Source of the DNA: Kaistia soli DSM 19436
Lineage (GTDB): Bacteria > Pseudomonadota > Alphaproteobacteria > Rhizobiales > Kaistiaceae
Assembly (NCBI RefSeq): GCF_900129325.1
Contig: NZ_FQUP01000001.1
Span: forward strand, 992,001 to 1,056,000
Direction of reading: 5' to 3'
DNA length: 64,000 nucleotides
Shown: one piece after another, positions 1 through 64,000 of the stretch
Layout: each line of letters begins with the position of its first letter
How positions within the stretch are numbered: the first letter of the stretch is position 1
Translations under genes and position numbers: made by a program
Notes under the pieces: model-generated
What the model was told of the DNA's origin: nothing
Database searches by the model: none
What the model saw: only the letters and a program-made list of their open reading frames with translations

Positions 1-120
1 CTGGTGCTCGATCTGGTCGGGCGCGATCTCGGTAATCTCTTCCGGGCCTCGCCGCTCATGGGCGAGGAGCGCGTGGGCGTTGTCGATGGCTGCCTCGCCA
101 CCTTTGACCGCGACATACAT
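1..120 (-). CDS. phnI: PhnI, C-P lyase complex subunit (N-terminal fragment)
   Basis: Only the first 40 codons lie in the window; the gene runs off the left edge. The start reads MYVAVKGGEAAIDNAHALL, the characteristic N-terminus of PhnI, a core subunit of the carbon-phosphorus lyase complex (PhnGHIJ) that attaches methylphosphonate-type substrates to ribose triphosphate. It begins 3 bp after the phnH stop codon and on the same strand, so it is the third gene of a phnG-phnH-phnI transcript. The rest of the C-P lyase operon (phnJ onward) would be expected to the left. Confidence 0.9.
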   Translation of the reverse strand, partial: MYVAVKGGEAAIDNAHALLAHERRGPEEITEIAPDQIEHQ

Positions 121-123
121 GGT

Positions 124-720
124 TCAGGCCTCCCGGATGCGGGTGGTGCGCGGCAGCGCTGCAATAGCGCCGCTGGTCGCGAAGACGAGATCGACGCCGC
201 GCGGGAACAGGGTACGATTGGCGGCGAGCTGTTCGGTCAACGCCGCCGGCCATGGCGCGATACCGAGCCGTCGCTCGCTCTCGATGCCCGGGCCCGAGAG
301 GACGAGATCGCCGCCTGCGGAAAGCGCATCAACGGCAATCAGAAGGGTCGTCGAACGATCGGGATAGGCGTCATCGCCGGCCGCGAAGGCCGCGAGCGGC
401 GGCATCGCTCCGATGTCTGTGACCAAGGCAAAATCGGCCTCGCCAGGATCAACCGTAATGCGGGTGCCCGCATGGAAGGCAAGCCATGCCGAGACAGCAG
501 GGTCCGCGGCGAGCCCAGGATCGAGCCACACCGCCGTTTCATGATCGGCGAGCGTCAGCGCGATCGCCGCGAGTTCGGCCGGCAAGCCGCCGGGCGGCGT
601 CAGCCGCGGCCTGAAAGCATGAATGCTGCCGGGACGCGCGAGCGCATCCATCAGCGTCCGAAAATGCGACTGCGCGTCGAGGACGGGATCGGCAAAGCCG
701 GTGCTGGCTGCATCGAGCAT
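124..720 (-). CDS. phnH: PhnH, C-P lyase complex subunit
   Basis: 198-residue protein matching PhnH, an essential structural subunit of the C-P lyase core. Family signatures are visible: an N-terminal FRTLMDALARPG stretch, the central YPDRSTTLLIAV block, a GPGIE element and a C-terminal FPRGVDLVFAT segment. I chose the ATG at 720 because a GGAGG ribosome binding site sits 7 nt upstream; an in-frame TTG two codons earlier (726) is the alternative. The gene begins 2 bp after phnG ends and is followed at 3 bp by phnI, so the three subunits are probably translationally coupled. Confidence 0.93.
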   Translation of the reverse strand: MLDAASTGFADPVLDAQSHFRTLMDALARPGSIHAFRPRLTPPGGLPAELAAIALTLADHETAVWLDPGLAADPAVSAWLAFHAGTRITVDPGEADFALVTDIGAMPPLAAFAAGDDAYPDRSTTLLIAVDALSAGGDLVLSGPGIESERRLGIAPWPAALTEQLAANRTLFPRGVDLVFATSGAIAALPRTTRIREA

Positions 721-722
721 GA

Positions 723-1238
723 TCAATCCTCCCCGCGCACCATGGTGAAGAAGTCGACACGCGTCGCGGCCACGCGGCGCGCCTTGGTTTCGGCCGCCGC
801 GGCGAGACGATCCCGGACGGATGAGACGGCGGCTTCGACGCGGGGGCGCTCTTCGCCCTGCCAGAGGCCATCCAGGGTGGCGGCGAGGCGCGCTTTTCGT
901 CCGTCACGACCAAGATGATAGGCAAAGCCCGTGCGACCATCGGCGAGACGGATGGCGGCGCGCGTCACGGTTGCCTCGCCGAGATTGAAGGCGCGTCCAT
1001 CGCCGCCGGCGCGGCCGCGCAGCATCACCAGACCGCTTTCAGCCGGGCGAATATCGGTAGCCGCAGGGATATCGCCGAGACGGGCCAGAGCGGCGTCCAG
1101 CTCGGCGGACGAGGCTGCGGACAGTGCCGCCATCAGCGACTGGCGCGCCGCGATCTCGGGCGGAGCATTCGTTGCTGCCGACCTCATCTGGTCGCGATCG
1201 CGGGTCGTCGCATGATTGGCCTGGGGATCGTCGGTCAT
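723..1238 (-). CDS. phnG: PhnG, C-P lyase complex subunit
   Basis: 171 residues. The GLVMLRGRAGGDGRAFNLGE block followed by TVTRAAIRLADG and an YHLGRDGRKA segment is the PhnG signature. PhnG is part of the PhnGHI nucleosylase core of the C-P lyase pathway. It is the first gene of the phnGHI transcript and is divergent from phnF across only 50 bp that carry a dyad operator (1265-1284). The N-terminal ~30 residues are low-complexity, so an internal Met (MRSAATNAP) is a possible alternative start. Confidence 0.92.
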   Translation of the reverse strand: MTDDPQANHATTRDRDQMRSAATNAPPEIAARQSLMAALSAASSAELDAALARLGDIPAATDIRPAESGLVMLRGRAGGDGRAFNLGEATVTRAAIRLADGRTGFAYHLGRDGRKARLAATLDGLWQGEERPRVEAAVSSVRDRLAAAAETKARRVAATRVDFFTMVRGED

Positions 1239-1264
1239 GGCAATTCCGCGCCTTCCGTTTCGAT

Positions 1265-1284
1265 TTGTCTAATGGTATAGACAA
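1265..1284. promoter_or_regulatory. Probable PhnF operator (perfect inverted repeat)
   Basis: TTGTCTA (1265-1271), a 6-nt spacer, then its exact complement TAGACAA (1278-1284). The dyad lies between the divergent phnG and phnF starts and ends 4 nt before the phnF ATG. GntR/HutC-family PhnF proteins are known to bind GTCTATACCA-like dyads, and the core here (TGGTATAGACA) is very similar. Its position suggests that PhnF represses both itself and phnGHI from one site. Confidence 0.72.
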
Positions 1285-1288
1285 CCAC

Positions 1289-2074
1289 ATGATCAAGTCC
1301 AGTGACGATTTCATGACGGTGGCGGACGGCGTTGACGACGCCGATGATGGGCGCGAAATCGCGCGCGGCGGGGGTATCTCGGCCTGGCGGCAGATTGCCG
1401 ACGACATCGAGGCCGACATTTCGGCCGGCCGTTTTCCCGCCGGCGCGCAGCTTCCGACCGAGGCTCAGCTGGCGACCCGCTTTGCCGTCAACCGCCATAC
1501 CGTGCGCCGAGGACTCTCCGAACTCGCGGTCCGCGGCCTCGTTCGCGCCACCCAGGGGCGCGGAACCTTCGTCGAGGCACGGCCCATCCGCTACCCCATC
1601 GGGCCGCGCACCCGCTTCTCCGAAATCGTCTCGCGCGCCGGGCGCGAGGCAGGCGGTCGCCTGCTGGGTTCGGCCGTCGTTGCCGCCGATGCCCGCACCG
1701 CCGCCGCGCTTGGTGTCGCTGAAGGCGCACCGGTCATCCGCCTCGACACGCTGCGCTCCGCCGACGGCACCCCGATCTCGCTTGGCAGCGGCTTCTTTCC
1801 GTTGCCGCGTTTCGAGCGCTTCGGCGACGCCTATCTGGCTTATGGATCCATCACCGGCGCGCTCGCCTCGCGCGGGGTGGACGATTATCGCCGGTTGGAG
1901 ACCCGCATTTCGGCCCGGCCTGCCAGCGCGGAGGAAGCGGCGAGCCTCGATCTCGCACCGGGACGCCTGCTGCTCGCCGTCGACAGCATCAATGTCGACG
2001 GTGACGGCACGCCGATCCAGTTCACCCGTGCCCTCTTTGCCGCCGACCGGACGGAAATCGTCGTCGAGAGCTAG
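1289..2074 (+). CDS. phnF: PhnF, GntR/HutC-family phosphonate regulator
   Basis: 261 residues. An N-terminal GntR winged helix-turn-helix spans about residues 33-95 (AWRQIADDIEADI, then QLPTEAQLATRFAVNRHTVR and a GRGTFV wing). A C-terminal UTRA ligand-binding domain spans about 115-255 (RFSEIVSRAGREAGGRL, RLDTLRSADGTPI). PhnF controls phosphonate-utilisation genes and senses a phosphonate-pathway or phosphate-related ligand. Two in-frame ATGs (1289, 1313) are possible starts; 1289 is chosen. It is divergent from phnGHI and convergent with phnE2, sharing a CTAG tetranucleotide that holds both stop codons (2071-2074). Confidence 0.9.
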   Translation: MIKSSDDFMTVADGVDDADDGREIARGGGISAWRQIADDIEADISAGRFPAGAQLPTEAQLATRFAVNRHTVRRGLSELAVRGLVRATQGRGTFVEARPIRYPIGPRTRFSEIVSRAGREAGGRLLGSAVVAADARTAAALGVAEGAPVIRLDTLRSADGTPISLGSGFFPLPRFERFGDAYLAYGSITGALASRGVDDYRRLETRISARPASAEEAASLDLAPGRLLLAVDSINVDGDGTPIQFTRALFAADRTEIVVES

Positions 2075-2967
2075 ACGATCTTCTTGTTGCCGATGATGGC
2101 GAGGCGAAGCCGCGTCGAGATGAAGTCGATGATGGCGACGGTGACCAGGATCATAAGGATCAGGAACGCGACCTGCTTCAGTTCCAGGACGCGGATCAGC
2201 TCGGTCAGATAGATGCCGACGCCACCGGCCCCGACGATGCCGATGATCGTCGCCGAGCGGGTATTCGTTTCGAAGTAATAGAGCACCTGGCTCGCGATGA
2301 CCGGCAGCACGCCGGGCACGAGGCCGAAGCGGACCTGATGCACGCGGCTGCCACCCGAGGCGGCGATACCTTCGGACGCCTTGCCGTCGGTCGCCTCGAT
2401 CGCTTCGGAGAACAGCTTGCCGAAGGAGCCAAAATCCGAACAGGCCATGGCGAGCACACCGGCGAACGGACCAAGGCCGACGACGTTGATCCACATTAGC
2501 GCCCAGATCAGCGTATCGACGGAACGGATGACGTCGAAGGCGCGCCGCGTGCCGAAATGCACGAAGATGTTCGGAATGACGTTGCGCGCCGCGAGGAATG
2601 CGACCGGAAAGGCGAGGAGCGCGGCGGTCAGCGTGCCGAGAAAGGCGATGCCCAGCGTTTCGCCGAGCGCCCCGAGGAAGACGAAGAAGCGGCCCTCCGG
2701 CGCAGGCGGCATCATCAGCACGGCGAAGCGGCCGAGCCGCGACAAGCCGTTCAGGATGCGGATCAACGAGAAATCGAGCGCGACCATGGCGCCGAACGCG
2801 ACGGCAATGATGGCGAGCGGTACGAGGATGACCATCGCCCGGTTGCGCGGCGAAAGGCGGAAGGCTTCGGGATGACGCGCCTTCAGCCCGGCAAGATCGG
2901 CGCGCGCCGCGGCGGACAGTCGCCCTCTGCCCGATGGTCCGGCCGACGTGGAGAACGACTCGCTCAT
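2071..2967 (-). CDS. phnE: PhnE2, phosphonate ABC transporter permease
   Basis: 298 residues with about six transmembrane segments and the binding-protein-dependent permease EAA-type loop (EATDGKASEGIAASGGSRVHQ, about residues 190-210). It matches PhnE, the inner-membrane channel for phosphonate import. It starts inside the stop codon of phnE1 (ATGA overlap at 2964-2967), so the two permeases are probably made together and form a heterodimer. It is the last gene of the phnCDE1E2 operon. The charged N-terminal 40 residues before the first membrane helix are predicted to be cytoplasmic. Confidence 0.93.
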   Translation of the reverse strand: MSESFSTSAGPSGRGRLSAAARADLAGLKARHPEAFRLSPRNRAMVILVPLAIIAVAFGAMVALDFSLIRILNGLSRLGRFAVLMMPPAPEGRFFVFLGALGETLGIAFLGTLTAALLAFPVAFLAARNVIPNIFVHFGTRRAFDVIRSVDTLIWALMWINVVGLGPFAGVLAMACSDFGSFGKLFSEAIEATDGKASEGIAASGGSRVHQVRFGLVPGVLPVIASQVLYYFETNTRSATIIGIVGAGGVGIYLTELIRVLELKQVAFLILMILVTVAIIDFISTRLRLAIIGNKKIV

Positions 2968-3848
2968 CGTGCGCCCTCGAAGCCGATAAGCCGGTGACGG
3001 ACCTGCTCGGTCACAAGATCGATGACGATGACCGTTGCGATGATCATCAAGAGGATCGCGCTGACGTCCGAATAATAGAAATTGCGGATCGCGACGAGAA
3101 ACTCCTGCCCGATGCCGCCAGCACCGACAAAGCCCATGACGCCGGCACCGCGCACATTGATCTCGAAGCGCAGCAGCGCGTAGGAGGCGAAGCCCGGGGC
3201 CACCTGCGGCAGGACCCCGTAGCGGACGGTCTGGATCCAGGACGCACCGGTAGCCTGCAGCCCTTCGACCGGCTTCATGTCGATATTCTCGACGACCTCG
3301 GCGAAGAGCTTGCCGAGCGCGCCCGTCGTGTGGATCGCCAGCGCGAACACGCCGGCCATCGGACCGAGGCCGAAGGCGATGACGAAGATCAGCGCGAAGA
3401 CGATGTCGGGGACCGTGCGGCAGAATTCGAGCAGCCGGCGCGCACCGACGCGCGACCAGCGGCTGCGAGCGAGATTGGCCGAGGCGACGAAACAGAGCGC
3501 GAAGGCCGCGACGGCGCCCATCAACGTGCCGAGATAGGCGATCAGGATCGTCTGGCCGAGCAGGCCGAGCCAGGCGGGGAAATTCCAGTACCAGGCTCTC
3601 ATATCGGCGAGAAGGTTGCCGGATGAGAAATCAGGGATCGTACGCACGATGAACGAGCCGAAATTGCCGATATTGGTGACGAGCGTGACCGGGCGCACAT
3701 GGGCCAGATAGCCGCTCACCAGCGCGAGCAGGATGATGGTCACCAGCACGGCGGCGCCGCGCCAGCGCCGGACCGAGACGGCGGCGGCATAGGCACTGGC
3801 CAGCGCACGCGCCTGTGGCTCGGGCAGAACGGGGATCGCAGTCGCCAA
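2964..3848 (-). CDS. phnE: PhnE1, phosphonate ABC transporter permease
   Basis: 294 residues, a paralogue of the next gene, with about six membrane helices and an EAA loop (ENIDMKPVEGLQATGASWIQ). In the operon it follows phnD. The only long-form start is TTG at 3848, preceded by a weak ribosome binding site, so a slightly internal start is possible. The gap to phnD (3849-3927) contains a perfect 13-bp hairpin that may separate phnD from permease expression. Two permease genes per transporter is common for alphaproteobacterial phn loci. Confidence 0.92.
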   Translation of the reverse strand: MATAIPVLPEPQARALASAYAAAVSVRRWRGAAVLVTIILLALVSGYLAHVRPVTLVTNIGNFGSFIVRTIPDFSSGNLLADMRAWYWNFPAWLGLLGQTILIAYLGTLMGAVAAFALCFVASANLARSRWSRVGARRLLEFCRTVPDIVFALIFVIAFGLGPMAGVFALAIHTTGALGKLFAEVVENIDMKPVEGLQATGASWIQTVRYGVLPQVAPGFASYALLRFEINVRGAGVMGFVGAGGIGQEFLVAIRNFYYSDVSAILLMIIATVIVIDLVTEQVRHRLIGFEGAR

Positions 3849-3886
3849 GGATCAGGTCCAGAGGTTCGAAGGGGATTGCAGACAGA

Positions 3887-3913
3887 CGAAGGGCGGCCGA
3901 CGGCCGCCCTTCG
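3887..3913 (-). repeat. Perfect 13-bp hairpin between phnD and phnE1
   Basis: CGAAGGGCGGCCG, a single A, and its exact complement CGGCCGCCCTTCG. There is no T-run on either side, so it is unlikely to be an intrinsic terminator. In ABC importer operons a hairpin between the binding-protein gene and the permease gene often stabilises the 5' mRNA or attenuates the permease; that role is inferred from position only. Confidence 0.6.
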
Positions 3914-3927
3914 CTGATCGATGGATG

Positions 3928-4860
3928 TTACGAGCTCTTCTTGCGCTGCGCGTCGTTGAACTTCACCATGTCGACGACAGGCTGATAGTCCTTGGCCGAG
4001 ATCGGGGCGAACTCGATGTCCTTGCCGTCGGAGAGGCCGGCGAAGGCCTTCGGGTCGTTCTTGGGCATGGTCAGGAAGGCCTCGGTGATCTGCTTCTTCA
4101 GATCAGCCGGCAGCGAGGCGAGCACCGAATAGGGTCCTTCCGGCAGGAAGTCCGACTTGAAGACGATGCGGAAGTCGTCCTTCGTCATCGGCTTGCCATC
4201 GGCGTCCTTGAGCACGCCCTTGGTGATCATGCGCGTCAGGTTGCTGTCGTCTTCCGAGTTCCACGAATTCGCGGCGGCGTCGACCGTGCCCTGCGCAAGC
4301 GCCAGGACGGCGTTGTCATGGCTGCCGGCGAAGATCGCCTGCGAGAAGAACGTATCGACGTCCTTACCGTCGCGATGCAGGAAGAAGCGCGGCGCATTGT
4401 TGCCCGAGGTGGAGTTCGGATCGACGAGGGCGAGCTTCTTGCCCTTGAGGTCGTCGATCGACTTATAGGGGCTGTTCGCCAGCGTGTAGATAACCGAGTA
4501 GTAGCCGGTCAGACCGTTCGAATGGCGCGACACGGCAACCGGCTCGGTCGCCACGCCCGTCAGCACAGCGCGGGCATAGGAGGCCGGGCCATAGAAGGCG
4601 ATCTGCGCATTGCCGGCGCGCTGGGCCTCGATGACGGCCGCATAGTCGGTCGCGACCGCGAGCTTGACCGGAACGCCGAGCTGCTTGCCGAGATAGTCGG
4701 CCAGCGGCTGATAGCGGTCGGTGGTGGTCGAGGCGTTCTCGGCCGGGATCACGGCGAGCGTCAGCTCGGGATACTGGGCCTTCCAGTCCTCGGCATGAGC
4801 AGCGCCGGCAAGCGCAAGGCTCGCGAAGGCGGCGCCGATCAGGGTGCGGCGATTGAACAT
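3928..4860 (-). CDS. phnD: PhnD, phosphonate-binding periplasmic protein
   Basis: 310 residues with a Sec signal peptide (MFNRRTLIGAAFASLALAGAAHA, cleavage after about residue 23). PhnD family features: AVIPAENASTTTDRYQPLADYL near the mature N-terminus, AFYGPASYARAV, and the loop GKKLALVDPNSTSGN that lines the phosphonate pocket. It delivers phosphonates to the PhnCE1E2 transporter. The ATG at 4860 is chosen because GGAGAG lies just upstream; a TTG four codons earlier is less likely. It is 57 bp downstream of phnC. Confidence 0.95.
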   Translation of the reverse strand: MFNRRTLIGAAFASLALAGAAHAEDWKAQYPELTLAVIPAENASTTTDRYQPLADYLGKQLGVPVKLAVATDYAAVIEAQRAGNAQIAFYGPASYARAVLTGVATEPVAVSRHSNGLTGYYSVIYTLANSPYKSIDDLKGKKLALVDPNSTSGNNAPRFFLHRDGKDVDTFFSQAIFAGSHDNAVLALAQGTVDAAANSWNSEDDSNLTRMITKGVLKDADGKPMTKDDFRIVFKSDFLPEGPYSVLASLPADLKKQITEAFLTMPKNDPKAFAGLSDGKDIEFAPISAKDYQPVVDMVKFNDAQRKKSS

Positions 4861-4917
4861 TGGTCTCTCCAAAGTGATGGCGCCAGTCCGGCGCCGGTTG
4901 TCATGCCGGGTCGGGCA

Positions 4918-5727
4918 TCAGACGGCGACGGCGTAAGGGCCGACGGCGGCCGAACGGGGTTCACGAGCGGGCGCGGCCTCCAGCGCTTCTCCGGCCTCGA
5001 GGCCATAGAGATCGCGGGCGACATCCTCGGTCAGCATTTCGGGCGCCCCATCGAAGACGACGCTTCCGGCCGACATGCCGATCAGCCGGTCGCAATAGGT
5101 GCGGGCCAGATCGAGCGAGTGCAAATTGCAGATGACGGTGATGCCGTAGTGGCGATTGATGCGCAGCAGCGCGTCCATGACCACCTTCGTGTTGCGGGGG
5201 TCGAGCGAGGCGATCGGCTCGTCAGCAAGGATCGCGTCCGGCTCCTGCACCAGGGCGCGCGCAATGGCGACCCGCTGCTGCTGGCCGCCCGACAGGCTGT
5301 CGGCGCGCTGGGCGGCAAGGCCGGCAATGTCGAACTGTTCAAGGGCCGACAGAGCAATGGCGCGGTCCTCCTCGCTCCACAGGCGGAGGAGCGAACGCGC
5401 GGTCGGCACCTTGTTGAGCCTGCCCATCAGCACATTGGTGAGCACATCCAAACGCCCGACCAGATTGAACTGCTGGAAGATCATCGCGCAGCGGGCACGC
5501 CAATCGCGGAGCGCCCGGCCGTCCAAGCGCGTCACGTCGACATCGTCAAAGCGGATCGAACCCGAGGTCGGGTCAACAAGACGATTGATCATCCGCAGCA
5601 ATGTCGACTTGCCGGCACCGGAACGGCCGATCACGCCGACGAAGCTGCCGCCGGCAATGGAAAGGCTCACGCCCGAGACGGCGGCCTTGTTGTTGAAGCG
5701 CCGCGAGACGTCATCCAATACGAGCAT
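4918..5727 (-). CDS. phnC: PhnC, phosphonate ABC transporter ATPase
   Basis: 269 residues. Walker A is GRSGAGKST (about residues 34-42), the signature is [15 protein letters not shown], Walker B is [13 protein letters not shown], and the H-loop is NLHSLDLA. This is the nucleotide-binding subunit of the phosphonate importer. The ATG at 5727 has a GAGGAGA ribosome binding site at good spacing; an upstream in-frame start would add 13 residues. It is the first gene of phnCDE1E2, and its upstream region shares a Pho-box-like repeat with the divergent acetyltransferase gene. Confidence 0.95.
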
Positions 5728-5849
5728 CAGGCATTCTCCTCGTTCCCGGGAGAGTGCTGAAACCATGCGAAACTGGTGTGACAGCGCAGATGCCGTGTGG
5801 ACGACAGTGCAAGGCGTTGCGATTCTTCAGCCAATACGATCAGCCGGCT

Positions 5850-5867
5850 CAGTCATCGTGGTGTCAC
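5850..5867 (+). promoter_or_regulatory. Pho-box-like direct repeat
   Basis: CAGTCAT (5850-5856), 4 nt, then GTGTCAC (5861-5867): two heptamers 11 nt apart, as in PhoB boxes (CTGTCAT-N4-CTGTCAT), with 6/7 and 5/7 matches. It lies 44 nt before the acetyltransferase ATG and 123 nt before phnC, in the shared divergent region. This predicts phosphate-starvation control of one or both transcripts. The match is by eye, not by matrix score. Confidence 0.5.
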
Positions 5868-5910
5868 GCGCTGCGGCGACCTTCGCACATCAGTCCCCCG
5901 GACCACGCCC

Positions 5911-6522
5911 ATGCGCCTCAGCGAACATCCAACGATCCATGCGACCGCGACCATCCGCGCCTGCCGCCTCGGCAGATATACCGAGGTCGGCGCTGCCTGC
6001 GACCTCGCAGAGAGCGAGCTTGGCGACTATTCCTACATCTCGCCAGGTGGCGAGGTGATCTACAGCACGATCGGCAAGTTCTGCTCCATCGCCGCCGCGG
6101 TGCGGATCAATCCCGGCAATCATCCGCATTGGCGCGCCTCGCAGTCGCATTTCACCTATCGCTCGTCCTATTATTTCGACGGCGAAGCTGACGAGACGGA
6201 ATTCTTCGACTGGCGGCGCGCGCAGCCAGTGACGATCGGTCATGACGTGTGGATCGGCCATGGCGTCACGATCCTCGCGGGGGTCAACATCGGCACGGGC
6301 GCGATCATCGGCGCGGGTGCGGTGGTTGCGAAGGATGTCGGACCCTACGAAATAGCCGTCGGCGTGGGCGCCCGGACAATCAAGCGCCGCTTCCCGGAAA
6401 TGATCGCCGAGCGCCTGTTCCGGCTTTCCTGGTGGGACTGGGACCATGAGCGGCTCCGGGCGGCGCTCCCCGACTTCCGCGCCCTCCCGATCGAAGCCTT
6501 TCTCGATCGCCACGGCGGCTGA
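5911..6522 (+). CDS. Phosphonate-cluster hexapeptide-repeat acetyltransferase
   Basis: 203 residues with a left-handed beta-helix of hexapeptide repeats ([19 protein letters not shown], then [20 protein letters not shown] and [13 protein letters not shown]). The ending [18 protein letters not shown] is typical of the transferase subfamily tied to phosphonate metabolism loci (the phn hexapeptide family, NodL/LacA/VatD relatives). It probably acetylates a small molecule such as an aminophosphonate, in the role PhnO plays elsewhere; the substrate is not known. It is divergent from phnC, downstream of a Pho-box-like repeat. The ATG at 5911 follows an upstream open extension with no clear start. 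Confidence 0.82.
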
Positions 6523-6628
6523 ACGACTTTTTTTCGCAAATACCCCTCAATTTGCAGTAATCGGTGCAAGGTTTCGAAAAGGATTGCGACCGCAGAACGG
6601 GGTCGTTCCTCGCACCGGCGGTCCGTCC

Positions 6629-7771
6629 ATGAAGAGCATCGGCAGCGTTCTCGACGCCAACCGGGGCATTGGCCCCGGGTTCAATCTGCTGCGCCTGATC
6701 CTCGCGCTGACCGTCGTCTTCATCCATTGCAGCCTGATCGACAATGGCGCCGCCGCGGATCAATTCTGGCCCTATGGCGCGCGCTGGGCGCTGAACAATC
6801 TTCCCGTTCCGATGTTCTTCGTCGTCAGCGGCTTTCTGGTCGCGGCCAGCGTCGAGCGACTGAGCATCGACCAGTTCCTCGTCAACCGGCTGCTGCGCAT
6901 CCTGCCGGCGCTGATCCTCGTCGTCGCGCTTGCCGCGCTGGTGCTCGGGCCATTGCTGACCGAGGACTCGCTCGCGACCTATTTCAGCCAACGCGGCTTC
7001 TACAGCTATTTCCTCAATGCCGCCGGACTGCATCACGACGCCCTGCCCGGCGTCTTCGAGACCAACCCCGTCGACGAGATCAACGGATCGCTCTGGACGA
7101 TCCCGCATGAGGTGAGCTGCTACATCCTTTTGGCGGTCATCGCCGGCTTCGGCCTGCTGCGGCGTCGCTGGCTGGTGCTCGCCGCCACGATCGGCCTCTA
7201 TGGCCTCGCCATCGGCTTCTGGCTGATCGATCGCTACGGCCTGCATTTTCCGATGGGCGACAAGCTGACCTATATCTTCGTCTGGCGCGGTGCGGCGAAG
7301 CTGGTGCCCTTGTTCCTGACCGGCACGCTCTTCCATCTCTTCCGCGCCGAGATTCCGATGAGCCGTGTCCTCGGGCTTACGGCCGGCGCGGCGCTCGTCG
7401 CCATCGCGGTGATCGGCAATCCGAGCTGGCAGGACAATCCGATCGTCTGGGCGGTCACTGCGCCGCTCTTTGCCTATGTCGCCGTCTATCTCGGCCTGTC
7501 CGCGTGGTTCGCGCTGCCGATCCTCGCCGGCCTCGATTATTCCTACGGCATCTACCTGTTCGGCTTCCCGGTGCAGCAGACGCTGATCCATTTCCTGCCG
7601 GGGATGAGCAACTATTGGGTCTTCTTCGTCATCAGCGCGGTGCCCACGGTCATTCTCGCAGCGCTGTCCTGGCATTTCGTCGAGAAGCCGGCGCTTGGCC
7701 TCAAGCGGACGATCGGGCCGATGGTTCATGCGCTGGTGAGGCGGAGACGGCGCTCGCCCGCCCGCGCGTGA
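6629..7771 (+). CDS. Acyltransferase-3 family membrane protein
   Basis: 380 residues with about ten predicted membrane helices. Family motifs: LTVVFIHCSLI near the N-terminus (the conserved His), PMFFVVSGFLVA, and NGSLWTIPHEVSCY. Such proteins O-acetylate sugars of surface polysaccharides at the inner membrane. Its place next to a Wzy-like polymerase suggests decoration of the same polymer. The ATG at 6629 is preceded by an AT-rich 106-bp gap (6523-6628) likely to hold its promoter. Its 3' end overlaps the convergent polymerase gene by 71 bp. Confidence 0.85.
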   Translation: MKSIGSVLDANRGIGPGFNLLRLILALTVVFIHCSLIDNGAAADQFWPYGARWALNNLPVPMFFVVSGFLVAASVERLSIDQFLVNRLLRILPALILVVALAALVLGPLLTEDSLATYFSQRGFYSYFLNAAGLHHDALPGVFETNPVDEINGSLWTIPHEVSCYILLAVIAGFGLLRRRWLVLAATIGLYGLAIGFWLIDRYGLHFPMGDKLTYIFVWRGAAKLVPLFLTGTLFHLFRAEIPMSRVLGLTAGAALVAIAVIGNPSWQDNPIVWAVTAPLFAYVAVYLGLSAWFALPILAGLDYSYGIYLFGFPVQQTLIHFLPGMSNYWVFFVISAVPTVILAALSWHFVEKPALGLKRTIGPMVHALVRRRRRSPARA

Positions 7772-9020
7772 AGCGGTTCAGCACCTGCATCTGCGGCATG
7801 AGGGGCGGCACGAAGCCGTCATTGGTTCCGACCATGAACCAGAGCAGCGCGGCGGTCTTGATCGAATAGGGCGAGTCGCTGATCAACAGCAGCAGGCAGA
7901 TATAAGTCGCCACCAGCATCTTGAACCGCCAGGCATCAGGATTGTCCTCGCGGCCGAAGATGAACAGCGTCCAGAAGCCGATGACACCGAAGATGCCGAT
8001 CTCACTGATCGTATAGGCATAGCCGGAGTCGGACAGGAACGGCTTGTCGGGCGAAATGCCGAAGGCGCCGCGAATATCCAGCGACGTCAAAAGACGGGCG
8101 GTCCAGAGCAGGCGCCCTCCCAGATCGTTGCGCCAGTCGACCTCGGCACTGGTGAAGCCGTAGATCGCCAGCGCCAGCATCACGGCCATCGGCAGGAAAT
8201 ACCAGGCGATCCGCGGCAGGCGGAACGGCACCAGCGAGAGCGCGGTCGCGGCGATGCAGACATAGAGTCCGAAGCGCGCATCGGAGAGGATGATCGGCAT
8301 GGCACCGAGCACGAACAGCGTCTTCCGCCAGCGCATGTCCTTCCGGTAGAGCGCCCACATATAGAGGATCGCCCCGAAATTGCCGGCCGAGACGGGCTCC
8401 AGGAAGACCGAGGAGACGCGGTGCGGTCCCAGGAAAGGCAGGATGTTGCGCGCGTCCGGGCGCAGGCCGCTGGCGAAAAGGCCGGACTCACCCGTGACGT
8501 CGGAGGCCGCGACGGTTCCGCGCGCGACGTAGTAGGCGATGATGTTGAAATACTTGATATAAATGTCGAGAAAGAAATATTCGAACAGGCCGAAGAACAG
8601 CACGATCGCGCCTGAGATCAGCGCTGCCAGATCGGCGATCCGGCGATCAGGATAGCGACGGCCAAGCGTGTAGAAGGTGATCGGGATCAGGAAGTCGCGG
8701 ATCGCCTTCAGGTCGAGCATCGGCCGGAGCGCCATGATCAGCGCCATGTAGCTCATGAAGATGCCGAGGATCAGCCACAGCGTCACCTTGCGGTTGACCC
8801 CGAGCGCGAAGGCCGCGCTGATCAGCACCATCTCGGCGCCCATCACCATCGTGTCGGTCACCCGGAACACCACGGTGTTGACGAAACAGAGCAGGAGATT
8901 GAACACCAGCGCGCCGACGAGGATCAGCACGATCGCCGGCTGGTGGATCCGATCTCGGATGGCATCGGGGTCGAACGCGCCGAAGGCGGTATCGACGCGG
9001 CCGGTGGCGAAGGAGCGCAT
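7701..9020 (-). CDS. Wzy-like polysaccharide polymerase
   Basis: 439 residues, strongly hydrophobic, with about ten to twelve membrane helices starting near residue 25 (AIVLILVGALVFNLLLCFVNTVVF) and a large central extracytoplasmic loop (about residues 155-205, ending in LGPHRVSSVFLEPVSAGNFGA). This topology and the Arg- and Glu-bearing loop resemble O-antigen/exopolysaccharide polymerases. It starts 10 bp after the Wzz/Wzc-like gene and is surely cotranscribed. Translation in this frame is open far upstream, but residues before the ATG at 9020 overlap the preceding gene and are low-complexity. The specific polymer is unknown. Confidence 0.75.
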   Translation of the reverse strand: MRSFATGRVDTAFGAFDPDAIRDRIHQPAIVLILVGALVFNLLLCFVNTVVFRVTDTMVMGAEMVLISAAFALGVNRKVTLWLILGIFMSYMALIMALRPMLDLKAIRDFLIPITFYTLGRRYPDRRIADLAALISGAIVLFFGLFEYFFLDIYIKYFNIIAYYVARGTVAASDVTGESGLFASGLRPDARNILPFLGPHRVSSVFLEPVSAGNFGAILYMWALYRKDMRWRKTLFVLGAMPIILSDARFGLYVCIAATALSLVPFRLPRIAWYFLPMAVMLALAIYGFTSAEVDWRNDLGGRLLWTARLLTSLDIRGAFGISPDKPFLSDSGYAYTISEIGIFGVIGFWTLFIFGREDNPDAWRFKMLVATYICLLLLISDSPYSIKTAALLWFMVGTNDGFVPPLMPQMQVLNRFTRGRASAVSASPAHEPSARSSA

Positions 9021-9030
9021 GGCCGCGCCG

Positions 9031-11073
9031 TCAGCGATCGATGACGCCGACCACGCCGATCGCGGCCGAAGCGAGCGGGCCGAGCGAGGCGATGAGGTCG
9101 CGGATGTCCTCGCTGGAGCTGCGGCCGGTCGTCGCCACCACGATGACGGCGTCGACATATCCGTAGCTCGCCGCGAGCGTCCGCGTGTCGCGCGATGGGC
9201 CGCCGTCAATGAGGATGAATTCGCGGCCTTCGAGCCCGAAGGGATCGCTGCTCTCGGCGTCCGACCTGCCCGCGCGGTGGCGTGCGCCATGTGTGCCGAG
9301 GAGGCGCTCGCTGACTTCCTTGTGCGCCGCTCGGGTAGCGGCTGGTGCCGAGCGCTCGATCCGCAGCATCGACGAAATATCGTTCGCCGAGCAAAGCAGC
9401 GTCTCCTCTCCGAGATCGGCAAGCGCCCCGGCGAGGCCCCGCGCGACGCGCGGACCATTCAGGACCGAGCCCGCCTCGATGAGCAGGATCGTTGCCGGCA
9501 ACGCATCGGCGAGATGGATCGCGAGCGCCTGCGCGGCCGGCAGGAGCGCCTCGCGATCGGCGGCGTCGGGATCGTCCGCCTCGACATGCGCAACGCCGTC
9601 GCGCTTTAGCCAGCGGCGACGACGCGATGGCAGCACCCCGACCAGCTCCGTGCCGAGGCTGCCGCTGATGGCGCGGAGCCTTGCAATCGGATCGGTAGCA
9701 AGGAAGTCCACGGCGAAGGCAAGCGCAATGCCGGCGGCGAGCCCGAACAAGGTTCCGGCCGCCAGGACAATCGCCTTTGGCGGGGCAGACGCCTTGACCG
9801 GCGGGACGGCGACCGAAATCACGCGCGAATTGTTGGTCTGGATCTGCTGCTGGAGATCCAGCTCCTTGGTGCGGTTCAGCACCGCATTGTACACTTGCTG
9901 GATCGCGTCAGCGTCGCCTTGCAGCTCGCGCGCCCGGATTTCCGCGGTGTTGCTTGTGGCCTGCGTCGCAGTGATCGCCTGCTCCTGCGCCTTCAGCGAG
10001 GCGAGATTGGCCTTGGCGCGGCTATAATCGATCTCGATGGCCTGCTTGATGCGGACGATCTCGGCATCGATCAGCCTCGCCACCGCATCGCGTTCGGATT
10101 CGGCTTGCTGCAGCGCCGGGTGATTGGGGCCGAGGGACCGGGCGAGTTCCGCCAGTTGCTGAACGACGCGGCCATATTGCGTCCTGAGCGCCGTAATGGT
10201 GGGCGAGCTGATCACCTCGGGAATTCCGCCGGCCTCGACCACTGAGAGATCAAGTCCACGCACCTGATCGCGGCGCGCCTCGAGTTGCGCCACCTGAGCC
10301 GTAGCAGCAGTGATGCGGGTGGTGAGGTCCTGCAGACGCTGGTTGACGACGAGACCGGCCGTACCGGTCGTGACGAGGCCATTCTCAGCGCGGAATTGCT
10401 CCAGGCGGTGCTGCGCGTCTTCAAACTGCGCGCGCAGCGAGGTCGCCTGGCCGACAAGGGATTCATTCGCCTGCCGCGCGGCGGCAAGGCGCGCTTCGCG
10501 GCTTTGCGCCAGATAGACGGTCGAGATTGTGTTGGCGATGAGCGCGGCGCGATCCGCGTCGTCATGCGTCACGGTGATCTGGAATACGAGCGAGGGATCG
10601 GCGCGGTGAACGACGACGTTGCCGCGCAGCATGTCGAGCACATGGACGAAGCGCGGGCTTACGGCGCCGCTGCCATCGGCCGGCCAGTTGACCATGGAGC
10701 CGGCATAGAAGGGATCGTGCTCGAGATCAAGCTTGCGGATCACCTCGGCCAGAACATTGGTGGAGGCGATGATCAGCGGCTGGCTGTCGACATTCGCGAA
10801 ATCGATCGATGCCGAACTGTCGGTCGGCAGGATATCGCGCCCGACAACCTGCAGACCCTGCGGATCGACGAGAATCTCAACCGTCGAGCGGTAAACGGGA
10901 TGCTGATGGTGAATATAGAGCGCGGCAAGCACCAGGAAGAGCAGACCGCAGCCGATGACGAGCGCGAAGCGGCGGCGGATCACCGCGACCAGTTCCATGA
11001 CATCGATCGACGATAGCGGCCGGCGAGCGGGAAGCACTGCCTCCATGAGCCGTCCATCCGCCCGCGCGAGCAT
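9031..11073 (-). CDS. Wzz/Wzc-like polysaccharide co-polymerase, degenerate kinase domain
   Basis: 680 residues. Wzz domain: membrane helix at about 37-57, then an extended periplasmic coiled-coil (about 180-400, rich in Ala/Gln/Glu) and a second helix at about 435-455 after a PPVKASAPPKA proline motif. The cytoplasmic part (about 500-680) aligns with bacterial tyrosine kinase domains (Wzc/ExoP/GumC). However, the Walker A position reads EAGSVLNGPRVAR and lacks the GxGKS/T lysine, Walker A' reads LLCSANDIS, and there is no C-terminal Tyr cluster. It probably sets chain length or couples export but does not phosphorylate. The start ATG at 11073 has GAGGA 7 nt upstream. Confidence 0.85.
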   Translation of the reverse strand: MLARADGRLMEAVLPARRPLSSIDVMELVAVIRRRFALVIGCGLLFLVLAALYIHHQHPVYRSTVEILVDPQGLQVVGRDILPTDSSASIDFANVDSQPLIIASTNVLAEVIRKLDLEHDPFYAGSMVNWPADGSGAVSPRFVHVLDMLRGNVVVHRADPSLVFQITVTHDDADRAALIANTISTVYLAQSREARLAAARQANESLVGQATSLRAQFEDAQHRLEQFRAENGLVTTGTAGLVVNQRLQDLTTRITAATAQVAQLEARRDQVRGLDLSVVEAGGIPEVISSPTITALRTQYGRVVQQLAELARSLGPNHPALQQAESERDAVARLIDAEIVRIKQAIEIDYSRAKANLASLKAQEQAITATQATSNTAEIRARELQGDADAIQQVYNAVLNRTKELDLQQQIQTNNSRVISVAVPPVKASAPPKAIVLAAGTLFGLAAGIALAFAVDFLATDPIARLRAISGSLGTELVGVLPSRRRRWLKRDGVAHVEADDPDAADREALLPAAQALAIHLADALPATILLIEAGSVLNGPRVARGLAGALADLGEETLLCSANDISSMLRIERSAPAATRAAHKEVSERLLGTHGARHRAGRSDAESSDPFGLEGREFILIDGGPSRDTRTLAASYGYVDAVIVVATTGRSSSEDIRDLIASLGPLASAAIGVVGVIDR

Positions 11074-11373
11074 TCCCGTTCCTCATTCAGGCGTGGCGGC
11101 CGGCTCACGGCGGTGGCACGCGAGACCATGCCGAAGACGCCGCATTGCGGCGGATGGCCACCTTGTCGATGCGATGCCGCGATATTGACCCAAACAGGGT
11201 TAAGAAATTGAAACTGCGGCCTTAGGGTTAACGCCCGTAAACTAATTGTGGCGCTGATCGTTAAATTGGGCTTAACACTAAAAGCAAGTACCGGATTTTC
11301 CACGGTGTTTTCGATTTTGTCGCTGCCATCCTTCGGGTATCCACCGACAGGCAAAATGTAAAACTCGAATCAA
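11074..11373. promoter_or_regulatory. Divergent intergenic region of the polysaccharide locus
   Basis: 300 bp with no gene. The half nearer the GT26 gene is AT-rich for this genome and holds several GTTAA/TTAA elements (11210, 11228, 11261, 11272). It must contain the promoters for the Wzz-like/Wzy operon (minus) and for the six-gene glycosyltransferase operon (plus). One full CtrA-type site is annotated separately. Confidence 0.6.
11261..11275. promoter_or_regulatory. CtrA-type binding site TTAA-N7-TTAA
   Basis: TTAA at 11261-11264, seven bases, TTAA at 11272-11275: the full consensus of the alphaproteobacterial cell-cycle regulator CtrA. It lies about 100 bp upstream of the GT26 start and 190 bp upstream of the Wzz-like start. 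Half-sites occur nearby. Binding is inferred from the motif only. Confidence 0.5.
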
Positions 11374-12207
11374 ATGTCATATGACGGTCCAGATCGGCGG
11401 TGGGTTCCCCGTTTTCTTCGCGTGGGCGGGGTACACATTCCCTATGCCTCGCGGGAGAAAGTCCTCCAGACCATCGATCGATCGTTTCATGACCGCAGCC
11501 AGATCCGCGTCGCCTTCTGCAATGCGCATACAATGGTCTCCGCGCTGCGCTCGCAGGGTTATATCGACACGCTCTCGCATTTCCTGGTGCTGAATGACGG
11601 TGTCGGGCTCGACCTGGCATCGTCGCTGTTCATGGGACATGGCTTCGAGGACAATCTGAACGGCACCGATCTTGTCCCCGAGATCCTCGAAAAGGCCAGC
11701 GCGCCGGTTTCGATCTACATGCTCGGCGCCAAGCAGCATGTCGTCGAAGAAGCCGGCCGCCAGCTTGCCGCCCGCTTTCCCCGCCACCGCATCGTCGGCA
11801 TGCATCACGGCTATCTGAAGCGCGAGGACGAGGCCGGCGTGGTGGCCAAGATCAATGCCTCGGGAGCCGACCTCCTGCTCGTCGCCATGGGCAATCCTCG
11901 CCAGGAACAGTTCATCGACCGTAACGCTGCGGACCTGTCGCCTCGCGTCCTGATCGGCGTCGGCGCGCTGTTTGATTTCATCAGCGGCACGGTGCCCCGT
12001 GCGCCGCAATGGATGCGCATGCTGCGCCTCGAATGGCTGTTCCGCCTGATGATCGAGCCACGCCGCCTCGGCTGGCGCTATACCGGCGGGCTCGCAATCT
12101 TCCTTGTCGAGATCATGCGGCTGCGCGTTGCCCGCATGTGGGCGAAGCCGGAAGATCTTGAGCGCGAGGAACAGAACCTGCCCAAACGCCTCCGGCCGGA
12201 AAACTGA
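11374..12207 (+). CDS. WecG/TagA/CpsF-family glycosyltransferase (GT26)
   Basis: 277 residues. GT26 signatures: a LNDGVGLDLASSLFMG segment, the NGTDLVPEILE block, and LLVAMGNPRQEQFI (usual form GxPxQE), followed by VGALFDFISGTVPRAPQWMR and an amphipathic C-terminal tail rich in Arg. Members transfer N-acetylmannosaminuronic acid, ManNAc or glucose-type sugars to lipid-linked intermediates at the inner face of the membrane (GumM/WecG/TagA). It is the first gene of a six-gene plus-strand operon. Three ATGs lie close together; ATG at 11374 gives the best family N-terminus. Confidence 0.9.
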   Translation: MSYDGPDRRWVPRFLRVGGVHIPYASREKVLQTIDRSFHDRSQIRVAFCNAHTMVSALRSQGYIDTLSHFLVLNDGVGLDLASSLFMGHGFEDNLNGTDLVPEILEKASAPVSIYMLGAKQHVVEEAGRQLAARFPRHRIVGMHHGYLKREDEAGVVAKINASGADLLLVAMGNPRQEQFIDRNAADLSPRVLIGVGALFDFISGTVPRAPQWMRMLRLEWLFRLMIEPRRLGWRYTGGLAIFLVEIMRLRVARMWAKPEDLEREEQNLPKRLRPEN

Positions 12208-12244
12208 GACGGGCCATGTCCGAAGCGTCGACCGGGAAGAGCAT

Positions 12245-13471
12245 ATGCGGATCTTGATGGCGGCGGCGGCTTTCCCGCCCTTCATGGATGGCGGTGGTCC
12301 CGTCTCGGCCATGCTGGTCGCCAAGCTGCTGCTCGGCGCCGGCCATGAGCTTCTCGTCGTCAATGTCGCCGACGAAGCGAAGGAGGAGGTCTATGACGGC
12401 GTTCCCGTGCGGCGCCTTGAGACACTCAATCTCTATTGGAACTACCGCGTGCCGCGTCCGGCCTGGAAAAAAGCGGCCTGGCATGCGCTGGAGAATTTCA
12501 ATCCGCGCGCCTTCCTCGCGATGCGGCGCGAGATCGCCCGCTTCAAGCCGGATCTGGTGCTGACCGACAGCATCGAGAACGTGAATGTCGCGACCTGGGG
12601 CGCCGCGCGCGCCGCGGGCATCCCCATCTGCCATATCCTGCGCTCCACCTTCCTGCTCTGCTGGAAGGGCTCGATGATGCGCGGCGGCGAAAACTGCGCC
12701 GGGGCCTGCGGCTCGTGCAAGGCGACGTCGATCGGCAAGAAGGCGATGAGCCGCCTCGTCGATGGCGTTGTCGGCGAAACCGATTTCATCATCGCACGCC
12801 ATGTCGACGCCGGCTATTTCTCGAACGCCGAAACGCGCCGCATCCCGGGCGTCGTTCCCCGCCTCGCGGCCGATGCACCGCGTCCCGCTCCGGAGGGCCG
12901 GCCGCTTCGCGTCGGGTTCATCGGCGTCCATACCCCGATGAAGGGTCCGCATGTCCTGGCCGACGCGGCACGGAGTCTCGCCGGATCCGGCAAGGCCGAA
13001 TTCCTGATCGCCGGCAGCGGGCAGGACGCCTATGCGGACGGGCTCATGGACCGCTTCCCGAAGGCCGAGACGCGCTTTCTCGGCTGGAGCGACCCCGACG
13101 CGTTCTTCCCGCAGATCGATGTGCTCGTCGTGCCATCGCTGTTCCAAGAGCCGTTCGGCCGGGTCATCGTCGAAGCCTTCGCGCATGCCGTCCCGGTGAT
13201 CGGCGCCCGCTCAGGCGGTATCGCCGAGACGATCGAGGACGGCTTCAACGGCTATGCGGTTCCGCCTGGCGATGTCGCTGCGCTCGCCACCAGGATCGGC
13301 GAACTCGCCGATGCGCCGGAGAAGGTTGCGGCCCTTTCGGCCGGGGCTCTTTCTTCGGCGCGGCGTTATCTGCCGCCGATCCTCTCTGCGGCCTATACGG
13401 ATTTCTTCGACCGCTTGGTCCGTCGCGCCGATGTCGCTCCCGATCTTGCGGCGGGGAATGCACGCCGATGA
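12245..13471 (+). CDS. GT4-family glycosyltransferase
   Basis: 408 residues with two Rossmann domains. N-terminal acceptor domain: AAFPPFMDGGGPVSAMLVAKLL with the GGGP loop. C-terminal nucleotide-sugar domain: RVGFIGVHTPMKGPHVLADA, VVPSLFQEPFGRVIVEAFAHAVPVI with the EPFGRVIVEA version of the E-x7-E motif. A Cys-rich insertion (ENCAGACGSCK, about residues 157-167), seen in some GT4 enzymes, may bind metal. The ATG at 12245 has a GGAAGAG ribosome binding site and lies 38 bp after the GT26 stop. It retains an NDP-sugar transferase role for the repeat unit; donor and acceptor are unknown. Confidence 0.88.
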   Translation: MRILMAAAAFPPFMDGGGPVSAMLVAKLLLGAGHELLVVNVADEAKEEVYDGVPVRRLETLNLYWNYRVPRPAWKKAAWHALENFNPRAFLAMRREIARFKPDLVLTDSIENVNVATWGAARAAGIPICHILRSTFLLCWKGSMMRGGENCAGACGSCKATSIGKKAMSRLVDGVVGETDFIIARHVDAGYFSNAETRRIPGVVPRLAADAPRPAPEGRPLRVGFIGVHTPMKGPHVLADAARSLAGSGKAEFLIAGSGQDAYADGLMDRFPKAETRFLGWSDPDAFFPQIDVLVVPSLFQEPFGRVIVEAFAHAVPVIGARSGGIAETIEDGFNGYAVPPGDVAALATRIGELADAPEKVAALSAGALSSARRYLPPILSAAYTDFFDRLVRRADVAPDLAAGNARR

Positions 13472-14877
13472 TCCTCGAGCGTCTCCGCAACAGGCCGGGC
13501 GCAGGGCGCTTTGCTTCCGCCTTTTCCTCGCGGCTCGGCAGCGCGGTCCTGTCCTTCCTCGTGCTGCTCGTGGCGAGCCACGCGCTGTCGACGCAGGAAT
13601 ATGGTCTCTATGTCTTCCTGTTCTCGATCGGCAGCGCACTCGGGCTGATCTTCGTGCTCGGCCAGCAGATCCTGGTCGTCAAGCACTATCGATCCGGCAT
13701 CGGCCTCGATCACCAGGGCAACAAGGCGCTGCTGCGCGTCAATGCGCTGTGGCTGATCCTCGGAGTCGGGACGCTGATCGCTGCGTCGATCGTTGGTTTC
13801 GTGATCCGCGGGCGGCTGCCGGCGCCGTATGATCAGATCTATGTCGCCCTGATCTTTGCGGCCGTCTATGCGGTCAGCGAATATCTGCAGAACTATTTCC
13901 GCATCCATGGCCGCATCAACCTGTCGCTGACGCCGCGCGAGATCGCCTGGCGCATCGCCTCGGCCGTCGTCCTCGCCAGTCTCGCGGCGGGCGGCGTGCT
14001 TTATGGCGGAGCCGAGGCGTTCTGGGCGGTGACGGTGTTGCTCGCGGTCGCGACGGCCTATCAGATGCGCCATTTCATCCGCGACGAGGGCGTGACTTTC
14101 CTGGGCAAGACCGGCCGCACCGACCGTGTGACGCGCCGACAGTGGCGGAAGGAAAGCTACTACTTCATCGCCAACAACATCCTGAACTCGGCATCGGCCT
14201 ATCTCGAGACGATCGTGATCGGCGCGGCGCTCGGGCTCGACCAGGCGGCGTTCTATTTCGTCGCGCTGCGCATCGCGATGTTCCTGACGCTGCCGGTGGC
14301 GGCCATCGATACTGTCGGCATTCCGATGATCGCCGCGCGCTTCCAGGCGGAGGATGTGGCGGGCGCGCAGCGTCTGGTCGGCCGGCTCTCGTTTGCCTCG
14401 TTCGCAATCTCGCTCGCCGGTGCGCTCGGTCTCGCGATTGTCGGCAATTTCGTCCTGGTTCTGTTCAATGCCGAGTTCGCGCAGCATCACGACGTTCTAA
14501 TCGCCCTCTGCCTCTCAGCCGTCTCCATCGCCTTTTTCGGGCCAGGCTCGTGGCTGCTGATGATCGGGGGCGGCGAGCGCTATTTCCTGATCGGCCGGTC
14601 GATCCTGTTCGTCTTCTATCTCGGTCTGCTCTTCGGCCTTGCCAAGCTCGACGGGCTCATGGGCATCGCCATTGCCGGACTGCTGATGAACGTCGCTTCC
14701 AACCTGATCGCCACGATCTGGGTCATGCGGCGCTGGCGCATCGACAATATGGCGACCGCCTTCCTGAAGCCGTTCCTCCTCTTCGACGGACGGCGGGAGC
14801 GACGCCGTGTCCAGAAGAGTGTCCCCGTCGAGCGCCGCGTTGCGCTTGCGGAGGGAAACGGGGAGGCATCCGCATGA
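13468..14877 (+). CDS. Wzx-type oligosaccharide flippase
   Basis: 469 residues, about 12-14 membrane helices, of the polysaccharide-transporter (PST/MOP) superfamily. The N-terminus (RFASAFSSRLGSAVLSFLVLLVASHALSTQEYGLYVF) is typical of Wzx/MATE-like flippases that move undecaprenyl-linked repeat units to the periplasm. It starts within the stop codon of the GT4 gene (ATGA at 13468-13471) and its own stop overlaps the next start (14874-14877). Together with the Wzy-like gene at 7701-9020 it indicates a Wzx/Wzy-dependent polymer. Confidence 0.88.
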   Translation: MILERLRNRPGAGRFASAFSSRLGSAVLSFLVLLVASHALSTQEYGLYVFLFSIGSALGLIFVLGQQILVVKHYRSGIGLDHQGNKALLRVNALWLILGVGTLIAASIVGFVIRGRLPAPYDQIYVALIFAAVYAVSEYLQNYFRIHGRINLSLTPREIAWRIASAVVLASLAAGGVLYGGAEAFWAVTVLLAVATAYQMRHFIRDEGVTFLGKTGRTDRVTRRQWRKESYYFIANNILNSASAYLETIVIGAALGLDQAAFYFVALRIAMFLTLPVAAIDTVGIPMIAARFQAEDVAGAQRLVGRLSFASFAISLAGALGLAIVGNFVLVLFNAEFAQHHDVLIALCLSAVSIAFFGPGSWLLMIGGGERYFLIGRSILFVFYLGLLFGLAKLDGLMGIAIAGLLMNVASNLIATIWVMRRWRIDNMATAFLKPFLLFDGRRERRRVQKSVPVERRVALAEGNGEASA

Positions 14878-16715
14878 ATATCCATCGCAGTGCCGAACCG
14901 GACATGCGGACACCAGCCGCGTTCATGCGGGGCGACGTCTCGCGCCATCTCTCGGAGGGATCTTCCGGCGAGCTACATGAAATGAATGAGGCGACCGATC
15001 CGGCCGCGTTCGGCATGCCGGTGACGCTAGGAACGTTCGGCGGGTTCTACCATCCGGGCCGCAGCGGTCTTGCTGTCCTGATGTTGAGCCCGATCGGCTT
15101 CGAGGAGATGTGTATCCGCTCGACATGGCGCAGCCTCGCCGCGCTGATCGCCGCGGAGGGGCTGCCGTGCCTGCGCTTCGACTATCCCGGAACCGGCGAC
15201 GCGCTCGATCCGGTCGAGGCGCCAGACGGCATCGAGGACTGGAAAGATGCCATACGCCAAGCCGCCCGCTGGCTGAAGGATGTCGCGGGCGCTGAGGAGA
15301 TCGCCCTGCTCGGCCAAGGTCTCGGCGCGTCGCTGGCGCTGCTGATGGCGCAGGAACTCCCCGGAACGCGCGCTGTCGTCTCGATGGCCGCCGTCGACAA
15401 TGGCCGCCACTATCTGCGCGAGCTCGCCGCTTGGTCTCGGATCGTCACGGACTCGATCGGCATCGGCCGCGATCCGGACGACGCGAATGGCCTTGCCGTC
15501 GCGGGCCTCGACCTGCCCGCGGGCCGCGCCGCCGCGATCAAAGCGATCCGCCTCGACGCGCTGGAAACGCGGCCTGCCGAGGACATACTGGTGGTCGGCC
15601 GCACGATATCGGATCGCGACGGACCGCTGGCCGATCACCTCGAAGCGCTCGGCGCCCATGTCACGCGACAGCCTTTCGAAGGCTATGAGACGCTGCTCAC
15701 CGACCCGACGCAGGCCCGGCCGCCGATGGCGACGCTCGCCGGCATCGCATCCTGGATCTCACATCTCGCAACGGCCCGGCCAGGCGACGCCCGTCTGCCA
15801 CCACCCGTGGAGCCGCTTCGCGGAGGCGGGTTTGAGGAAATGCCGACTCGCTTCGGCCCCGACGGCCGTCTTTTCGGAATCCTGTGCCGACCGACAGGCG
15901 CGCGCAACGCCCCGACGCTCGTCTTCACCAATGCCGGGCATGATTATCACATTGGCTGGGCACGCGTGACCGTCGAGCTGTCGCGCGCCCTCGCCCGGGA
16001 AGGCTTCGCAAGCTTTCGCTTCGATCTCGATGGTATCGGCGACAGTCCGGACCATCCGGGCGCGCCGGAGGAAGTGCTCTATTCCGAGCTGCATATCGCC
16101 GACGCGATCGCGGCAGTCGACCATGTGGCGGCACATTCAGCCGGGCCGATTATCCTGGTCGGCCGCTGCAGCGGCGGTTATGCGGCGCTTCAGGCGGCGG
16201 TGCAGCGGTCGGCTGTCCGCAAGCTCGTCATCATCAACACGCAGCGCTTCGTCTGGGATGCCGACGAGGACGTCGCCACCGCCGTCCGCTACGGCCATCG
16301 CAGCGTCAGCAATTTCGGTGCAACGCTGATGAAGCGCGACACGATGAGACGACTGCTCCGCGGCGAGCTGAATGTCGGACCGGCCGGCCGCTATATCGTC
16401 CGGACGGTGGCGACGCGGGCAAGCCGCGCGCTGGCGCCTTTTCTCGGCGGGCTCTCGAAGCACGCGCGCATGCACCGCGCCGTGCATCGGCAGTTTCGGG
16501 CGCTCGAACAGCGTGGCACCGATGTTTCGATGCTATTTTCGACCGATGATGCGGGGCTCAACGAGTTCAATGTCTATTTCGGCGCGCGCGGCCAGCGCCT
16601 TAGCGCCTATCAGCGCGTCAGCATGCGGCTGATCGCCGACGCCGACCATAACTTCACCCATCAAGGCGCCCGCGCCCGTCTGCTGACGGCGCTGCGCGAG
16701 GTGCTCGCATCATGA
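14874..16715 (+). CDS. Tandem alpha/beta-hydrolase protein with altered nucleophile elbows
   Basis: 613 residues made of two alpha/beta-hydrolase domains (about 55-300 and 320-613). Each has the oxyanion/strand motif (LRFDYPGTGDAL at about 100 and FRFDLDGIGDSPD at about 381). The nucleophile elbow of domain 1 reads G-Q-G-L-G (147-151), with Gly in place of Ser. Domain 2 reads G-R-C-S-G (430-434) with Cys432 in place of Ser, as in dienelactone hydrolases. A late Asp-His (DADHNFTH, about 589-594) could serve domain 2. It resembles hydrolases found in polysaccharide (exosortase-type and EPS) loci. It is fully inside the EPS operon by ATGA overlaps on both sides. I infer an acyl-transfer or esterase role on the polymer or its lipid carrier. 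Confidence 0.75.
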   Translation: MNIHRSAEPDMRTPAAFMRGDVSRHLSEGSSGELHEMNEATDPAAFGMPVTLGTFGGFYHPGRSGLAVLMLSPIGFEEMCIRSTWRSLAALIAAEGLPCLRFDYPGTGDALDPVEAPDGIEDWKDAIRQAARWLKDVAGAEEIALLGQGLGASLALLMAQELPGTRAVVSMAAVDNGRHYLRELAAWSRIVTDSIGIGRDPDDANGLAVAGLDLPAGRAAAIKAIRLDALETRPAEDILVVGRTISDRDGPLADHLEALGAHVTRQPFEGYETLLTDPTQARPPMATLAGIASWISHLATARPGDARLPPPVEPLRGGGFEEMPTRFGPDGRLFGILCRPTGARNAPTLVFTNAGHDYHIGWARVTVELSRALAREGFASFRFDLDGIGDSPDHPGAPEEVLYSELHIADAIAAVDHVAAHSAGPIILVGRCSGGYAALQAAVQRSAVRKLVIINTQRFVWDADEDVATAVRYGHRSVSNFGATLMKRDTMRRLLRGELNVGPAGRYIVRTVATRASRALAPFLGGLSKHARMHRAVHRQFRALEQRGTDVSMLFSTDDAGLNEFNVYFGARGQRLSAYQRVSMRLIADADHNFTHQGARARLLTALREVLAS

Positions 16716-17749
16716 GACTGAGACTTGGCCGCGGCATAGCGGGCCTGCTCGCGCTCGCCGCAATGACGACGACGGCGGTCGCGGAGCCATGCCTGCGCGG
16801 CGTCAATCTGGCGGGTGCGGAATTCGGGAAGCTGCCGGGCAGGCTACACACCGATTATACCTATCCGACCAAGGCGACGATCGACTATGTCGCCGGCACC
16901 GGGGCGACGGTGATCCGCCTGCCCTTCCGCTGGGAGCGACTGCAGCCAAAGCTCGGCAAGCCGTTCGATCCCGGCGAGCTCGCCGCGCTCGACGAGGCGG
17001 TCGCAACCGCGTCCAGGGCCGGTCTCGCCGTCATTCTCGATCCGCATAACTACGCCTATTACGACGAGCAGCGGATCGGCTCCGATGCCGTGCCGGCGCA
17101 AGACTTCGCCGCGTTCTGGTCGCGGCTCGCCGGCCATTACAAGAACGAACCGAAGCTCGTCTTCTCGCTGATGAACGAGCCCTACGACATCCACGCCAAT
17201 GACTGGCTGGTGGACGTGAACCTCGCGATCGCGGCGATCCGCAAGACCGGCGCCGGCAACCTCATCCTTGTGCCCGGCACCGCCTATACCGGCGCGCATA
17301 GCTGGACCAAGGATCTTCCGGTCGGCAACAACAGCAAGGTGATGGGCGGCGTCGCCGACGCGCTCGACCACTATGCCTATGATTTCCATCAGTATCTCGA
17401 TGCCGACTTCTCCGGCCGCAACGCAGAATGCACCGGTGGCGCCGAGGCGCTGGCAGGGATCGATCGCGTCACGGCCTGGCTGAAGGCCAATGGCAAGCGC
17501 GGCTTCCTCGGCGAGTTCGCGGCGTCCGACGACCCCGCCTGTATTGCGGCCATGACGAAACTCGTCACGACGATCAACAATGCGAAGGCCGAATGGATCG
17601 GTTGGACCTACTGGGCCGCCGGTGAATGGTGGCCGCCTGACTATATCTTCAATGCCCAGCCGACAGACGAGGGCGACCGGGCGCAGGTGGTCGCACTGAA
17701 GCCATTGATGAAGGCCGAAGACGCAAGCTGCGGGGCGGGAAACCAGTGA
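16712..17749 (+). CDS. Exported GH5 glycoside hydrolase (endoglucanase-like)
   Basis: 345 residues with a Sec signal peptide (cleavage near TAVA-EPC, residue 24). The GH5 fold is recognisable: GVNLAGAEFG, ATVIRLPFRWERLQP, DPHNYAYY, the acid/base Glu156 in SLMNEP, His-Tyr in DALDHYAYDFHQYLD, the nucleophile Glu268 in FLGEF, and WTYWAAGEWWPP. It would cleave a beta-glycan in the periplasm or outside the cell. A glycanase embedded in an EPS operon usually edits or trims the polymer, so the polymer may be cellulose- or mannan-like; this is inference. It starts inside the preceding stop codon. Confidence 0.88.
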   Translation: MRLRLGRGIAGLLALAAMTTTAVAEPCLRGVNLAGAEFGKLPGRLHTDYTYPTKATIDYVAGTGATVIRLPFRWERLQPKLGKPFDPGELAALDEAVATASRAGLAVILDPHNYAYYDEQRIGSDAVPAQDFAAFWSRLAGHYKNEPKLVFSLMNEPYDIHANDWLVDVNLAIAAIRKTGAGNLILVPGTAYTGAHSWTKDLPVGNNSKVMGGVADALDHYAYDFHQYLDADFSGRNAECTGGAEALAGIDRVTAWLKANGKRGFLGEFAASDDPACIAAMTKLVTTINNAKAEWIGWTYWAAGEWWPPDYIFNAQPTDEGDRAQVVALKPLMKAEDASCGAGNQ

Positions 17750-18969
17750 GGATGTCCGCAACGCCCGCTGCACGGCCGCTACGCGTGCTTCATGTGGTGC
17801 GCCAGTTCCACCCGAACCGCGGCGGGCTCGAGGACTTCGTCGCCAATCTTGGGCGCGCCCAGGCGGCTGCCGGGCTCGACGTTTCAGTTCTGACGCTCGA
17901 CCGGCTGTTCACGCGACCGGATGAGCCGCTGCCGGCAGTGGATCATCTCGGGTCGGTCGCCATCCGACGCATTCCTTACCGTGGATCGAACCGCTATCCG
18001 ATCGCGCCGGGATTTCTCCATGCCGTCGGCGCGGCAGATCTCGTTCATGTGCACGCCATCGACTTCTTCTTCGACGCCCTGGCGGCGACCAAGCCGCTCC
18101 ATCGCAAGCCCCTCGTCGCTACGACGCATGGCGGGTTCTTCCATTCCGGCGCCTATTCGGGATTGAAGCAACTCTGGTTCAACGGCCCGACCCGCCTCTC
18201 GACGCTTGCCTATCGCCGCATCGTCGCCTGCAGCCCTCAGGACGCCGCGCGCTTCGCCCCGGTTGCCGGCAAGCGGCTGACCCTCATCGAGAACGGCGTC
18301 GATATCGATAAATTCCGCGGCGGCGCTAGCCCGCGCAAGGTCAAGCGTCTCGTGACGATCGGGCGCCTCGCCGTCAACAAGCGGCCGGAGCGCCTGCTTG
18401 CCGCCATGGCCGAACTGGCGCGCCGCGACGCTGAATGGCAGCTTTCCGTGGTCGGCGCAGCGTCGGACTGGTCGGCCGACCGGTTCATGGCAGAGGTGAC
18501 ACGGCTGGGGCTTCAGAACAATGTCACACTGCATCTCGGCCTGCCGGATGCAGAGGTCAGAAGCATCATCGGCAGCGCCTCGCTCTTCGTTTCGGCTTCG
18601 GAGTTCGAAGGCTTCGGCATTGCCCTTGTCGAGGCGGCGAGCGCCGGCCTCGGCCTCGTCGTTCACGCCAACACGGCCTTCAGCGATCTTGCCGCCCGCC
18701 ATTCCGGCATCGGCCTGACCGATTTCACCGATCCCGTCCGCGCTGCCGCCGATATTGCCCGCGCCTTTGACCAGATGGCCCAGCGCCCCACGGTCCCCGG
18801 CTGGGTCGACGACTATGCATGGACAAGCGTTGCGGCCCGCTATGCTGATGTCTATCGAATGGCGCTGGGGCAGCCGCTTGCGGATGCGCCTGAATTTCTT
18901 GATGAGGGTTCAGCATCGGTTAAACATCTCGAACAGCCGTTGCCGATCCTGAAGATTCAGCCGAAATAG
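17746..18969 (+). CDS. GT4-family glycosyltransferase (second)
   Basis: 407 residues. The N-terminal segment RVLHVVRQFHPNRGGLEDFVANL has the GG loop of GT4 enzymes. The C-terminal part has RLVTIGRLAVNKRPERLLAAM and SASEFEGFGIALVEAASAGL, with the E-G-F-G-I-A-L-V-E catalytic/donor motif (GumH-like). I list the GTG at 17746, which overlaps the GH5 stop; ATG at 17752 (MSATPAARP) is equally plausible and differs by two codons. It is the last gene of the EPS operon; the 95 bp that follow lack an obvious terminator, so read-through into the carrier-protein operon is possible. Confidence 0.87.
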   Translation: MRMSATPAARPLRVLHVVRQFHPNRGGLEDFVANLGRAQAAAGLDVSVLTLDRLFTRPDEPLPAVDHLGSVAIRRIPYRGSNRYPIAPGFLHAVGAADLVHVHAIDFFFDALAATKPLHRKPLVATTHGGFFHSGAYSGLKQLWFNGPTRLSTLAYRRIVACSPQDAARFAPVAGKRLTLIENGVDIDKFRGGASPRKVKRLVTIGRLAVNKRPERLLAAMAELARRDAEWQLSVVGAASDWSADRFMAEVTRLGLQNNVTLHLGLPDAEVRSIIGSASLFVSASEFEGFGIALVEAASAGLGLVVHANTAFSDLAARHSGIGLTDFTDPVRAAADIARAFDQMAQRPTVPGWVDDYAWTSVAARYADVYRMALGQPLADAPEFLDEGSASVKHLEQPLPILKIQPK

Positions 18970-19064
18970 GGCCGGATTTATCCGATTGGATTCATAATTC
19001 GTTCGGACACGCACACCTAAGAATTCGCATCAAATTTGACGTTTTTTCGTTGGGAGAGGGGAAC

Positions 19065-19310
19065 ATGCGGGATCGTATTCGTAAGCTTATCGCCGAGCGC
19101 AAAGTCGTCGCCGTCGATGTCGATACCCTGTCGGATACATCCGATCTCTACGAGGCTGGACTCAGCTCCTTCGCTTCGATCCAGTTCATGCTGGCGCTCG
19201 AAGATGAGTTCGACATCGAGTTTCCCGAGCGGATGCTGACGCGCAAGACCTTCGCCTCGATCGAGGCGATCGACCGGTCGATCGCCGAGCTTATCGGCGA
19301 GCAGGTGTAA
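19065..19310 (+). CDS. Acyl carrier protein-like aminoacyl carrier
   Basis: 81 residues, acidic, four-helix carrier protein. The phosphopantetheine attachment region reads DLYEAGLSSFASIQFMLALEDEF, with Ser35 aligned to the serine of the usual DSL motif and the helix-II continuation typical of ACPs. It lies just upstream of an amino acid:[carrier protein] ligase, whose known relatives load glycine or alanine onto such stand-alone carriers. The ATG at 19065 has GGAGAGG just upstream; a TTG five codons earlier is less likely. It is the first gene of a five-gene operon. Confidence 0.88.
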   Translation: MRDRIRKLIAERKVVAVDVDTLSDTSDLYEAGLSSFASIQFMLALEDEFDIEFPERMLTRKTFASIEAIDRSIAELIGEQV

Positions 19311-19315
19311 GCGTC

Positions 19316-20503
19316 ATGGCGGTGCCCTCCCCCACCATCGAAATCCTCCGTCCCCCGGCGGAACGCATGCGCAGCGTGGCGGAGATCGCCGCGCGGCATT
19401 CAGGCGATGTGGACCGCGAGGGCCGCTTTCCGCAGGAGGCCGTCGACGCCCTGAAGGCCGAGCGGCTGATGAGCGTCATGGTACCAAAGCGCTTCGGCGG
19501 CGAGGGTCTCAGCCTGCTCGAGACGGCCGAGCTCTGCACCATCCTTGGTCAGGCCTGCGGCTCGACCGCGATGATCTATGCGATGCACCAGATCAAGGCA
19601 TCGAGCCTTGTCTCGCATGGTGGCAGCAGCCCCTGGCATGCCGGATTCATGCGCGATCTCGTCGACGAGCAATATCTCCTCGCCTCGGCCACGACCGAAG
19701 GCGGTATTGGCGGAGACCTGCGCAATTCGATCTGCGCGGTTCATGTCGCCGACGGCCGCTTCACCTTGGAGAAAGACGCGACCGTCATCTCCTACGGCCT
19801 CTACGCCGATGCGATCCTCGTCACCTGCCGGCGCGCGCCCGATGCGCAGAGCTCCGACCAGTCGATGGTGGTCGTGAAGCGCGGCGACTATACGCTCGAC
19901 AAGACGACAGGCTGGGACACGCTCGGCATGCGCGGAACCTGCTCGGAGGGCTTCCGCCTCGTCTCGGCCGGCGACGCCGCCCAGATCTTCCCGCAGCCCT
20001 TCTCCGAGATCGCGGCGCAGTCGATGCTCTCGGCATCGCACATCCTCTGGGGCGCCGTCTGGTTCGGCATTGCCGCCGATGCCGTGGCCAGGGCGCAGGC
20101 CTATGTGCGCGCCGCGGCCCGCAAGCAGCCGGGCAGCCTACCGCCGGGCGCACTCCGCCTCGCAGAGGTCGTCGCGATGCTGCAGGACATGAAGGCGAGC
20201 GTGGTCGCGGGCGTCGTCCGCTATGAGGCGGCGATGAACCGTCCGGACGCGCTGTCCTCCATGGGTTTCGCCGCCGAAATGAACAATCTGAAGATCACGA
20301 CCTCGCAGCGCGCGGCCCAGATCGTCACTCATGCGATGCTGATCACCGGCCTTTCCGGCTACAAGAACGACACGCCCTTTAGCGTCGGACGCCATCTGCG
20401 CGACGTGACCTCCGCCGCGATCATGATTTCGAACGATCGCATCCTGTCGAACACGTCGAACCTGCTTCTCGTGAGCCGCTTCGATACCAGCCTGGTGAAC
20501 TGA
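19316..20503 (+). CDS. Acyl-CoA-dehydrogenase-like flavoprotein
   Basis: 395 residues with the acyl-CoA dehydrogenase layout: an N-terminal helical domain ([27 protein letters not shown]), a middle beta domain ([38 protein letters not shown]), and a C-terminal helical bundle. The usual catalytic Y-E-G-T region near the C-terminus reads [15 protein letters not shown], so the classic Glu is absent at that position. It probably acts on a carrier-bound aminoacyl or acyl group rather than free acyl-CoA, by analogy with carrier-dependent dehydrogenases in natural-product pathways. It begins 5 bp after the carrier gene and ends 1 bp before the ligase gene. Confidence 0.83.
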
Positions 20504-20504
20504 C

Positions 20505-21446
20505 ATGGACGCTCTCTCGCAGACCGCACCCGCCCCAGGACAGGGTGGCGCGAAGGAATTCCTCGACCAGCTCTTCAGCGCCGGTGTCCTGACAGAAACG
20601 GGCGTCGATGGCCTCTATGGCCGGTCGGGCGATTTCGAGGAGGTGATCGAGCGCTTCGAGACGCTCGTCACGCGCTATGCCGGCGCGGACAAGGCCGAGC
20701 GCATCCATTTCCCGCCGGGCATGCCGCGCCCGATGCTGGAAAAGTCAGGCTATCTCAAGAGCTTTCCGCAACTCGCCGGATGCGTCCATTCCTTCATGGG
20801 TGGCGAGGCCGATCATGCGCGTCTGCTGCAGATGCTGGCGAATGGCGAGGACTGGACCGATCTTCAGCAGGCGACCGATGTCGTACTGACGCCCGCAGCC
20901 TGCTACCCGCTCTATCCGACCGTCGCCAAGCGCGGACCGATGCCGGACGGCGGCGTGCTGTTCGATCTCAAGTCCTATTGCTTCCGCCATGAGCCATCGC
21001 AGGACCCGGCGCGCATGCAGCTGTTTCGCATGCGGGAATATGTCCGCATCGGCTCGCCGGAGGAGGTCCGCGCTTTCCGCGAAAGCTGGCTGGAGCGCGG
21101 CCCGGAGCTGATCCGCTCGCTCGGCCTTCCCTGCGAAATCGACCTTGCCAACGACCCGTTCTTCGGCCGCGCCGGCAAGATGCTCGCCAACAACCAGCGC
21201 GACCAGGGCCTAAAGTTCGAGCTGCTGATCCCGGTTGCCAACGAGAAGCCGACGGCCTGCCTCTCGTTCAATTATCACCAGGATCATTTCGGCACGCTCT
21301 GGGGCATCCAGCAGGCCGATGGAACGCCCGCCCATTCCGCCTGTGTCGGTTTCGGGCTCGAGCGCGTGGCGCTCGCGCTCTTCCGCCATCACGGCATGAA
21401 GGTCGCCGACTGGCCGCAATCGGTCCGCGCCGTGCTCTGGGGCTGA
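20505..21446 (+). CDS. Amino acid:[carrier protein] ligase (SerRS-like)
   Basis: 313 residues, a class II aminoacyl-tRNA synthetase catalytic core without a tRNA-binding domain. Motif 2 is [11 protein letters not shown] (about 173-183) and motif 3 is [17 protein letters not shown] (about 281-297). Three predicted zinc ligands, Cys133, Glu178 and Cys280, match the pattern of atypical (methanogenic-type) seryl-tRNA synthetases and their rhizobial homologues. Those homologues, described from Bradyrhizobium and Agrobacterium, activate glycine or alanine and load it on the phosphopantetheine of a neighbouring carrier protein instead of tRNA. The gene lies two genes after such a carrier. The substrate amino acid cannot be read from sequence. 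Confidence 0.9.
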
Positions 21447-21450
21447 ACCG

Positions 21451-22452
21451 ATGGCCGACCTCAAGGCGCTCGATCCCGCCTCCCACCGACCGCACGCGCT
21501 GCATGACGGCGCGCGCCATTGGCCGGAGACCAATTGCTATGTCGACCTGTTCATCGAACTGGTCGGCGCGCTCGGGTTCGAGGTCGAGGCGATGTTCGGC
21601 TTCACGGTGACGCAGGATTTCGAGGGCGACCAGTTCTCTTTCTTCAAGGTGCCGGTCGACGATCTTGAGGTACTCTACGGATTGCGCGTGCAGGAGCTCG
21701 CGATCTTCGACCGTCTCGAAGGCCATGTCGTCGAGCAGCTCGGCCGCGGCCGCGTCATCCTCGTCGAGGTCGACGGCTATTTCCTGCCCGACACCGGCGG
21801 CGTCTCCTATCGCGTCCAGCACACCAAGACGACGGTTGGAATCACGCATCTCGACGTCGCCGCACGCCGCATGCGCTATTTCCACAATGGCAGCTTCTTC
21901 GCGCTCGAAGGTGCGGACTATGACGGCATCTTCGGACCCGGGGGCTCGGCGAAGAACGCCGATGCGCTGTTCCCCTATGTTGAATTCGTCAAGCTGCCGG
22001 CCGAAGATGCTCCGCGCATCGATACGCTGGCGGTCGCCAAGCGCCTGCTGACGCGCCATCTCGCCCGCCGCCCGGCTGCCAATCCGATCCGAGCCTACGG
22101 CGATGCGCTGGCCGCGCATCTCGCCGATCTCGGCACGCGGGCGCCGGACTATTTCCATGTCTACGCCTTCAACACGCTCCGCCAGCTCGGTGCCAATTTC
22201 GAGCTGCTGGCGAGCCATCTCGCCTGGCTGACCGGTCACGGCGAAGCCGGCCTCGCGCGCGCCGAAGCGGCCGCGCTGGATATCGCCGCCAGCGCCAAGG
22301 TGATGCAGTTCAAGCTTGCCCGCGCCATGGCGCGCAGCCGCTATGACGGGCTGGATGGCCTCATCGAGCCTATGGCGGCCGCCTATGACATCGCGATCGG
22401 CGAGTTGGTCGCCCGCTATGCCGAGCCATCTGCCGCCCGTCAGGCCGCCTGA
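21451..22452 (+). CDS. DUF1839 protein, possible BtrH-like aminoacyl transferase
   Basis: 333 residues of the DUF1839 family, which is repeatedly found beside amino acid:[carrier protein] ligases; no function is established to my knowledge. The N-terminal half has a papain/C39-like pattern: Cys29 at the start of a helix (ETNCYVDLFIELVGALG), a VEVDGYFLPD strand with Asp108, and His124 in RVQHTKTTVGITHLDV. This resembles the BtrH N-terminal fold, an acyltransferase that takes an aminoacyl group from a carrier protein. The C-terminal half is helical (about 190-320). It starts 4 bp after the ligase stop. The transferase role is inference from fold and context. Confidence 0.75.
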   Translation: MADLKALDPASHRPHALHDGARHWPETNCYVDLFIELVGALGFEVEAMFGFTVTQDFEGDQFSFFKVPVDDLEVLYGLRVQELAIFDRLEGHVVEQLGRGRVILVEVDGYFLPDTGGVSYRVQHTKTTVGITHLDVAARRMRYFHNGSFFALEGADYDGIFGPGGSAKNADALFPYVEFVKLPAEDAPRIDTLAVAKRLLTRHLARRPAANPIRAYGDALAAHLADLGTRAPDYFHVYAFNTLRQLGANFELLASHLAWLTGHGEAGLARAEAAALDIAASAKVMQFKLARAMARSRYDGLDGLIEPMAAAYDIAIGELVARYAEPSAARQAA

Positions 22453-22459
22453 GCCATTC

Positions 22460-24913
22460 ATGCAGCCGCTTTCCGACAGCGCGGTTCGCATTCTCAATCT
22501 CGACGCCGGCTGGGACTTTCTGCTGACCGAGGCCGGCGCGTTTGCCACCCCGCCCGGCAATGCCGACTGGCTGCCGGCGATCGTGCCCGGAACGGCGGCG
22601 CAGGCGCTCGCGGCGCTCGGACGCTGGTCGCTGGAAAGGCCGGAGCCGCTTGCAGGTCACGACGTCTGGTATCGTGTGACGCTGCCTGGCAGCGGGCCGG
22701 CGCGGCTCGACTTTGAAGGCCTCGCCACCATCGCCGATATCTTTCTCGACGGCGAAAAGATCCTCGCCAGCGACAGCATGTTCCAGCCGGTATCGGTTGT
22801 GATCGACCGCCGGCCAGGCGCCGTGCTGGCGATCTGCTTCCGAAGCCTCTCCGCTGAACTCGAGCGTCGCAAGAGCAAGCGGGCGCGCTGGCGGCCGACG
22901 ATGATTGACGATCAGCGTCTACGCCTCGTTCGCACAACCCTGCTCGGCCATATGCCGGGCTGGTGTCCGCCGGTCGACGCGATCGGCCCCTATCGCCCGG
23001 TCGGCCTTGTCGAGACGACAGCGCCCGCGATCGACAATCTCGATGTCCAGGTTTCGCTGGTCGGCAACACCGGGCGCGTCGCCGTCAGCTTTGCCTATGA
23101 CGGCCCTGACGAGCCGATCAGGCTGACCGTCGGCGGCAGCGATGCTCGATTGAAGCGCGCCGGCACCCATGTCAGCGGTGTGATCGAACTTTCCGATGTC
23201 CATCTCTGGTGGCCGGCCAGCCATGGCGGTCAGCCGCTTTACCCGGTCGCGATCCGGATCGGCGACCGCCAAATCGATCTTGGGCGCGCCGGTTTCCGCA
23301 GCATCACGGTCGATCGCGGAGCGGATGGCCGTGGTTTCGCGCTGGTGGTGAATGGCGTGCGGATCTTCTGCCGCGGCGCCGTCTGGACGCCGGCCGATCT
23401 CATCTCGCTGGCCAGCGATCGGGTCAGCCTCGAACCGCTGATCAGGCTGGCAGCCGAAGCCGGGATCAACATGCTGCGGGTCGGCGGGACGATGCTCTAT
23501 GAGGCGCGCGCGTTCCACGATCTCTGCGACGAATATGGCATCCTCGTCTGGCAGGACTTCATGTTCGCGAATTGCGACTATCCCGCTGATGATGCGTTTG
23601 CCGCGACAGTCGGCGCGGAGGCGGAAACTCTGCTCCGGCGACTGGCGCTGTCGCCCTCGCTGGCCGTTCTCTGCGGCGGCAGCGAAGTCGCGCAGCAGGC
23701 GGCCATGATGGGCCTGCCGCCGTCAGCCTGGACAAGCCGGATTTTCGAGGACGTCCTGCCCGAAGCCGTCGCAAGGCTGCGGCCAGATGTGCCGTTTGTC
23801 GCATCCTCGCCCTTTGGCGGGGATCTGCCTTTCGTCGCCGACAGCGGCGTCACCCATTATTATGGCGTTGGCGCCTATCGCCGGCCGCTCGAAGATGCCC
23901 GGCGCGCCGATGTGCGCTTCGCCTCGGAATGCCTCGCCTTCGCCAATATGCCGGACGAGGCGACGTTGCGCGAATTGTTGCCCGTCGCGCCCGTGCATCA
24001 TCCCCGCTGGAAAGCGGCCGTGCCGCGCGATCTCGGCGCGAGCTGGGATTTCGAGGATGTGCGCGACCACTACACGGGGCTTCTCTATAGCGTCGATGTC
24101 GCACGCCTCCGAACCGAAGACCCGGCGCGCTATCTGGAGCTCGCCCGCGCCACGACGGCCGATGTGGCGGAGGCGACCATTGGCGAATGGCGGCGACCAA
24201 GTTCGCCGACCGCCGGGGTGCTGGTGTGGTTCTGGCGCGATCTCCTGCCCGGTGCTGGCTGGGGCATCGTCGATGCGCTTGGGAGACCGAAATCGCTCTA
24301 TCACGCCCTGAAGCGCGCCTTTCGCCCGCTTGCGCTCATTCTCACCGACGAGGGCATCAACGGGCTGCACCTGCATATCGTCAACGACAGCGCAGTGCCG
24401 ATCGAAGCGGAGCTGTCGCTCGCCTGTCTCCGCGATGGCCGCCTGCCGGTGGCGCGCGGCGCGAAGGCCGTCACCGTGCCAGCGCGCGGAGGACTAACTG
24501 TGACGGCGACCGAACTGCTGGGCGCCTTCTTCGACACGACCTACGCCTATCGCTTCGGGCCTGCCGGCCACGATGTCAGCCTCGCACGCCTTGCGGCTCC
24601 GGATGGCACAGTACTCGCGGAGGCCACGCATTGGCTGCCGGGCCGGCGCAGCGAACGTCACGGCCTCGGCCTTGCTGCAATCGCGGAGCGCGATGACGAC
24701 AGCTGGTTCCTGACGCTCTCGGCAGAGCGGATGGCCGCCCATGTCACCATCGCCGATCCGCGTTACCGCACTGAGGACAGCGGCTTCGACCTTCCATCCG
24801 GGACCTTACGCAGGGTTCGCCTGCTGCCCTTCAACGCTGGCGAGACGGCGCCGCCGGAAGGTGAGATCCGGGCGATCAATGGCACCGATATCGGACGCTA
24901 TGCGGGCGGCTGA
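22460..24913 (+). CDS. Atypical GH2 beta-mannosidase-like protein
   Basis: 817 residues with GH2 architecture: N-terminal jelly-roll (about 12-185), immunoglobulin-like sandwich (about 190-285), TIM barrel (about 300-590) and C-terminal beta domains. The barrel retains Glu409 and Glu490 at the acid/base and nucleophile positions, but the contexts are unusual: LCGGSE instead of the near-invariant xxGNNE/GDNE, and FASECLAF instead of SEFG. It is the same length as the canonical beta-mannosidase at 46225-48678 but has diverged at the active site. It starts 7 bp after the DUF1839 stop; ATG at 22418 is an alternative that overlaps. It has no signal peptide, so it is cytoplasmic. It may act on, or only bind, an amino-acid-modified sugar. 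Confidence 0.8.
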   Translation: MQPLSDSAVRILNLDAGWDFLLTEAGAFATPPGNADWLPAIVPGTAAQALAALGRWSLERPEPLAGHDVWYRVTLPGSGPARLDFEGLATIADIFLDGEKILASDSMFQPVSVVIDRRPGAVLAICFRSLSAELERRKSKRARWRPTMIDDQRLRLVRTTLLGHMPGWCPPVDAIGPYRPVGLVETTAPAIDNLDVQVSLVGNTGRVAVSFAYDGPDEPIRLTVGGSDARLKRAGTHVSGVIELSDVHLWWPASHGGQPLYPVAIRIGDRQIDLGRAGFRSITVDRGADGRGFALVVNGVRIFCRGAVWTPADLISLASDRVSLEPLIRLAAEAGINMLRVGGTMLYEARAFHDLCDEYGILVWQDFMFANCDYPADDAFAATVGAEAETLLRRLALSPSLAVLCGGSEVAQQAAMMGLPPSAWTSRIFEDVLPEAVARLRPDVPFVASSPFGGDLPFVADSGVTHYYGVGAYRRPLEDARRADVRFASECLAFANMPDEATLRELLPVAPVHHPRWKAAVPRDLGASWDFEDVRDHYTGLLYSVDVARLRTEDPARYLELARATTADVAEATIGEWRRPSSPTAGVLVWFWRDLLPGAGWGIVDALGRPKSLYHALKRAFRPLALILTDEGINGLHLHIVNDSAVPIEAELSLACLRDGRLPVARGAKAVTVPARGGLTVTATELLGAFFDTTYAYRFGPAGHDVSLARLAAPDGTVLAEATHWLPGRRSERHGLGLAAIAERDDDSWFLTLSAERMAAHVTIADPRYRTEDSGFDLPSGTLRRVRLLPFNAGETAPPEGEIRAINGTDIGRYAGG

Positions 24914-25041
24914 TGGCTGCCCTGCGACGCCGGGACTTGCCTCCAGCCCGCCGCGAACTTATATCAGCGGCGTTGAGAGGACGGCCTCCCCCATCGGGGA
25001 CACTTGTCGGGACGACCCGACGCTGCCGATGGGGAATGACC

Positions 25042-25476
25042 ATGCGCACGACGCGCGACCGTATCCGTCACACAATCAGCTTTGAAATCATTGGGCTTCT
25101 AATCGCGACGCCGCTGGCGGCGCTGGCCTTCGGCCTGCCGCTCGCCGATGTCGGCGTGGTCGGACTCGGCACCAGTCTTGCCGCCGCGCTCTGGAACTAT
25201 GTCTACAATCTCGGCTTCGACCATGCGCTCGTTCGTCTCAAGGGCGACACCAGCCGCGGCGTTCCACTGCGCGTCCTGCATGCCGTGCTGTTCGAGGGCG
25301 GGCTGATGATCATGCTGATGCCGATCATCGCCTGGTATCTCGGGATCAGCCTCTTCGAGGCGCTGGCGATGGATGTCTCCTTCGCGCTCTTTTACATGGG
25401 CTACGCGTTCGTCTTCAATCTCGCCTATGACCGCCTCTTCCCGATCGAGGGTGGGCGCGCCTCCATCGCAGCCTGA
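25042..25476 (+). CDS. PACE-family efflux transporter
   Basis: 144 residues with four membrane helices in two bacterial-transmembrane-pair repeats. Conserved elements: RDRIRHTISFEIIG with Glu15 (the key acidic residue of the AceI chlorhexidine exporter is also Glu15), ALWNYVYNLGFDHAL, then VLHAVLFEGGL and AYVFNLAYD-like (AFVFNLAYDRLFP). PACE proteins export cationic biocides or polyamines. The ATG at 25042 is chosen from the GGGGA ribosome binding site and the position of Glu15. It is 128 bp after the GH2 gene and is probably independent of that operon. Confidence 0.9.
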   Translation: MRTTRDRIRHTISFEIIGLLIATPLAALAFGLPLADVGVVGLGTSLAAALWNYVYNLGFDHALVRLKGDTSRGVPLRVLHAVLFEGGLMIMLMPIIAWYLGISLFEALAMDVSFALFYMGYAFVFNLAYDRLFPIEGGRASIAA

Positions 25477-25490
25477 GGCATTCGCAGCGG

Positions 25491-25527
25491 AAAACGGATA
25501 TCGCGAGGGACTATCCCGCGATATCCG
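25491..25527 (-). terminator. Intrinsic terminator of the glgPBCAX operon, overlapping glgX
   Basis: On the minus strand, CGGATATCGCG and its perfect complement CGCGATATCCG flank a short GGA/TCC extension and are followed by TTTT (25494-25491). The last sense codons and the TAG stop of glgX (25511-25513) lie inside the hairpin. The stem is 11 bp plus the extension, so it should terminate strongly. On the plus strand no T-run follows. Confidence 0.8.
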
Positions 25528-27589
25528 CGAACAGCATCGTCGCGCGACCGCGCACGGTGATCGTTCCGGAAACGAGCGTCGGATCGCGACGGTCGATCTC
25601 CGGCGTCAGGCCTTCGCAGCTATCGACGAGAAGCCGCCAGCCGGCTCCGGTGCTCGGCGGCAGCGTAAGCAGCGTGTCGCCCTCGCCACCGGCGAGCACC
25701 AGACAGAGACGCTCCACATCGCCCGCTTCGTCATGGCCGGAAAAGACGGCGACGAGCACATATGCGCCACCATCGTTCCAGCGGTCGCCTTCCAGCGGGC
25801 GGCCATCGGCGCCATGCCAGACGACATCCGCGGTCGTGAGCCCATCGCGCGGCTGGCCGGTAAGCGGCCGCGGATCAGAGAGAAGCGGATGGGCAGCGCG
25901 GAGCGCGACAACGGCCCGCGCAAAGGCTAGGAGTTCGGTATCCGCCCGCGTCCAGTCCATCCAGGCGATTTCGTTGTCCTGCGCATAAGCATTGTTGTTG
26001 CCATGCTGGCTGCGGCCCGTTTCATCGCCCATCGCGATCATCGGCGTGCCGCGCGAGAACAGCAGCGCGGCGAACAGTGCCCGCATATCGGCGACACGGC
26101 GGCGCGCGATAGCCGGATCGTCCGTCTCGCCCTCGACACCATTATTCCAGGAGTGGTTGCCGTCATTACCGTCACGGTTCTGCTCGCCATTCGCGGCATT
26201 GGCCTTCCGCTCATAGGCGACGAGATCGGCCAGCGTGAAGCCGTCATGCGCGGTGACGAAGTTGATGCTGCGCGACAGGGGGCGATGGCGACCGGCGAAG
26301 ATATCGGCCGAGCCGGCGACCCGCGTCGCAAGTTCGCCGATCAGCCCACCCTCGCCCTTGAAGAAGCGGCGCATCGTATCGCGATAGCGGTCGTTCCACT
26401 CGCCCCATGACGGCGGGAACATGCCGACCTGATAGCCGCCATAGCCGATGTCCCACGGCTCGGCGATGAGGATCAACTGCGACAGTAGTGGATCCTGGTC
26501 GATGGCGACAAGGATCGGCGCGGCGGGATCGAACCCGGTGTCGCGGCGGGCGAGGGTTGTCGCGAGATCGAAGCGAAAGCCGTCGACGCCTGCCGCCTCG
26601 ACCCAGTAGCGCATGCAGTCCATGACCAGGCGCAGCCCGGCTGGCCGCTCCAGCGCCAGGATGTTGCCGCAGCCGGCATCGTTGGCATAGAAGCGCCGAT
26701 CCTCGGGGATCAGCCGGTAATAGCCGGCATTGTCCAGCCCGCGCATCGAGACAGTGGGGCCAAGATGGTCGCTCTCGCCGGAATGATTGTAGACGACGTC
26801 GAGGATGACTGCGATGCCGGCCGCATGCAGCGCGGCTATGGCGGTACGCACTTCGTCCATGCCGCCGGGTGCGAGACGCGGATCGGGAACGAACCAGGCG
26901 ATGGGATTGTAGCCCCAGTAATTCGAGAGCCCGAGCGGCGGCAGATGGCGCTCGTCGAGCCAGGCGGCGATCGGCAGCAGTTCGACCGTCGTGACGCCGA
27001 GTTCCTTCAGATGGCGGATCGAGACGGGATGACCGAGCCCGGCGAAGGTGCCGCGCAGCGGCTCGGGGATATCCTTGTTGAGCTTCGAGAAACCGCGCAC
27101 ATGCAGTTCGTAGATCACCTGCCGTTCGAAAGCCGGCGCCGGGTGAAGCCGGGCGGCAGTCGCGGGTGGCGGGGAGACAATCGCCTTCGGCACGACGGCG
27201 GCGCTGTCGGCAGTGTCGTCCGCGGCACCGAGACGACGGGCGTCATAGAGCAGCGGTTCTTCTCGAAAGGCGCGGTCGAGCGCCCTGGCATAGGGATCGA
27301 CGAGGAGCTTGACCGGATTGAAGCGATGCCCCTCCTCCGGATGCCACGGACCATGAGCGCGGAATCCATAGCGGGCGCCGACCACCACGCCCTCGACATG
27401 GCCGTGATGGATGTCGCCGGTGCGTGCCGGCAGACGGACGCGGCGAAGCTCACTATCACCGTCAGCCGAGAACAGGCAAAACTCGATCGCCTCGGCCGCC
27501 GCGGAATGGACAGCGACGTTGACGCCCTTTCCGCTCAGCGTGACGCCGAGCGGGCCGGCGCTGCCGTCCGTCACCCGATCGCGATGCAT
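25511..27589 (-). CDS. glgX: GlgX, glycogen debranching enzyme (copy 1)
   Basis: 692 residues, GH13_11 isoamylase type. N-terminal CBM48-like domain (about 12-100), then the (beta/alpha)8 barrel: VILDVVYNHSGES, nucleophile in VDGFRFDLATTLAR, acid/base in ILIAEPWDIGYGGYQVG, and FVTAHDGFTLADLVAYE. It removes limit-dextrin branches after glycogen phosphorylase. The ATG at 27589 is 5 bp downstream of the glgA stop. It is the last gene of the glgPBCAX operon. A second GlgX of exactly the same length is encoded at 36861-38939. Confidence 0.95.
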   Translation of the reverse strand: MHRDRVTDGSAGPLGVTLSGKGVNVAVHSAAAEAIEFCLFSADGDSELRRVRLPARTGDIHHGHVEGVVVGARYGFRAHGPWHPEEGHRFNPVKLLVDPYARALDRAFREEPLLYDARRLGAADDTADSAAVVPKAIVSPPPATAARLHPAPAFERQVIYELHVRGFSKLNKDIPEPLRGTFAGLGHPVSIRHLKELGVTTVELLPIAAWLDERHLPPLGLSNYWGYNPIAWFVPDPRLAPGGMDEVRTAIAALHAAGIAVILDVVYNHSGESDHLGPTVSMRGLDNAGYYRLIPEDRRFYANDAGCGNILALERPAGLRLVMDCMRYWVEAAGVDGFRFDLATTLARRDTGFDPAAPILVAIDQDPLLSQLILIAEPWDIGYGGYQVGMFPPSWGEWNDRYRDTMRRFFKGEGGLIGELATRVAGSADIFAGRHRPLSRSINFVTAHDGFTLADLVAYERKANAANGEQNRDGNDGNHSWNNGVEGETDDPAIARRRVADMRALFAALLFSRGTPMIAMGDETGRSQHGNNNAYAQDNEIAWMDWTRADTELLAFARAVVALRAAHPLLSDPRPLTGQPRDGLTTADVVWHGADGRPLEGDRWNDGGAYVLVAVFSGHDEAGDVERLCLVLAGGEGDTLLTLPPSTGAGWRLLVDSCEGLTPEIDRRDPTLVSGTITVRGRATMLFADIAG

Positions 27590-27594
27590 GCCTG

Positions 27595-29049
27595 TCAGCC
27601 TGCCTCGGCCCGAAGACTGCGGAAGAGCCGTGCATAAGCGGCGGCGGGACGACGCCAGGACACGTCGGTCTTCATCGCATTGGCCTGCATCTTCTTCCAA
27701 TAGGGCCGATCGCGCCAAAGATCGGCGGTGCGCAGGATCGCGGCTTCGAGATGATCGGCCGTAACAGGCCCGAACTGCACGCCGGTGCCGATGCCGGCCG
27801 CGCGCGCGACCTCATTGGCATCGATCACGGTGTCGGCAAGGCCGCCGACGCGCGCCACCAGCGGAAGCGCGCCGTAGCGGAGCGCGCAGAGCTGGGTCAG
27901 TCCGCAGGGCTCGAACCGCGAGGGCACCAGGATGACATCGCTGCCCGCCTGGATGAGATGGGCGAACGGCTCATCATAGCCGTTGAACATGCCGACGCGG
28001 CCCGGATTCATCCGCGCCGCATCGACGAAGCCTTCAGCGATCCACGGTTCGCCGGAGCCAAGAATGGCCAGTTGCGCGCCTGTGCCAAGCAAGGTGCCGA
28101 GCCGCTCGAGCAGCAGATCGAGGCCCTTTTGCCAGGTCAGGCGGCTGATGACGCCGAAGACGAGCGCGTTGGGATCGACCTCCAGCCCCAGCCGGGTCTG
28201 CAGCGCGGCCTTGTTGGCGGCGCGGCTGGAGCGATTTTCGGCGCTGAAGGGCGACGCGATCATCGGGTCGGTCGCCGGGTTCCAGACGGAATCGTCGATG
28301 CCGTTGAGGATTCCCGAGACAACCCCGGCCCGGGTCCGCAGCAGGCCATCGAGGCCCATGCCGCCATCCGGCGTGCGGATCTCGACCGCATAGGTGGGCG
28401 ACACGGTCGTGATGCGATCGGCGAGTTGCAGCCCGGCCTTCAGGAAGCCGATCCCGCCGAAATATTCGACGCCTTCCAGCGAAAAAGCGTGCGGCGGCAG
28501 GCCAAGCACCTGCATCAGCTCACGGCTGTAGTGACCCTGGAACGCCATATTGTGCACCGTCATCACCGACGGCGCGTGCGGGCGGCCGGAATAGCGCATA
28601 TAGGCCGGCGCGAGACCGGTTTGCCAGTCATGCGCATGCACGATGTCGGGGCGCAGATCCGGCAACAGGCCGAGGCCGAGATCGGCGGCAACACGCGCAA
28701 GCGCTGCAAAGCGGATGGCATTGTCATGCCAGTCGCGGCCGTCCGAGCCGACATAGGGATTGCCCGGGCGCTCATAGAGATAGGGCGCTTCGAGCACCAG
28801 GAGGTCGAGGCCGCCTGCCTTGCCCTTCAGGAGGCGCGCATCGCCACCGAACAGGCCATGGAAGATATGCACCATCTCCGCGCCCTCGAGCGCGGCCAGC
28901 ACGGCCGGATAGCCCGGCACCAGCGTGGTGACGTGGATGGCTTCCGGCGCCAGCGCGCCGGGAAGCGCGCCGACGACGTCGGCGAGCCCTCCGGTCTTCA
29001 CCAGCGGATAGACTTCCGAGGCGACGGACAGAACGTTCAGCGTGCTCAT
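27595..29049 (-). CDS. glgA: GlgA, glycogen synthase (copy 1)
   Basis: 484 residues, GT5. The ADP-glucose-binding [13 protein letters not shown] motif lies at residues 18-30; [12 protein letters not shown] and [11 protein letters not shown] follow. The C-terminal half carries [21 protein letters not shown] and [32 protein letters not shown]. It transfers glucose from ADP-glucose to the non-reducing end of glycogen. It overlaps the end of glgC by 4 bp (29046-29049), which suggests translational coupling with its substrate-producing enzyme. Confidence 0.96.
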
Positions 29050-30308
29050 CCCTTCAGCGCATCGATCATCGGCTGCGTGATGAGGCAGATGCCGTTCTCG
29101 GTGCGGCGGAAGCGGCGGGCATCGAAGTCTGGATCCTCGCCGACCACCAGTCCTTCGGGAATCTGGACTCGCGAATCGACCACGACATTGCGCAGCCGCG
29201 CCGAGCGGCCGATCTCGGCATAGGGCAGAACCACGCTGCTCTCGACATGCGAATAGGAATTGCAGCGAACGCCTGTGAACAGAAGCGCCCGGTTGAGCGA
29301 GGCGCCCGAAACGATGCAGCCGCCGGAGACCAATGAGGACAGCGCATAACCGCGCCGGTTCTCCTCGTTGTGAACGAATTTCGCCGGTGGCGTCACCTCG
29401 CCATAGGTCCAGATCGGCCAGTCGCGATCATAAAGATCGAGATCGGGCACGACGCTGGTCAGGTCGATATTGGCCTCCCAATAGGCGTCGACCGTACCGA
29501 CATCGCGCCAATAGGAGATCGATTCCGCCCGCGAACGGACGCAGGACGTCTCGAAGTGATGCGCGACCGCTTTACCGTGCTTCACGATATGCGGGATGAT
29601 GTCCTTGCCGAAGTCGTGGCTGGAATTCGGATCTTCCGCATCGCGGCGGAGCTCGTCCATCAGGAACTTGGTGTTGAAGACATAGATGCCCATCGAGGCC
29701 AGCGCCTTGTCAGGCTCGCCGGGCATCGCCGGCGGATCCTTCGGCTTCTCGATGAACGAGATGACGCGATCCTCGGTATCGACATGCATGACGCCGAAGC
29801 CGGTCGCTTCCATGCGTGGCACTTCAAGGCAGCCGATCGTGACGTCGGCCTTGGCCTCGACATGCTGCTTCAGCATGTCCTCGTAATCCATCTTGTAGAT
29901 ATGGTCGCCGGCGAGCACGACGAAATACTCGCTGTCATAGTCCTTGAGGATGTCGAGGTTCTGATAGACGGCGTCCGCCGTGCCGAGATACCAGAGCTCC
30001 TCCGAGACACGCTGGCTCGCCGGGAAGATATCGAAGATCTCGTTGCGCTCCGGGCGGAAGAAGTTCCAGCCGCGCTGCAGATGGCGGATCAGGCTGTGTG
30101 CCTTGTACTGCGTCGCGACGCCGATCCTTCTGATGCCGGAATTGAGCGCATTGGACAGCGCGAAATCGATGATGCGCGACTTGCCCCCGAAATAGACGGC
30201 CGGCTTGGCGCGCCGGTCCGTGAGTTCCATAAGCCGGCTGCCGCGGCCGCCGGCCAGTACGAAGGCCATGGTCTGGCGCGCAAGGGGTGCACTGCCCGGC
30301 TTCTGCAT
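29046..30308 (-). CDS. glgC: GlgC, glucose-1-phosphate adenylyltransferase
   Basis: 420 residues. The N-terminal pyrophosphorylase motif is [30 protein letters not shown], followed by the allosteric/catalytic [11 protein letters not shown] region, [16 protein letters not shown]-like substrate loop, and [14 protein letters not shown]. The C-terminal left-handed beta-helix starts at about 300. It makes ADP-glucose, the committed step of bacterial glycogen synthesis. The start ATG at 30308 has a GGGGAGAAG ribosome binding site. The 53-bp gap to glgB holds a 13-bp palindrome CTGAACTGTTCAG (30324-30336) of unknown role. Confidence 0.96.
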
Positions 30309-30361
30309 CGTCTCTTCTCCCCGCTGAACTGTTCAGTCTTCTTGCCCGCCCGAAGGCTGGC

Positions 30362-32557
30362 TCAGTTGCCGTCGAACTCGAAATAGACCGCCGAGAGGGG
30401 CGGCAGGATGATGTCAGCCGAAGCCGGCAGCCCATGCGAAGGCAGGGCGGCCGCATGGACCGCGCCGAGATTGCCGATGCCCGAACCGCCGAAATGCGAC
30501 GCGTCCGTATTGAGGATCTCCCGCCACCGTCCAGCCTCAGGCAGGCCGATCCGGTAGCCGTAGCGGACGACCGGCGTGAAGTTGCAGGCGACGGCAACCG
30601 GCGGATCGCCGGGTGCGCCGAAGCGAATGAAGACGAAGACGGACTGGTCCTTGTCGTCGGCGACCACCCAGCGGAAACCCTCGCCCTCGCAATCCCGTGC
30701 ATGAAGAGCGGGATGTTCGCGATAGACGCGATTGAGATCGCGGACCAGATCGCGGACGCCGGCATGGAGCGGCGCGCCGAGCAGGTGCCAATCGAGCTCG
30801 TTTTCGAAGTTCCATTCGCGGCGCTGCGCGAATTCCTGCCCCATGAACAAGAGCTTCTTGCCGGGGTGGCCCCACATGAAGCCGTAGAATGCCCGCAGAT
30901 TGGCGAATTTCTGCCAGTCATCGCCCGACATGCGCGTCAGCATCGAGCCCTTGCCATGCACGACCTCGTCATGGCTGAGCGGCAGCACGAAATTCTCGGA
31001 GAAGGCGTAGAGCAGGCCGAAGGTCAGCTTGTCATGATGGAAGCGGCGATGGACCGGATCGAGCGCCATGTAATCCAGCGTGTCGTGCATCCAGCCCATG
31101 TTCCACTTGAAGCCAAAGCCGAGGCCGCCGGCGTGGACGGGCTGTGAAACGCCCGGCCACGAGGTCGATTCCTCCGCGATGGTCATGGTGCCGGGATGCT
31201 GGCCGTAGACGAGCTGGTTGACGCTCTCGAGGAAAGCGACCGCGTCATTGTTCTGGTTCGAACCGTCCGGATTGGGCAGCCACTCGCCCTCTTTGCGCGA
31301 ATAATCAAGATAGAGCATCGAGGCGACTGCATCGACGCGCAGACCGTCGACATGGAAGCGATCGAGCCAGTAGAGCGCGCTGGCGGCGAGGAAATTGGAA
31401 ACTTCGCGGCGGCCGAAATCATAGATCGCCGTGTTCCAGTCGGGATGGAAGCCACGGCGGGGATCGGCATATTCATAAAGCGGCCGGCCGTCGAAATGCG
31501 CGAGGCCATGCTGGTCGGTTGGGAAATGCGCAGGCACCCAGTCGAGGATGATGCCAAGGCCCGCCTGGTGCGCCCGGTTCACAAGGCGCGCGAAGCCGGC
31601 TGGATCGCCATGTCGTGCGGTCGGCGAAAACAGTCCGATCGGCTGATAGCCCCAGGAGGCATCGAGCGGATGCTCGGTGATTGGCAGCAGCTCGACATGC
31701 GTGAAACCCATGTCGACGGCATAGGGGATGAGACGGTCGGCAATCTCGTCCCATGTCATGAAGCGCCAGCCATCGGCCTTCTGCCAGGAGGCGAGATGCA
31801 CCTCATAGATCGACATCGGCTTGCGGCGCTGCTCGTCGCTGCCGCGTGCCGCGAGGAACTCCGCGTCATCCCATTCAAAGGCGTCGGTCTTGGCGACCAC
31901 CGAAGCGGTCGAGGGGCGCAGTTCGCTGCCGAAACCGACAGGATCGGCTTTCAACGGCAGGACGACGCCGTCCGGCCCGACGATCTCATATTTGTAGATG
32001 ACGCCTTCGCCGAGCTCGGGCGCGAAGATTTCCCAGATGCCGCTATCGACGCGCTTGCGCATCTGATGACGGCGGCCGTCCCAATCGTTGAAGTCGCCGA
32101 CGACCGAGACCCGCTGTGCCTCAGGGGCCCAGACGGCAAAATGCACGCCGGGAATGCCGCCATGCGTCATCACATGGGCGCCGAGCTTCTCGTAAAGCTC
32201 GCGATGCGTGCCCTCGACGAGAAGGTAGTCGTCGAGTGGTCCGAGCACCGGACCGAAGGCATAGGGATCGACCAGCGTCCAGTCGCCGCCGCTGTTCGCG
32301 GCACGGAGCCGGTAAAGAAATCGCTGGCTGCGTGCGGGGATCACCCCCTCGAAGAAATCGGTTCCTGGCCGACGCTCCAACGGAGCGATCGGCTGGCCGT
32401 CGAGATCAAGAACCTCGACGGCTTCCGCATGCGGCACGAAGGCGCGAATGACCATTCCGGCCCGCGTTTCGTGCAGCCCGAGCAGGGAGAACGGATCCCC
32501 GTTGCGCGCCGCGATCAGATTTCCGACATCAGTTTCACTAGCACGCCAACCGGCCAT
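30362..32557 (-). CDS. glgB: GlgB, 1,4-alpha-glucan branching enzyme
   Basis: 731 residues, GH13_9, the long form with two N-terminal CBM48 modules (about 5-105 and 125-225; the second contains [22 protein letters not shown]). Barrel motifs: [37 protein letters not shown], nucleophile in [30 protein letters not shown], and [15 protein letters not shown]. It creates alpha-1,6 branches in glycogen. The ribosome binding site GGGGAG precedes the ATG at 32557. It lies 21 bp after glgP. Confidence 0.96.
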
Positions 32558-32578
32558 TGCGTCTCCCCGACGCGAACC

Positions 32579-35071
<2,493 letters not shown>

Positions 35072-35352
35072 GATGTCTCCCATCCCACATCGTCAGGCGC
35101 ATTTGCGGCTCACCCGCCTGCTCCCCCGATGCCGTTTAGATCCTGTGTCAAACCCATGCAACAAAAGTGCCGATCGTCGCGGCATTAACGTCGCATGGCG
35201 CGAAATTGGGCATGGCCTCCCGCAACCAAACGGGGCGCCCCATCGTTAAACGAGCGGCTGCGGGACCAGGTCCTTGCCTTCGAGCGTGCTCCGGAGGCCC
35301 TGCAAATGCAGCGAAATTCGCTTCTATCGCAGGGCAAAGGGCCGTTCGAGCC
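35072..35352. promoter_or_regulatory. Shared divergent promoter region of the two glycogen operons
   Basis: 281 bp between glgP (minus) and the second glgA (plus) with no credible gene. It must carry both promoters. I see no clear dyad, terminator or recognisable regulator box; TTAA tetramers at about 35184 and 35246 are isolated half-sites only. Confidence 0.5.
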
Positions 35353-36864
35353 ATGAAAATACTGTTCGTCACCAGCGAATTCGGCGATTTCGCCAAGGCC
35401 GGCGGGCTTGCCGACGTTTCCGCTGCGCTGCCGCGCGCGCTGAAGCGCCGTGGCGTCGATGTCCGCATTTTGATGCCGGCCTACCAGAATGTGCTCGACA
35501 AGATCACCCAGTTGAAGGTCGTGGCGTCCCTGCCCGGTCACGCCGCGATCGAGCCCTGCCTCATCGGCGAGACGGAAACGGCCGACGGCATAACCGTCTA
35601 TCTCATCCTTGCTCCGTCGCTCTTCCAGCGCCCGGGAACGCCCTACACGACGCCCGAGGGTTATGACTGGGGCGACAATGATGTCCGATTCGCCCGTCTC
35701 GGACTGGCGGCTGCCGAAGTCGGCAAGGGGATTGCGAGCATCGGATGGACGCCTGACCTCGTCCACTGTCACGACTGGCCATCGGCGCTTGCGCCGGCTT
35801 ATCTCGCATGGTCGGGTGCGAACGTGCCGTCGGTGTTCACCATCCACAATCTGGCTCATCAGGGTCTCTTTGGCGCAGATCGGCTCGACGCACTCGGAAT
35901 TCCGCATGATGCGTTCCGCACGGACGGTGTCGAATTCCACGGCTACATCTCATTCATGAAGGCTGGCCTTGTCTACGCCAATCATGTGACGACGGTGAGT
36001 AACACCTATGCAGCCGAAATCACCACGGATCATCTCGGTTCGGGACTGCATGGCGTGACGCGCGGGCTTGCGGCCGAGGGTCGCCTTTCCGGCATCGTCA
36101 ATGGGTTGGAGCCGGAGTGGGATCCTGCGACCGACCGGCACCTGCCACGGATGTTCGATGCCGCCAGCCTGGAAGGAAAGTCGATCAACACCGATTTCAT
36201 CCGCACCTCGCTTTGCCTCAATCCCTCTGACGGACCGCTTTTCGGCGTCGTGTCGCGGCTGGTGCATCAGAAGGGCCTCGACCTCATCGCGGACATTGCG
36301 GGCAATATCGTCGAGCGCGGCGGCCAGATCGCGATCCTCGGCACAGGGGATCCCGGCGTCGAACGGATGCTGCTCGACGTCTCTCGCCGCTACCGCGGGT
36401 CGATCGGCCTCGTCGCTGGCTTCAGCGACACCATGGCGCACCGTCTCGTCGCGGCCAGCGACTTCTTCCTGATGCCCTCGCGCTTCGAGCCATGCGGTCT
36501 GACGCAGATGCAGGCGCAGCGCTATGGCGCGCTGCCCGTTGCCCATGCAACCGGGGGACTTGCGGACACGATCGAGAACGACGAGACGGGCTTCCTCTTC
36601 ACCGACTTCTCGGTCGGCGGATTCCTCGAGGCGACCAGCCGGGCGTTCGATACCTATCATGCGCCCGAGCGCCTGGCGGCCATGCGTCGCCGTGCCATGG
36701 CCAAGAGCTTTGGCTGGGACGAGCCTGCCAAAGCGTATGAAGCCCTGTTTTCCCGCGTCGCCGGCGTTCCGGCCAGCAAGCCTCCCGATCGCGGCTTTTC
36801 GGGAGTAACTCGCCTGCCACAATTGATCAGCGCTGACATGGACCGGAAAGCCGCCGCCCGATGA
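35353..36864 (+). CDS. glgA: GlgA, glycogen synthase (copy 2)
   Basis: 503 residues, GT5. Residues 1-30 are MKILFVTSEFGDFAKAGGLADVSAALP; the nucleotide-sugar lysine of the usual KTGGLAD motif is K16 in KAGGLAD. Other motifs: LVHCHDWPSALAPAYL, VFTIHNLAHQGLFG, GVVSRLVHQKGLDLI and [30 protein letters not shown]. It differs clearly from copy 1, so this is an old paralogue or a separate acquisition rather than a recent duplication. It forms a two-gene operon with glgX copy 2 (ATGA overlap at 36861-36864). Confidence 0.94.
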   Translation: MKILFVTSEFGDFAKAGGLADVSAALPRALKRRGVDVRILMPAYQNVLDKITQLKVVASLPGHAAIEPCLIGETETADGITVYLILAPSLFQRPGTPYTTPEGYDWGDNDVRFARLGLAAAEVGKGIASIGWTPDLVHCHDWPSALAPAYLAWSGANVPSVFTIHNLAHQGLFGADRLDALGIPHDAFRTDGVEFHGYISFMKAGLVYANHVTTVSNTYAAEITTDHLGSGLHGVTRGLAAEGRLSGIVNGLEPEWDPATDRHLPRMFDAASLEGKSINTDFIRTSLCLNPSDGPLFGVVSRLVHQKGLDLIADIAGNIVERGGQIAILGTGDPGVERMLLDVSRRYRGSIGLVAGFSDTMAHRLVAASDFFLMPSRFEPCGLTQMQAQRYGALPVAHATGGLADTIENDETGFLFTDFSVGGFLEATSRAFDTYHAPERLAAMRRRAMAKSFGWDEPAKAYEALFSRVAGVPASKPPDRGFSGVTRLPQLISADMDRKAAAR

Positions 36865-38939
36865 ATAAACTCACGACTGGATCGCCTTTTACCCTTGGCG
36901 CCACGCCAGACGACAAGGGCACGAATTTTGCGCTCTTCTCCGATCATGCCGAGGGCGTGACGCTGTGCCTGTTCTCCAAGGACGGTAAGAAGGAGACGGA
37001 CCGCATCGACCTGTGGGAATGCACCAACGGCGTCTGGCATGGTCACGTCGAAGGGGTGAAGGAAGGCCAGCTTTACGGCTACCGCGTGCGGGGTCCTTTC
37101 GATCCGGCCAATGGCCATCGCTTCAACGATGCCAAGCTGCTGCTTGATCCCTATGCCCGCGAACTGGTCGGCGATCTCGTCTGGGATGACGCTCTTTACG
37201 GCTATCCGGTCGGCGGTGGCGACGACGCGGATCTCAACAAGGACGAACGCGACAGCGCGGCTTTCATGCCGAAGGCGCGGGTAATCTCGCCTAAGATCCT
37301 CACCAAGTCGAAGCGGCCGATGATCCCCTGGCCGCAGACCGTCATCTATGAGAGCCATGTTCGCGGCTGGACGATGCGTCATCCCATGCTGCCGGATGAC
37401 ATCCGCGGCACCTTTGCCTCGATCGGCCATCCCAAGGCGATCGAGCATCTGCACAAGATCGGTGTCTCGACCATCGAGTTGATGCCTGTTCACGCCTTTG
37501 TGCAGGATCGACACCTGCAGGAGCGCGGCCTGCGCAATTTCTGGGGCTACAACACGATCGGCTTCTTCGCCCCGGAGATGAACTATGTCGATGGCGGCGG
37601 CCTGGCGGAAATCGCCGAGGCGGTGGATCGGTTGCATGCGGCGGGCATCGAGGTGATCCTCGACGTCGTCTACAATCATACCGCCGAGGGCAATCACCTC
37701 GGTCCGACGCTCTCCTTCAAGGGCATCGACAACTTCTCCTATTACCGGCTGATGCCGGACGATAAGCGCTACTATGACGACCTGACGGGCACCGGCAACG
37801 CGATCGACACCAATCATCCGCGCGTCCTGCAGATGGTGCTCGACAGCCTTCGCCTCTGGGCAACGGTTTATGGCGTCGATGGCTTCCGCTTCGATCTCGC
37901 GCTGACGCTTGGCCGCGAACCGACCGGCTTCAATCCGCGTCACGCGTTCTTCAATGCCATCCTCCAGGACCCGGTACTCGGCCGCCTGAAGCTGATCGCC
38001 GAGCCCTGGGACGTCGGCCCCGGCGGTTATCAGCTCGGCAACTTCCCGGCCGGCTTCTCCGAATGGAATGGCGACTACCGGGACGTGGTGCGCGAATTCT
38101 GGATGGGCGCCGAAGGCCTGCTACCGAGCTTTGCGACGCGCTTCGCCGCCTCCAGCGACCTTTTCAACGAAGGCCGTCGGCGGCCTTGGTCGAGCGTCAA
38201 TTTCGTCACTGCCCATGACGGCTTCACGCTTGAGGATCTCGTCTCCTACAACGACAAGCACAATGAGGCGAATGGCGAGGACAACCGCGACGGCCACAGC
38301 GACAACCGCAGCTGGAACTGCGGCGTCGAGGGGCCGACAGACGATCCCGAGATCATCGAGCTGCGCAAGCGGCAGAAGCGCAATCTGATCGCGACTCTGA
38401 TGCTATCGCAGGGTGTGCCGATGATGCTGGCCGGCGATGAGATGGGCAACTCGCAGGGTGGCAACAACAACGCCTATGCGCAGGACAACGAGATCGGCTG
38501 GGTGGACTGGGGCAATACTGACACCGAGCTCGCCGACTTTACCGCCAAGGTCATCGCGCTCCGAAGGAGCCGAAGCGCCTTCTCGCGGGCCGAATTCCTG
38601 ACCGGCGCTCGCACGGCTCTTGGCCAGCGCGACGTTGCCTGGTTCAGCACCAGCGGCGCCCGCATGTCGGACGAGGAGTGGAACGACCCCTTCGTCAAAT
38701 GCATCACGGTCCGGCTGGCGCCAATGCGCGCCGACGAGCCAGTCATGATCGTGATGATGAATGCCTCGCATGTCGATGTCGACTTCACCGTTCCCGGCAA
38801 GGAAGGTGGAGGCTGGACCGTCGTTCTCGACACCGCGGGCGAGCTTGAAGGCGAGAAGACCGACGCCGGCAAGACGCTGAAAGTGGTGGCGCGATCGATG
38901 CTGGTGCTCGAAGGCGTGGCGGATAAGCCGGCCGATTGA
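36861..38939 (+). CDS. glgX: GlgX, glycogen debranching enzyme (copy 2)
   Basis: 692 residues, GH13_11. N-terminal beta domain (TLGATPDDKGTNFALFSDHAEGVTLCLF), barrel motifs VILDVVYNHTAEGNHLGPTL, VDGFRFDLALTLGREPTGF, LIAEPWDVGPGGYQLG and FVTAHDGFTLEDLVSYNDKHNEANG. It starts inside the stop codon of the second glgA. The pairing of a synthase and a debranching enzyme without GlgC, GlgB or GlgP suggests a function in remodelling glucan, or a related alpha-glucan, under other conditions. It converges with the EAL gene; only a weak hairpin separates them. Confidence 0.95.
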   Translation: MNKLTTGSPFTLGATPDDKGTNFALFSDHAEGVTLCLFSKDGKKETDRIDLWECTNGVWHGHVEGVKEGQLYGYRVRGPFDPANGHRFNDAKLLLDPYARELVGDLVWDDALYGYPVGGGDDADLNKDERDSAAFMPKARVISPKILTKSKRPMIPWPQTVIYESHVRGWTMRHPMLPDDIRGTFASIGHPKAIEHLHKIGVSTIELMPVHAFVQDRHLQERGLRNFWGYNTIGFFAPEMNYVDGGGLAEIAEAVDRLHAAGIEVILDVVYNHTAEGNHLGPTLSFKGIDNFSYYRLMPDDKRYYDDLTGTGNAIDTNHPRVLQMVLDSLRLWATVYGVDGFRFDLALTLGREPTGFNPRHAFFNAILQDPVLGRLKLIAEPWDVGPGGYQLGNFPAGFSEWNGDYRDVVREFWMGAEGLLPSFATRFAASSDLFNEGRRRPWSSVNFVTAHDGFTLEDLVSYNDKHNEANGEDNRDGHSDNRSWNCGVEGPTDDPEIIELRKRQKRNLIATLMLSQGVPMMLAGDEMGNSQGGNNNAYAQDNEIGWVDWGNTDTELADFTAKVIALRRSRSAFSRAEFLTGARTALGQRDVAWFSTSGARMSDEEWNDPFVKCITVRLAPMRADEPVMIVMMNASHVDVDFTVPGKEGGGWTVVLDTAGELEGEKTDAGKTLKVVARSMLVLEGVADKPAD

Positions 38940-38955
38940 TCCTGGCGCGACAGGT

Positions 38956-38979
38956 GATCGTCGCCGTTTGGCGGCGGTC
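38956..38979. terminator. Weak hairpin between convergent glgX and EAL genes
   Basis: GATCGTCGCC, loop GTTT, GGCGGCGGTC: a 10-bp stem with two G-U pairs in the plus-strand RNA. No T-run follows on either strand, so termination is uncertain. It is the only structure in the 48-bp convergent gap. Confidence 0.3.
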
Positions 38980-38987
38980 GCCTCTCC

Positions 38988-40526
38988 TCACACGGATGGA
39001 GACGTCGGCAGATCGCCGATGGGCACGGGACGGCCGAACAGCCAGCCCTGCCCCATAGCGCCCGGCGCGATGGCGCCGAGCGCCGTCGCTTGCTCTTCGG
39101 TCTCGATGCCCTCGAACACCACCGAAAGATTGAGCGTCGACATCATGTGCAGAATTTCGTCGAGAACCAGCGAACCCACGAGGCTGGTCCCGACCGAATT
39201 GCTGAACAGCTTGTCGAGCTTGATGGTGTCGATCGGCAGCGTCGCGAGATAGGCAAGACTCGAATATCCTGCCCCGAAATCGTCAAGGAAGATGCGGAAG
39301 CCGGCGGCACGCAGACGGCCTACCGCATCGCCGATCAGCTTGACGTCGCCGGTTTCCCGCTCGGTGATCTCCAGAACAATACGCGATCGTTCGACACCAT
39401 AGGCGTCGCAATAGAGCTTCAACACCGTCAGGAGTTCCTCGGAGAGCAGCGACTGGACCGCAATGTTGATGCTGACATAAAGGTCCGGGCGCTCGGACAG
39501 CAGTCCCGACATGTCGCAGAGGGCCCGGTCGATGACGAACTCCGTCAAAGCCGGCAGCAGCCCAGTCCGTTCCGCCAGCGGGATGAAAACATCCGGACTG
39601 ACATGATCGCCATTGGGCAACGGCCAGCGGGCGAGGGTCTCGAAGCCGACGACAACGCGATCGTCGAGGCGCACCAGCGGCTGATAGTGGACCGTGATCT
39701 GGTTCCGGTCGATTGCGCGCTTCAGGCGACGGTAGAGCGTCCGTCGCGAGGTGAGCCACGTACCGATGAAACCTTGGGCGATCCTGCCGAGAAGCGCGCC
39801 GCCGCAGAGGAGCGCGAGCTTTTCCCCAAGCGAAAGCCTTGAAAAGCCCATCTGTGCAGGCTCGCTGACCACGACGCAGAGATCGAATCCATCTCTGCAC
39901 TGGTGAATGTTCTGTTCGAACCATCGATCCACGACCGGGGTATAGGCGGCACCCGTCAACTGATCCGAATGCTTGGAACTCGCATAGGCCGTTGCTAGCC
40001 GGGGCGGCACCACTGCGGCAACTGCGTCGCCGAGGGATCTGAACAGATCGTCGGCGGCAGTTGGACGAGTAAAGATGACAACATCATTGGCTTCGGCCGC
40101 CGATACGACGAGCCTCCAGTCGCCGCGCAAGGGAACACGCAGCCACACTTTGGTGCCCCTCGATGTGATCCTGTCGGCAGGACCAAGAATCCCGCCGTTT
40201 GGCACGATGCCATCGCTGTCGCAGAGAATGCGGTTGTCCTTTGTGCGGCCGATTTCGACGATAAACGCCGACCGCTCGACGAGCAGGCGCAGCGCCTTCA
40301 AATCTTCCGGCGAGCACGGCTCCGTCTTCAAGCGCGGCACCGTGCGCAAACTGGAACGGACCTCGGTCGCGACCGCAACCGAGCGACGCAGAATGAGTTC
40401 GGCCTGGAACGCAAGTTCGCTGTGCCGCCGCTGCCAATGGATAACTTCGAAGGTAGCTATGACGGCGATGACGCCGATAGACATCGCAAGGACGGTCCAG
40501 CAAGCTCTTCGCAACGCGGGATTCAA
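38988..40526 (-). CDS. CSS-motif EAL-domain c-di-GMP phosphodiesterase
   Basis: 512 residues. Membrane helix at about 8-28, a periplasmic CSS-type sensor domain (Cys71 in EPCSPEDL and Cys102 in RILCDSDG), a second helix at about 230-255, and a cytoplasmic EAL domain (about 262-505). EAL active-site residues are kept: GFETLARW (ETL variant of EAL), the Asn in SINIAVQSL, LEITE, LDDFGAGYSSL, IKLDK, FEGIETEEQ and GQGWLFGRP. It should hydrolyse c-di-GMP, with the periplasmic Cys pair giving redox control as in the PdeC class of E. coli. It stands alone, next to glycogen and not far from polysaccharide genes. Confidence 0.9.
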   Translation of the reverse strand: MNPALRRACWTVLAMSIGVIAVIATFEVIHWQRRHSELAFQAELILRRSVAVATEVRSSLRTVPRLKTEPCSPEDLKALRLLVERSAFIVEIGRTKDNRILCDSDGIVPNGGILGPADRITSRGTKVWLRVPLRGDWRLVVSAAEANDVVIFTRPTAADDLFRSLGDAVAAVVPPRLATAYASSKHSDQLTGAAYTPVVDRWFEQNIHQCRDGFDLCVVVSEPAQMGFSRLSLGEKLALLCGGALLGRIAQGFIGTWLTSRRTLYRRLKRAIDRNQITVHYQPLVRLDDRVVVGFETLARWPLPNGDHVSPDVFIPLAERTGLLPALTEFVIDRALCDMSGLLSERPDLYVSINIAVQSLLSEELLTVLKLYCDAYGVERSRIVLEITERETGDVKLIGDAVGRLRAAGFRIFLDDFGAGYSSLAYLATLPIDTIKLDKLFSNSVGTSLVGSLVLDEILHMMSTLNLSVVFEGIETEEQATALGAIAPGAMGQGWLFGRPVPIGDLPTSPSV

Positions 40527-40869
40527 GTGATCGCCATCCCCAGTCTCGGCCTTCCATGTTCCGGCGCTGTCGCCCGGCTTCGCTCAAGGCATGGATGCGA
40601 GCATCGGCTCCAATCGGAGCCGCGAGCCTTCCAATGCTGCTGTCGAATCGAAGAACCCACTACAACCTCAGGCAGACTAGGCGATCGAGGTTGGATGTCA
40701 GCGCGCTCAAATTGCGCAAGATCAAATCACATCCGATCATCATGAACACATGACAAACACGGACGTACAAACACCTTCCGTTTACGTCAGGCCCTGCCGA
40801 TACTCCGTTGGCCACGAAGATCGGGCCCGCATCGTTGCGGCGGACGAGGGAGGGCGCGGCGGGCGCTCG
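40527..40869. other. Non-coding stretch upstream of the EAL gene
   Basis: 343 bp between the EAL start and the IclR stop (both minus strand). It contains a small hairpin CGGCTCC-aatc-GGAGCCG (40605-40622) without a T-run and an AT-richer segment at about 40700-40790 that could hold the EAL promoter. I see no gene or known regulatory box. Confidence 0.5.
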
Positions 40870-41649
40870 TTATTCGTCGATACCCTTGCCGAGCACGATG
40901 GATAGCTCTCGCGTCGCCTCGAGCAGCGTGGCGAGCGCCGCCTCCCGGTCCGGCACATCCTCCCGGTCGACGCGCGGCAGGAACGGACAGGTGAGCGCGG
41001 CGATGGCGGTGTCCCCGGGACCGAGGATGGGTGCCGAGAGATTGAAGACCGCTTCAGATTGAAAGCTCGGCATCGTCTCGAACCCCTGGGCGCGAATAGC
41101 GGCCAGACGGGAATCGAGCCCTGCCGGACGGCTCTTGTCCTCTGCGAGGTCTTCCCGCTCCGCCTCCATCAGCGCGCGTTCCTGGGGCGTCGCAAACGCC
41201 AGCAGGACGTGGCCGGAACCAGTATTGTAGAGGCTGACGCGCGCGCCGACACGGATCGAATAGCTCCAATAAGACGGCGCATCCATCTGCGCCACGACGA
41301 TCACACGGCCGCGGTCATAGACCGTCAGATGGCAGGCCTGCTCGGCCCGCTTGGAGAATGTCCGCATGACCGGAAGCGCCTGGCTCACCAGCCGCCGCAC
41401 CGGCGCATGCTGATGGGCAAGCGCGAAGAGCCGCAGCGTCAGTTCATAGCGATCGCCAAGGATGCGGGCGACATAGCCCCGCCGGACCAGGCGGTCGAGC
41501 ATGCGATAGATTTCGTTGGGCGAGCGGCCGAGCGCCTTGGCGATCTCGGCCTGGGTCATGCTCTCGTCGGTGGCCGCCAGCAGCTCCAGAATATCGAGCC
41601 CCTTGTCCAGCGCAGGCGCACGATAGCGATCATGGGCGTCATCGAGCAT
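40870..41649 (-). CDS. IclR-family transcriptional regulator
   Basis: 259 residues. The N-terminal winged helix (ALDKGLDILELLAATDESMTQAEIAKALGRSPNEIYRMLDRL, about 13-55) and a C-terminal GAF-like effector domain (about 85-255, with TGSGHVLLAFA and FQSEAVFNLSAPI). It is divergent from a short-chain dehydrogenase gene across 265 bp and probably controls it. The DNA between them carries a sequence also found in front of pcaR (see findings). Effector unknown; regulators of this type beside such dehydrogenases often sense sugar acids. Confidence 0.9.
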   Translation of the reverse strand: MLDDAHDRYRAPALDKGLDILELLAATDESMTQAEIAKALGRSPNEIYRMLDRLVRRGYVARILGDRYELTLRLFALAHQHAPVRRLVSQALPVMRTFSKRAEQACHLTVYDRGRVIVVAQMDAPSYWSYSIRVGARVSLYNTGSGHVLLAFATPQERALMEAEREDLAEDKSRPAGLDSRLAAIRAQGFETMPSFQSEAVFNLSAPILGPGDTAIAALTCPFLPRVDREDVPDREAALATLLEATRELSIVLGKGIDE

Positions 41650-41718
41650 GAACCGTCAATCCCGGCATGGGTCGAGCCTGAGCCAATGCTCGCCGCCGGC
41701 CACATGACAGGCTAAACA

Positions 41719-41753
41719 TTGACTTGCATCGGTTGCTTTCGCTTATATACGAA
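41719..41753 (+). promoter_or_regulatory. Promoter and putative IclR-type site for the SDR gene
   Basis: TTGACT (41719-41724), 18 nt, TTATAT (41743-41748): a sigma-70-like promoter for the dehydrogenase gene. The -10 region is overlapped by ATATACGAA (41745-41753), the complement of TTCGTATAT, which also lies upstream of pcaR (59203-59211). That overlap would suit repression by the adjacent IclR protein. Confidence 0.45.
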
Positions 41754-41914
41754 TACACCATTCACGGGTGGATATTTTGATCGTCATGTCGGATCGTGGG
41801 CCTGCCGGAACGACGAGCGGCAGTGAGCGGGGCCTCATCGCTTTCCGCCGCGTCGCAATCAGTCGGCAACCGGCGGCGGGCGGTCCTTACCCCTACATCT
41901 GAGAGGAAACATCG

Positions 41915-42649
41915 ATGAGCGACAAGCTCGCAGGCAAGGTCGTGCTGGTGACGGCAGCGGCACAGGGCATCGGCCGCGCCATCGCCGAAAGTGCGGCCGA
42001 TGCCGGCGCTACCGTGTGGGCGACTGACATCAACGAAGCGAAAGTTGCCGAGCTCTCGCACCGGACGAATGTCACCACCCGCGTTCTCAACGTCCTGAAA
42101 AGCGTCGATGTCGATGCGCTGGTTGCCGAGATCGGTACCGTCGATGTCCTCTTCAACGCCGCGGGCATCGTTCATGCCGGCACGATCGAACAGGCGACGG
42201 AAGCCGATCTCGATCTCGCCTACGACCTCAATGTCAAGTCGATGTGGCGCACGATCAAGGCCGTGCTGCCGGGCATGCTGGCTCAGAACGAGGGATCGAT
42301 CGTCAACATCTGCTCGGTCGCCGGCTCGATCAAGGGCGTGCCCAATCGCTTCGCCTATGGCGTCACCAAGGCCGCGACGGTCGGGCTCACCAAGTCGGTC
42401 GCTGCCGATTACGTGGCGCGCGGCATCCGCTGCAACGGAATCTGCCCGGGGACGGTCGAGAGCCCGTCGCTGCAGGATCGGCTGCGCGCGCAGGGCGACT
42501 ACGAGGCGGCCCGCGCCGCCTTCATCGCGCGGCAGCCGATCGGCCGCATTGGCACGCCGCAGGAGATCGCGGACCTTGCCATCTATCTCGCCACGGCGAC
42601 CTATACGACCGGCCAGATGCACATCATCGACGGCGGCTGGGTCAACTAA
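41915..42649 (+). CDS. Short-chain dehydrogenase, 2-keto-3-deoxy-L-fuconate dehydrogenase-like
   Basis: 244 residues, classical SDR. The cofactor site is VTAAAQGIGRAI, the catalytic Ser sits in NICSVAGSIKG, and Y-x3-K in FAYGVTKAA. The ICPGTVESPSLQDRL segment and the ending TGQMHIIDGGW are typical of the DHRS6/BDH2-like group that includes bacterial 2-keto-3-deoxy-L-fuconate dehydrogenases of L-fucose catabolism. No other fucose gene is in the window, so the substrate call is tentative. It is divergent from an IclR regulator that probably controls it. Confidence 0.82.
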   Translation: MSDKLAGKVVLVTAAAQGIGRAIAESAADAGATVWATDINEAKVAELSHRTNVTTRVLNVLKSVDVDALVAEIGTVDVLFNAAGIVHAGTIEQATEADLDLAYDLNVKSMWRTIKAVLPGMLAQNEGSIVNICSVAGSIKGVPNRFAYGVTKAATVGLTKSVAADYVARGIRCNGICPGTVESPSLQDRLRAQGDYEAARAAFIARQPIGRIGTPQEIADLAIYLATATYTTGQMHIIDGGWVN

Positions 42650-42666
42650 GGACGTCTCGATACCCG

Positions 42667-42693
42667 TCATGGCCGCATCTAGTGCGGCCATGA
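42667..42693. terminator. Hairpin between convergent SDR and DUF899 genes
   Basis: TCATGGCCGC, a 7-nt loop, GCGGCCATGA: a perfect 10-bp stem centred in the 60-bp convergent gap. No T-run follows on either strand, so it may be a weak bidirectional terminator or an mRNA 3'-end stabiliser. Confidence 0.45.
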
Positions 42694-42709
42694 TATGGGC
42701 ACTTCCCCG

Positions 42710-43408
42710 TCAGTACTGATCGCGTCGCCTGACCCAGGCCTGCGGGAAGTCCAGGCCCTCCTCGTTCCGGCCCTTCGGGACAAGGTCGAGATAGTGATAG
42801 GCGCCGTTGACCATCTCCACGCCGCGACCGTAGCAGGAATAGGTGTGATAGATCGCGCCTTGCTCGTCCCTGGCGAACACGCTGATGCCGACGATGTCCG
42901 AGGCGCCGACCTTGCGGACGGCATAGTTATAGTAGCCGCGGCCTGCGGCGAGTTCCTCCGGCGTCATCGCGGCCTGATAGTCGAGGTTGAAGTCGCTGCC
43001 ATCGGCCTGCACCCAGGGGAAGGTCCAGCCGAAGCGGTTCTTGTAAGCCTCGATCCGCTCCAGCGGCGCCCGCGAGACGGCCGTGAAGGCGACGTCCCGA
43101 TGCGCGAGATGAACAGGAATATGATCGAAATTGTCGGCCCAGAACGAGCAGGACTTGCAGCCCTCCTGCCAGTCAGGGCCGAACATGAAGTGATAGACGA
43201 TGAGCTGCGAATGGCCGTCGAAAAGGTCCGCGAGCGTCATCGAGCCGGATGGGCCGATGAAGCGATAGTCCTTCTCGACTGGCTCCCATGGCATCGCCAT
43301 GCGGCGCCGGGTCAGCGCCTCGCGCTGATGGGTGAACGCCTTCTCGGCGTCGAGCAACTCAAGCCGCGCCTTCAGCCAGTCGTCATGCGACACGACATCG
43401 TTCAACAT
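42710..43408 (-). CDS. DUF899 thioredoxin-fold protein
   Basis: 232 residues of the DUF899 family, thioredoxin-like, containing the FMFGPDWQEGCKSCSFWADN segment with a C-x-x-C pair, and a YYNYAVRK and YHTYSCYGRG pattern near the C-terminus. The biochemical role of the family is not established; the Cys pair suggests a redox function. It follows a small membrane-protein gene on the same strand at 21 bp. Confidence 0.85.
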   Translation of the reverse strand: MLNDVVSHDDWLKARLELLDAEKAFTHQREALTRRRMAMPWEPVEKDYRFIGPSGSMTLADLFDGHSQLIVYHFMFGPDWQEGCKSCSFWADNFDHIPVHLAHRDVAFTAVSRAPLERIEAYKNRFGWTFPWVQADGSDFNLDYQAAMTPEELAAGRGYYNYAVRKVGASDIVGISVFARDEQGAIYHTYSCYGRGVEMVNGAYHYLDLVPKGRNEEGLDFPQAWVRRRDQY

Positions 43409-43429
43409 ATCTCTTCTCCTTGAGTGATT

Positions 43430-43681
43430 TCAGGGCCGGCCGATGCGCCGGAGCCAGGGGCCGGCGTGGACGAGGCTCATCAGGGCGTACATGAGCGCCA
43501 TGCCACCCGGCAGCGCGCTGCCCGGCATGCCGCCGCAAAGCACCGCGCCGCCATTGTCGACGAGGCTTGCAACCGCCATCGCGGCGAACAGCGGTGTCGC
43601 GGCAAGCGCTATCCCGTCCGCGATCCGGCCGCTCCACGAAGCGGTGCCGGACAGGGATGTCTTGAAAGCATCGCTGGTCAT
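43430..43681 (-). CDS. Small two-helix membrane protein
   Basis: 83 residues. Two hydrophobic segments (about 22-40, GIALAATPLFAAMAVASLV, and about 55-75, SALPGGMALMYALMSLVHA) with a short Cys-containing linker. I do not recognise a named family. It is 21 bp upstream of the DUF899 gene on the same strand, and such pairs may form a membrane-anchored redox unit; this is only an inference from adjacency. A GGATGG sequence precedes the ATG. Confidence 0.6.
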   Translation of the reverse strand: MTSDAFKTSLSGTASWSGRIADGIALAATPLFAAMAVASLVDNGGAVLCGGMPGSALPGGMALMYALMSLVHAGPWLRRIGRP

Positions 43682-43786
43682 TTGCCGCCATCCATCTCAT
43701 GCTGCCGGTACGGCCCCTGTGGACCGCGAGCCGATCCTCGCCGCAATCGGAGCGAGGGCGGGAGTGACAATCCTGGCGCGATCGAA

Positions 43787-45010
43787 ATGGACTCGCTGAT
43801 CACCGCCGCTGCGCTGGCGCTGGCCCGCGGCGATCCGCTTGCCGCTCTGAAGCGCGTCGCGCTCCGCGACGATGCGCCGGCACTGGCGCTCCGTGGTATC
43901 GCGATGGCGCAGCTTGGCGACTTTCCGCGAGCGCGGACCCTGCTACAGCGCGCTCGCCGCGCCTTCGGAGCACGCGAGGTCGTCGCCCGCGCCCGTTGCA
44001 CGGTCGCCGAAGCCGAAATCGCGCTCGTTTGCCGCGATCTCACCTGGCCGATCAAGCCGCTCGACGATGCCCGCGCGGTATTGGAGGCGCGCGGCGATCA
44101 CGCAAATGCCGCCTATGCGCGCGTGCTGGCGGCACGGCGCATGATCCTGACCGGGCGGCTCGGCGAGGCCACCAGGCTGCTCGAAGACCGCGATAAAGGC
44201 AGCGCTCTGCCCCCAGCTGCCGAAGCCGCCGAGGCGCTGGCGCGCGCGGGCCTCGCCATCCGCCGCATCGATATCAGGGGCGCGCGGGTCGCTTTGAATG
44301 CTGCCGATGCCGCGGCGCGGCAGGCGGGCATTCCGGCGCTGATGGCCGAAGTCGATGCCGTGGGCGCTCTGCTCGGTGCGCCGGTGGCGCGGCTTGTCAA
44401 AGGGACCGGCGGCCCCCTGGTTTCGCTTCCCGAGGTGGAGGCGTTGCTCGAGGCGCCGGCCTTGATCGTCGATGCCTGTCGCCATGCTGCAAGATCGGGC
44501 TCATCTCATGTCCGCCTCGATACGCGGCCGGTGCTGTTCGCACTGCTGTTTGGCCTCGCCAAGGCATGGCCCGGCGATATTGGCCGCGCCACACTGATCC
44601 GCGACGCGTTCCGGGGCCGCGAAGCCGACGAGTCGCATCGCGCGCGGCTAAGGGTCGAGATCGGGCGGCTGCGCGAGTTGCTGGCGCCGCTCGCGGACAT
44701 CACGGCGACGGTGACGGGCTACCGGCTGATTCCAGCAGCGGACAAGCCGGTCGTGGTTCTGGCGCCGCCCTTCGACGCGCCGCATGCATCGGTGCTGGCG
44801 CTGCTTTCCGACGGCGAGGCCTGGTCGAGTACCTCGCTTTCCATCGCGCTCGGGTCCAGCACGCGCACCGTGCAGCGCGCGCTCGACGCCTTGGTCAAAG
44901 CCGGCAAGATCCAGAGCGTCGGGCGCGGCCCGGCGCGCCGCTGGATGGCGCCGCCGGTTCCCGGTTTCCCGACAAGCTTGTTACTCTCTGGGCCAACGCC
45001 CGGTCACTAA
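43787..45010 (+). CDS. Regulator with TPR-like N-terminus and two winged helices
   Basis: 407 residues. The N-terminal 200 are Ala/Arg-rich helical repeats (TPR-like: ALALRGIAMAQLGDFPRARTLLQRA). About residues 245-315 look like an OmpR/SARP-type winged helix (LFGLAKAWPGDIGRATLIRDAFRG, then ARLRVEIGRLRELL and a TGYRLIP wing). Residues about 330-390 form a second helix-turn-helix (WSSTSLSIALGSSTRTVQRALDALVKAGKI). It probably regulates transcription. It is divergent from the DUF899 pair and 55 bp upstream of a beta-propeller gene, the arrangement of a regulator with its targets. Confidence 0.75.
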   Translation: MDSLITAAALALARGDPLAALKRVALRDDAPALALRGIAMAQLGDFPRARTLLQRARRAFGAREVVARARCTVAEAEIALVCRDLTWPIKPLDDARAVLEARGDHANAAYARVLAARRMILTGRLGEATRLLEDRDKGSALPPAAEAAEALARAGLAIRRIDIRGARVALNAADAAARQAGIPALMAEVDAVGALLGAPVARLVKGTGGPLVSLPEVEALLEAPALIVDACRHAARSGSSHVRLDTRPVLFALLFGLAKAWPGDIGRATLIRDAFRGREADESHRARLRVEIGRLRELLAPLADITATVTGYRLIPAADKPVVVLAPPFDAPHASVLALLSDGEAWSSTSLSIALGSSTRTVQRALDALVKAGKIQSVGRGPARRWMAPPVPGFPTSLLLSGPTPGH

Positions 45011-45065
45011 TGTGGCGACCGAGATGCTGCCACGGGGCGGCACCAACGGCGAAGGAGCGATCATC

Positions 45066-45704
45066 ATGAAGCGGGCCAAGGCGGAGATCCTGCGCGAATA
45101 CGGGCCGTTCGACGGCGCACCCAGCATCGGCGGCGTCACTTATGATGGTGAGCGCGTGTGGCTGGCAGCCGGCGAGCGGATCGCGGCACTCGATCCCGAA
45201 AGCGGAACGCTCGTGGGTAGCATCAACATCGCGGCCCATGCCGGCACAGCCTTCGACGGTCGGCACCTCTTCCAGATCGCCGGCGACGTCATCCAGAAGA
45301 TCGATCCGGTCAGCGGCGAACTGCTCGCGACGATCCCGGCTCCCGGTCAGGGCCGCGACAGCGGCCTCGCCTATGCTGAGGGCGCTCTGTTCGTTGGCCA
45401 ATTCCGCGACCGCTGCATCCACGAGATCGATCCGGAGACAGGCGAGATACGCCGGACCATCCGCTCGGACCGCTTCGTGACCGGCGTCAGCTTCGTCGAC
45501 AGCGAATTCTGGCATGCGACATGGGAAAACGACGAAAGTGAGCTGCGCCGCATCGATCCACAGGACGGCACGGTGCTTCAAGCGCTGGAGATGCCGGCCG
45601 GCCTCGGCATATCCGGCCTTGAATCGGATGGAGCGGACCGCTTCTTCTGCGGCGGCGGCGACAGCGGCAAGGTTCGGGTGATCAGACGCCCGAAACACGA
45701 TTGA
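45066..45704 (+). CDS. Beta-propeller protein, glutamine cyclotransferase/Vgb-like
   Basis: 212 residues made of repeated propeller blades (GVTYDGERVWLAAGERIAALDPESG, then TAFDGRHLFQIAGDVIQKIDPVSG, LAYAEGALFVGQFRDRCIHEIDPETG). Each blade ends with an I-D-P-x-S/T-G turn, as in Vgb and glutaminyl-peptide cyclotransferase-like proteins. There is no signal peptide. An AAGGAG ribosome binding site precedes the ATG at 45066. No specific enzyme activity can be claimed. Confidence 0.75.
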   Translation: MKRAKAEILREYGPFDGAPSIGGVTYDGERVWLAAGERIAALDPESGTLVGSINIAAHAGTAFDGRHLFQIAGDVIQKIDPVSGELLATIPAPGQGRDSGLAYAEGALFVGQFRDRCIHEIDPETGEIRRTIRSDRFVTGVSFVDSEFWHATWENDESELRRIDPQDGTVLQALEMPAGLGISGLESDGADRFFCGGGDSGKVRVIRRPKHD

Positions 45705-45768
45705 ATATCGGAACGATCGACCGCCCTTCACGTTGACTCGCCATCTGAAGCATCGATGGAGAATTAAG

Positions 45769-46164
45769 ATGACCTTGGTCAACGACACCGGCTTCACCAC
45801 CAGTACCCATTCGATCAACCCCCTGATTTCCGCAGAGAAGGTTGATGGAACGGCCGTGTATAATGGCGCCGGCGAACGCCTTGGCGACGTGCATGACGTG
45901 ATGATCGACAAGCAGTCGGGCCGCGTTGCTTATGCCATCTTGTCTTTTGGCGGCTTTCTCGGCATCGGCGAAAAGTATCACCCGCTGCCGTGGAACGCGC
46001 TGAAATATGACACCGAGCTTGGCGGCTATGTCGTCAACCTCACGCGCGACCAGCTTGAAGGCGGCCCGGTGTTCGACGACACCGACGAGCCGACCTGGGG
46101 CGATCGCGACTACGAGAAGCGCGTTCACGACTATTACGGCATTTCGCCCTACTGGACGATCTGA
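45769..46164 (+). CDS. PRC-barrel domain protein
   Basis: 131 residues. The PRC-barrel pattern is clear: VDGTAVYNGAGERLGDVHDVMIDKQSGRVAYAILSFGGFLGIGEKYHPLPW. Free-standing PRC-barrel proteins are widespread in Hyphomicrobiales and are often stress-related, but their exact role is unknown. The ATG at 45769 has a GGAG ribosome binding site; there is a good terminator just after it. It appears to be monocistronic. Confidence 0.88.
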   Translation: MTLVNDTGFTTSTHSINPLISAEKVDGTAVYNGAGERLGDVHDVMIDKQSGRVAYAILSFGGFLGIGEKYHPLPWNALKYDTELGGYVVNLTRDQLEGGPVFDDTDEPTWGDRDYEKRVHDYYGISPYWTI

Positions 46165-46187
46165 CGCTTCCGACGATTGATGCAGAG

Positions 46188-46213
46188 AGCCGCGGCGCAA
46201 GCCGCGGCTTTTT
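46188..46213 (+). terminator. Intrinsic terminator of the PRC-barrel gene (GCAA tetraloop)
   Basis: AGCCGCGGC, loop GCAA, GCCGCGGCT, then T's through 46213: a perfect 9-bp stem closed by a stable GNRA tetraloop and a 5-T run. It starts 24 bp after the PRC-barrel stop and lies in the convergent gap with the mannosidase gene. Confidence 0.88.
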
Positions 46214-46224
46214 GCTGTTCGGAG

Positions 46225-48678
46225 CTATCGATAGGTCGCGCCGAGATGATGGACTGCGATATCGGCGGCAGACGGCATCGCTACGCCGGTTTCAGGCTTG
46301 AAGGTGATCGTGCGCGGTTCGCCGGGGAGCACCAGGAAGCTGGTGTCGTCGAAATGTCCCGGGAAGGCTGGCGCCTCGGCGCGCACATAAAAGGCCGGCG
46401 CGTCGGATTCCAGCTTGAACCGTCCCTCCTCGACCTGACTCAACGACACCTTGGCCGCCGGCATATCGAAGCGCTTCGGAACATTGGGAAACATCATGAT
46501 CTGCAATGCGGGGTCGGCGACGCCGTCAACGAGCGCGTCGATGAAGTAGAACCGATCGTCGGCCGCCGGCGCTTCCATCGCGAAGACGTCCACCGCGCGA
46601 TCCGGTGGAAGACGGGCCTCGGCCATCCGCTCGGCCAGCAGCGCACCGCCGAGATCCAACGTGCGGATGCGCACGTTGAGCCGGACCTCGGCATGCCGAT
46701 CATTGATGGCTCTCAGCGTCAGCGCTCCGGCCTCGATGCGAGCAGCGAGCGCCACTGGGGCGAAGAAGCGCTTGGCGTGGTAGTGCAGCGTCTTCCAGGC
46801 CAGCGTGTGATCGATCGACGACCATGACACCGCCGGCCAGACATCGTTGAGTTGCCAGTAGAGTGCGCCCATCGAGTGCGGCTTCAGGCTGCGCCAGTAG
46901 CGCACCGCCGTCTCGATCGCCAAAGCCTGCTGCAGCTGCGACAGGAAGACGAACTGCTCGAAGCCCGAGGGCACGCGGAAGTAGCGCGCCATGGTGTCGA
47001 TGATGCGCGAATTGCCGGCGCCGTCGCGCTGATGAAACTCCATCACCGGTGCCGTGGCGTTCCAGTCATTCGGCTTGGCGAAGGAGCGAATTCCGGTCAT
47101 CGACGGGAAGGACTGGAAGCCGAACTCGGAGCAGAAGCGCGGCTTCACGGTGTAGTAGTGCTCGAAATTCTTGTTCGAGTGCCAGACATCCCAGAAATGC
47201 ATGTCGCCCGAGCCATCGTCATGCCAGGCGTCGCCGTAGTCGAGATCGCCATTGCAGGGCGAGGACGGCCAGAAACGGCGATCGGGATCGGTTTCGACGA
47301 CAGCGCGGTCGATGATGCGGTTGAGGCGATCGTAATTGACCAGATAGCGGTCGCGATTGTTCCGTGAGAGTTCGTACCAGGTCAGCGATCCGACAACTTC
47401 ATTGTCGCCGCACCAGAGCGCGATCGACGGCCGGCTCGACAGCCGCTTGATCTGGTAGCGCAACTCACCGTCGACCTGCTCGAGAAACTCCGGTGTCGAG
47501 GGATATTGCGAGCAGGAGAACATCATGTCCTGCCAGACCAGGAGGCCGAGTTCGTCGCAGAGATCATAGAAAGCGTCGAACTCGTAGAAGCCGCCGCCCC
47601 AGACGCGGATCATGTTCATATTGGCCTCGACCGCGGCCGACAGCAGCGCGCGGATCCGGCCCGGCGTGATGCGCGACGGCAGAGCGTCGGCCGGAATCCA
47701 GTTCGCGCCCTTGGCAAAGATATCGACGCCATTGACGCGGAAGATCATCGAGGCACCCGCCTCGTCCTTCGCGGTCACCACTTCCAGCGTGCGGAAGCCG
47801 ACCTTGCGGGCGACGCTGTCGTCCGGGATCGAGACGACCGCTTCATAGAGCGGCTGCGCGCCGTGACCGGCCGGCCACCAGAGGGAAGGCTTGCCGACAT
47901 CGAGCTCCAGGAAGACGCGCGTCGTGCCGGCCGCAACCGCAATCTCGGACGTTGCCGCCTTGCCACCAAGCGTAAATTCGACCGGGACGCTCGTAGGCGC
48001 CGGCGCCACGAGTTCGATCTCCGCGATGGCTTTGACCGAGCCGTCGACGGCATGACGCTGCCGGATCTGGACGCTTTCGATGCGCGCTGCTTCATAGAGA
48101 TGCAGGACGGGATCGGCATAGATGCCCGTCACCATCAGGCACGGTCCCCAGTCCCAGCCGCCGTGGCACTGGGCCTTGCGGATCATGTTGAGGTCCGGGA
48201 CCTTGTTGTTGGAGACGCTCCACGGGATCGGGAAGGGTTGTCGGGCAGCCCGCGCCGTCGCCTCGGCGCCGGCCGGAGAGAAGCGAATGCGCAGCTTATT
48301 TGAGCCTTCGACGAGCGCTTTGGTGACGTCGATGCGGTGGCGGATGAAGCTTGATTCGAGGCGCGCGACGACGTCGCCGTTCAGCATCACCTCGGCAAAG
48401 GTGTCGACGAATTCGAGTTCGAGCACTGCCCAGCGCCCGGCTGCGGCACCGCGCGGGATGTCGAACGTTCGGCTGATTTCCCAGGCCGCTTCGCCGACCC
48501 ACTGCACGAGCGCTTCGTTGCGGCCGACCATCGGATCGGGAATACGGCCGAGCGCAAGGAGGGCCGAATGCACGTCGCCGGGAATGGCGCAGTCGCCGAG
48601 GACCGTTCCCTCGGCATCGGCCAGTGTCCAGGCGCCGGCGAGCGGGAGATGCGTATCGGCAGGCAGGGAGGCGTTCAT
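46225..48678 (-). CDS. GH2 beta-mannosidase
   Basis: 817 residues with the GH2 beta-mannosidase layout: N-terminal jelly-roll (about 10-185, including the CHGGWDWGPCLMVTGIY signature), immunoglobulin-like sandwich, TIM barrel (about 300-620) and C-terminal domains. Acid/base in LWCGDNEV, nucleophile in FCSEFGFQSFPS. It would release beta-linked mannose from mannosides or mannan-derived oligosaccharides; no signal peptide, so cytoplasmic. The ATG at 48678 begins MNASLPADTHLPL. It is divergent from the transaldolase gene across a region with a 9-bp inverted repeat. Contrast the active-site variant at 22460-24913. Confidence 0.92.
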   Translation of the reverse strand: MNASLPADTHLPLAGAWTLADAEGTVLGDCAIPGDVHSALLALGRIPDPMVGRNEALVQWVGEAAWEISRTFDIPRGAAAGRWAVLELEFVDTFAEVMLNGDVVARLESSFIRHRIDVTKALVEGSNKLRIRFSPAGAEATARAARQPFPIPWSVSNNKVPDLNMIRKAQCHGGWDWGPCLMVTGIYADPVLHLYEAARIESVQIRQRHAVDGSVKAIAEIELVAPAPTSVPVEFTLGGKAATSEIAVAAGTTRVFLELDVGKPSLWWPAGHGAQPLYEAVVSIPDDSVARKVGFRTLEVVTAKDEAGASMIFRVNGVDIFAKGANWIPADALPSRITPGRIRALLSAAVEANMNMIRVWGGGFYEFDAFYDLCDELGLLVWQDMMFSCSQYPSTPEFLEQVDGELRYQIKRLSSRPSIALWCGDNEVVGSLTWYELSRNNRDRYLVNYDRLNRIIDRAVVETDPDRRFWPSSPCNGDLDYGDAWHDDGSGDMHFWDVWHSNKNFEHYYTVKPRFCSEFGFQSFPSMTGIRSFAKPNDWNATAPVMEFHQRDGAGNSRIIDTMARYFRVPSGFEQFVFLSQLQQALAIETAVRYWRSLKPHSMGALYWQLNDVWPAVSWSSIDHTLAWKTLHYHAKRFFAPVALAARIEAGALTLRAINDRHAEVRLNVRIRTLDLGGALLAERMAEARLPPDRAVDVFAMEAPAADDRFYFIDALVDGVADPALQIMMFPNVPKRFDMPAAKVSLSQVEEGRFKLESDAPAFYVRAEAPAFPGHFDDTSFLVLPGEPRTITFKPETGVAMPSAADIAVHHLGATYR

Positions 48679-48792
48679 CTTCAGCGAAATCCTGGTGGCT
48701 GGCAGCGCGATCGGCGAGATGCGAACACGCTCCTGAATAGGCGCCAAACATGCCTCGGCAAAGCCCAGCCTGTCATGAAATGGTTTTGTGAT

Positions 48793-48841
48793 CCGGCATA
48801 TTTTTGGCTTCCATTTGGCCGGCAAGGTGCTCATATGCCGG
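48793..48841. repeat. 9-bp inverted repeat between mannosidase and transaldolase
   Basis: CCGGCATAT (48793-48801) and its exact complement ATATGCCGG (48833-48841), 31 nt apart, in the 214-bp divergent gap. The spacing, about four helical turns centre to centre, would suit a looping or dimer-of-dimers regulator. No local regulator gene is present. Confidence 0.5.
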
Positions 48842-48892
48842 AGAGATAGTTCCTGCGGCCATGACGCCGCTCTCAGGTTTGGAGGACCGGCG

Positions 48893-49864
48893 ATGCCATC
48901 AAAACTCGACCAGTTGAAGTCCATGACGGTGGTGGTTGCCGATACGGGCGACCTTGAGGCGATCAAGACTTTTCATCCTGTCGACTGCACCACCAACCCC
49001 TCGCTCGTGCTGAAGGCATTCGAGCTCCCGCTGTACAAGGACGTGATCGACAGCGCGGTCTCCTGGGGCAACAAGCAGGGCGGCTCCAAGGAAGCGATTG
49101 CCGCCGCCGTGGCCGACCGCCTTTCGGTCGCGTTCGGCGCCGAGGTCTCGAAGCTGGTGCCCGGCCGCGTCTCGACCGAGGTCAATGCCGACCTCTCCTT
49201 CGATACTGAAGCCTCGCTGAAACGCGCCCGCGCGATCATCAAGGACTATGCCGATATCGGCATTCCCCGCGAGCGCATCCTGATCAAGCTGGCCTCGACC
49301 TGGGAAGGCATCCGCGCCGCGGAAATCCTCCAGAAGGAAGGCATCGACTGCAATCTGACGCTGCTGTTCTCGCTCGCCCAGGCCGCCGCCTGCGCTGACG
49401 CCGGCGTCTTCCTCATCTCGCCCTTCGTCGGCCGCATCCTCGATTGGTACGTCAAGTCGACTGGCAAGACCTTCGAGCCCGAGGAAGATCCGGGCGTCGT
49501 CTCGGTTCGCCAGATCTACGCCTATTACAAGGCGCATGGCATCAAAACCGTCGTCATGGGCGCTTCGTTCCGCTCGACCGGCGAGATCGAGGCCCTGGCG
49601 GGCTGCGACCGCCTGACGATCGCGCCGGCCCTCCTCGAGAAGCTCGCCGCCGACGAGGGCACGTTGGTGCGCAAGCTCGATCCGGCTAATGCCGGCGAGG
49701 CGCCTGCCAAGCTCTCCTACGATGAGAAGGGCTTCCGCTGGGCCCTCAACGAGGACCCGATGGCCACCGAGAAGCTCTCGGAAGGCATCCGCCAGTTCGC
49801 CAAGGACCTGCGCACTCTGCGCGGCCTCGTCGCCAAGAAGCTCGAGGCCGGCGTCCCGGCCTGA
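48893..49864 (+). CDS. tal: Transaldolase
   Basis: 323 residues, TalB type. The Schiff-base lysine is Lys132 in [13 protein letters not shown], the same number as in E. coli TalB. Other motifs: [44 protein letters not shown] and [23 protein letters not shown]. It interconverts sedoheptulose-7-P/glyceraldehyde-3-P and erythrose-4-P/fructose-6-P in the pentose phosphate pathway. A GGAGG ribosome binding site lies 7 nt before the ATG. It is followed by its own terminator. Confidence 0.97.
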
Positions 49865-49889
49865 CGCTTCGCGCATTGCTTTAGCAATC

Positions 49890-49920
49890 AGCCCGCCATG
49901 GTCAGCCATGGCGGGCTTTT
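49890..49920 (+). terminator. Intrinsic terminator of the transaldolase gene
   Basis: AGCCCGCCATGG, loop TCAG, CCATGGCGGGCT followed by TTT and CTTT: a perfect 12-bp stem starting 26 bp after the tal stop. Confidence 0.9.
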
Positions 49921-50009
49921 CTTTATGTGGCGCCTTGCCAGAACGCGACTTCCGAGATAAATACAAATTGTCGACAAGGCAGCGCTCGAAGAGCATGAAG
50001 GAGATGACG

Positions 50010-50939
50010 ATGGATCCGAAGGCGACCTGGAAGGGCGTTTTCCCTGCTGTGACCACCCAGTTCCGCCCGGATTTCTCGGTCGATCTCGAAGCGACCGCAA
50101 AGGTCATCGAGGCGCTGATCACCGATGGCGTTTCCGGCCTCATCATCTGCGGCACGGTCGGTGAGAATTGCTCGCTGACGCGTTCTGAAAAGGTGTCGCT
50201 GGTCGAAACCGCGGTCGCGACGGCCCGTGGTCGCGTTCCCGTCATCTCTGGCCTTGCCGAATATACGAGCGCCTTTGGCGCGGATTACGCCCGCGAGGCG
50301 ACCAAGGCTGGCGTCAACGGCCTGATGGTCATGCCGGCGATGGTCTATCCGGCCAAGCCGCGCGAGACGATCGATCACCTGACCACGATCGCCCGGGCGA
50401 CCGATACGCCGATCATGGTCTACAACAATCCGCCGAGCTACCGCACCGACGTCACCCCGGCGATGCTGGTCGGCCTTGCTGATGTCGACACCATCGTCGC
50501 CTTCAAAGATTCGTCAGGCGATACCCGCCGTATCGTCGATGTGCGCAACATGACCGGCGACCGCTTCATCCCGTTCTGCGGCCTCGACGACGTCGTGCTG
50601 GAGACGGTGGCGCTCGGCGCTGTCGGCTGGGTCTCGGGCATGTCGAACGTGTTCCCGCGCGAAGGCGAGACGCTGTTCCGCCTGGTGCGTGACGGACGCT
50701 TCGCCGAGGCGATGCCGATCTATGACTGGTTCATGCCGATCCTTCATCTCGACGCCCGCCCGGACCTCGTGCAGGCGATCAAGTATTGCGAGAAGATCCT
50801 CGGCCGCGGCACCGACCTGACCCGGCCGCCGCGCCTTGCGCTCGACGCGGCCGAAAAGGCCGAGCTTGAAGCGGTGATGCAAAAGGCGATCGCCAACCGC
50901 CCGGCCCTGCCGGAAACCGGCCTCCCGGTCGCCGCCTGA
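50010..50939 (+). CDS. DHDPS-family deaminase, probable pyrroline-4-hydroxy-2-carboxylate deaminase
   Basis: 309 residues, class I aldolase fold of the dihydrodipicolinate synthase family. Schiff-base Lys166 in TIVAFKDSSGD, Tyr138 in MVYNNPPSY, and the ICGTVGENCSLT pyruvate-binding loop. Its neighbours are a FAD amine dehydrogenase and a hydroxyproline 2-epimerase, so the best call is Delta1-pyrroline-4-hydroxy-2-carboxylate deaminase (HypD/LhpC role) giving alpha-ketoglutarate semialdehyde. The ATG at 50010 is preceded by AAGGAG at 49998-50003. Without the context it could be any DHDPS-like lyase. Confidence 0.82.
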   Translation: MDPKATWKGVFPAVTTQFRPDFSVDLEATAKVIEALITDGVSGLIICGTVGENCSLTRSEKVSLVETAVATARGRVPVISGLAEYTSAFGADYAREATKAGVNGLMVMPAMVYPAKPRETIDHLTTIARATDTPIMVYNNPPSYRTDVTPAMLVGLADVDTIVAFKDSSGDTRRIVDVRNMTGDRFIPFCGLDDVVLETVALGAVGWVSGMSNVFPREGETLFRLVRDGRFAEAMPIYDWFMPILHLDARPDLVQAIKYCEKILGRGTDLTRPPRLALDAAEKAELEAVMQKAIANRPALPETGLPVAA

Positions 50940-50952
50940 TCGGCAGCGGGGC

Positions 50953-52197
50953 ATGCGCATCGCCGTCATCGGTGGAGGCATCGTCGGCGCGGCGATCGCG
51001 CATGCGCTGCTCGACGAAGGCCATGCGGTCGACCTGCTCGACCGCGACGGCATCGCTGCGGGTGCGTCAGCCGGCAATGCCGGCTGGATTGCTCATATCG
51101 ACATCATGCCGCTCGCCTCGCCGAAGGCGTGGCGGCAGATGCCCGGCTGGATGCTCGATCCGCTTGGGCCGCTCTCGATCCGTCCGACCTATCTGCCGAA
51201 GCTCGCGCCGTTTCTCGCGCGCTTCATTGCGGCCAGCCTCCCGGGCCGCATCGAGACGTCGATCGCGGCCATCTCGGCGCTCAATGCCCGCGCTCTTCCC
51301 GCCTGGGAGAAGCGGCTCGCCGCTCTCGGCTTCGGCGGATATCTCCGCCGCCGGGGCCTGCTTTCAGTCTGGTCGAGTGCTGCAAAGGCGGCGGCCGCTG
51401 AACCTTTGATCGCCCGCCAGAAGGCGATGGGCATCCCTGTCGAATGGCTCGATGCCGGCGCTCTGCATGAGCTCGAGCCGGCGCTCGGTCCCCGCGCAGC
51501 GCGTGGCGCGCTCTATGAGAGCGGCTGCCATGTGTCGGACCCGAAGGACCTTACCCTCGATCTCGCAGCAGCCGCGGCAGATCGCGGCGCTCAGTTCAAG
51601 AAGCTCGAAGCCGCCGCCATTCGCCCCGATGGCAAAGATATCGCAATCGTCACCAGCTTCGACAGCATCGCGCTCTATGATCGCGTCGTGGTCGCGACAG
51701 GTGCCTGGTCGAAACCCCTCGCCGCCTCGATCGGCGACCGCGTGCCGCTCGATACCGAACGCGGCTACAACGTGACGCTCCCTGCCGGTCGGCTCGGGCT
51801 GTCGCGCCCGGTCATGTACGAGGGCGAGGGCTTCGTCACGACGCCGCTCGACAGCGGCGACCGCATCGGCGGTAGCGTCGAATTCGCAGGCCTCGACGCC
51901 GCACCGAACTTTGCGCGTGTCGATGCCATTCTCGGCCGCGCCCGCCGCTTCCTGCCCGAGGCCGATCTTTCAGGCGGCACACGCTGGATGGGCTTCCGCC
52001 CCTCGATCCCGGATTCGCTCCCGGTCATCGGACCGTCGAAGCGCGATCCGCGCATCGTGCACGCCTTCGGCCATGGCCATTACGGCTTGACGCAGGCGGC
52101 CGTCACGGCGGAAATCGTCGCCGACATGATCGCCGGCCGCACGCCTGCGATCGACCCCGCCCCCTATTCCGTGACCCGCTTCCAGGCAAGGTTCTGA
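50953..52197 (+). CDS. FAD-dependent D-hydroxyproline dehydrogenase
   Basis: 414 residues, DAO-family oxidoreductase. The FAD site is AVIGGGIVGAAIAHALLDEGHAVDLLD at residues 3-29; later ones are LYDRVVVATGAWSKPLA and GFRPSIPDSLPVIGPSKR followed by HAFGHGHYGLTQA, the C-terminal dinucleotide signature of DadA-like enzymes. It is inferred to oxidise cis-4-hydroxy-D-proline, the epimerase product. It starts 13 bp after the deaminase and ends 2 bp before the epimerase. Confidence 0.88.
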   Translation: MRIAVIGGGIVGAAIAHALLDEGHAVDLLDRDGIAAGASAGNAGWIAHIDIMPLASPKAWRQMPGWMLDPLGPLSIRPTYLPKLAPFLARFIAASLPGRIETSIAAISALNARALPAWEKRLAALGFGGYLRRRGLLSVWSSAAKAAAAEPLIARQKAMGIPVEWLDAGALHELEPALGPRAARGALYESGCHVSDPKDLTLDLAAAAADRGAQFKKLEAAAIRPDGKDIAIVTSFDSIALYDRVVVATGAWSKPLAASIGDRVPLDTERGYNVTLPAGRLGLSRPVMYEGEGFVTTPLDSGDRIGGSVEFAGLDAAPNFARVDAILGRARRFLPEADLSGGTRWMGFRPSIPDSLPVIGPSKRDPRIVHAFGHGHYGLTQAAVTAEIVADMIAGRTPAIDPAPYSVTRFQARF

Positions 52198-52199
52198 CC

Positions 52200-53216
52200 A
52201 TGGCGCGCCATTCGTTCTTCTGCATCGACGGCCACACCTGCGGCAATCCCGTCCGCGTCGTCACCGGTGGCTCGATCCCGGTGCTGAAGGGCGACACGAT
52301 GTTCGAGAAGCGGCAGCATTTCCTGGCCGAGTTCGACTGGATCCGCAAAAGCCTCTGCTTCGAGCCGCGCGGCCACGACATGATGTCGGGCTCGATCCTC
52401 TATCCGCCCTCCTCCGACGCCTATGACACGGCGATCCTGTTCATCGAGACTTCCGGCTGCCTTCCGATGTGCGGCCATGGCACCATCGGCACCGTGACCT
52501 TCATCATCGAGCACGGGTTGGTGACGCCGAAGACGCCGGGGCTGCTGCGGCTGGAAACGCCTGCTGGCCTCGTCGAGGCGCGCTACGTGCAGAGCGGGCC
52601 TTATGTCGAGAGCGTCACCCTCACCAATGTGCCGTCCTTCCTGCTCGGCCGCGACTACGAGGTCGAGGTCGACGGTATCGGCACGCTCAAAGTCGATATC
52701 GCCTATGGCGGCAATTTCTATGCGATCGTCGAGCCGCAAACGAACTACGCGGATCTCTCCGATCTCGAACCGTCCGATATCGTGCGCCTGTCGCCGAAGC
52801 TCCGCGCCGCCTTCAATGCGCGCCACAGAATAGTCCATCCGGAAAATCCGGCGCTCGACCGGCTGACGCATGTGCTGTGGACCGGCAAGCCGAAGAACCA
52901 GGGCTCCAGCGCGCGCAACGCCGTCTTCTATGGTGACAAGGCAATCGACCGCTCGCCCTGCGGCACCGGCACCTCGGCGCGGCTGGCGCAGCTTTTCGCC
53001 ACCGGCCGGCTCAAGGAAGGCGAAGCCTTCGTGCATGAGAGCATCATCGGTTCGACCTTTACCGGCCGCGTGGCGCGCCAGACCAAGGTCGGCGGCAAGC
53101 CCGCGATCGTCCCGACCATCGAAGGCTGGGCGCGCGTCACCGGCTACAACACGATCTTCGTCGACGACCGCGACCCGTTCTGGGCCGGATTCCAGGTGGT
53201 CGACGGCGCCGCCTGA
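52200..53216 (+). CDS. 4-hydroxyproline 2-epimerase
   Basis: 338 residues, proline racemase superfamily. Both catalytic cysteines are present: Cys91 in LPMCGHGT and Cys254 in SPCGTGTSA. Two Cys distinguish racemases/epimerases from the 3-hydroxyproline dehydratases, which replace one with Thr. The N-terminus CIDGHTCGNPVRVV also fits the epimerase group. It converts trans-4-hydroxy-L-proline to cis-4-hydroxy-D-proline, the first step of the pathway. With the two genes before it, it forms an operon; the semialdehyde dehydrogenase that completes the path is not in the window. Confidence 0.92.
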   Translation: MARHSFFCIDGHTCGNPVRVVTGGSIPVLKGDTMFEKRQHFLAEFDWIRKSLCFEPRGHDMMSGSILYPPSSDAYDTAILFIETSGCLPMCGHGTIGTVTFIIEHGLVTPKTPGLLRLETPAGLVEARYVQSGPYVESVTLTNVPSFLLGRDYEVEVDGIGTLKVDIAYGGNFYAIVEPQTNYADLSDLEPSDIVRLSPKLRAAFNARHRIVHPENPALDRLTHVLWTGKPKNQGSSARNAVFYGDKAIDRSPCGTGTSARLAQLFATGRLKEGEAFVHESIIGSTFTGRVARQTKVGGKPAIVPTIEGWARVTGYNTIFVDDRDPFWAGFQVVDGAA

Positions 53217-53221
53217 CCACG

Positions 53222-53248
53222 AAAAAGGGCGGCGCCGAAGCGCCGCCC
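53222..53248 (-). terminator. Intrinsic terminator (UUCG loop) downstream of the WxxGxW gene
   Basis: On the minus strand: GGGCGGCGC, loop TTCG, GCGCCGCCC, then TTTTT (53226-53222). A perfect 9-bp stem with the very stable UUCG tetraloop. It lies 87 bp beyond the stop of the minus-strand WxxGxW gene and 10 bp after the epimerase stop on the plus strand, so it may serve both, though the T-run is only on the minus side. Confidence 0.82.
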
Positions 53249-53334
53249 CTGGTCACCGATGCACGCTCAGCGCCAGTCGTCAGAAGACGGCTGGGCGACG
53301 ATCAGGCATCACGCCAAACCGTGGCGCGACCACA

Positions 53335-53637
53335 TCACCACGAGCCAGGGCGCCGTGCCCAATGGCCTGAAATCCAGACATAACGCCCACGGCGCCAGGT
53401 CCAGTGGCCAGGCATCCAGACATAGCCCCGCCTTGGAGGCGGCCGACGCTCCGCACGAGGCGGCGGCGGGGGCGGCCTACGGACATGGCCGGGCGGCGGG
53501 GGCGGCGGCGGCCTTTGTCCTCCGGGCGGCGGAAGCGGCTGTGCATCAGCTCTATCGGGCAGCGCGAGGCTTGCCGCTGGCGCGACGATCGCCGCAGCGA
53601 ACAGGCCGCGGATCAGGGAGCGTCGTGATAGCTTCAA
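53335..53637 (-). CDS. Small exported proline-rich protein with WxxGxW repeats
   Basis: 100 residues beginning at a TTG codon (53637) with a perfect AAGGAGG ribosome binding site; the upstream frame is open but holds no such site. An Arg-rich, Tat-like N-terminus (SRRSLIRGLFAAAIVAPAASLA) is followed by a proline-rich segment (about 33-70) and two copies of the motif Y-V-W-x-x-G-H-W (about 75-95), the YXWxxGHW/WXXGXW repeat of small exported alphaproteobacterial proteins. Its function is unknown; it is likely surface- or wall-associated. The composition is extreme: Pro and Arg make up close to half. Confidence 0.75.
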   Translation of the reverse strand: MKLSRRSLIRGLFAAAIVAPAASLALPDRADAQPLPPPGGQRPPPPPPPGHVRRPPPPPPRAERRPPPRRGYVWMPGHWTWRRGRYVWISGHWARRPGSW

Positions 53638-53741
53638 GGGGGTTCCTCCTTCGAATGGCGGCTTACGCCGCCTCATGCCCGCAGCCGTTATACGAAGCGC
53701 CAACGCGTTTCCGTCGCCATCGATCCGAAGGCGGCCTGTTT

Positions 53742-54653
53742 TTAGAACGCGTAACCGTGCCGGGTGAGGAACAGCTTCAGTCGATCGGGGAATTTAAGGA
53801 GCTTGCGGTCGCGCTTGGGACAGGCGTCGAGATCGTCGCTGGAGATGCAGGTTTCCTCCCCTGCATCGGCGGAAAAGTCCCAATGATCGAGCAGGGCCTT
53901 GTAGGCGGTAGCGCCCGAACCGGCGCGCACGCTCTGCGCCACCCAGCCCGCGAGAAAGCCGGGTGAAGACCAGCGCGTCTCGGGCTCTGCATTCGATTCG
54001 AGTTCAGCCAGCCAGTCGCGGTGGTGCTTCCCGAAGCGCGTCTCAGCGCTGACATCGACCACCTTGCCGTCGCGCACGGCGCGGATCACCAGCGGCGCCG
54101 CGCTGCAGGCATAGCAATCGAACGCGTAGAGAAAGGCGTTGTCCGTCGTGACGATCTCCGCAACGCCGTCATTGTCGATATCCTCGAGATAGTCGCCATC
54201 GCCATCGAAGGAGCCGATCTCGATCGTGGTCCAACCCTTCGGTCCGTTTTCGGCGACCACGACGCGTGAACAGCAATGGGCACCGCCCGAATAGCTGGAG
54301 AAATAGACTTCCTTGCCGACCCGGTAGGGGTCGATCTCGGCGATCGAGGCTGTAGCCGCTGGCACGTCCATGCCGGAGGCGAGACCGGCGACATCCAGAA
54401 CCATCCGGTTGCCGATCGTCAGTTGCAGAACAGGCACGTCGAGGGTCTTGTCGATCTTTGGCCGGCGTTCGTAGAAGAGGCGGGCGGTGATGCCGCTGTC
54501 GGTGACGCTCGCCTCCCGCGCACCTTCGGCGAATTCGGTCGTCGGAAAGGGCGGCGGTGCGCTCTCGCCGGCCGGCTCAGCGGCCTCCGCCGGGGCGACA
54601 GCAAGCAGCAGGACGGCCAGCGCCATGGTGCTGCTTAGGATGCGGATGGCCAT
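53742..54653 (-). CDS. Exported protein with calcium-binding-like repeat
   Basis: 303 residues with a Sec signal peptide (MAIRILSSTMALAVLLLAVAPAEA, cleavage before about residue 25). It contains SSYSGGAHCCSRVVVAENG, a CC pair, an Asp-rich loop DGDGDYLEDIDNDGVAEIVTTD as in FG-GAP/VCBS-type repeats, and FDCYACSAAP. It would be a periplasmic or surface protein that may bind Ca2+. I do not recognise a named function. The ATG at 53742-54653 (start 54653) is preceded by GGAAGGA at 8 nt. It is divergent from the TPP enzyme gene. Confidence 0.7.
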   Translation of the reverse strand: MAIRILSSTMALAVLLLAVAPAEAAEPAGESAPPPFPTTEFAEGAREASVTDSGITARLFYERRPKIDKTLDVPVLQLTIGNRMVLDVAGLASGMDVPAATASIAEIDPYRVGKEVYFSSYSGGAHCCSRVVVAENGPKGWTTIEIGSFDGDGDYLEDIDNDGVAEIVTTDNAFLYAFDCYACSAAPLVIRAVRDGKVVDVSAETRFGKHHRDWLAELESNAEPETRWSSPGFLAGWVAQSVRAGSGATAYKALLDHWDFSADAGEETCISSDDLDACPKRDRKLLKFPDRLKLFLTRHGYAF

Positions 54654-54804
54654 GGACGGTGTCCTTCCAAGCAAAGATCCCGCCGCCGGAATCGCCACAT
54701 CGGAGTCTAGGTGGCCGGGGTCGCGCCGAACAGGGGTCGCGCTTGCCGCCTCAGCCCCGCAGCCGATAAGAAGGGTGGCAACGCAACCGCTGGAGTACCG
54801 TCCC

Positions 54805-56478
54805 GTGACATCGCCCCTCCTGCCGCAGAGCGGTGGCCAGCTTATCGTCCAGGCGCTCGCAGCCAATGGGGTCGACCGGGTCTTCACGGTGCCCGGCGAG
54901 AGCTTTCTCGCGGTGCTCGACGCGCTGCGGGATTCAGCGATCGACGTCGTCAACGCCCGCCATGAAGGCGGCGCGGCGATCATGGCAGAGGCGGACGGCA
55001 AGCTGACGGGACGGCCGGGCGTCGCGATCGTGACGCGCGGACCGGGCGCCACCAACGCCGCAGCCGGGCTTCACATCGCACGGCAGGATTCGACGCCGAT
55101 GATCCTGCTTGTCGGGCAGATCGCGCGCGGCCATCGCGAGCGGGAGGCGTTCCAGGAGATCGACTACCGCCGCATGTTCGGCGAGGTGGCAAAATGGGTC
55201 GCCGAGATCGACGAAGCCGCACGCATTCCGGAGTTCCTGTCGCGGGCCTTCCACACCGCGACGTCGGGCCGGCCGGGGCCGGTCGTGCTGGCCCTGCCGG
55301 AGGACATGCTGCGCGAGACCGCATCCGTGCTGCCGCCACAGCCCTTCGAGCCGATCGAGACCTATCCCGGCCTGACGCAGACCGCACAGCTGCAGAAACT
55401 GCTCTGGGCTGCGAAGCGGCCGTTTGTCATCGCGGGCGGCGCGCGCTGGAGCGGCAAGGCGGTCGCCTCGCTCCGCCGCTTCGCCGAGCGCTTCGAGCTG
55501 CCGGTCGCGGTCTCGTTTCGCCGCCAGGGCCTCTTCGACCACGATCATCCGAACTATGCCGGCGATGTCGGCCTCGGCATCAATCCGGCTCTTGCGAAGC
55601 GGATCAAGGACGCCGACCTTTTGCTGCTGCTCGGCGGGCGGATGAGCGAGACGCCGTCGGGCGGCTACACGCTGATCGAGGCTCCCGAGCCACGGCAGAT
55701 GCTGGTGCATGTGCATGCGAGCGCCGAAGAGCTTGGCCGCGTCTATCGCCCGACGCTCGCCATCAACGCGACCCCCAACGGTTTCGCCTCGCAGCTCGAG
55801 GTCGTGCATCCGCCTGTCTCCATCCCGTGGGGCGGGGAGACGCGGGCGGCCAATGAGAGCTATCGCGCCTGGTCGGAGCCAACGCCGCGCGATGTCGACG
55901 GTGTGGAACTCGGCGCCATGATCCGCCAGCTCCGCGACACGCTGCCGGATGACGCGGTGCTCACAAACGGCGCCGGCAACTATGCCGGCTGGCTGCATCG
56001 CTATTACCGCTTTCGCCAGCCGGGCACGCAGCTTGCGCCGACCTCAGGCTCGATGGGCTATGGCTTGCCTGCCGCGATAGCCGCAAAGCTCCGTCATCCG
56101 GAGCGGATCGTGGTGGCGCTGGCCGGCGACGGCTGCTTCCAGATGACAGGACAGGAATTCGCGACGGCCGCGCAGGAAGGCGCCGCCGTGATCGTCATCG
56201 TCGTCGACAACGGCATGTATGGGACGATCCGCGCGCATCAGGAGCGAGCCTATCCCGGCCGCATCGCCGCGACGGCGCTCGTTAATCCCGATTTCGCGGC
56301 GCTCGCCCGTGCCTATGGCGGCCACGGCGAAACGGTGGAGCGGACCGAGGACTTCGCGGCGGCCTTCGAGCGGGCCGCCCGCTCCGGCAAGCCCTCCATC
56401 CTGCATGTGAAGGCCGACCCCGAAGCGATCTCGCCAACGACGACGATCAGCGCCATCCGCGAGAAGGCCCGAAGCTGA
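54805..56478 (+). CDS. Thiamine-pyrophosphate enzyme, acetolactate synthase-like
   Basis: 557 residues with the three domains of the acetohydroxyacid synthase/pyruvate decarboxylase superfamily. The catalytic Glu lies in VPGESFLAVLDAL near residue 30; the TPP motif is LAGDGCFQMTGQEFATAAQEGA followed by VDNGMYGT (the GDG-x(24-27)-N pattern). FAD-like middle domain follows the usual layout. The start is GTG at 54805 with GGAG 9 nt before it. It stands alone without a small regulatory subunit, so it may make acetolactate or act on another alpha-keto acid; the substrate is not evident. Confidence 0.85.
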   Translation: MTSPLLPQSGGQLIVQALAANGVDRVFTVPGESFLAVLDALRDSAIDVVNARHEGGAAIMAEADGKLTGRPGVAIVTRGPGATNAAAGLHIARQDSTPMILLVGQIARGHREREAFQEIDYRRMFGEVAKWVAEIDEAARIPEFLSRAFHTATSGRPGPVVLALPEDMLRETASVLPPQPFEPIETYPGLTQTAQLQKLLWAAKRPFVIAGGARWSGKAVASLRRFAERFELPVAVSFRRQGLFDHDHPNYAGDVGLGINPALAKRIKDADLLLLLGGRMSETPSGGYTLIEAPEPRQMLVHVHASAEELGRVYRPTLAINATPNGFASQLEVVHPPVSIPWGGETRAANESYRAWSEPTPRDVDGVELGAMIRQLRDTLPDDAVLTNGAGNYAGWLHRYYRFRQPGTQLAPTSGSMGYGLPAAIAAKLRHPERIVVALAGDGCFQMTGQEFATAAQEGAAVIVIVVDNGMYGTIRAHQERAYPGRIAATALVNPDFAALARAYGGHGETVERTEDFAAAFERAARSGKPSILHVKADPEAISPTTTISAIREKARS

Positions 56479-56495
56479 GGCTTCAGCAGAAGCGA

Positions 56496-57698
<1,203 letters not shown>

Positions 57699-57699
57699 C

Positions 57700-58371
57700 T
57701 CAGAGCTCCGGAACGATCAGGTCGGTGACGGCGCCAGCGACCAGCAACTCCGCGCCGGTCGCCGCCTGCAATTCGTCGAGCGAAAGGTCGGGGAGCTTTT
57801 CGCGCAGGACGAAGCGCCCACTCTCGATGTCGATCACGGCGAGTGAGGTATAAACGCGGGTGACGCAGCCGACGCCCGTCAGCGGCAGCGTGCAGCGCTT
57901 CAGGAGCTTCGGCTTGCCGTCCTTGGTCACATGATCGGTGATGACCGCGACGCGCTTGGCGCCATGCACGAGATCCATCGCCCCGCCCACGGCCGGAACG
58001 CCCTTCGGACCCGTCGACCAGTTGGCGAGATCGCCGTTCTCCGCAACCTCATAGGCGCCGAGGATGGCCACATCGAGATGACCGCCGCGCACCATGGCGA
58101 AGCTGTCGGCGTGATGAAAGAACGAGGCGCCAGGCTTCAGCGTCACGGGACGCTTGCCGGCATTGATCAGATCCCAGTCCTCCTCGCCCTGCGGCGGAGC
58201 TTCGCCGAAGTTCAGGATACCGTTCTCGGTGTGGAAGATCGCCTCGCGGCCGGGCGGCTGGTACTGCGCGACCTTTTCGGGAAAGCCGATGCCGAGATTG
58301 ACATAGGCGCCGTCGGCGATGTCCTGCGCGGCGCGCCAGGCAATCTGGTTGTTGGTGAGCTTCGCGGTCAT
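57700..58371 (-). CDS. pcaJ: PcaJ, 3-oxoadipate CoA-transferase subunit B
   Basis: 223 residues. The catalytic Glu of CoA-transferase B subunits is in FHTENGILNFG, near residue 49. Later: GGAMDLVHGAKRVAVITDHV. With PcaI it transfers CoA from succinyl-CoA to beta-ketoadipate. It starts inside the pcaI stop codon (ATGA at 58368-58371). The short form beginning MTAKLTNNQIAW is chosen on that overlap. Confidence 0.94.
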   Translation of the reverse strand: MTAKLTNNQIAWRAAQDIADGAYVNLGIGFPEKVAQYQPPGREAIFHTENGILNFGEAPPQGEEDWDLINAGKRPVTLKPGASFFHHADSFAMVRGGHLDVAILGAYEVAENGDLANWSTGPKGVPAVGGAMDLVHGAKRVAVITDHVTKDGKPKLLKRCTLPLTGVGCVTRVYTSLAVIDIESGRFVLREKLPDLSLDELQAATGAELLVAGAVTDLIVPEL

Positions 58372-59102
58372 GAGACAGCTCCGGGATACACGGCATTGGC
58401 GCGGTTCAGGTCTTCTTCCTGCTGCGGCTTCGGCACCTCGACGACCTTCTGGACGAAGATCCCGGGTGTCACGACGCTCTCCGGATCGATATCGCCAGCC
58501 GGCACGATGCGGCGCGCCTGAACCACTGTCTCGGCAGCGGCCATGCACATCAGCGGGTTGAAGTTTCGTGCTGCCGCCCGGTAGGTCAGATTGCCCTGCG
58601 GATCGGCCGTCTCCGCCTTCACCAGCGCCACATCCGCCTTCAGCCAGCGCTCCTGCACATAAGGGCGGCCGTCGAATTCGGCGACCGGCTTTCCTAGAGC
58701 GAGATCCGTTCCATAGGAGGTCGGCGTGTAGAAGGCCGGAATGCCCGCGCCGCCGGCGCGGATGCGCTCGGCCAGCGTCCCTTGCGGCACCAGTTCGAGA
58801 TCGATCTTCCCGGCCTGGTAGAGCTCGGTGAACACGACCGGATCGGCGGAGCGCGGGAAGGAGCAGATGAGCTTCTTCACCATGCCAGCCTCGATGAGCG
58901 CTGCGAGGCCGACATGGCCGTTGCCGGCATTGTTGTTGATGACCGTCAGGTCGTGGGGATGACCCGTGGCGCGGAAGCGGTCGATGAGCGCGTGAATCAG
59001 CTCGATCGGTGCGCCTGCGCCGCCGAAGCCGCCGATCATCACCGTCATGCCGTCCCGGATCCCCGCCACTGCGGTGGCGAGGTCGCCGACTGTCTTGTCC
59101 AT
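58368..59102 (-). CDS. pcaI: PcaI, 3-oxoadipate CoA-transferase subunit A
   Basis: 244 residues of the CoA-transferase A-subunit family: TVMIGGFGGAGAPIELIHALID is the oxyanion/CoA region, and GTLAERIRAGGAGIPAFYTPTSYGT is the typical mid-sequence. It is the first gene of the pcaIJF operon. The ATG at 59102 has GAGAGG 7 nt upstream; a TTG five codons earlier is less likely. It is divergent from the pcaR regulator across 133 bp. Confidence 0.94.
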   Translation of the reverse strand: MDKTVGDLATAVAGIRDGMTVMIGGFGGAGAPIELIHALIDRFRATGHPHDLTVINNNAGNGHVGLAALIEAGMVKKLICSFPRSADPVVFTELYQAGKIDLELVPQGTLAERIRAGGAGIPAFYTPTSYGTDLALGKPVAEFDGRPYVQERWLKADVALVKAETADPQGNLTYRAAARNFNPLMCMAAAETVVQARRIVPAGDIDPESVVTPGIFVQKVVEVPKPQQEEDLNRANAVYPGAVS

Positions 59103-59185
59103 GCGCTGCCCTCTCAAGCCCGGCTCAACCGCGCCGCGCCTTGGGAGGGATAGGCCGCGGCCACGCTTCCGTCCATTGAGATTGT

Positions 59186-59214
59186 GCGATATGCTTCATT
59201 TGTTCGTATATCGC
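59186..59214. promoter_or_regulatory. Putative PcaR operator (7-bp dyad)
   Basis: GCGATAT (59186-59192) and its exact complement ATATCGC (59208-59214) with a 15-nt spacer, between pcaI and pcaR. It overlaps TTCGTATAT (59203-59211) and is 22 nt before the pcaR ATG. TGTTCGTATATCGC resembles the repeats bound by the PcaU/PobR subfamily, to which this regulator belongs; this comparison is from memory. Confidence 0.55.
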
Positions 59215-59235
59215 TCAAATTGAGGAGTCCGTCGC

Positions 59236-59997
59236 ATGCTTACGCCCACGCGCGATCTGATGGGCGGGCTCGCCAAAGGCCTCGCTGTGATCGAGGCGTT
59301 CAATCCCGATCATCCGCGTCAATCGATCGCCGAGGTCTCGGCGGCGACGGGGCTCGACCGGGCGGCCGCGCGGCGCTGCCTGCTGACGCTCGCCCATCTC
59401 GGCTATGCCGACTATGACGGCAAGTTCTTCACGCTGACGCCGCGCGTGCTGAGGCTCGGAACGGCCTGTCTCGCAACCATGCCGCTGCCGAACCTGGTGC
59501 AGCCATTGCTGGATGAAGTCTCGGATGCCATCGGCGAGAGTGCGTCGGTCTCGATCCTCGACGGTGACGAGATCGTCTATGTGGCGCGGTCAGCGCAGAA
59601 GAAGGTGATGTCGATCACGCTGATGCCGGGCTCGCGGCTCCCGGCCTATTGCACCTCTATGGGCCGCGTCCTGCTTGCCGCCCTGCCCGAAGAGCAGGCG
59701 CGCGCCCGGCTTGGCGAAGCGCCGCTGCCCCAGCGCACGGCGCATACGCTCACCGAGCCCGGTGCGGTGATGGCAGAACTCGCGCGGGTTCGGACGGCGG
59801 GCTACGCGGTTATCGATCAGGAGGTCGAGATCGGGCTACGCTCCATTGCCGTTCCGCTCATGACGGCCCGGCGCGTCACGGTTGCGGCCGTCAATCTTGG
59901 CCTCCCCGTGCGCGGCGAGCCGATCGAGGCGCTCGCCGAGCGCTACCTTCCCGCGCTTCAGGACGTCCAGGCCCGGATGCGCGACATCCTGCGTTGA
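59236..59997 (+). CDS. pcaR: PcaR, IclR-family beta-ketoadipate regulator
   Basis: 253 residues. Winged helix at about 12-55 (GLAKGLAVIEAFNPDHPRQSIAEVSAATGLDRAAARR), then a GAF-like effector domain with MSITLMPGSRLPAYCTSMGRVLLAALP, which is typical of the PcaR/PcaU/PobR group that senses beta-ketoadipate or p-hydroxybenzoate. It is divergent from pcaIJF with a dyad operator in between. GAGGAG lies 8 nt before the ATG. Confidence 0.88.
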   Translation: MLTPTRDLMGGLAKGLAVIEAFNPDHPRQSIAEVSAATGLDRAAARRCLLTLAHLGYADYDGKFFTLTPRVLRLGTACLATMPLPNLVQPLLDEVSDAIGESASVSILDGDEIVYVARSAQKKVMSITLMPGSRLPAYCTSMGRVLLAALPEEQARARLGEAPLPQRTAHTLTEPGAVMAELARVRTAGYAVIDQEVEIGLRSIAVPLMTARRVTVAAVNLGLPVRGEPIEALAERYLPALQDVQARMRDILR

Positions 59998-60022
59998 GCC
60001 GCGCCGGCTGTGATCGCGCCGG

Positions 60023-61573
60023 CTAGAACAGGCTTTCCTGCGAGGGTGTCTTCGGCTTGGCGCGCACTTTCGGCTTCGGAGGCGCGGGCGTGCCGGCGGC
60101 GAGCGCGCCGATCTTGCCGTCGTGGAACTCGATGGAAAGCGGATCGCCGGGGGCGACGCTCGATGCTGAGCGGACCGGCTGGCCGACACCATCGGTGACG
60201 AGGGCAAAGCCGCGCGCGAGGACGCTGCGATAGGACAAGGTTTCGGCCAGCCGCCAGGCGCGATCGAGCCGATCGCGGCGGCGCTCGACGATCCGGATGA
60301 AGGCCCTGCCAACACGCCCGTCGATTTCGCCGAGACGGTCGCGGCCGCGATGCACCCGCTCGCCGATCGGTTCGATGCGCAGCCGCTGCGTCGTTCGGGC
60401 GAACAGCGCGCGCTTCCGTTCGGCGTGAACGTCGAGCGCCCTGCCCTGCCGTTCCGACAGGCCTGCGAGGCGATCGAGAGCGCGTTCGATGCGGCGGGCG
60501 AGCACGACGGGCGTCAGGAGCGACGCCGAGCGACCGAGCCGGCCGCGATGCGCAAGCGTATTGGCGCCGAGGCCGCGGCCGAGCCGCGCGGCAAGCTCGT
60601 CGAACGAACGGCGCGGAATGGCGAGCAGATCGTCGAGCCTTGGCAATCCGCGTGTCGCGGCGCGCAGTTCCCGCCGCCGCGCCTCGATATGGCGATAGGC
60701 GGCACCCTCCAGACGCTGGCCGAGCCCGCCGACAGCCGCGAGCAGCTCGGCGCGCACAGGCACCGCCATTTCGGCGGCGCCGGTTGGCGTCGGCGCGCGG
60801 AGGTCCGCGGCGAAATCAATCAGCGTCGTATCGGTTTCGTGGCCGACGGCGGAGATCAGCGGGATATCGGAAGCGGCCGCGGCACGAACGACGATCTCCT
60901 CGTTGAAGCCCCAGAGGTCTTCCAGGCTGCCGCCGCCCCGCGCGACGATGAGAAGATCGGGACGCGGCACCGGTCCGCCGGGCGTCAGCGCGTTGAAGCC
61001 TGATATCGCCGCCGCGACCTCAGCGGCCGAGGTTTCGCCCTGTACGCGCACCGGCCAGACCAGGACGTGGACCGGGAAACGGTCGGCGAGGCGATGCAGG
61101 ATGTCGCGGATGACAGCTCCGGTCGGCGAGGTTACGACGCCAATGACGCGCGGCAGATAAGGCAGGGGGCGCTTCCGGGCCTGGTCGAATAGACCCTCCG
61201 CTGCGAGCTTCTTGCGCCGCTCCTCAAGCAGCGCCATCAGCGCACCGACGCCCGCCGGCTCCAGCGTCTCGATGACGATCTGATATTTGGACGAGCCCGG
61301 GAACGTCGTCAGCTTGCCGACCGCGATCACCTCCATGCCCTCTTCGGGGCGGAAGCGGAGGCGCGCCATGCTGGTGCGCCAAATCACGGCTTCCAGCTTG
61401 GCCTTGTCGTCCTTCAGCGCGAAATAGGCATGGCCGGAGGAGTGCGGCCCGCGATAGCCGGAAATCTCGCCGCGCACGCGCACATGGCCGAACGTGTCCT
61501 CAACCGTGCGCTTCAGAGCGGCGGAGATCTCCGAGACGGAATATTCGGCGACATTCGAAGGCGGCTGGCTCAC
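60023..61573 (-). CDS. xseA: XseA, exodeoxyribonuclease VII large subunit
   Basis: 516 residues. An N-terminal OB domain ([30 protein letters not shown]), then the catalytic core: [35 protein letters not shown], and [24 protein letters not shown], followed by a long coiled-coil stalk (about 290-430) and a short C-terminal tail. Together with XseB it degrades single-stranded DNA. The GTG at 61573 has a GGAGG ribosome binding site 5 nt upstream; the ATG in GATGTGA is out of frame. The C-terminus ends [10 protein letters not shown]. Confidence 0.95.
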
Positions 61574-61659
61574 ATCGTCCTCCAGACCTTCCGATTGCCC
61601 CAGCCTGCCCGCCCGGGTCAAGGGTTGCGGACGATCCTGCGGCCGACTATCCCTCAGCC

Positions 61660-62412
61660 ATGTCCCGTTATGACTTCGCCAGCCAGAGGCTGTTCCTCGA
61701 CGCACCGCTTGATGCCGGCACGACCGTGCCGCTCGATCGCGACCAGGCCAACTATCTGGTCAATGTGCTGCGCATGACGCCGGGCGCCGCCGTTCTGGTC
61801 TTCAATGGCCGCGATGGTGAGTGGCGCGCCGTGCTCGAAGGCGACCGCAAGCGGGCGGCGCTGCTTGTCGAGACGCAAATGCGGGAGCAGGCCGCGCCCT
61901 CAAACCTCGACTATCTGTTCGCGCCGCTAAAGCAGGCGCGGCTCGACTATATGGTCCAGAAAGCGGTCGAGATGGGCGCCGGACGGCTGCGGCCGGTGAT
62001 CACGCGCCGCACGCAGGTGACGCGGCTGAATGAGGACCGCCTCAGGGCAAACGCCATCGAGGCGGCCGAGCAGTGCGGGATTCTCACGATTCCCGCGATC
62101 GAGGCACCGCGGCCAATGGCAGATCTCCTGACCGGCTGGGAGGCGACGGATGCCGGGCGGCGAATCATCTTCTGCGACGAGGACGAGACCGGCGCCGATC
62201 CGGTCAGCGTGCTCCGCGCTTTGCCACCCACTCCGCTTGCCGTGTTGATCGGCCCGGAAGGCGGCTTCTCGCCCGAAGAGCGGACGCTTTTGAAGGCGCT
62301 GCCCTTCGTCACGGCGATCGCGCTCGGGCCGCGCATCCTCCGCGCCGACACGGCGGCCGTTGCCGCCCTGGCGCTGGTGCAGGCGGTGGCGGGCGACTGG
62401 CGCGAAGCTTGA
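61660..62412 (+). CDS. rsmE: RsmE, 16S rRNA m3U1498 methyltransferase
   Basis: 250 residues, SPOUT-fold RsmE family. An N-terminal PUA-like domain ([27 protein letters not shown]) and the C-terminal knot domain with [21 protein letters not shown] and [19 protein letters not shown]. It methylates U1498 of 16S rRNA. It is divergent from xseA with 86 bp between the starts. Nothing is unusual. Confidence 0.95.
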
Positions 62413-62532
62413 GCGCCACAATTCACGGCATCGTGATCCCGAGGTGATCAGGCTGCCTTTCCAATAGTTCCGACGGTGCGCCAAGCGCTAAGCCGCTGAT
62501 CTGGAATCAATCCAGCTTGGAATTCCTCTAAG

Positions 62533-62552
62533 ATATTGATTTCGTTCAATAT
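62533..62552. promoter_or_regulatory. 20-bp dyad upstream of the iron transporter
   Basis: ATATTGA, 6 nt, TCAATAT: a perfect 7-bp inverted repeat in an AT-rich stretch of the 252-bp gap before the iron-binding-protein gene, 112 bp before its ATG. It could be an operator for an iron-responsive regulator such as RirA or Irr, but it does not match the IRO-box or ICE consensus I know of. Confidence 0.4.
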
Positions 62553-62664
62553 TGCCTTTGACAGCCTGTGGCGCAGATGGGAAGCACCGCCTGCCTTCCC
62601 GTGTGGTGCTGCTGGCGCCGCCCGAATTGGCACCATCCGCCCTTTCACGACGGAGCTGTTCCCG

Positions 62665-63699
62665 ATGTTTCCCCGCTCTTCCTTTCTTCGCACGGCCGCG
62701 CTCGCAGCGTTGACCACCTTCGGCGCCCTGCCGGCCTTTGCCGATGGGGAGGTCAATGTCTACACGACCCGCGAACCCGGGCTGATCCAACCGCTGCTCG
62801 ACAGCTTCACGGCTGAATCCGGGATCAAGGCGAATGTCGTCTTCATCAAGGAGGGCCTAGCCCAGCGCGTCGAGAGCGAGGGCGCCAATTCTCCGGCCGA
62901 CCTGCTCAGCGTCGTGGACTATGGCAATCTCATCGAACTCGTCGATCGCAAGCTGACGCAGCCCGTGACCTCGACGGCGCTCGACGAGGGCATCCCGGCC
63001 AATCTTCGCGATCCCGCCGGAAACTGGTTCGGCCTCTCGATGCGCGCCCGCGTCATCTATGCCTCGAAGGACCGCGTCACCGACGAGACGCTCACTTATG
63101 AGGACCTCGCCGACCCGCGCTTCAAGGGCAAGATCTGCATCCGCTCGGGCCAGCATCCCTACAACACCTCGCTGATCGCGGCGATGATCGCCAAGGACGG
63201 CAAGGACGAGACCAAGGTCTGGCTCGACGGCGTACGCGCCAATCTCGCCCGCACGCCCGGCGGCGGCGATCGCGACGTCGCCCGCGACATCCTCGCCGGC
63301 ATCTGCGACATCGGCGTCGGCAATTCCTACTATGTCGGCCTGATGCGGAGCGGCAAGGGCGGCGACGAGCAGAAGGCCTGGGGCGAGGCGATCCGCGTGA
63401 TCCTGCCGACCTTCAAGGACAAGGCCGGCACGCATGTGAACATCTCCGGCGCGGCCGTCGCCAAGAACGCGCCGAACCGCGACAACGCCGTGAAGCTTCT
63501 CGAATATCTCGCTTCGGAGAAGGCGCAGGAAATCTACGCCAAGGCCAATTTCGAATATCCGGTTCGGCCCGGCGTCGCCGCCGATCCGATCATCGCCGAT
63601 CTCGGCACGCTGACCGTCGATCCGACGCCGCTGGTCGAGATCGCCAAGGACCGCGGCGAGGCGAGCGAACTGGTCGACGCCACCGGCTTCGACGGCTGA
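62665..63699 (+). CDS. Ferric-iron ABC transporter substrate-binding protein (FbpA/FutA-like)
   Basis: 344 residues with a Sec signal peptide (cleavage near ALPAFA-DGE, residue 26). It has the ferric-binding protein pattern: NVYTTREPGLIQPLLDSF, DLLSVVDYGNLIEL, and the tyrosine pair in DIGVGNSYYVGLM that coordinates Fe3+. It delivers iron in the periplasm to the permease whose gene follows. GGAG lies 9 nt before the ATG. The next gene starts within about 25 bp, so this is the first gene of an fbpABC-type operon. Confidence 0.93.
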   Translation: MFPRSSFLRTAALAALTTFGALPAFADGEVNVYTTREPGLIQPLLDSFTAESGIKANVVFIKEGLAQRVESEGANSPADLLSVVDYGNLIELVDRKLTQPVTSTALDEGIPANLRDPAGNWFGLSMRARVIYASKDRVTDETLTYEDLADPRFKGKICIRSGQHPYNTSLIAAMIAKDGKDETKVWLDGVRANLARTPGGGDRDVARDILAGICDIGVGNSYYVGLMRSGKGGDEQKAWGEAIRVILPTFKDKAGTHVNISGAAVAKNAPNRDNAVKLLEYLASEKAQEIYAKANFEYPVRPGVAADPIIADLGTLTVDPTPLVEIAKDRGEASELVDATGFDG

Positions 63700-63722
63700 T
63701 CGCTGACGGGCAGCGCTCGGCA

Positions 63723-64000
63723 TTGTCGGCCGTCTCACCGGCCATATCGGATGCACGGCCGGCGCCCTCGCGGCGCCGGCTTCTTGCCGTCGACAGGGGA
63801 CGCATCGCGTTCTGTCTCGCGGTGGCGGCGCTTGCGCTGCTGCCGGTCGGCGGCCTTGCCTGGTTCGCGGTCGGCGGCGACGGCGCGCTCTGGCCGTCCC
63901 TTCTCCGCAATGTATTGCCGCGTGCGAGTTGGACGACACTCATCCTGCTGGCCGGTGTTGGAACGATCGCGCTCGTCACCGGCATCGGCACCGCCTTCCT
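63723..64000 (+). CDS. Iron ABC transporter permease (N-terminal fragment)
   Basis: Open frame running off the right edge. It encodes an Arg-rich start, a first membrane helix (IAFCLAVAALALLPVGGLAWF) and then LLRNVLPRASWTTLILLAGVGTIALVTGIG, which is typical of FbpB/FutB-type permeases. There is no ATG in this frame; TTG at 63723 is the best start, but a CTG at 63696 or a later GTG is possible. It is directly downstream of the binding-protein gene. Confidence 0.72.
   Translation, partial: MSAVSPAISDARPAPSRRRLLAVDRGRIAFCLAVAALALLPVGGLAWFAVGGDGALWPSLLRNVLPRASWTTLILLAGVGTIALVTGIGTAF

Follow-up and report, generated by a model that had tools for sequence, protein, structure and literature searches.

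A five-gene aminoacyl carrier protein operon of Kaistia soli with a CcbD-like DUF1839 protein and a possible role in amino-acid modification of exopolysaccharide

A 2022 review described the end use of amino acid:carrier-protein ligases as unresolved, as did the preliminary description of the locus studied here. This holds in the literature that we found, although a near-identical proposal was printed in 2010 in a note added in proof, which concerns the same neighbourhood and predicts that Atu2574 forms an amide on a cell-surface sugar (PMC2922099). Much of the present proposal is already contained in that note; what is new is the fold of DUF1839, the pattern of its paralogues and the link with a hydrolase. 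Single passages of two other papers (PMC10888616 and PMC11941606) give only expression or module listings. The closest described systems are those of Bll0957 in Bradyrhizobium and Atu2571-2575 in Agrobacterium, whose ligase and carrier are homologous to those of the window, that is, the whole 64,000-nucleotide stretch of Kaistia soli DSM 19436 DNA that was analysed. We take Atu2571-2575 to be the same five genes in the same order. Judged from their sequences, the five genes of the window belong to the amino acid:carrier-protein ligase systems of the Agrobacterium Atu2571-2575 type. More distant ligases form a second type (type B), for which we examined 8 of the 12 genomes with a ligase above the cut-off and no DUF1839, some of them with sequences closely similar to that of Bll0957; each of the 8 loci has the flavoprotein and the ligase and lacks any match to DUF1839 or GH2, whereas the window is of the five-gene type.

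The five genes lie on the forward strand (19065..24913) and encode a carrier, a flavoprotein, a SerRS-like ligase, a DUF1839 protein and a GH2 protein. All are present in the order and on the single strand given in the preliminary description, and match family profiles; the intergenic gaps, which it put at 1-7 bp, are nearly so, the first three being 5, 1 and 4 bp and the last 10 bp. The same order on one strand was found in 75 of 80 extracted loci, which speaks for close orthologues because these loci were the top 80 among 325 relatives. A few of the 75 are incomplete (the GH2 gene of L034 is at a contig end, and L022 has a short DUF1839 frame); among the remaining five, L023, L035, L039 and L049 run into a contig end, and in L029 only carrier and ligase are present. 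The five-gene order is not due to chance, and the possibility, raised at the outset, that these genes are rarely neighbours does not hold among close orthologues.

The stand-alone aminoacyl carrier protein (19065..19310, + strand) is of the PP-binding type and scores 102.7 bits against NF005480 (cut-off 72). Ser35, its putative phosphopantetheine site, is kept in 80/80 aligned carriers, and among solved structures its nearest relatives are the 4h2w aminoacyl carrier protein and Atu2571 (2jq4). The amino acid:carrier-protein ligase (20505..21446, +; NF005479, 501.3 bits, cut-off 357) matches the Bll0957-type structures 3mey and 4h2w with E values of 1e-97 to 9e-103. It has 313 residues and no tRNA-binding domain, and the SerRS model NF002120 aligns to residues 126-309 only, through the C-terminal part of the model (311-503 of 518). 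Cys133, Glu178 and Cys280, correctly numbered as predicted zinc ligands in the first description, are invariant in all 81 aligned ligases, that of the window included; we assume that they bind zinc in the atypical SerRS-like core. The loading of an amino acid on the stand-alone carrier, which had also been claimed, may be expected from the families to which ligase and carrier belong. As is known for its relatives, the ligase would adenylate a small amino acid and load it onto the phosphopantetheine arm attached to Ser35.

The flavoprotein (19316..20503, +; PF02771/PF00441) has the overall fold of acyl-CoA dehydrogenases, and its AlphaFold model (pLDDT 90) matches dehydrogenases and monooxygenases equally. 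It lacks the usual catalytic Glu: Ile371 occupies the aligned position of this residue in GCDH and MCAD, where no fewer than 90% of 33 aligned flavoproteins have Ile, as do three relatives set beside the window protein, whereas the same genome encodes a glutaryl-CoA-dehydrogenase-like protein with the Glu of a YEGT motif there. The alternative position, used for the Glu by isovaleryl-CoA dehydrogenase, presumably lacks it too. A role as an ordinary dehydrogenase is weakened by the missing Glu, and the fold match does not tell dehydrogenases from monooxygenases. Oxidation of the loaded amino acid, which the preliminary description had suggested as a possibility, may occur. Since the flavoprotein has no Glu at the usual position, classical alpha,beta-dehydrogenation would be a less likely change to the carrier-bound aminoacyl group than oxygenation or an imine-type oxidation.

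The DUF1839 protein (21451..22452, +; PF08893, 397.4 bits, cut-off 22.5) is predicted to be a cysteine acyl-transferase, an amide synthase resembling CcbD and CtaG. Its AlphaFold model (pLDDT 93) matches CcbD, AziU3/U2 and CtaG over the whole chain, with 268-286 aligned residues. A DUF1839 sequence profile run against PDB sequences found neither CcbD nor CtaG, nor was any sequence-level link to a solved structure found. All 78 aligned copies retain the putative triad C29/T127-T128/H145 (one with T128S), and C29, the putative catalytic Cys in each of them, begins a helix (29-40) in the model. Cys19 of CcbD is the candidate counterpart of C29. Compared with the canonical Cys-His-Glu/Asp order, the His and Thr/Ser positions of DUF1839 are reported to be swapped (PMC10318531). 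CcbD acts in a small-molecule pathway, where the amino acid that it takes from a carrier goes to an amino sugar, a thiooctose. By its fold and conserved residues, DUF1839 may act likewise, accepting the acyl group on Cys29 and passing it to the amine of an acceptor.

The genomic surroundings suggest what this acceptor might be. The preliminary description missed that the five genes continue a longer same-strand run (11374-18969). The genes of this run resemble those for exopolysaccharide, and between 13468 and 17749 they overlap four times in succession by 4 bp. It comprises a WecG/TagA/CpsF (GT26) glycosyltransferase (11374..12207, +; TIGR00696, 130.7 bits, cut-off 69), a GT4 glycosyltransferase (12245..13471, +; several GT4 family matches below cut-off), a MOP/Wzx-type flippase (13468..14877, +; weak matches to NF007773 and NF041503, below cut-off), a tandem alpha/beta-hydrolase (14874..16715, +; elbow motifs, TIGR03100/TIGR03101 below cut-off), a GH5 protein of the cellulase family with a hydrophobic N-terminus and an apparent signal peptide (16712..17749, +; PF00150) and, directly upstream of the carrier, a second GT4 glycosyltransferase identified by profile matches (17746..18969, +). 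On the opposite strand are a Wzz/Wzc-type chain-length determinant (9031..11073; PF02706 above cut-off, TIGR03017 at 149.9 bits below it) and a multi-span membrane protein of uncertain start (7701..9098), judged by eye from its translation to be a probable Wzy-like polymerase and matched by no NCBIfam model.

Taken together, these observations make it somewhat probable that the operon serves to attach an aminoacyl group, possibly an oxidised one, to a sugar unit meant for a Wzx/Wzy-type exopolysaccharide. From the genomic linkage, the acceptor would be a nucleotide- or lipid-linked sugar entering the polysaccharide that the glycosyltransferases, the flippase and the chain-length protein encoded nearby would build. 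The wider suggestion, which we put forward tentatively and hold to fall somewhat short of probable, is of an uncharacterised amino-acid decoration of a Gram-negative surface polysaccharide, in which an enzyme descended from seryl-tRNA synthetase charges the carrier and a lincosamide-synthetase-like DUF1839 delivers the amino acid to a sugar amine. Among the matches listed in 22 genomes, no sugar-aminotransferase (PF01041) lay within 60 kb of the operon or the hydrolase, and a polysaccharide deacetylase (PF01522) lay within 15 kb in only 4/22, so that the source of the free amine is not seen; amino-sugar biosynthesis or deacetylation beside the operon thus finds no general support from these two families.

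The GH2 protein (22463..24913, +; an in-frame start codon further upstream is also possible and would overlap DUF1839) is beta-mannosidase-like. It aligns with the beta-mannosidase 5n6u (E 5e-52), only the N-terminal Pfam model PF22666 passes, and no NCBIfam model matches. Like the beta-mannosidases it has both putative catalytic Glu residues, Glu409 and Glu490, kept in 74/74 aligned proteins; from motif and alignments to solved structures we take them to be acid/base and nucleophile. GH2 belongs to the operon in 76/80 loci. No signal peptide is seen, and a crude hydropathy test revealed a hydrophobic N-terminus in none of 76 GH2 proteins, which makes a secreted glycan enzyme unlikely. The sugar-containing acceptor first proposed because of GH2 finds its support in the CcbD-like fold of DUF1839 and the exopolysaccharide neighbours, not in GH2 itself. 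Together with the tandem hydrolase, GH2 might perhaps trim or proofread intermediates.

The product could instead be a small aminoacyl-sugar or aminoacyl-amine metabolite (an antibiotic, osmolyte or signal), with exopolysaccharide genes merely frequent neighbours and GH2 trimming a cytoplasmic glycoside intermediate. The structurally closest enzymes act in small-molecule pathways, CtaG and AziU3/U2 as well as CcbD, and by the same crude hydropathy test none of the five operon proteins has a hydrophobic N-terminus. Moreover, the available flanks of 23/80 loci, at least 7 of them short stretches, hold neither the hydrolase nor a Wzx/Wzc/Wzy homologue. In 10/18 alpha genomes no Wzz lies 20 kb or less from the operon, and 4 of the 8 that have one belong to the same genus as the window. 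Type-B loci too have Wzz near the ligase in 3/8 genomes, which means that nearness to Wzz is not peculiar to DUF1839. On the other hand, Wzz proximity is far above expectation in two classes, and DUF1839 co-occurs tightly with the tandem hydrolase, which is found in 8/8 and in 16/16 genomes with DUF1839, the latter as against 1/382 without, and which lies 3-7 kb from Wzz even where it is distant from the operon (genomes G053, G164 and G248). No conserved exporter occurs in the operon among the 80 loci; a PACE transporter gene (25033-25476) was rejected as a member, being present in 2/80. We consider a small metabolite unlikely.

The same hydrolase might be the final acyl-transferase, perhaps forming esters on hydroxyls, with DUF1839 only binding or proofreading. 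Its second domain has a GxCxG elbow motif with Cys432, and this residue, Asp559 and His592 reach the 95% conservation level across 42 aligned proteins; the near-perfect co-occurrence with DUF1839 would also fit. The paralogues of DUF1839 bear on this in both directions. Among 46 Burkholderiaceae-type genomes with two copies, 41 were readable; the second copy lacks the cysteine in 39/41 and the operon-internal copy is the cysteine-less one in 22/41, but a copy with the full triad is retained in 41/41, which, with the full-length CcbD-like fold, makes transfer by the hydrolase quite improbable. The cysteine-less copy is kept at full length in many of these genomes and possibly forms a mixed dimer with the intact one, in which it would not itself be catalytic; in CcbD, the sugar site is formed jointly by two subunits.

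According to PMC2922099, the discoverers of the ligases proposed a role in non-ribosomal peptide synthesis, and stand-alone ligase and carrier do resemble an NRPS loading module. That the genes form a minimal pathway of this kind, or one for a cofactor, is very improbable, given that no condensation or NRPS gene was recognised by eye among the recurrent neighbour clusters, and PMC2922099 argues against it in the same way.

The exopolysaccharide reading, if true, would give these odd tRNA-synthetase relatives a purpose, that of activating an amino acid on a carrier for a sugar of the cell-surface slime. With the transferase (DUF1839), its cysteine (C29), a likely acceptor class and a hydrolase partner named, the end-use question becomes directly testable. 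DUF1839 shares with CtaG of closthioamide and the lincosamide amide synthase CcbD/LmbD the overall fold, a Cys close to the N-terminus that starts a helix and a carrier-protein partner. It differs in that a C-T/S-H arrangement is reported as against Cys-His-Glu/Asp, in a likeness invisible to the sequence profile, and in its linkage to polysaccharide genes as against an antibiotic cluster. In the Dlt system, which D-alanylates teichoic acids, a surface polymer receives a small amino acid from a carrier. The operon resembles it in idea only: its ligase is SerRS-like, and membership was rejected, the carrier scoring 26.1 bits against a DltC cut-off of 68. If our reading is correct, rhizobial and Burkholderiaceae-type bacteria would possess a Gram-negative counterpart, in principle, of teichoic-acid D-alanylation.

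The five genes lie on the forward strand of a 5.2-Mb genome in the order carrier (19065-19310), flavoprotein (19316-20503), SerRS-like ligase (20505-21446), DUF1839 (21451-22452) and GH2 (22463-24913). These coordinates and the family matches bear out the genes and the order proposed in the preliminary description; the gaps of 1-7 bp that it gave hold for the first three (5, 1 and 4 bp) and fail for the last, between DUF1839 and GH2, which is 10 bp. The ligase scores 501 bits against a curated cut-off of 357 for the amino acid:carrier-protein ligase family and also matches Bll0957-type structures. Its predicted zinc ligands, Cys133, Glu178 and Cys280, are kept in all 81 aligned ligases, the window counted, and Ser35 is kept in 80/80 aligned carriers. 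Among solved structures the carrier comes closest to Atu2571 and to the aminoacyl carrier protein of 4h2w; the nearest named locus is that of Mesorhizobium sp. BR1-1-16 (ligase identity 95%). A second GH2 protein (46225-48966; PF22666, Ig_mannosidase domain) is encoded outside the operon.

A pattern scan of one genome per species (84,980 species) yielded 325 confirmed ligase relatives, of which the best 80 (at least 67% identity) were kept for locus comparison, so that the conservation counts concern close orthologues. Looked up across genomes, as had been proposed, all five genes keep their order and strand in 75 of the 80 close-orthologue loci (a few incomplete), and among these loci they are not the rare neighbours that would have spoken against the operon. 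Four of the remaining five loci are cut at a contig end, and the fifth, L029, has carrier and ligase only, with no flavoprotein, DUF1839 or GH2 match within its 8-kb flanks. In an evenly spread phylum sample of 398 genomes, the ligase exceeds the cut-off in 28; DUF1839 occurs in 16 of these, adjoining the ligase every time, and in no genome of the sample without the ligase. DUF1839 is lacking in the other 12 genomes above the cut-off; the eight of them that were examined all carry flavoprotein and ligase with no DUF1839 or GH2 match (type B). A divergent carrier-like gene lies upstream in three of these type-B loci (L140, L142 and L145, among L140-L146 and L151). None of the other query genes was found near weaker ligase homologues in the five of 16 such genomes examined. 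Comparison of type-B with five-gene loci thus shows a core of ligase, flavoprotein and carrier, and a separate five-gene type.

Upstream, on the operon's strand, lie genes for a WecG-type glycosyltransferase (11374-12207), a GT4 (12245-13471), a flippase (13468-14877), a tandem alpha/beta-hydrolase (14874-16715), a GH5 (16712-17749) and a further GT4 (17746-18969), the last five joined by four successive 4-bp overlaps. A chain-length determinant (9031-11073) lies beyond the WecG-type gene on the opposite strand, as does a probable polymerase beyond that side of the run. Given the same-strand genes and the spacing of 95 bp between the last GT4 and the carrier, the operon extends what seems to be an exopolysaccharide gene run. 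Directly downstream of GH2 is a PACE-family efflux transporter (25033-25476), present in only 2/80 loci, past which the genes, as read from the ORF list, resemble a glycogen set. Near the start of the window, a hexapeptide acetyltransferase (5797-6522; TIGR03308, a phosphonate-linked family) adjoins a minus-strand gene run (2071-5766).

Among the matches listed, a Wzz gene (PF02706) is found no more than 12 kb from the operon in 8/18 alpha genomes (0.33 expected; four of the eight belong to the window's genus) and 10/16 beta genomes (0.21 expected), and near 3/8 type-B ligases (0.15 expected), the expectations being derived from Wzz gene number and genome size, presuming random placement and ignoring relatedness. 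Since type-B ligases also show it, the Wzz link extends beyond the DUF1839 type. The tandem hydrolase is found in 45/80 loci, a homologue of the window's Wzx, Wzc or Wzy in 31, and at least one of these in 57; all are absent from 23, at least seven of which are short stretches.

The presence of the tandem hydrolase follows DUF1839 nearly one to one. It occurs in exactly those eight of 61 relatives with DUF1839, four of them among the 14 genomes from the window's genus; in the phylum sample it is present in 16/16 DUF1839 genomes vs 1/382 others (Fisher, 3e-10 and 1e-27, respectively, uncorrected for relatedness). Of the 22 distinct genomes carrying both, 17 have the hydrolase no more than 25 kb from the operon; 21 were searched for Wzz, and in 14 of them a Wzz gene is found no more than 25 kb from the hydrolase. 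In G053, G164 and G248 it is away from the operon yet 3-7 kb from Wzz, in G311 it adjoins a second DUF1839 copy, and in G037 it is close to neither operon nor Wzz. In an alignment of 42 proteins, Cys432 of the cysteine nucleophile motif GxCxG in the hydrolase's second domain is conserved at the 95% level; no serine occupies the nucleophile place in the first-domain motifs listed.

Two DUF1839 genes are frequent in Burkholderiaceae-type genomes (L135, at 9448-10362 and 14243-15184; L183-L202; L223-L242; L246-L261). In this family 111/249 genomes have DUF1839, 46 of them with two matches; both copies were compared in 41, the place of one copy being missing from the listing for the other five. 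Three further genomes have more than two matches and lie outside this comparison. In all 41, including the nine added last, which all fit the pattern, at least one copy carries the complete signature C/T/(T or S)/H, and in 39 the other lacks the cysteine. In one exception, G558, the second copy retains Cys29 but position 128 is Cys; the other, G547, has two complete operons and two full signatures. The cysteine-less copy is the operon copy in 22 genomes, in all of which a Wzc-type gene lies in the intact copy's stretch; another 16 show the reverse, an intact operon copy and a distant one without the cysteine. The intact copy faces a GH2 gene in G558 and G663. Because many two-copy genomes are related, these counts represent few independent events. 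A cysteine-less but full-length copy is possibly a pseudo-enzyme partner. Among 21 single-copy genomes examined, the signature is complete in 18; the cysteine is missing in G532, whereas G680 and G657 retain it and have Cys at 128. No ligase was found in the stretch examined for these three, nor for G588, whose single DUF1839 is intact.

We lean slightly towards aminoacyl decoration of a sugar unit for a Wzx/Wzy-type exopolysaccharide. We go no further because the evidence is computational, CcbD, CtaG and AziU3, which the predicted DUF1839 fold resembles, all belong to small-molecule pathways, and no conserved gene for a free sugar amine was found near the operon. Across 22 genomes, none of the PF01041 matches listed falls within 60 kb of operon or hydrolase, and a PF01522 match is found no more than 15 kb away in only four (G045, G053, G318, G384). 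A small-molecule product of the operon, as those pathways would suggest, is rather unlikely.

A 2022 review (PMC9437257) still calls the role of these ligase systems unknown, and no test of the proposed role, much of which a 2010 note (PMC2922099) predicted, was found in the literature searched, most subscription papers lying outside its coverage. Against this background, the Wzz link is put into numbers and the tandem hydrolase is added as a genomic partner. Also new are the conserved putative triad of DUF1839, with a pattern of one intact copy per two-copy genome, and its predicted full-length fold, which resembles that of CcbD and CtaG.
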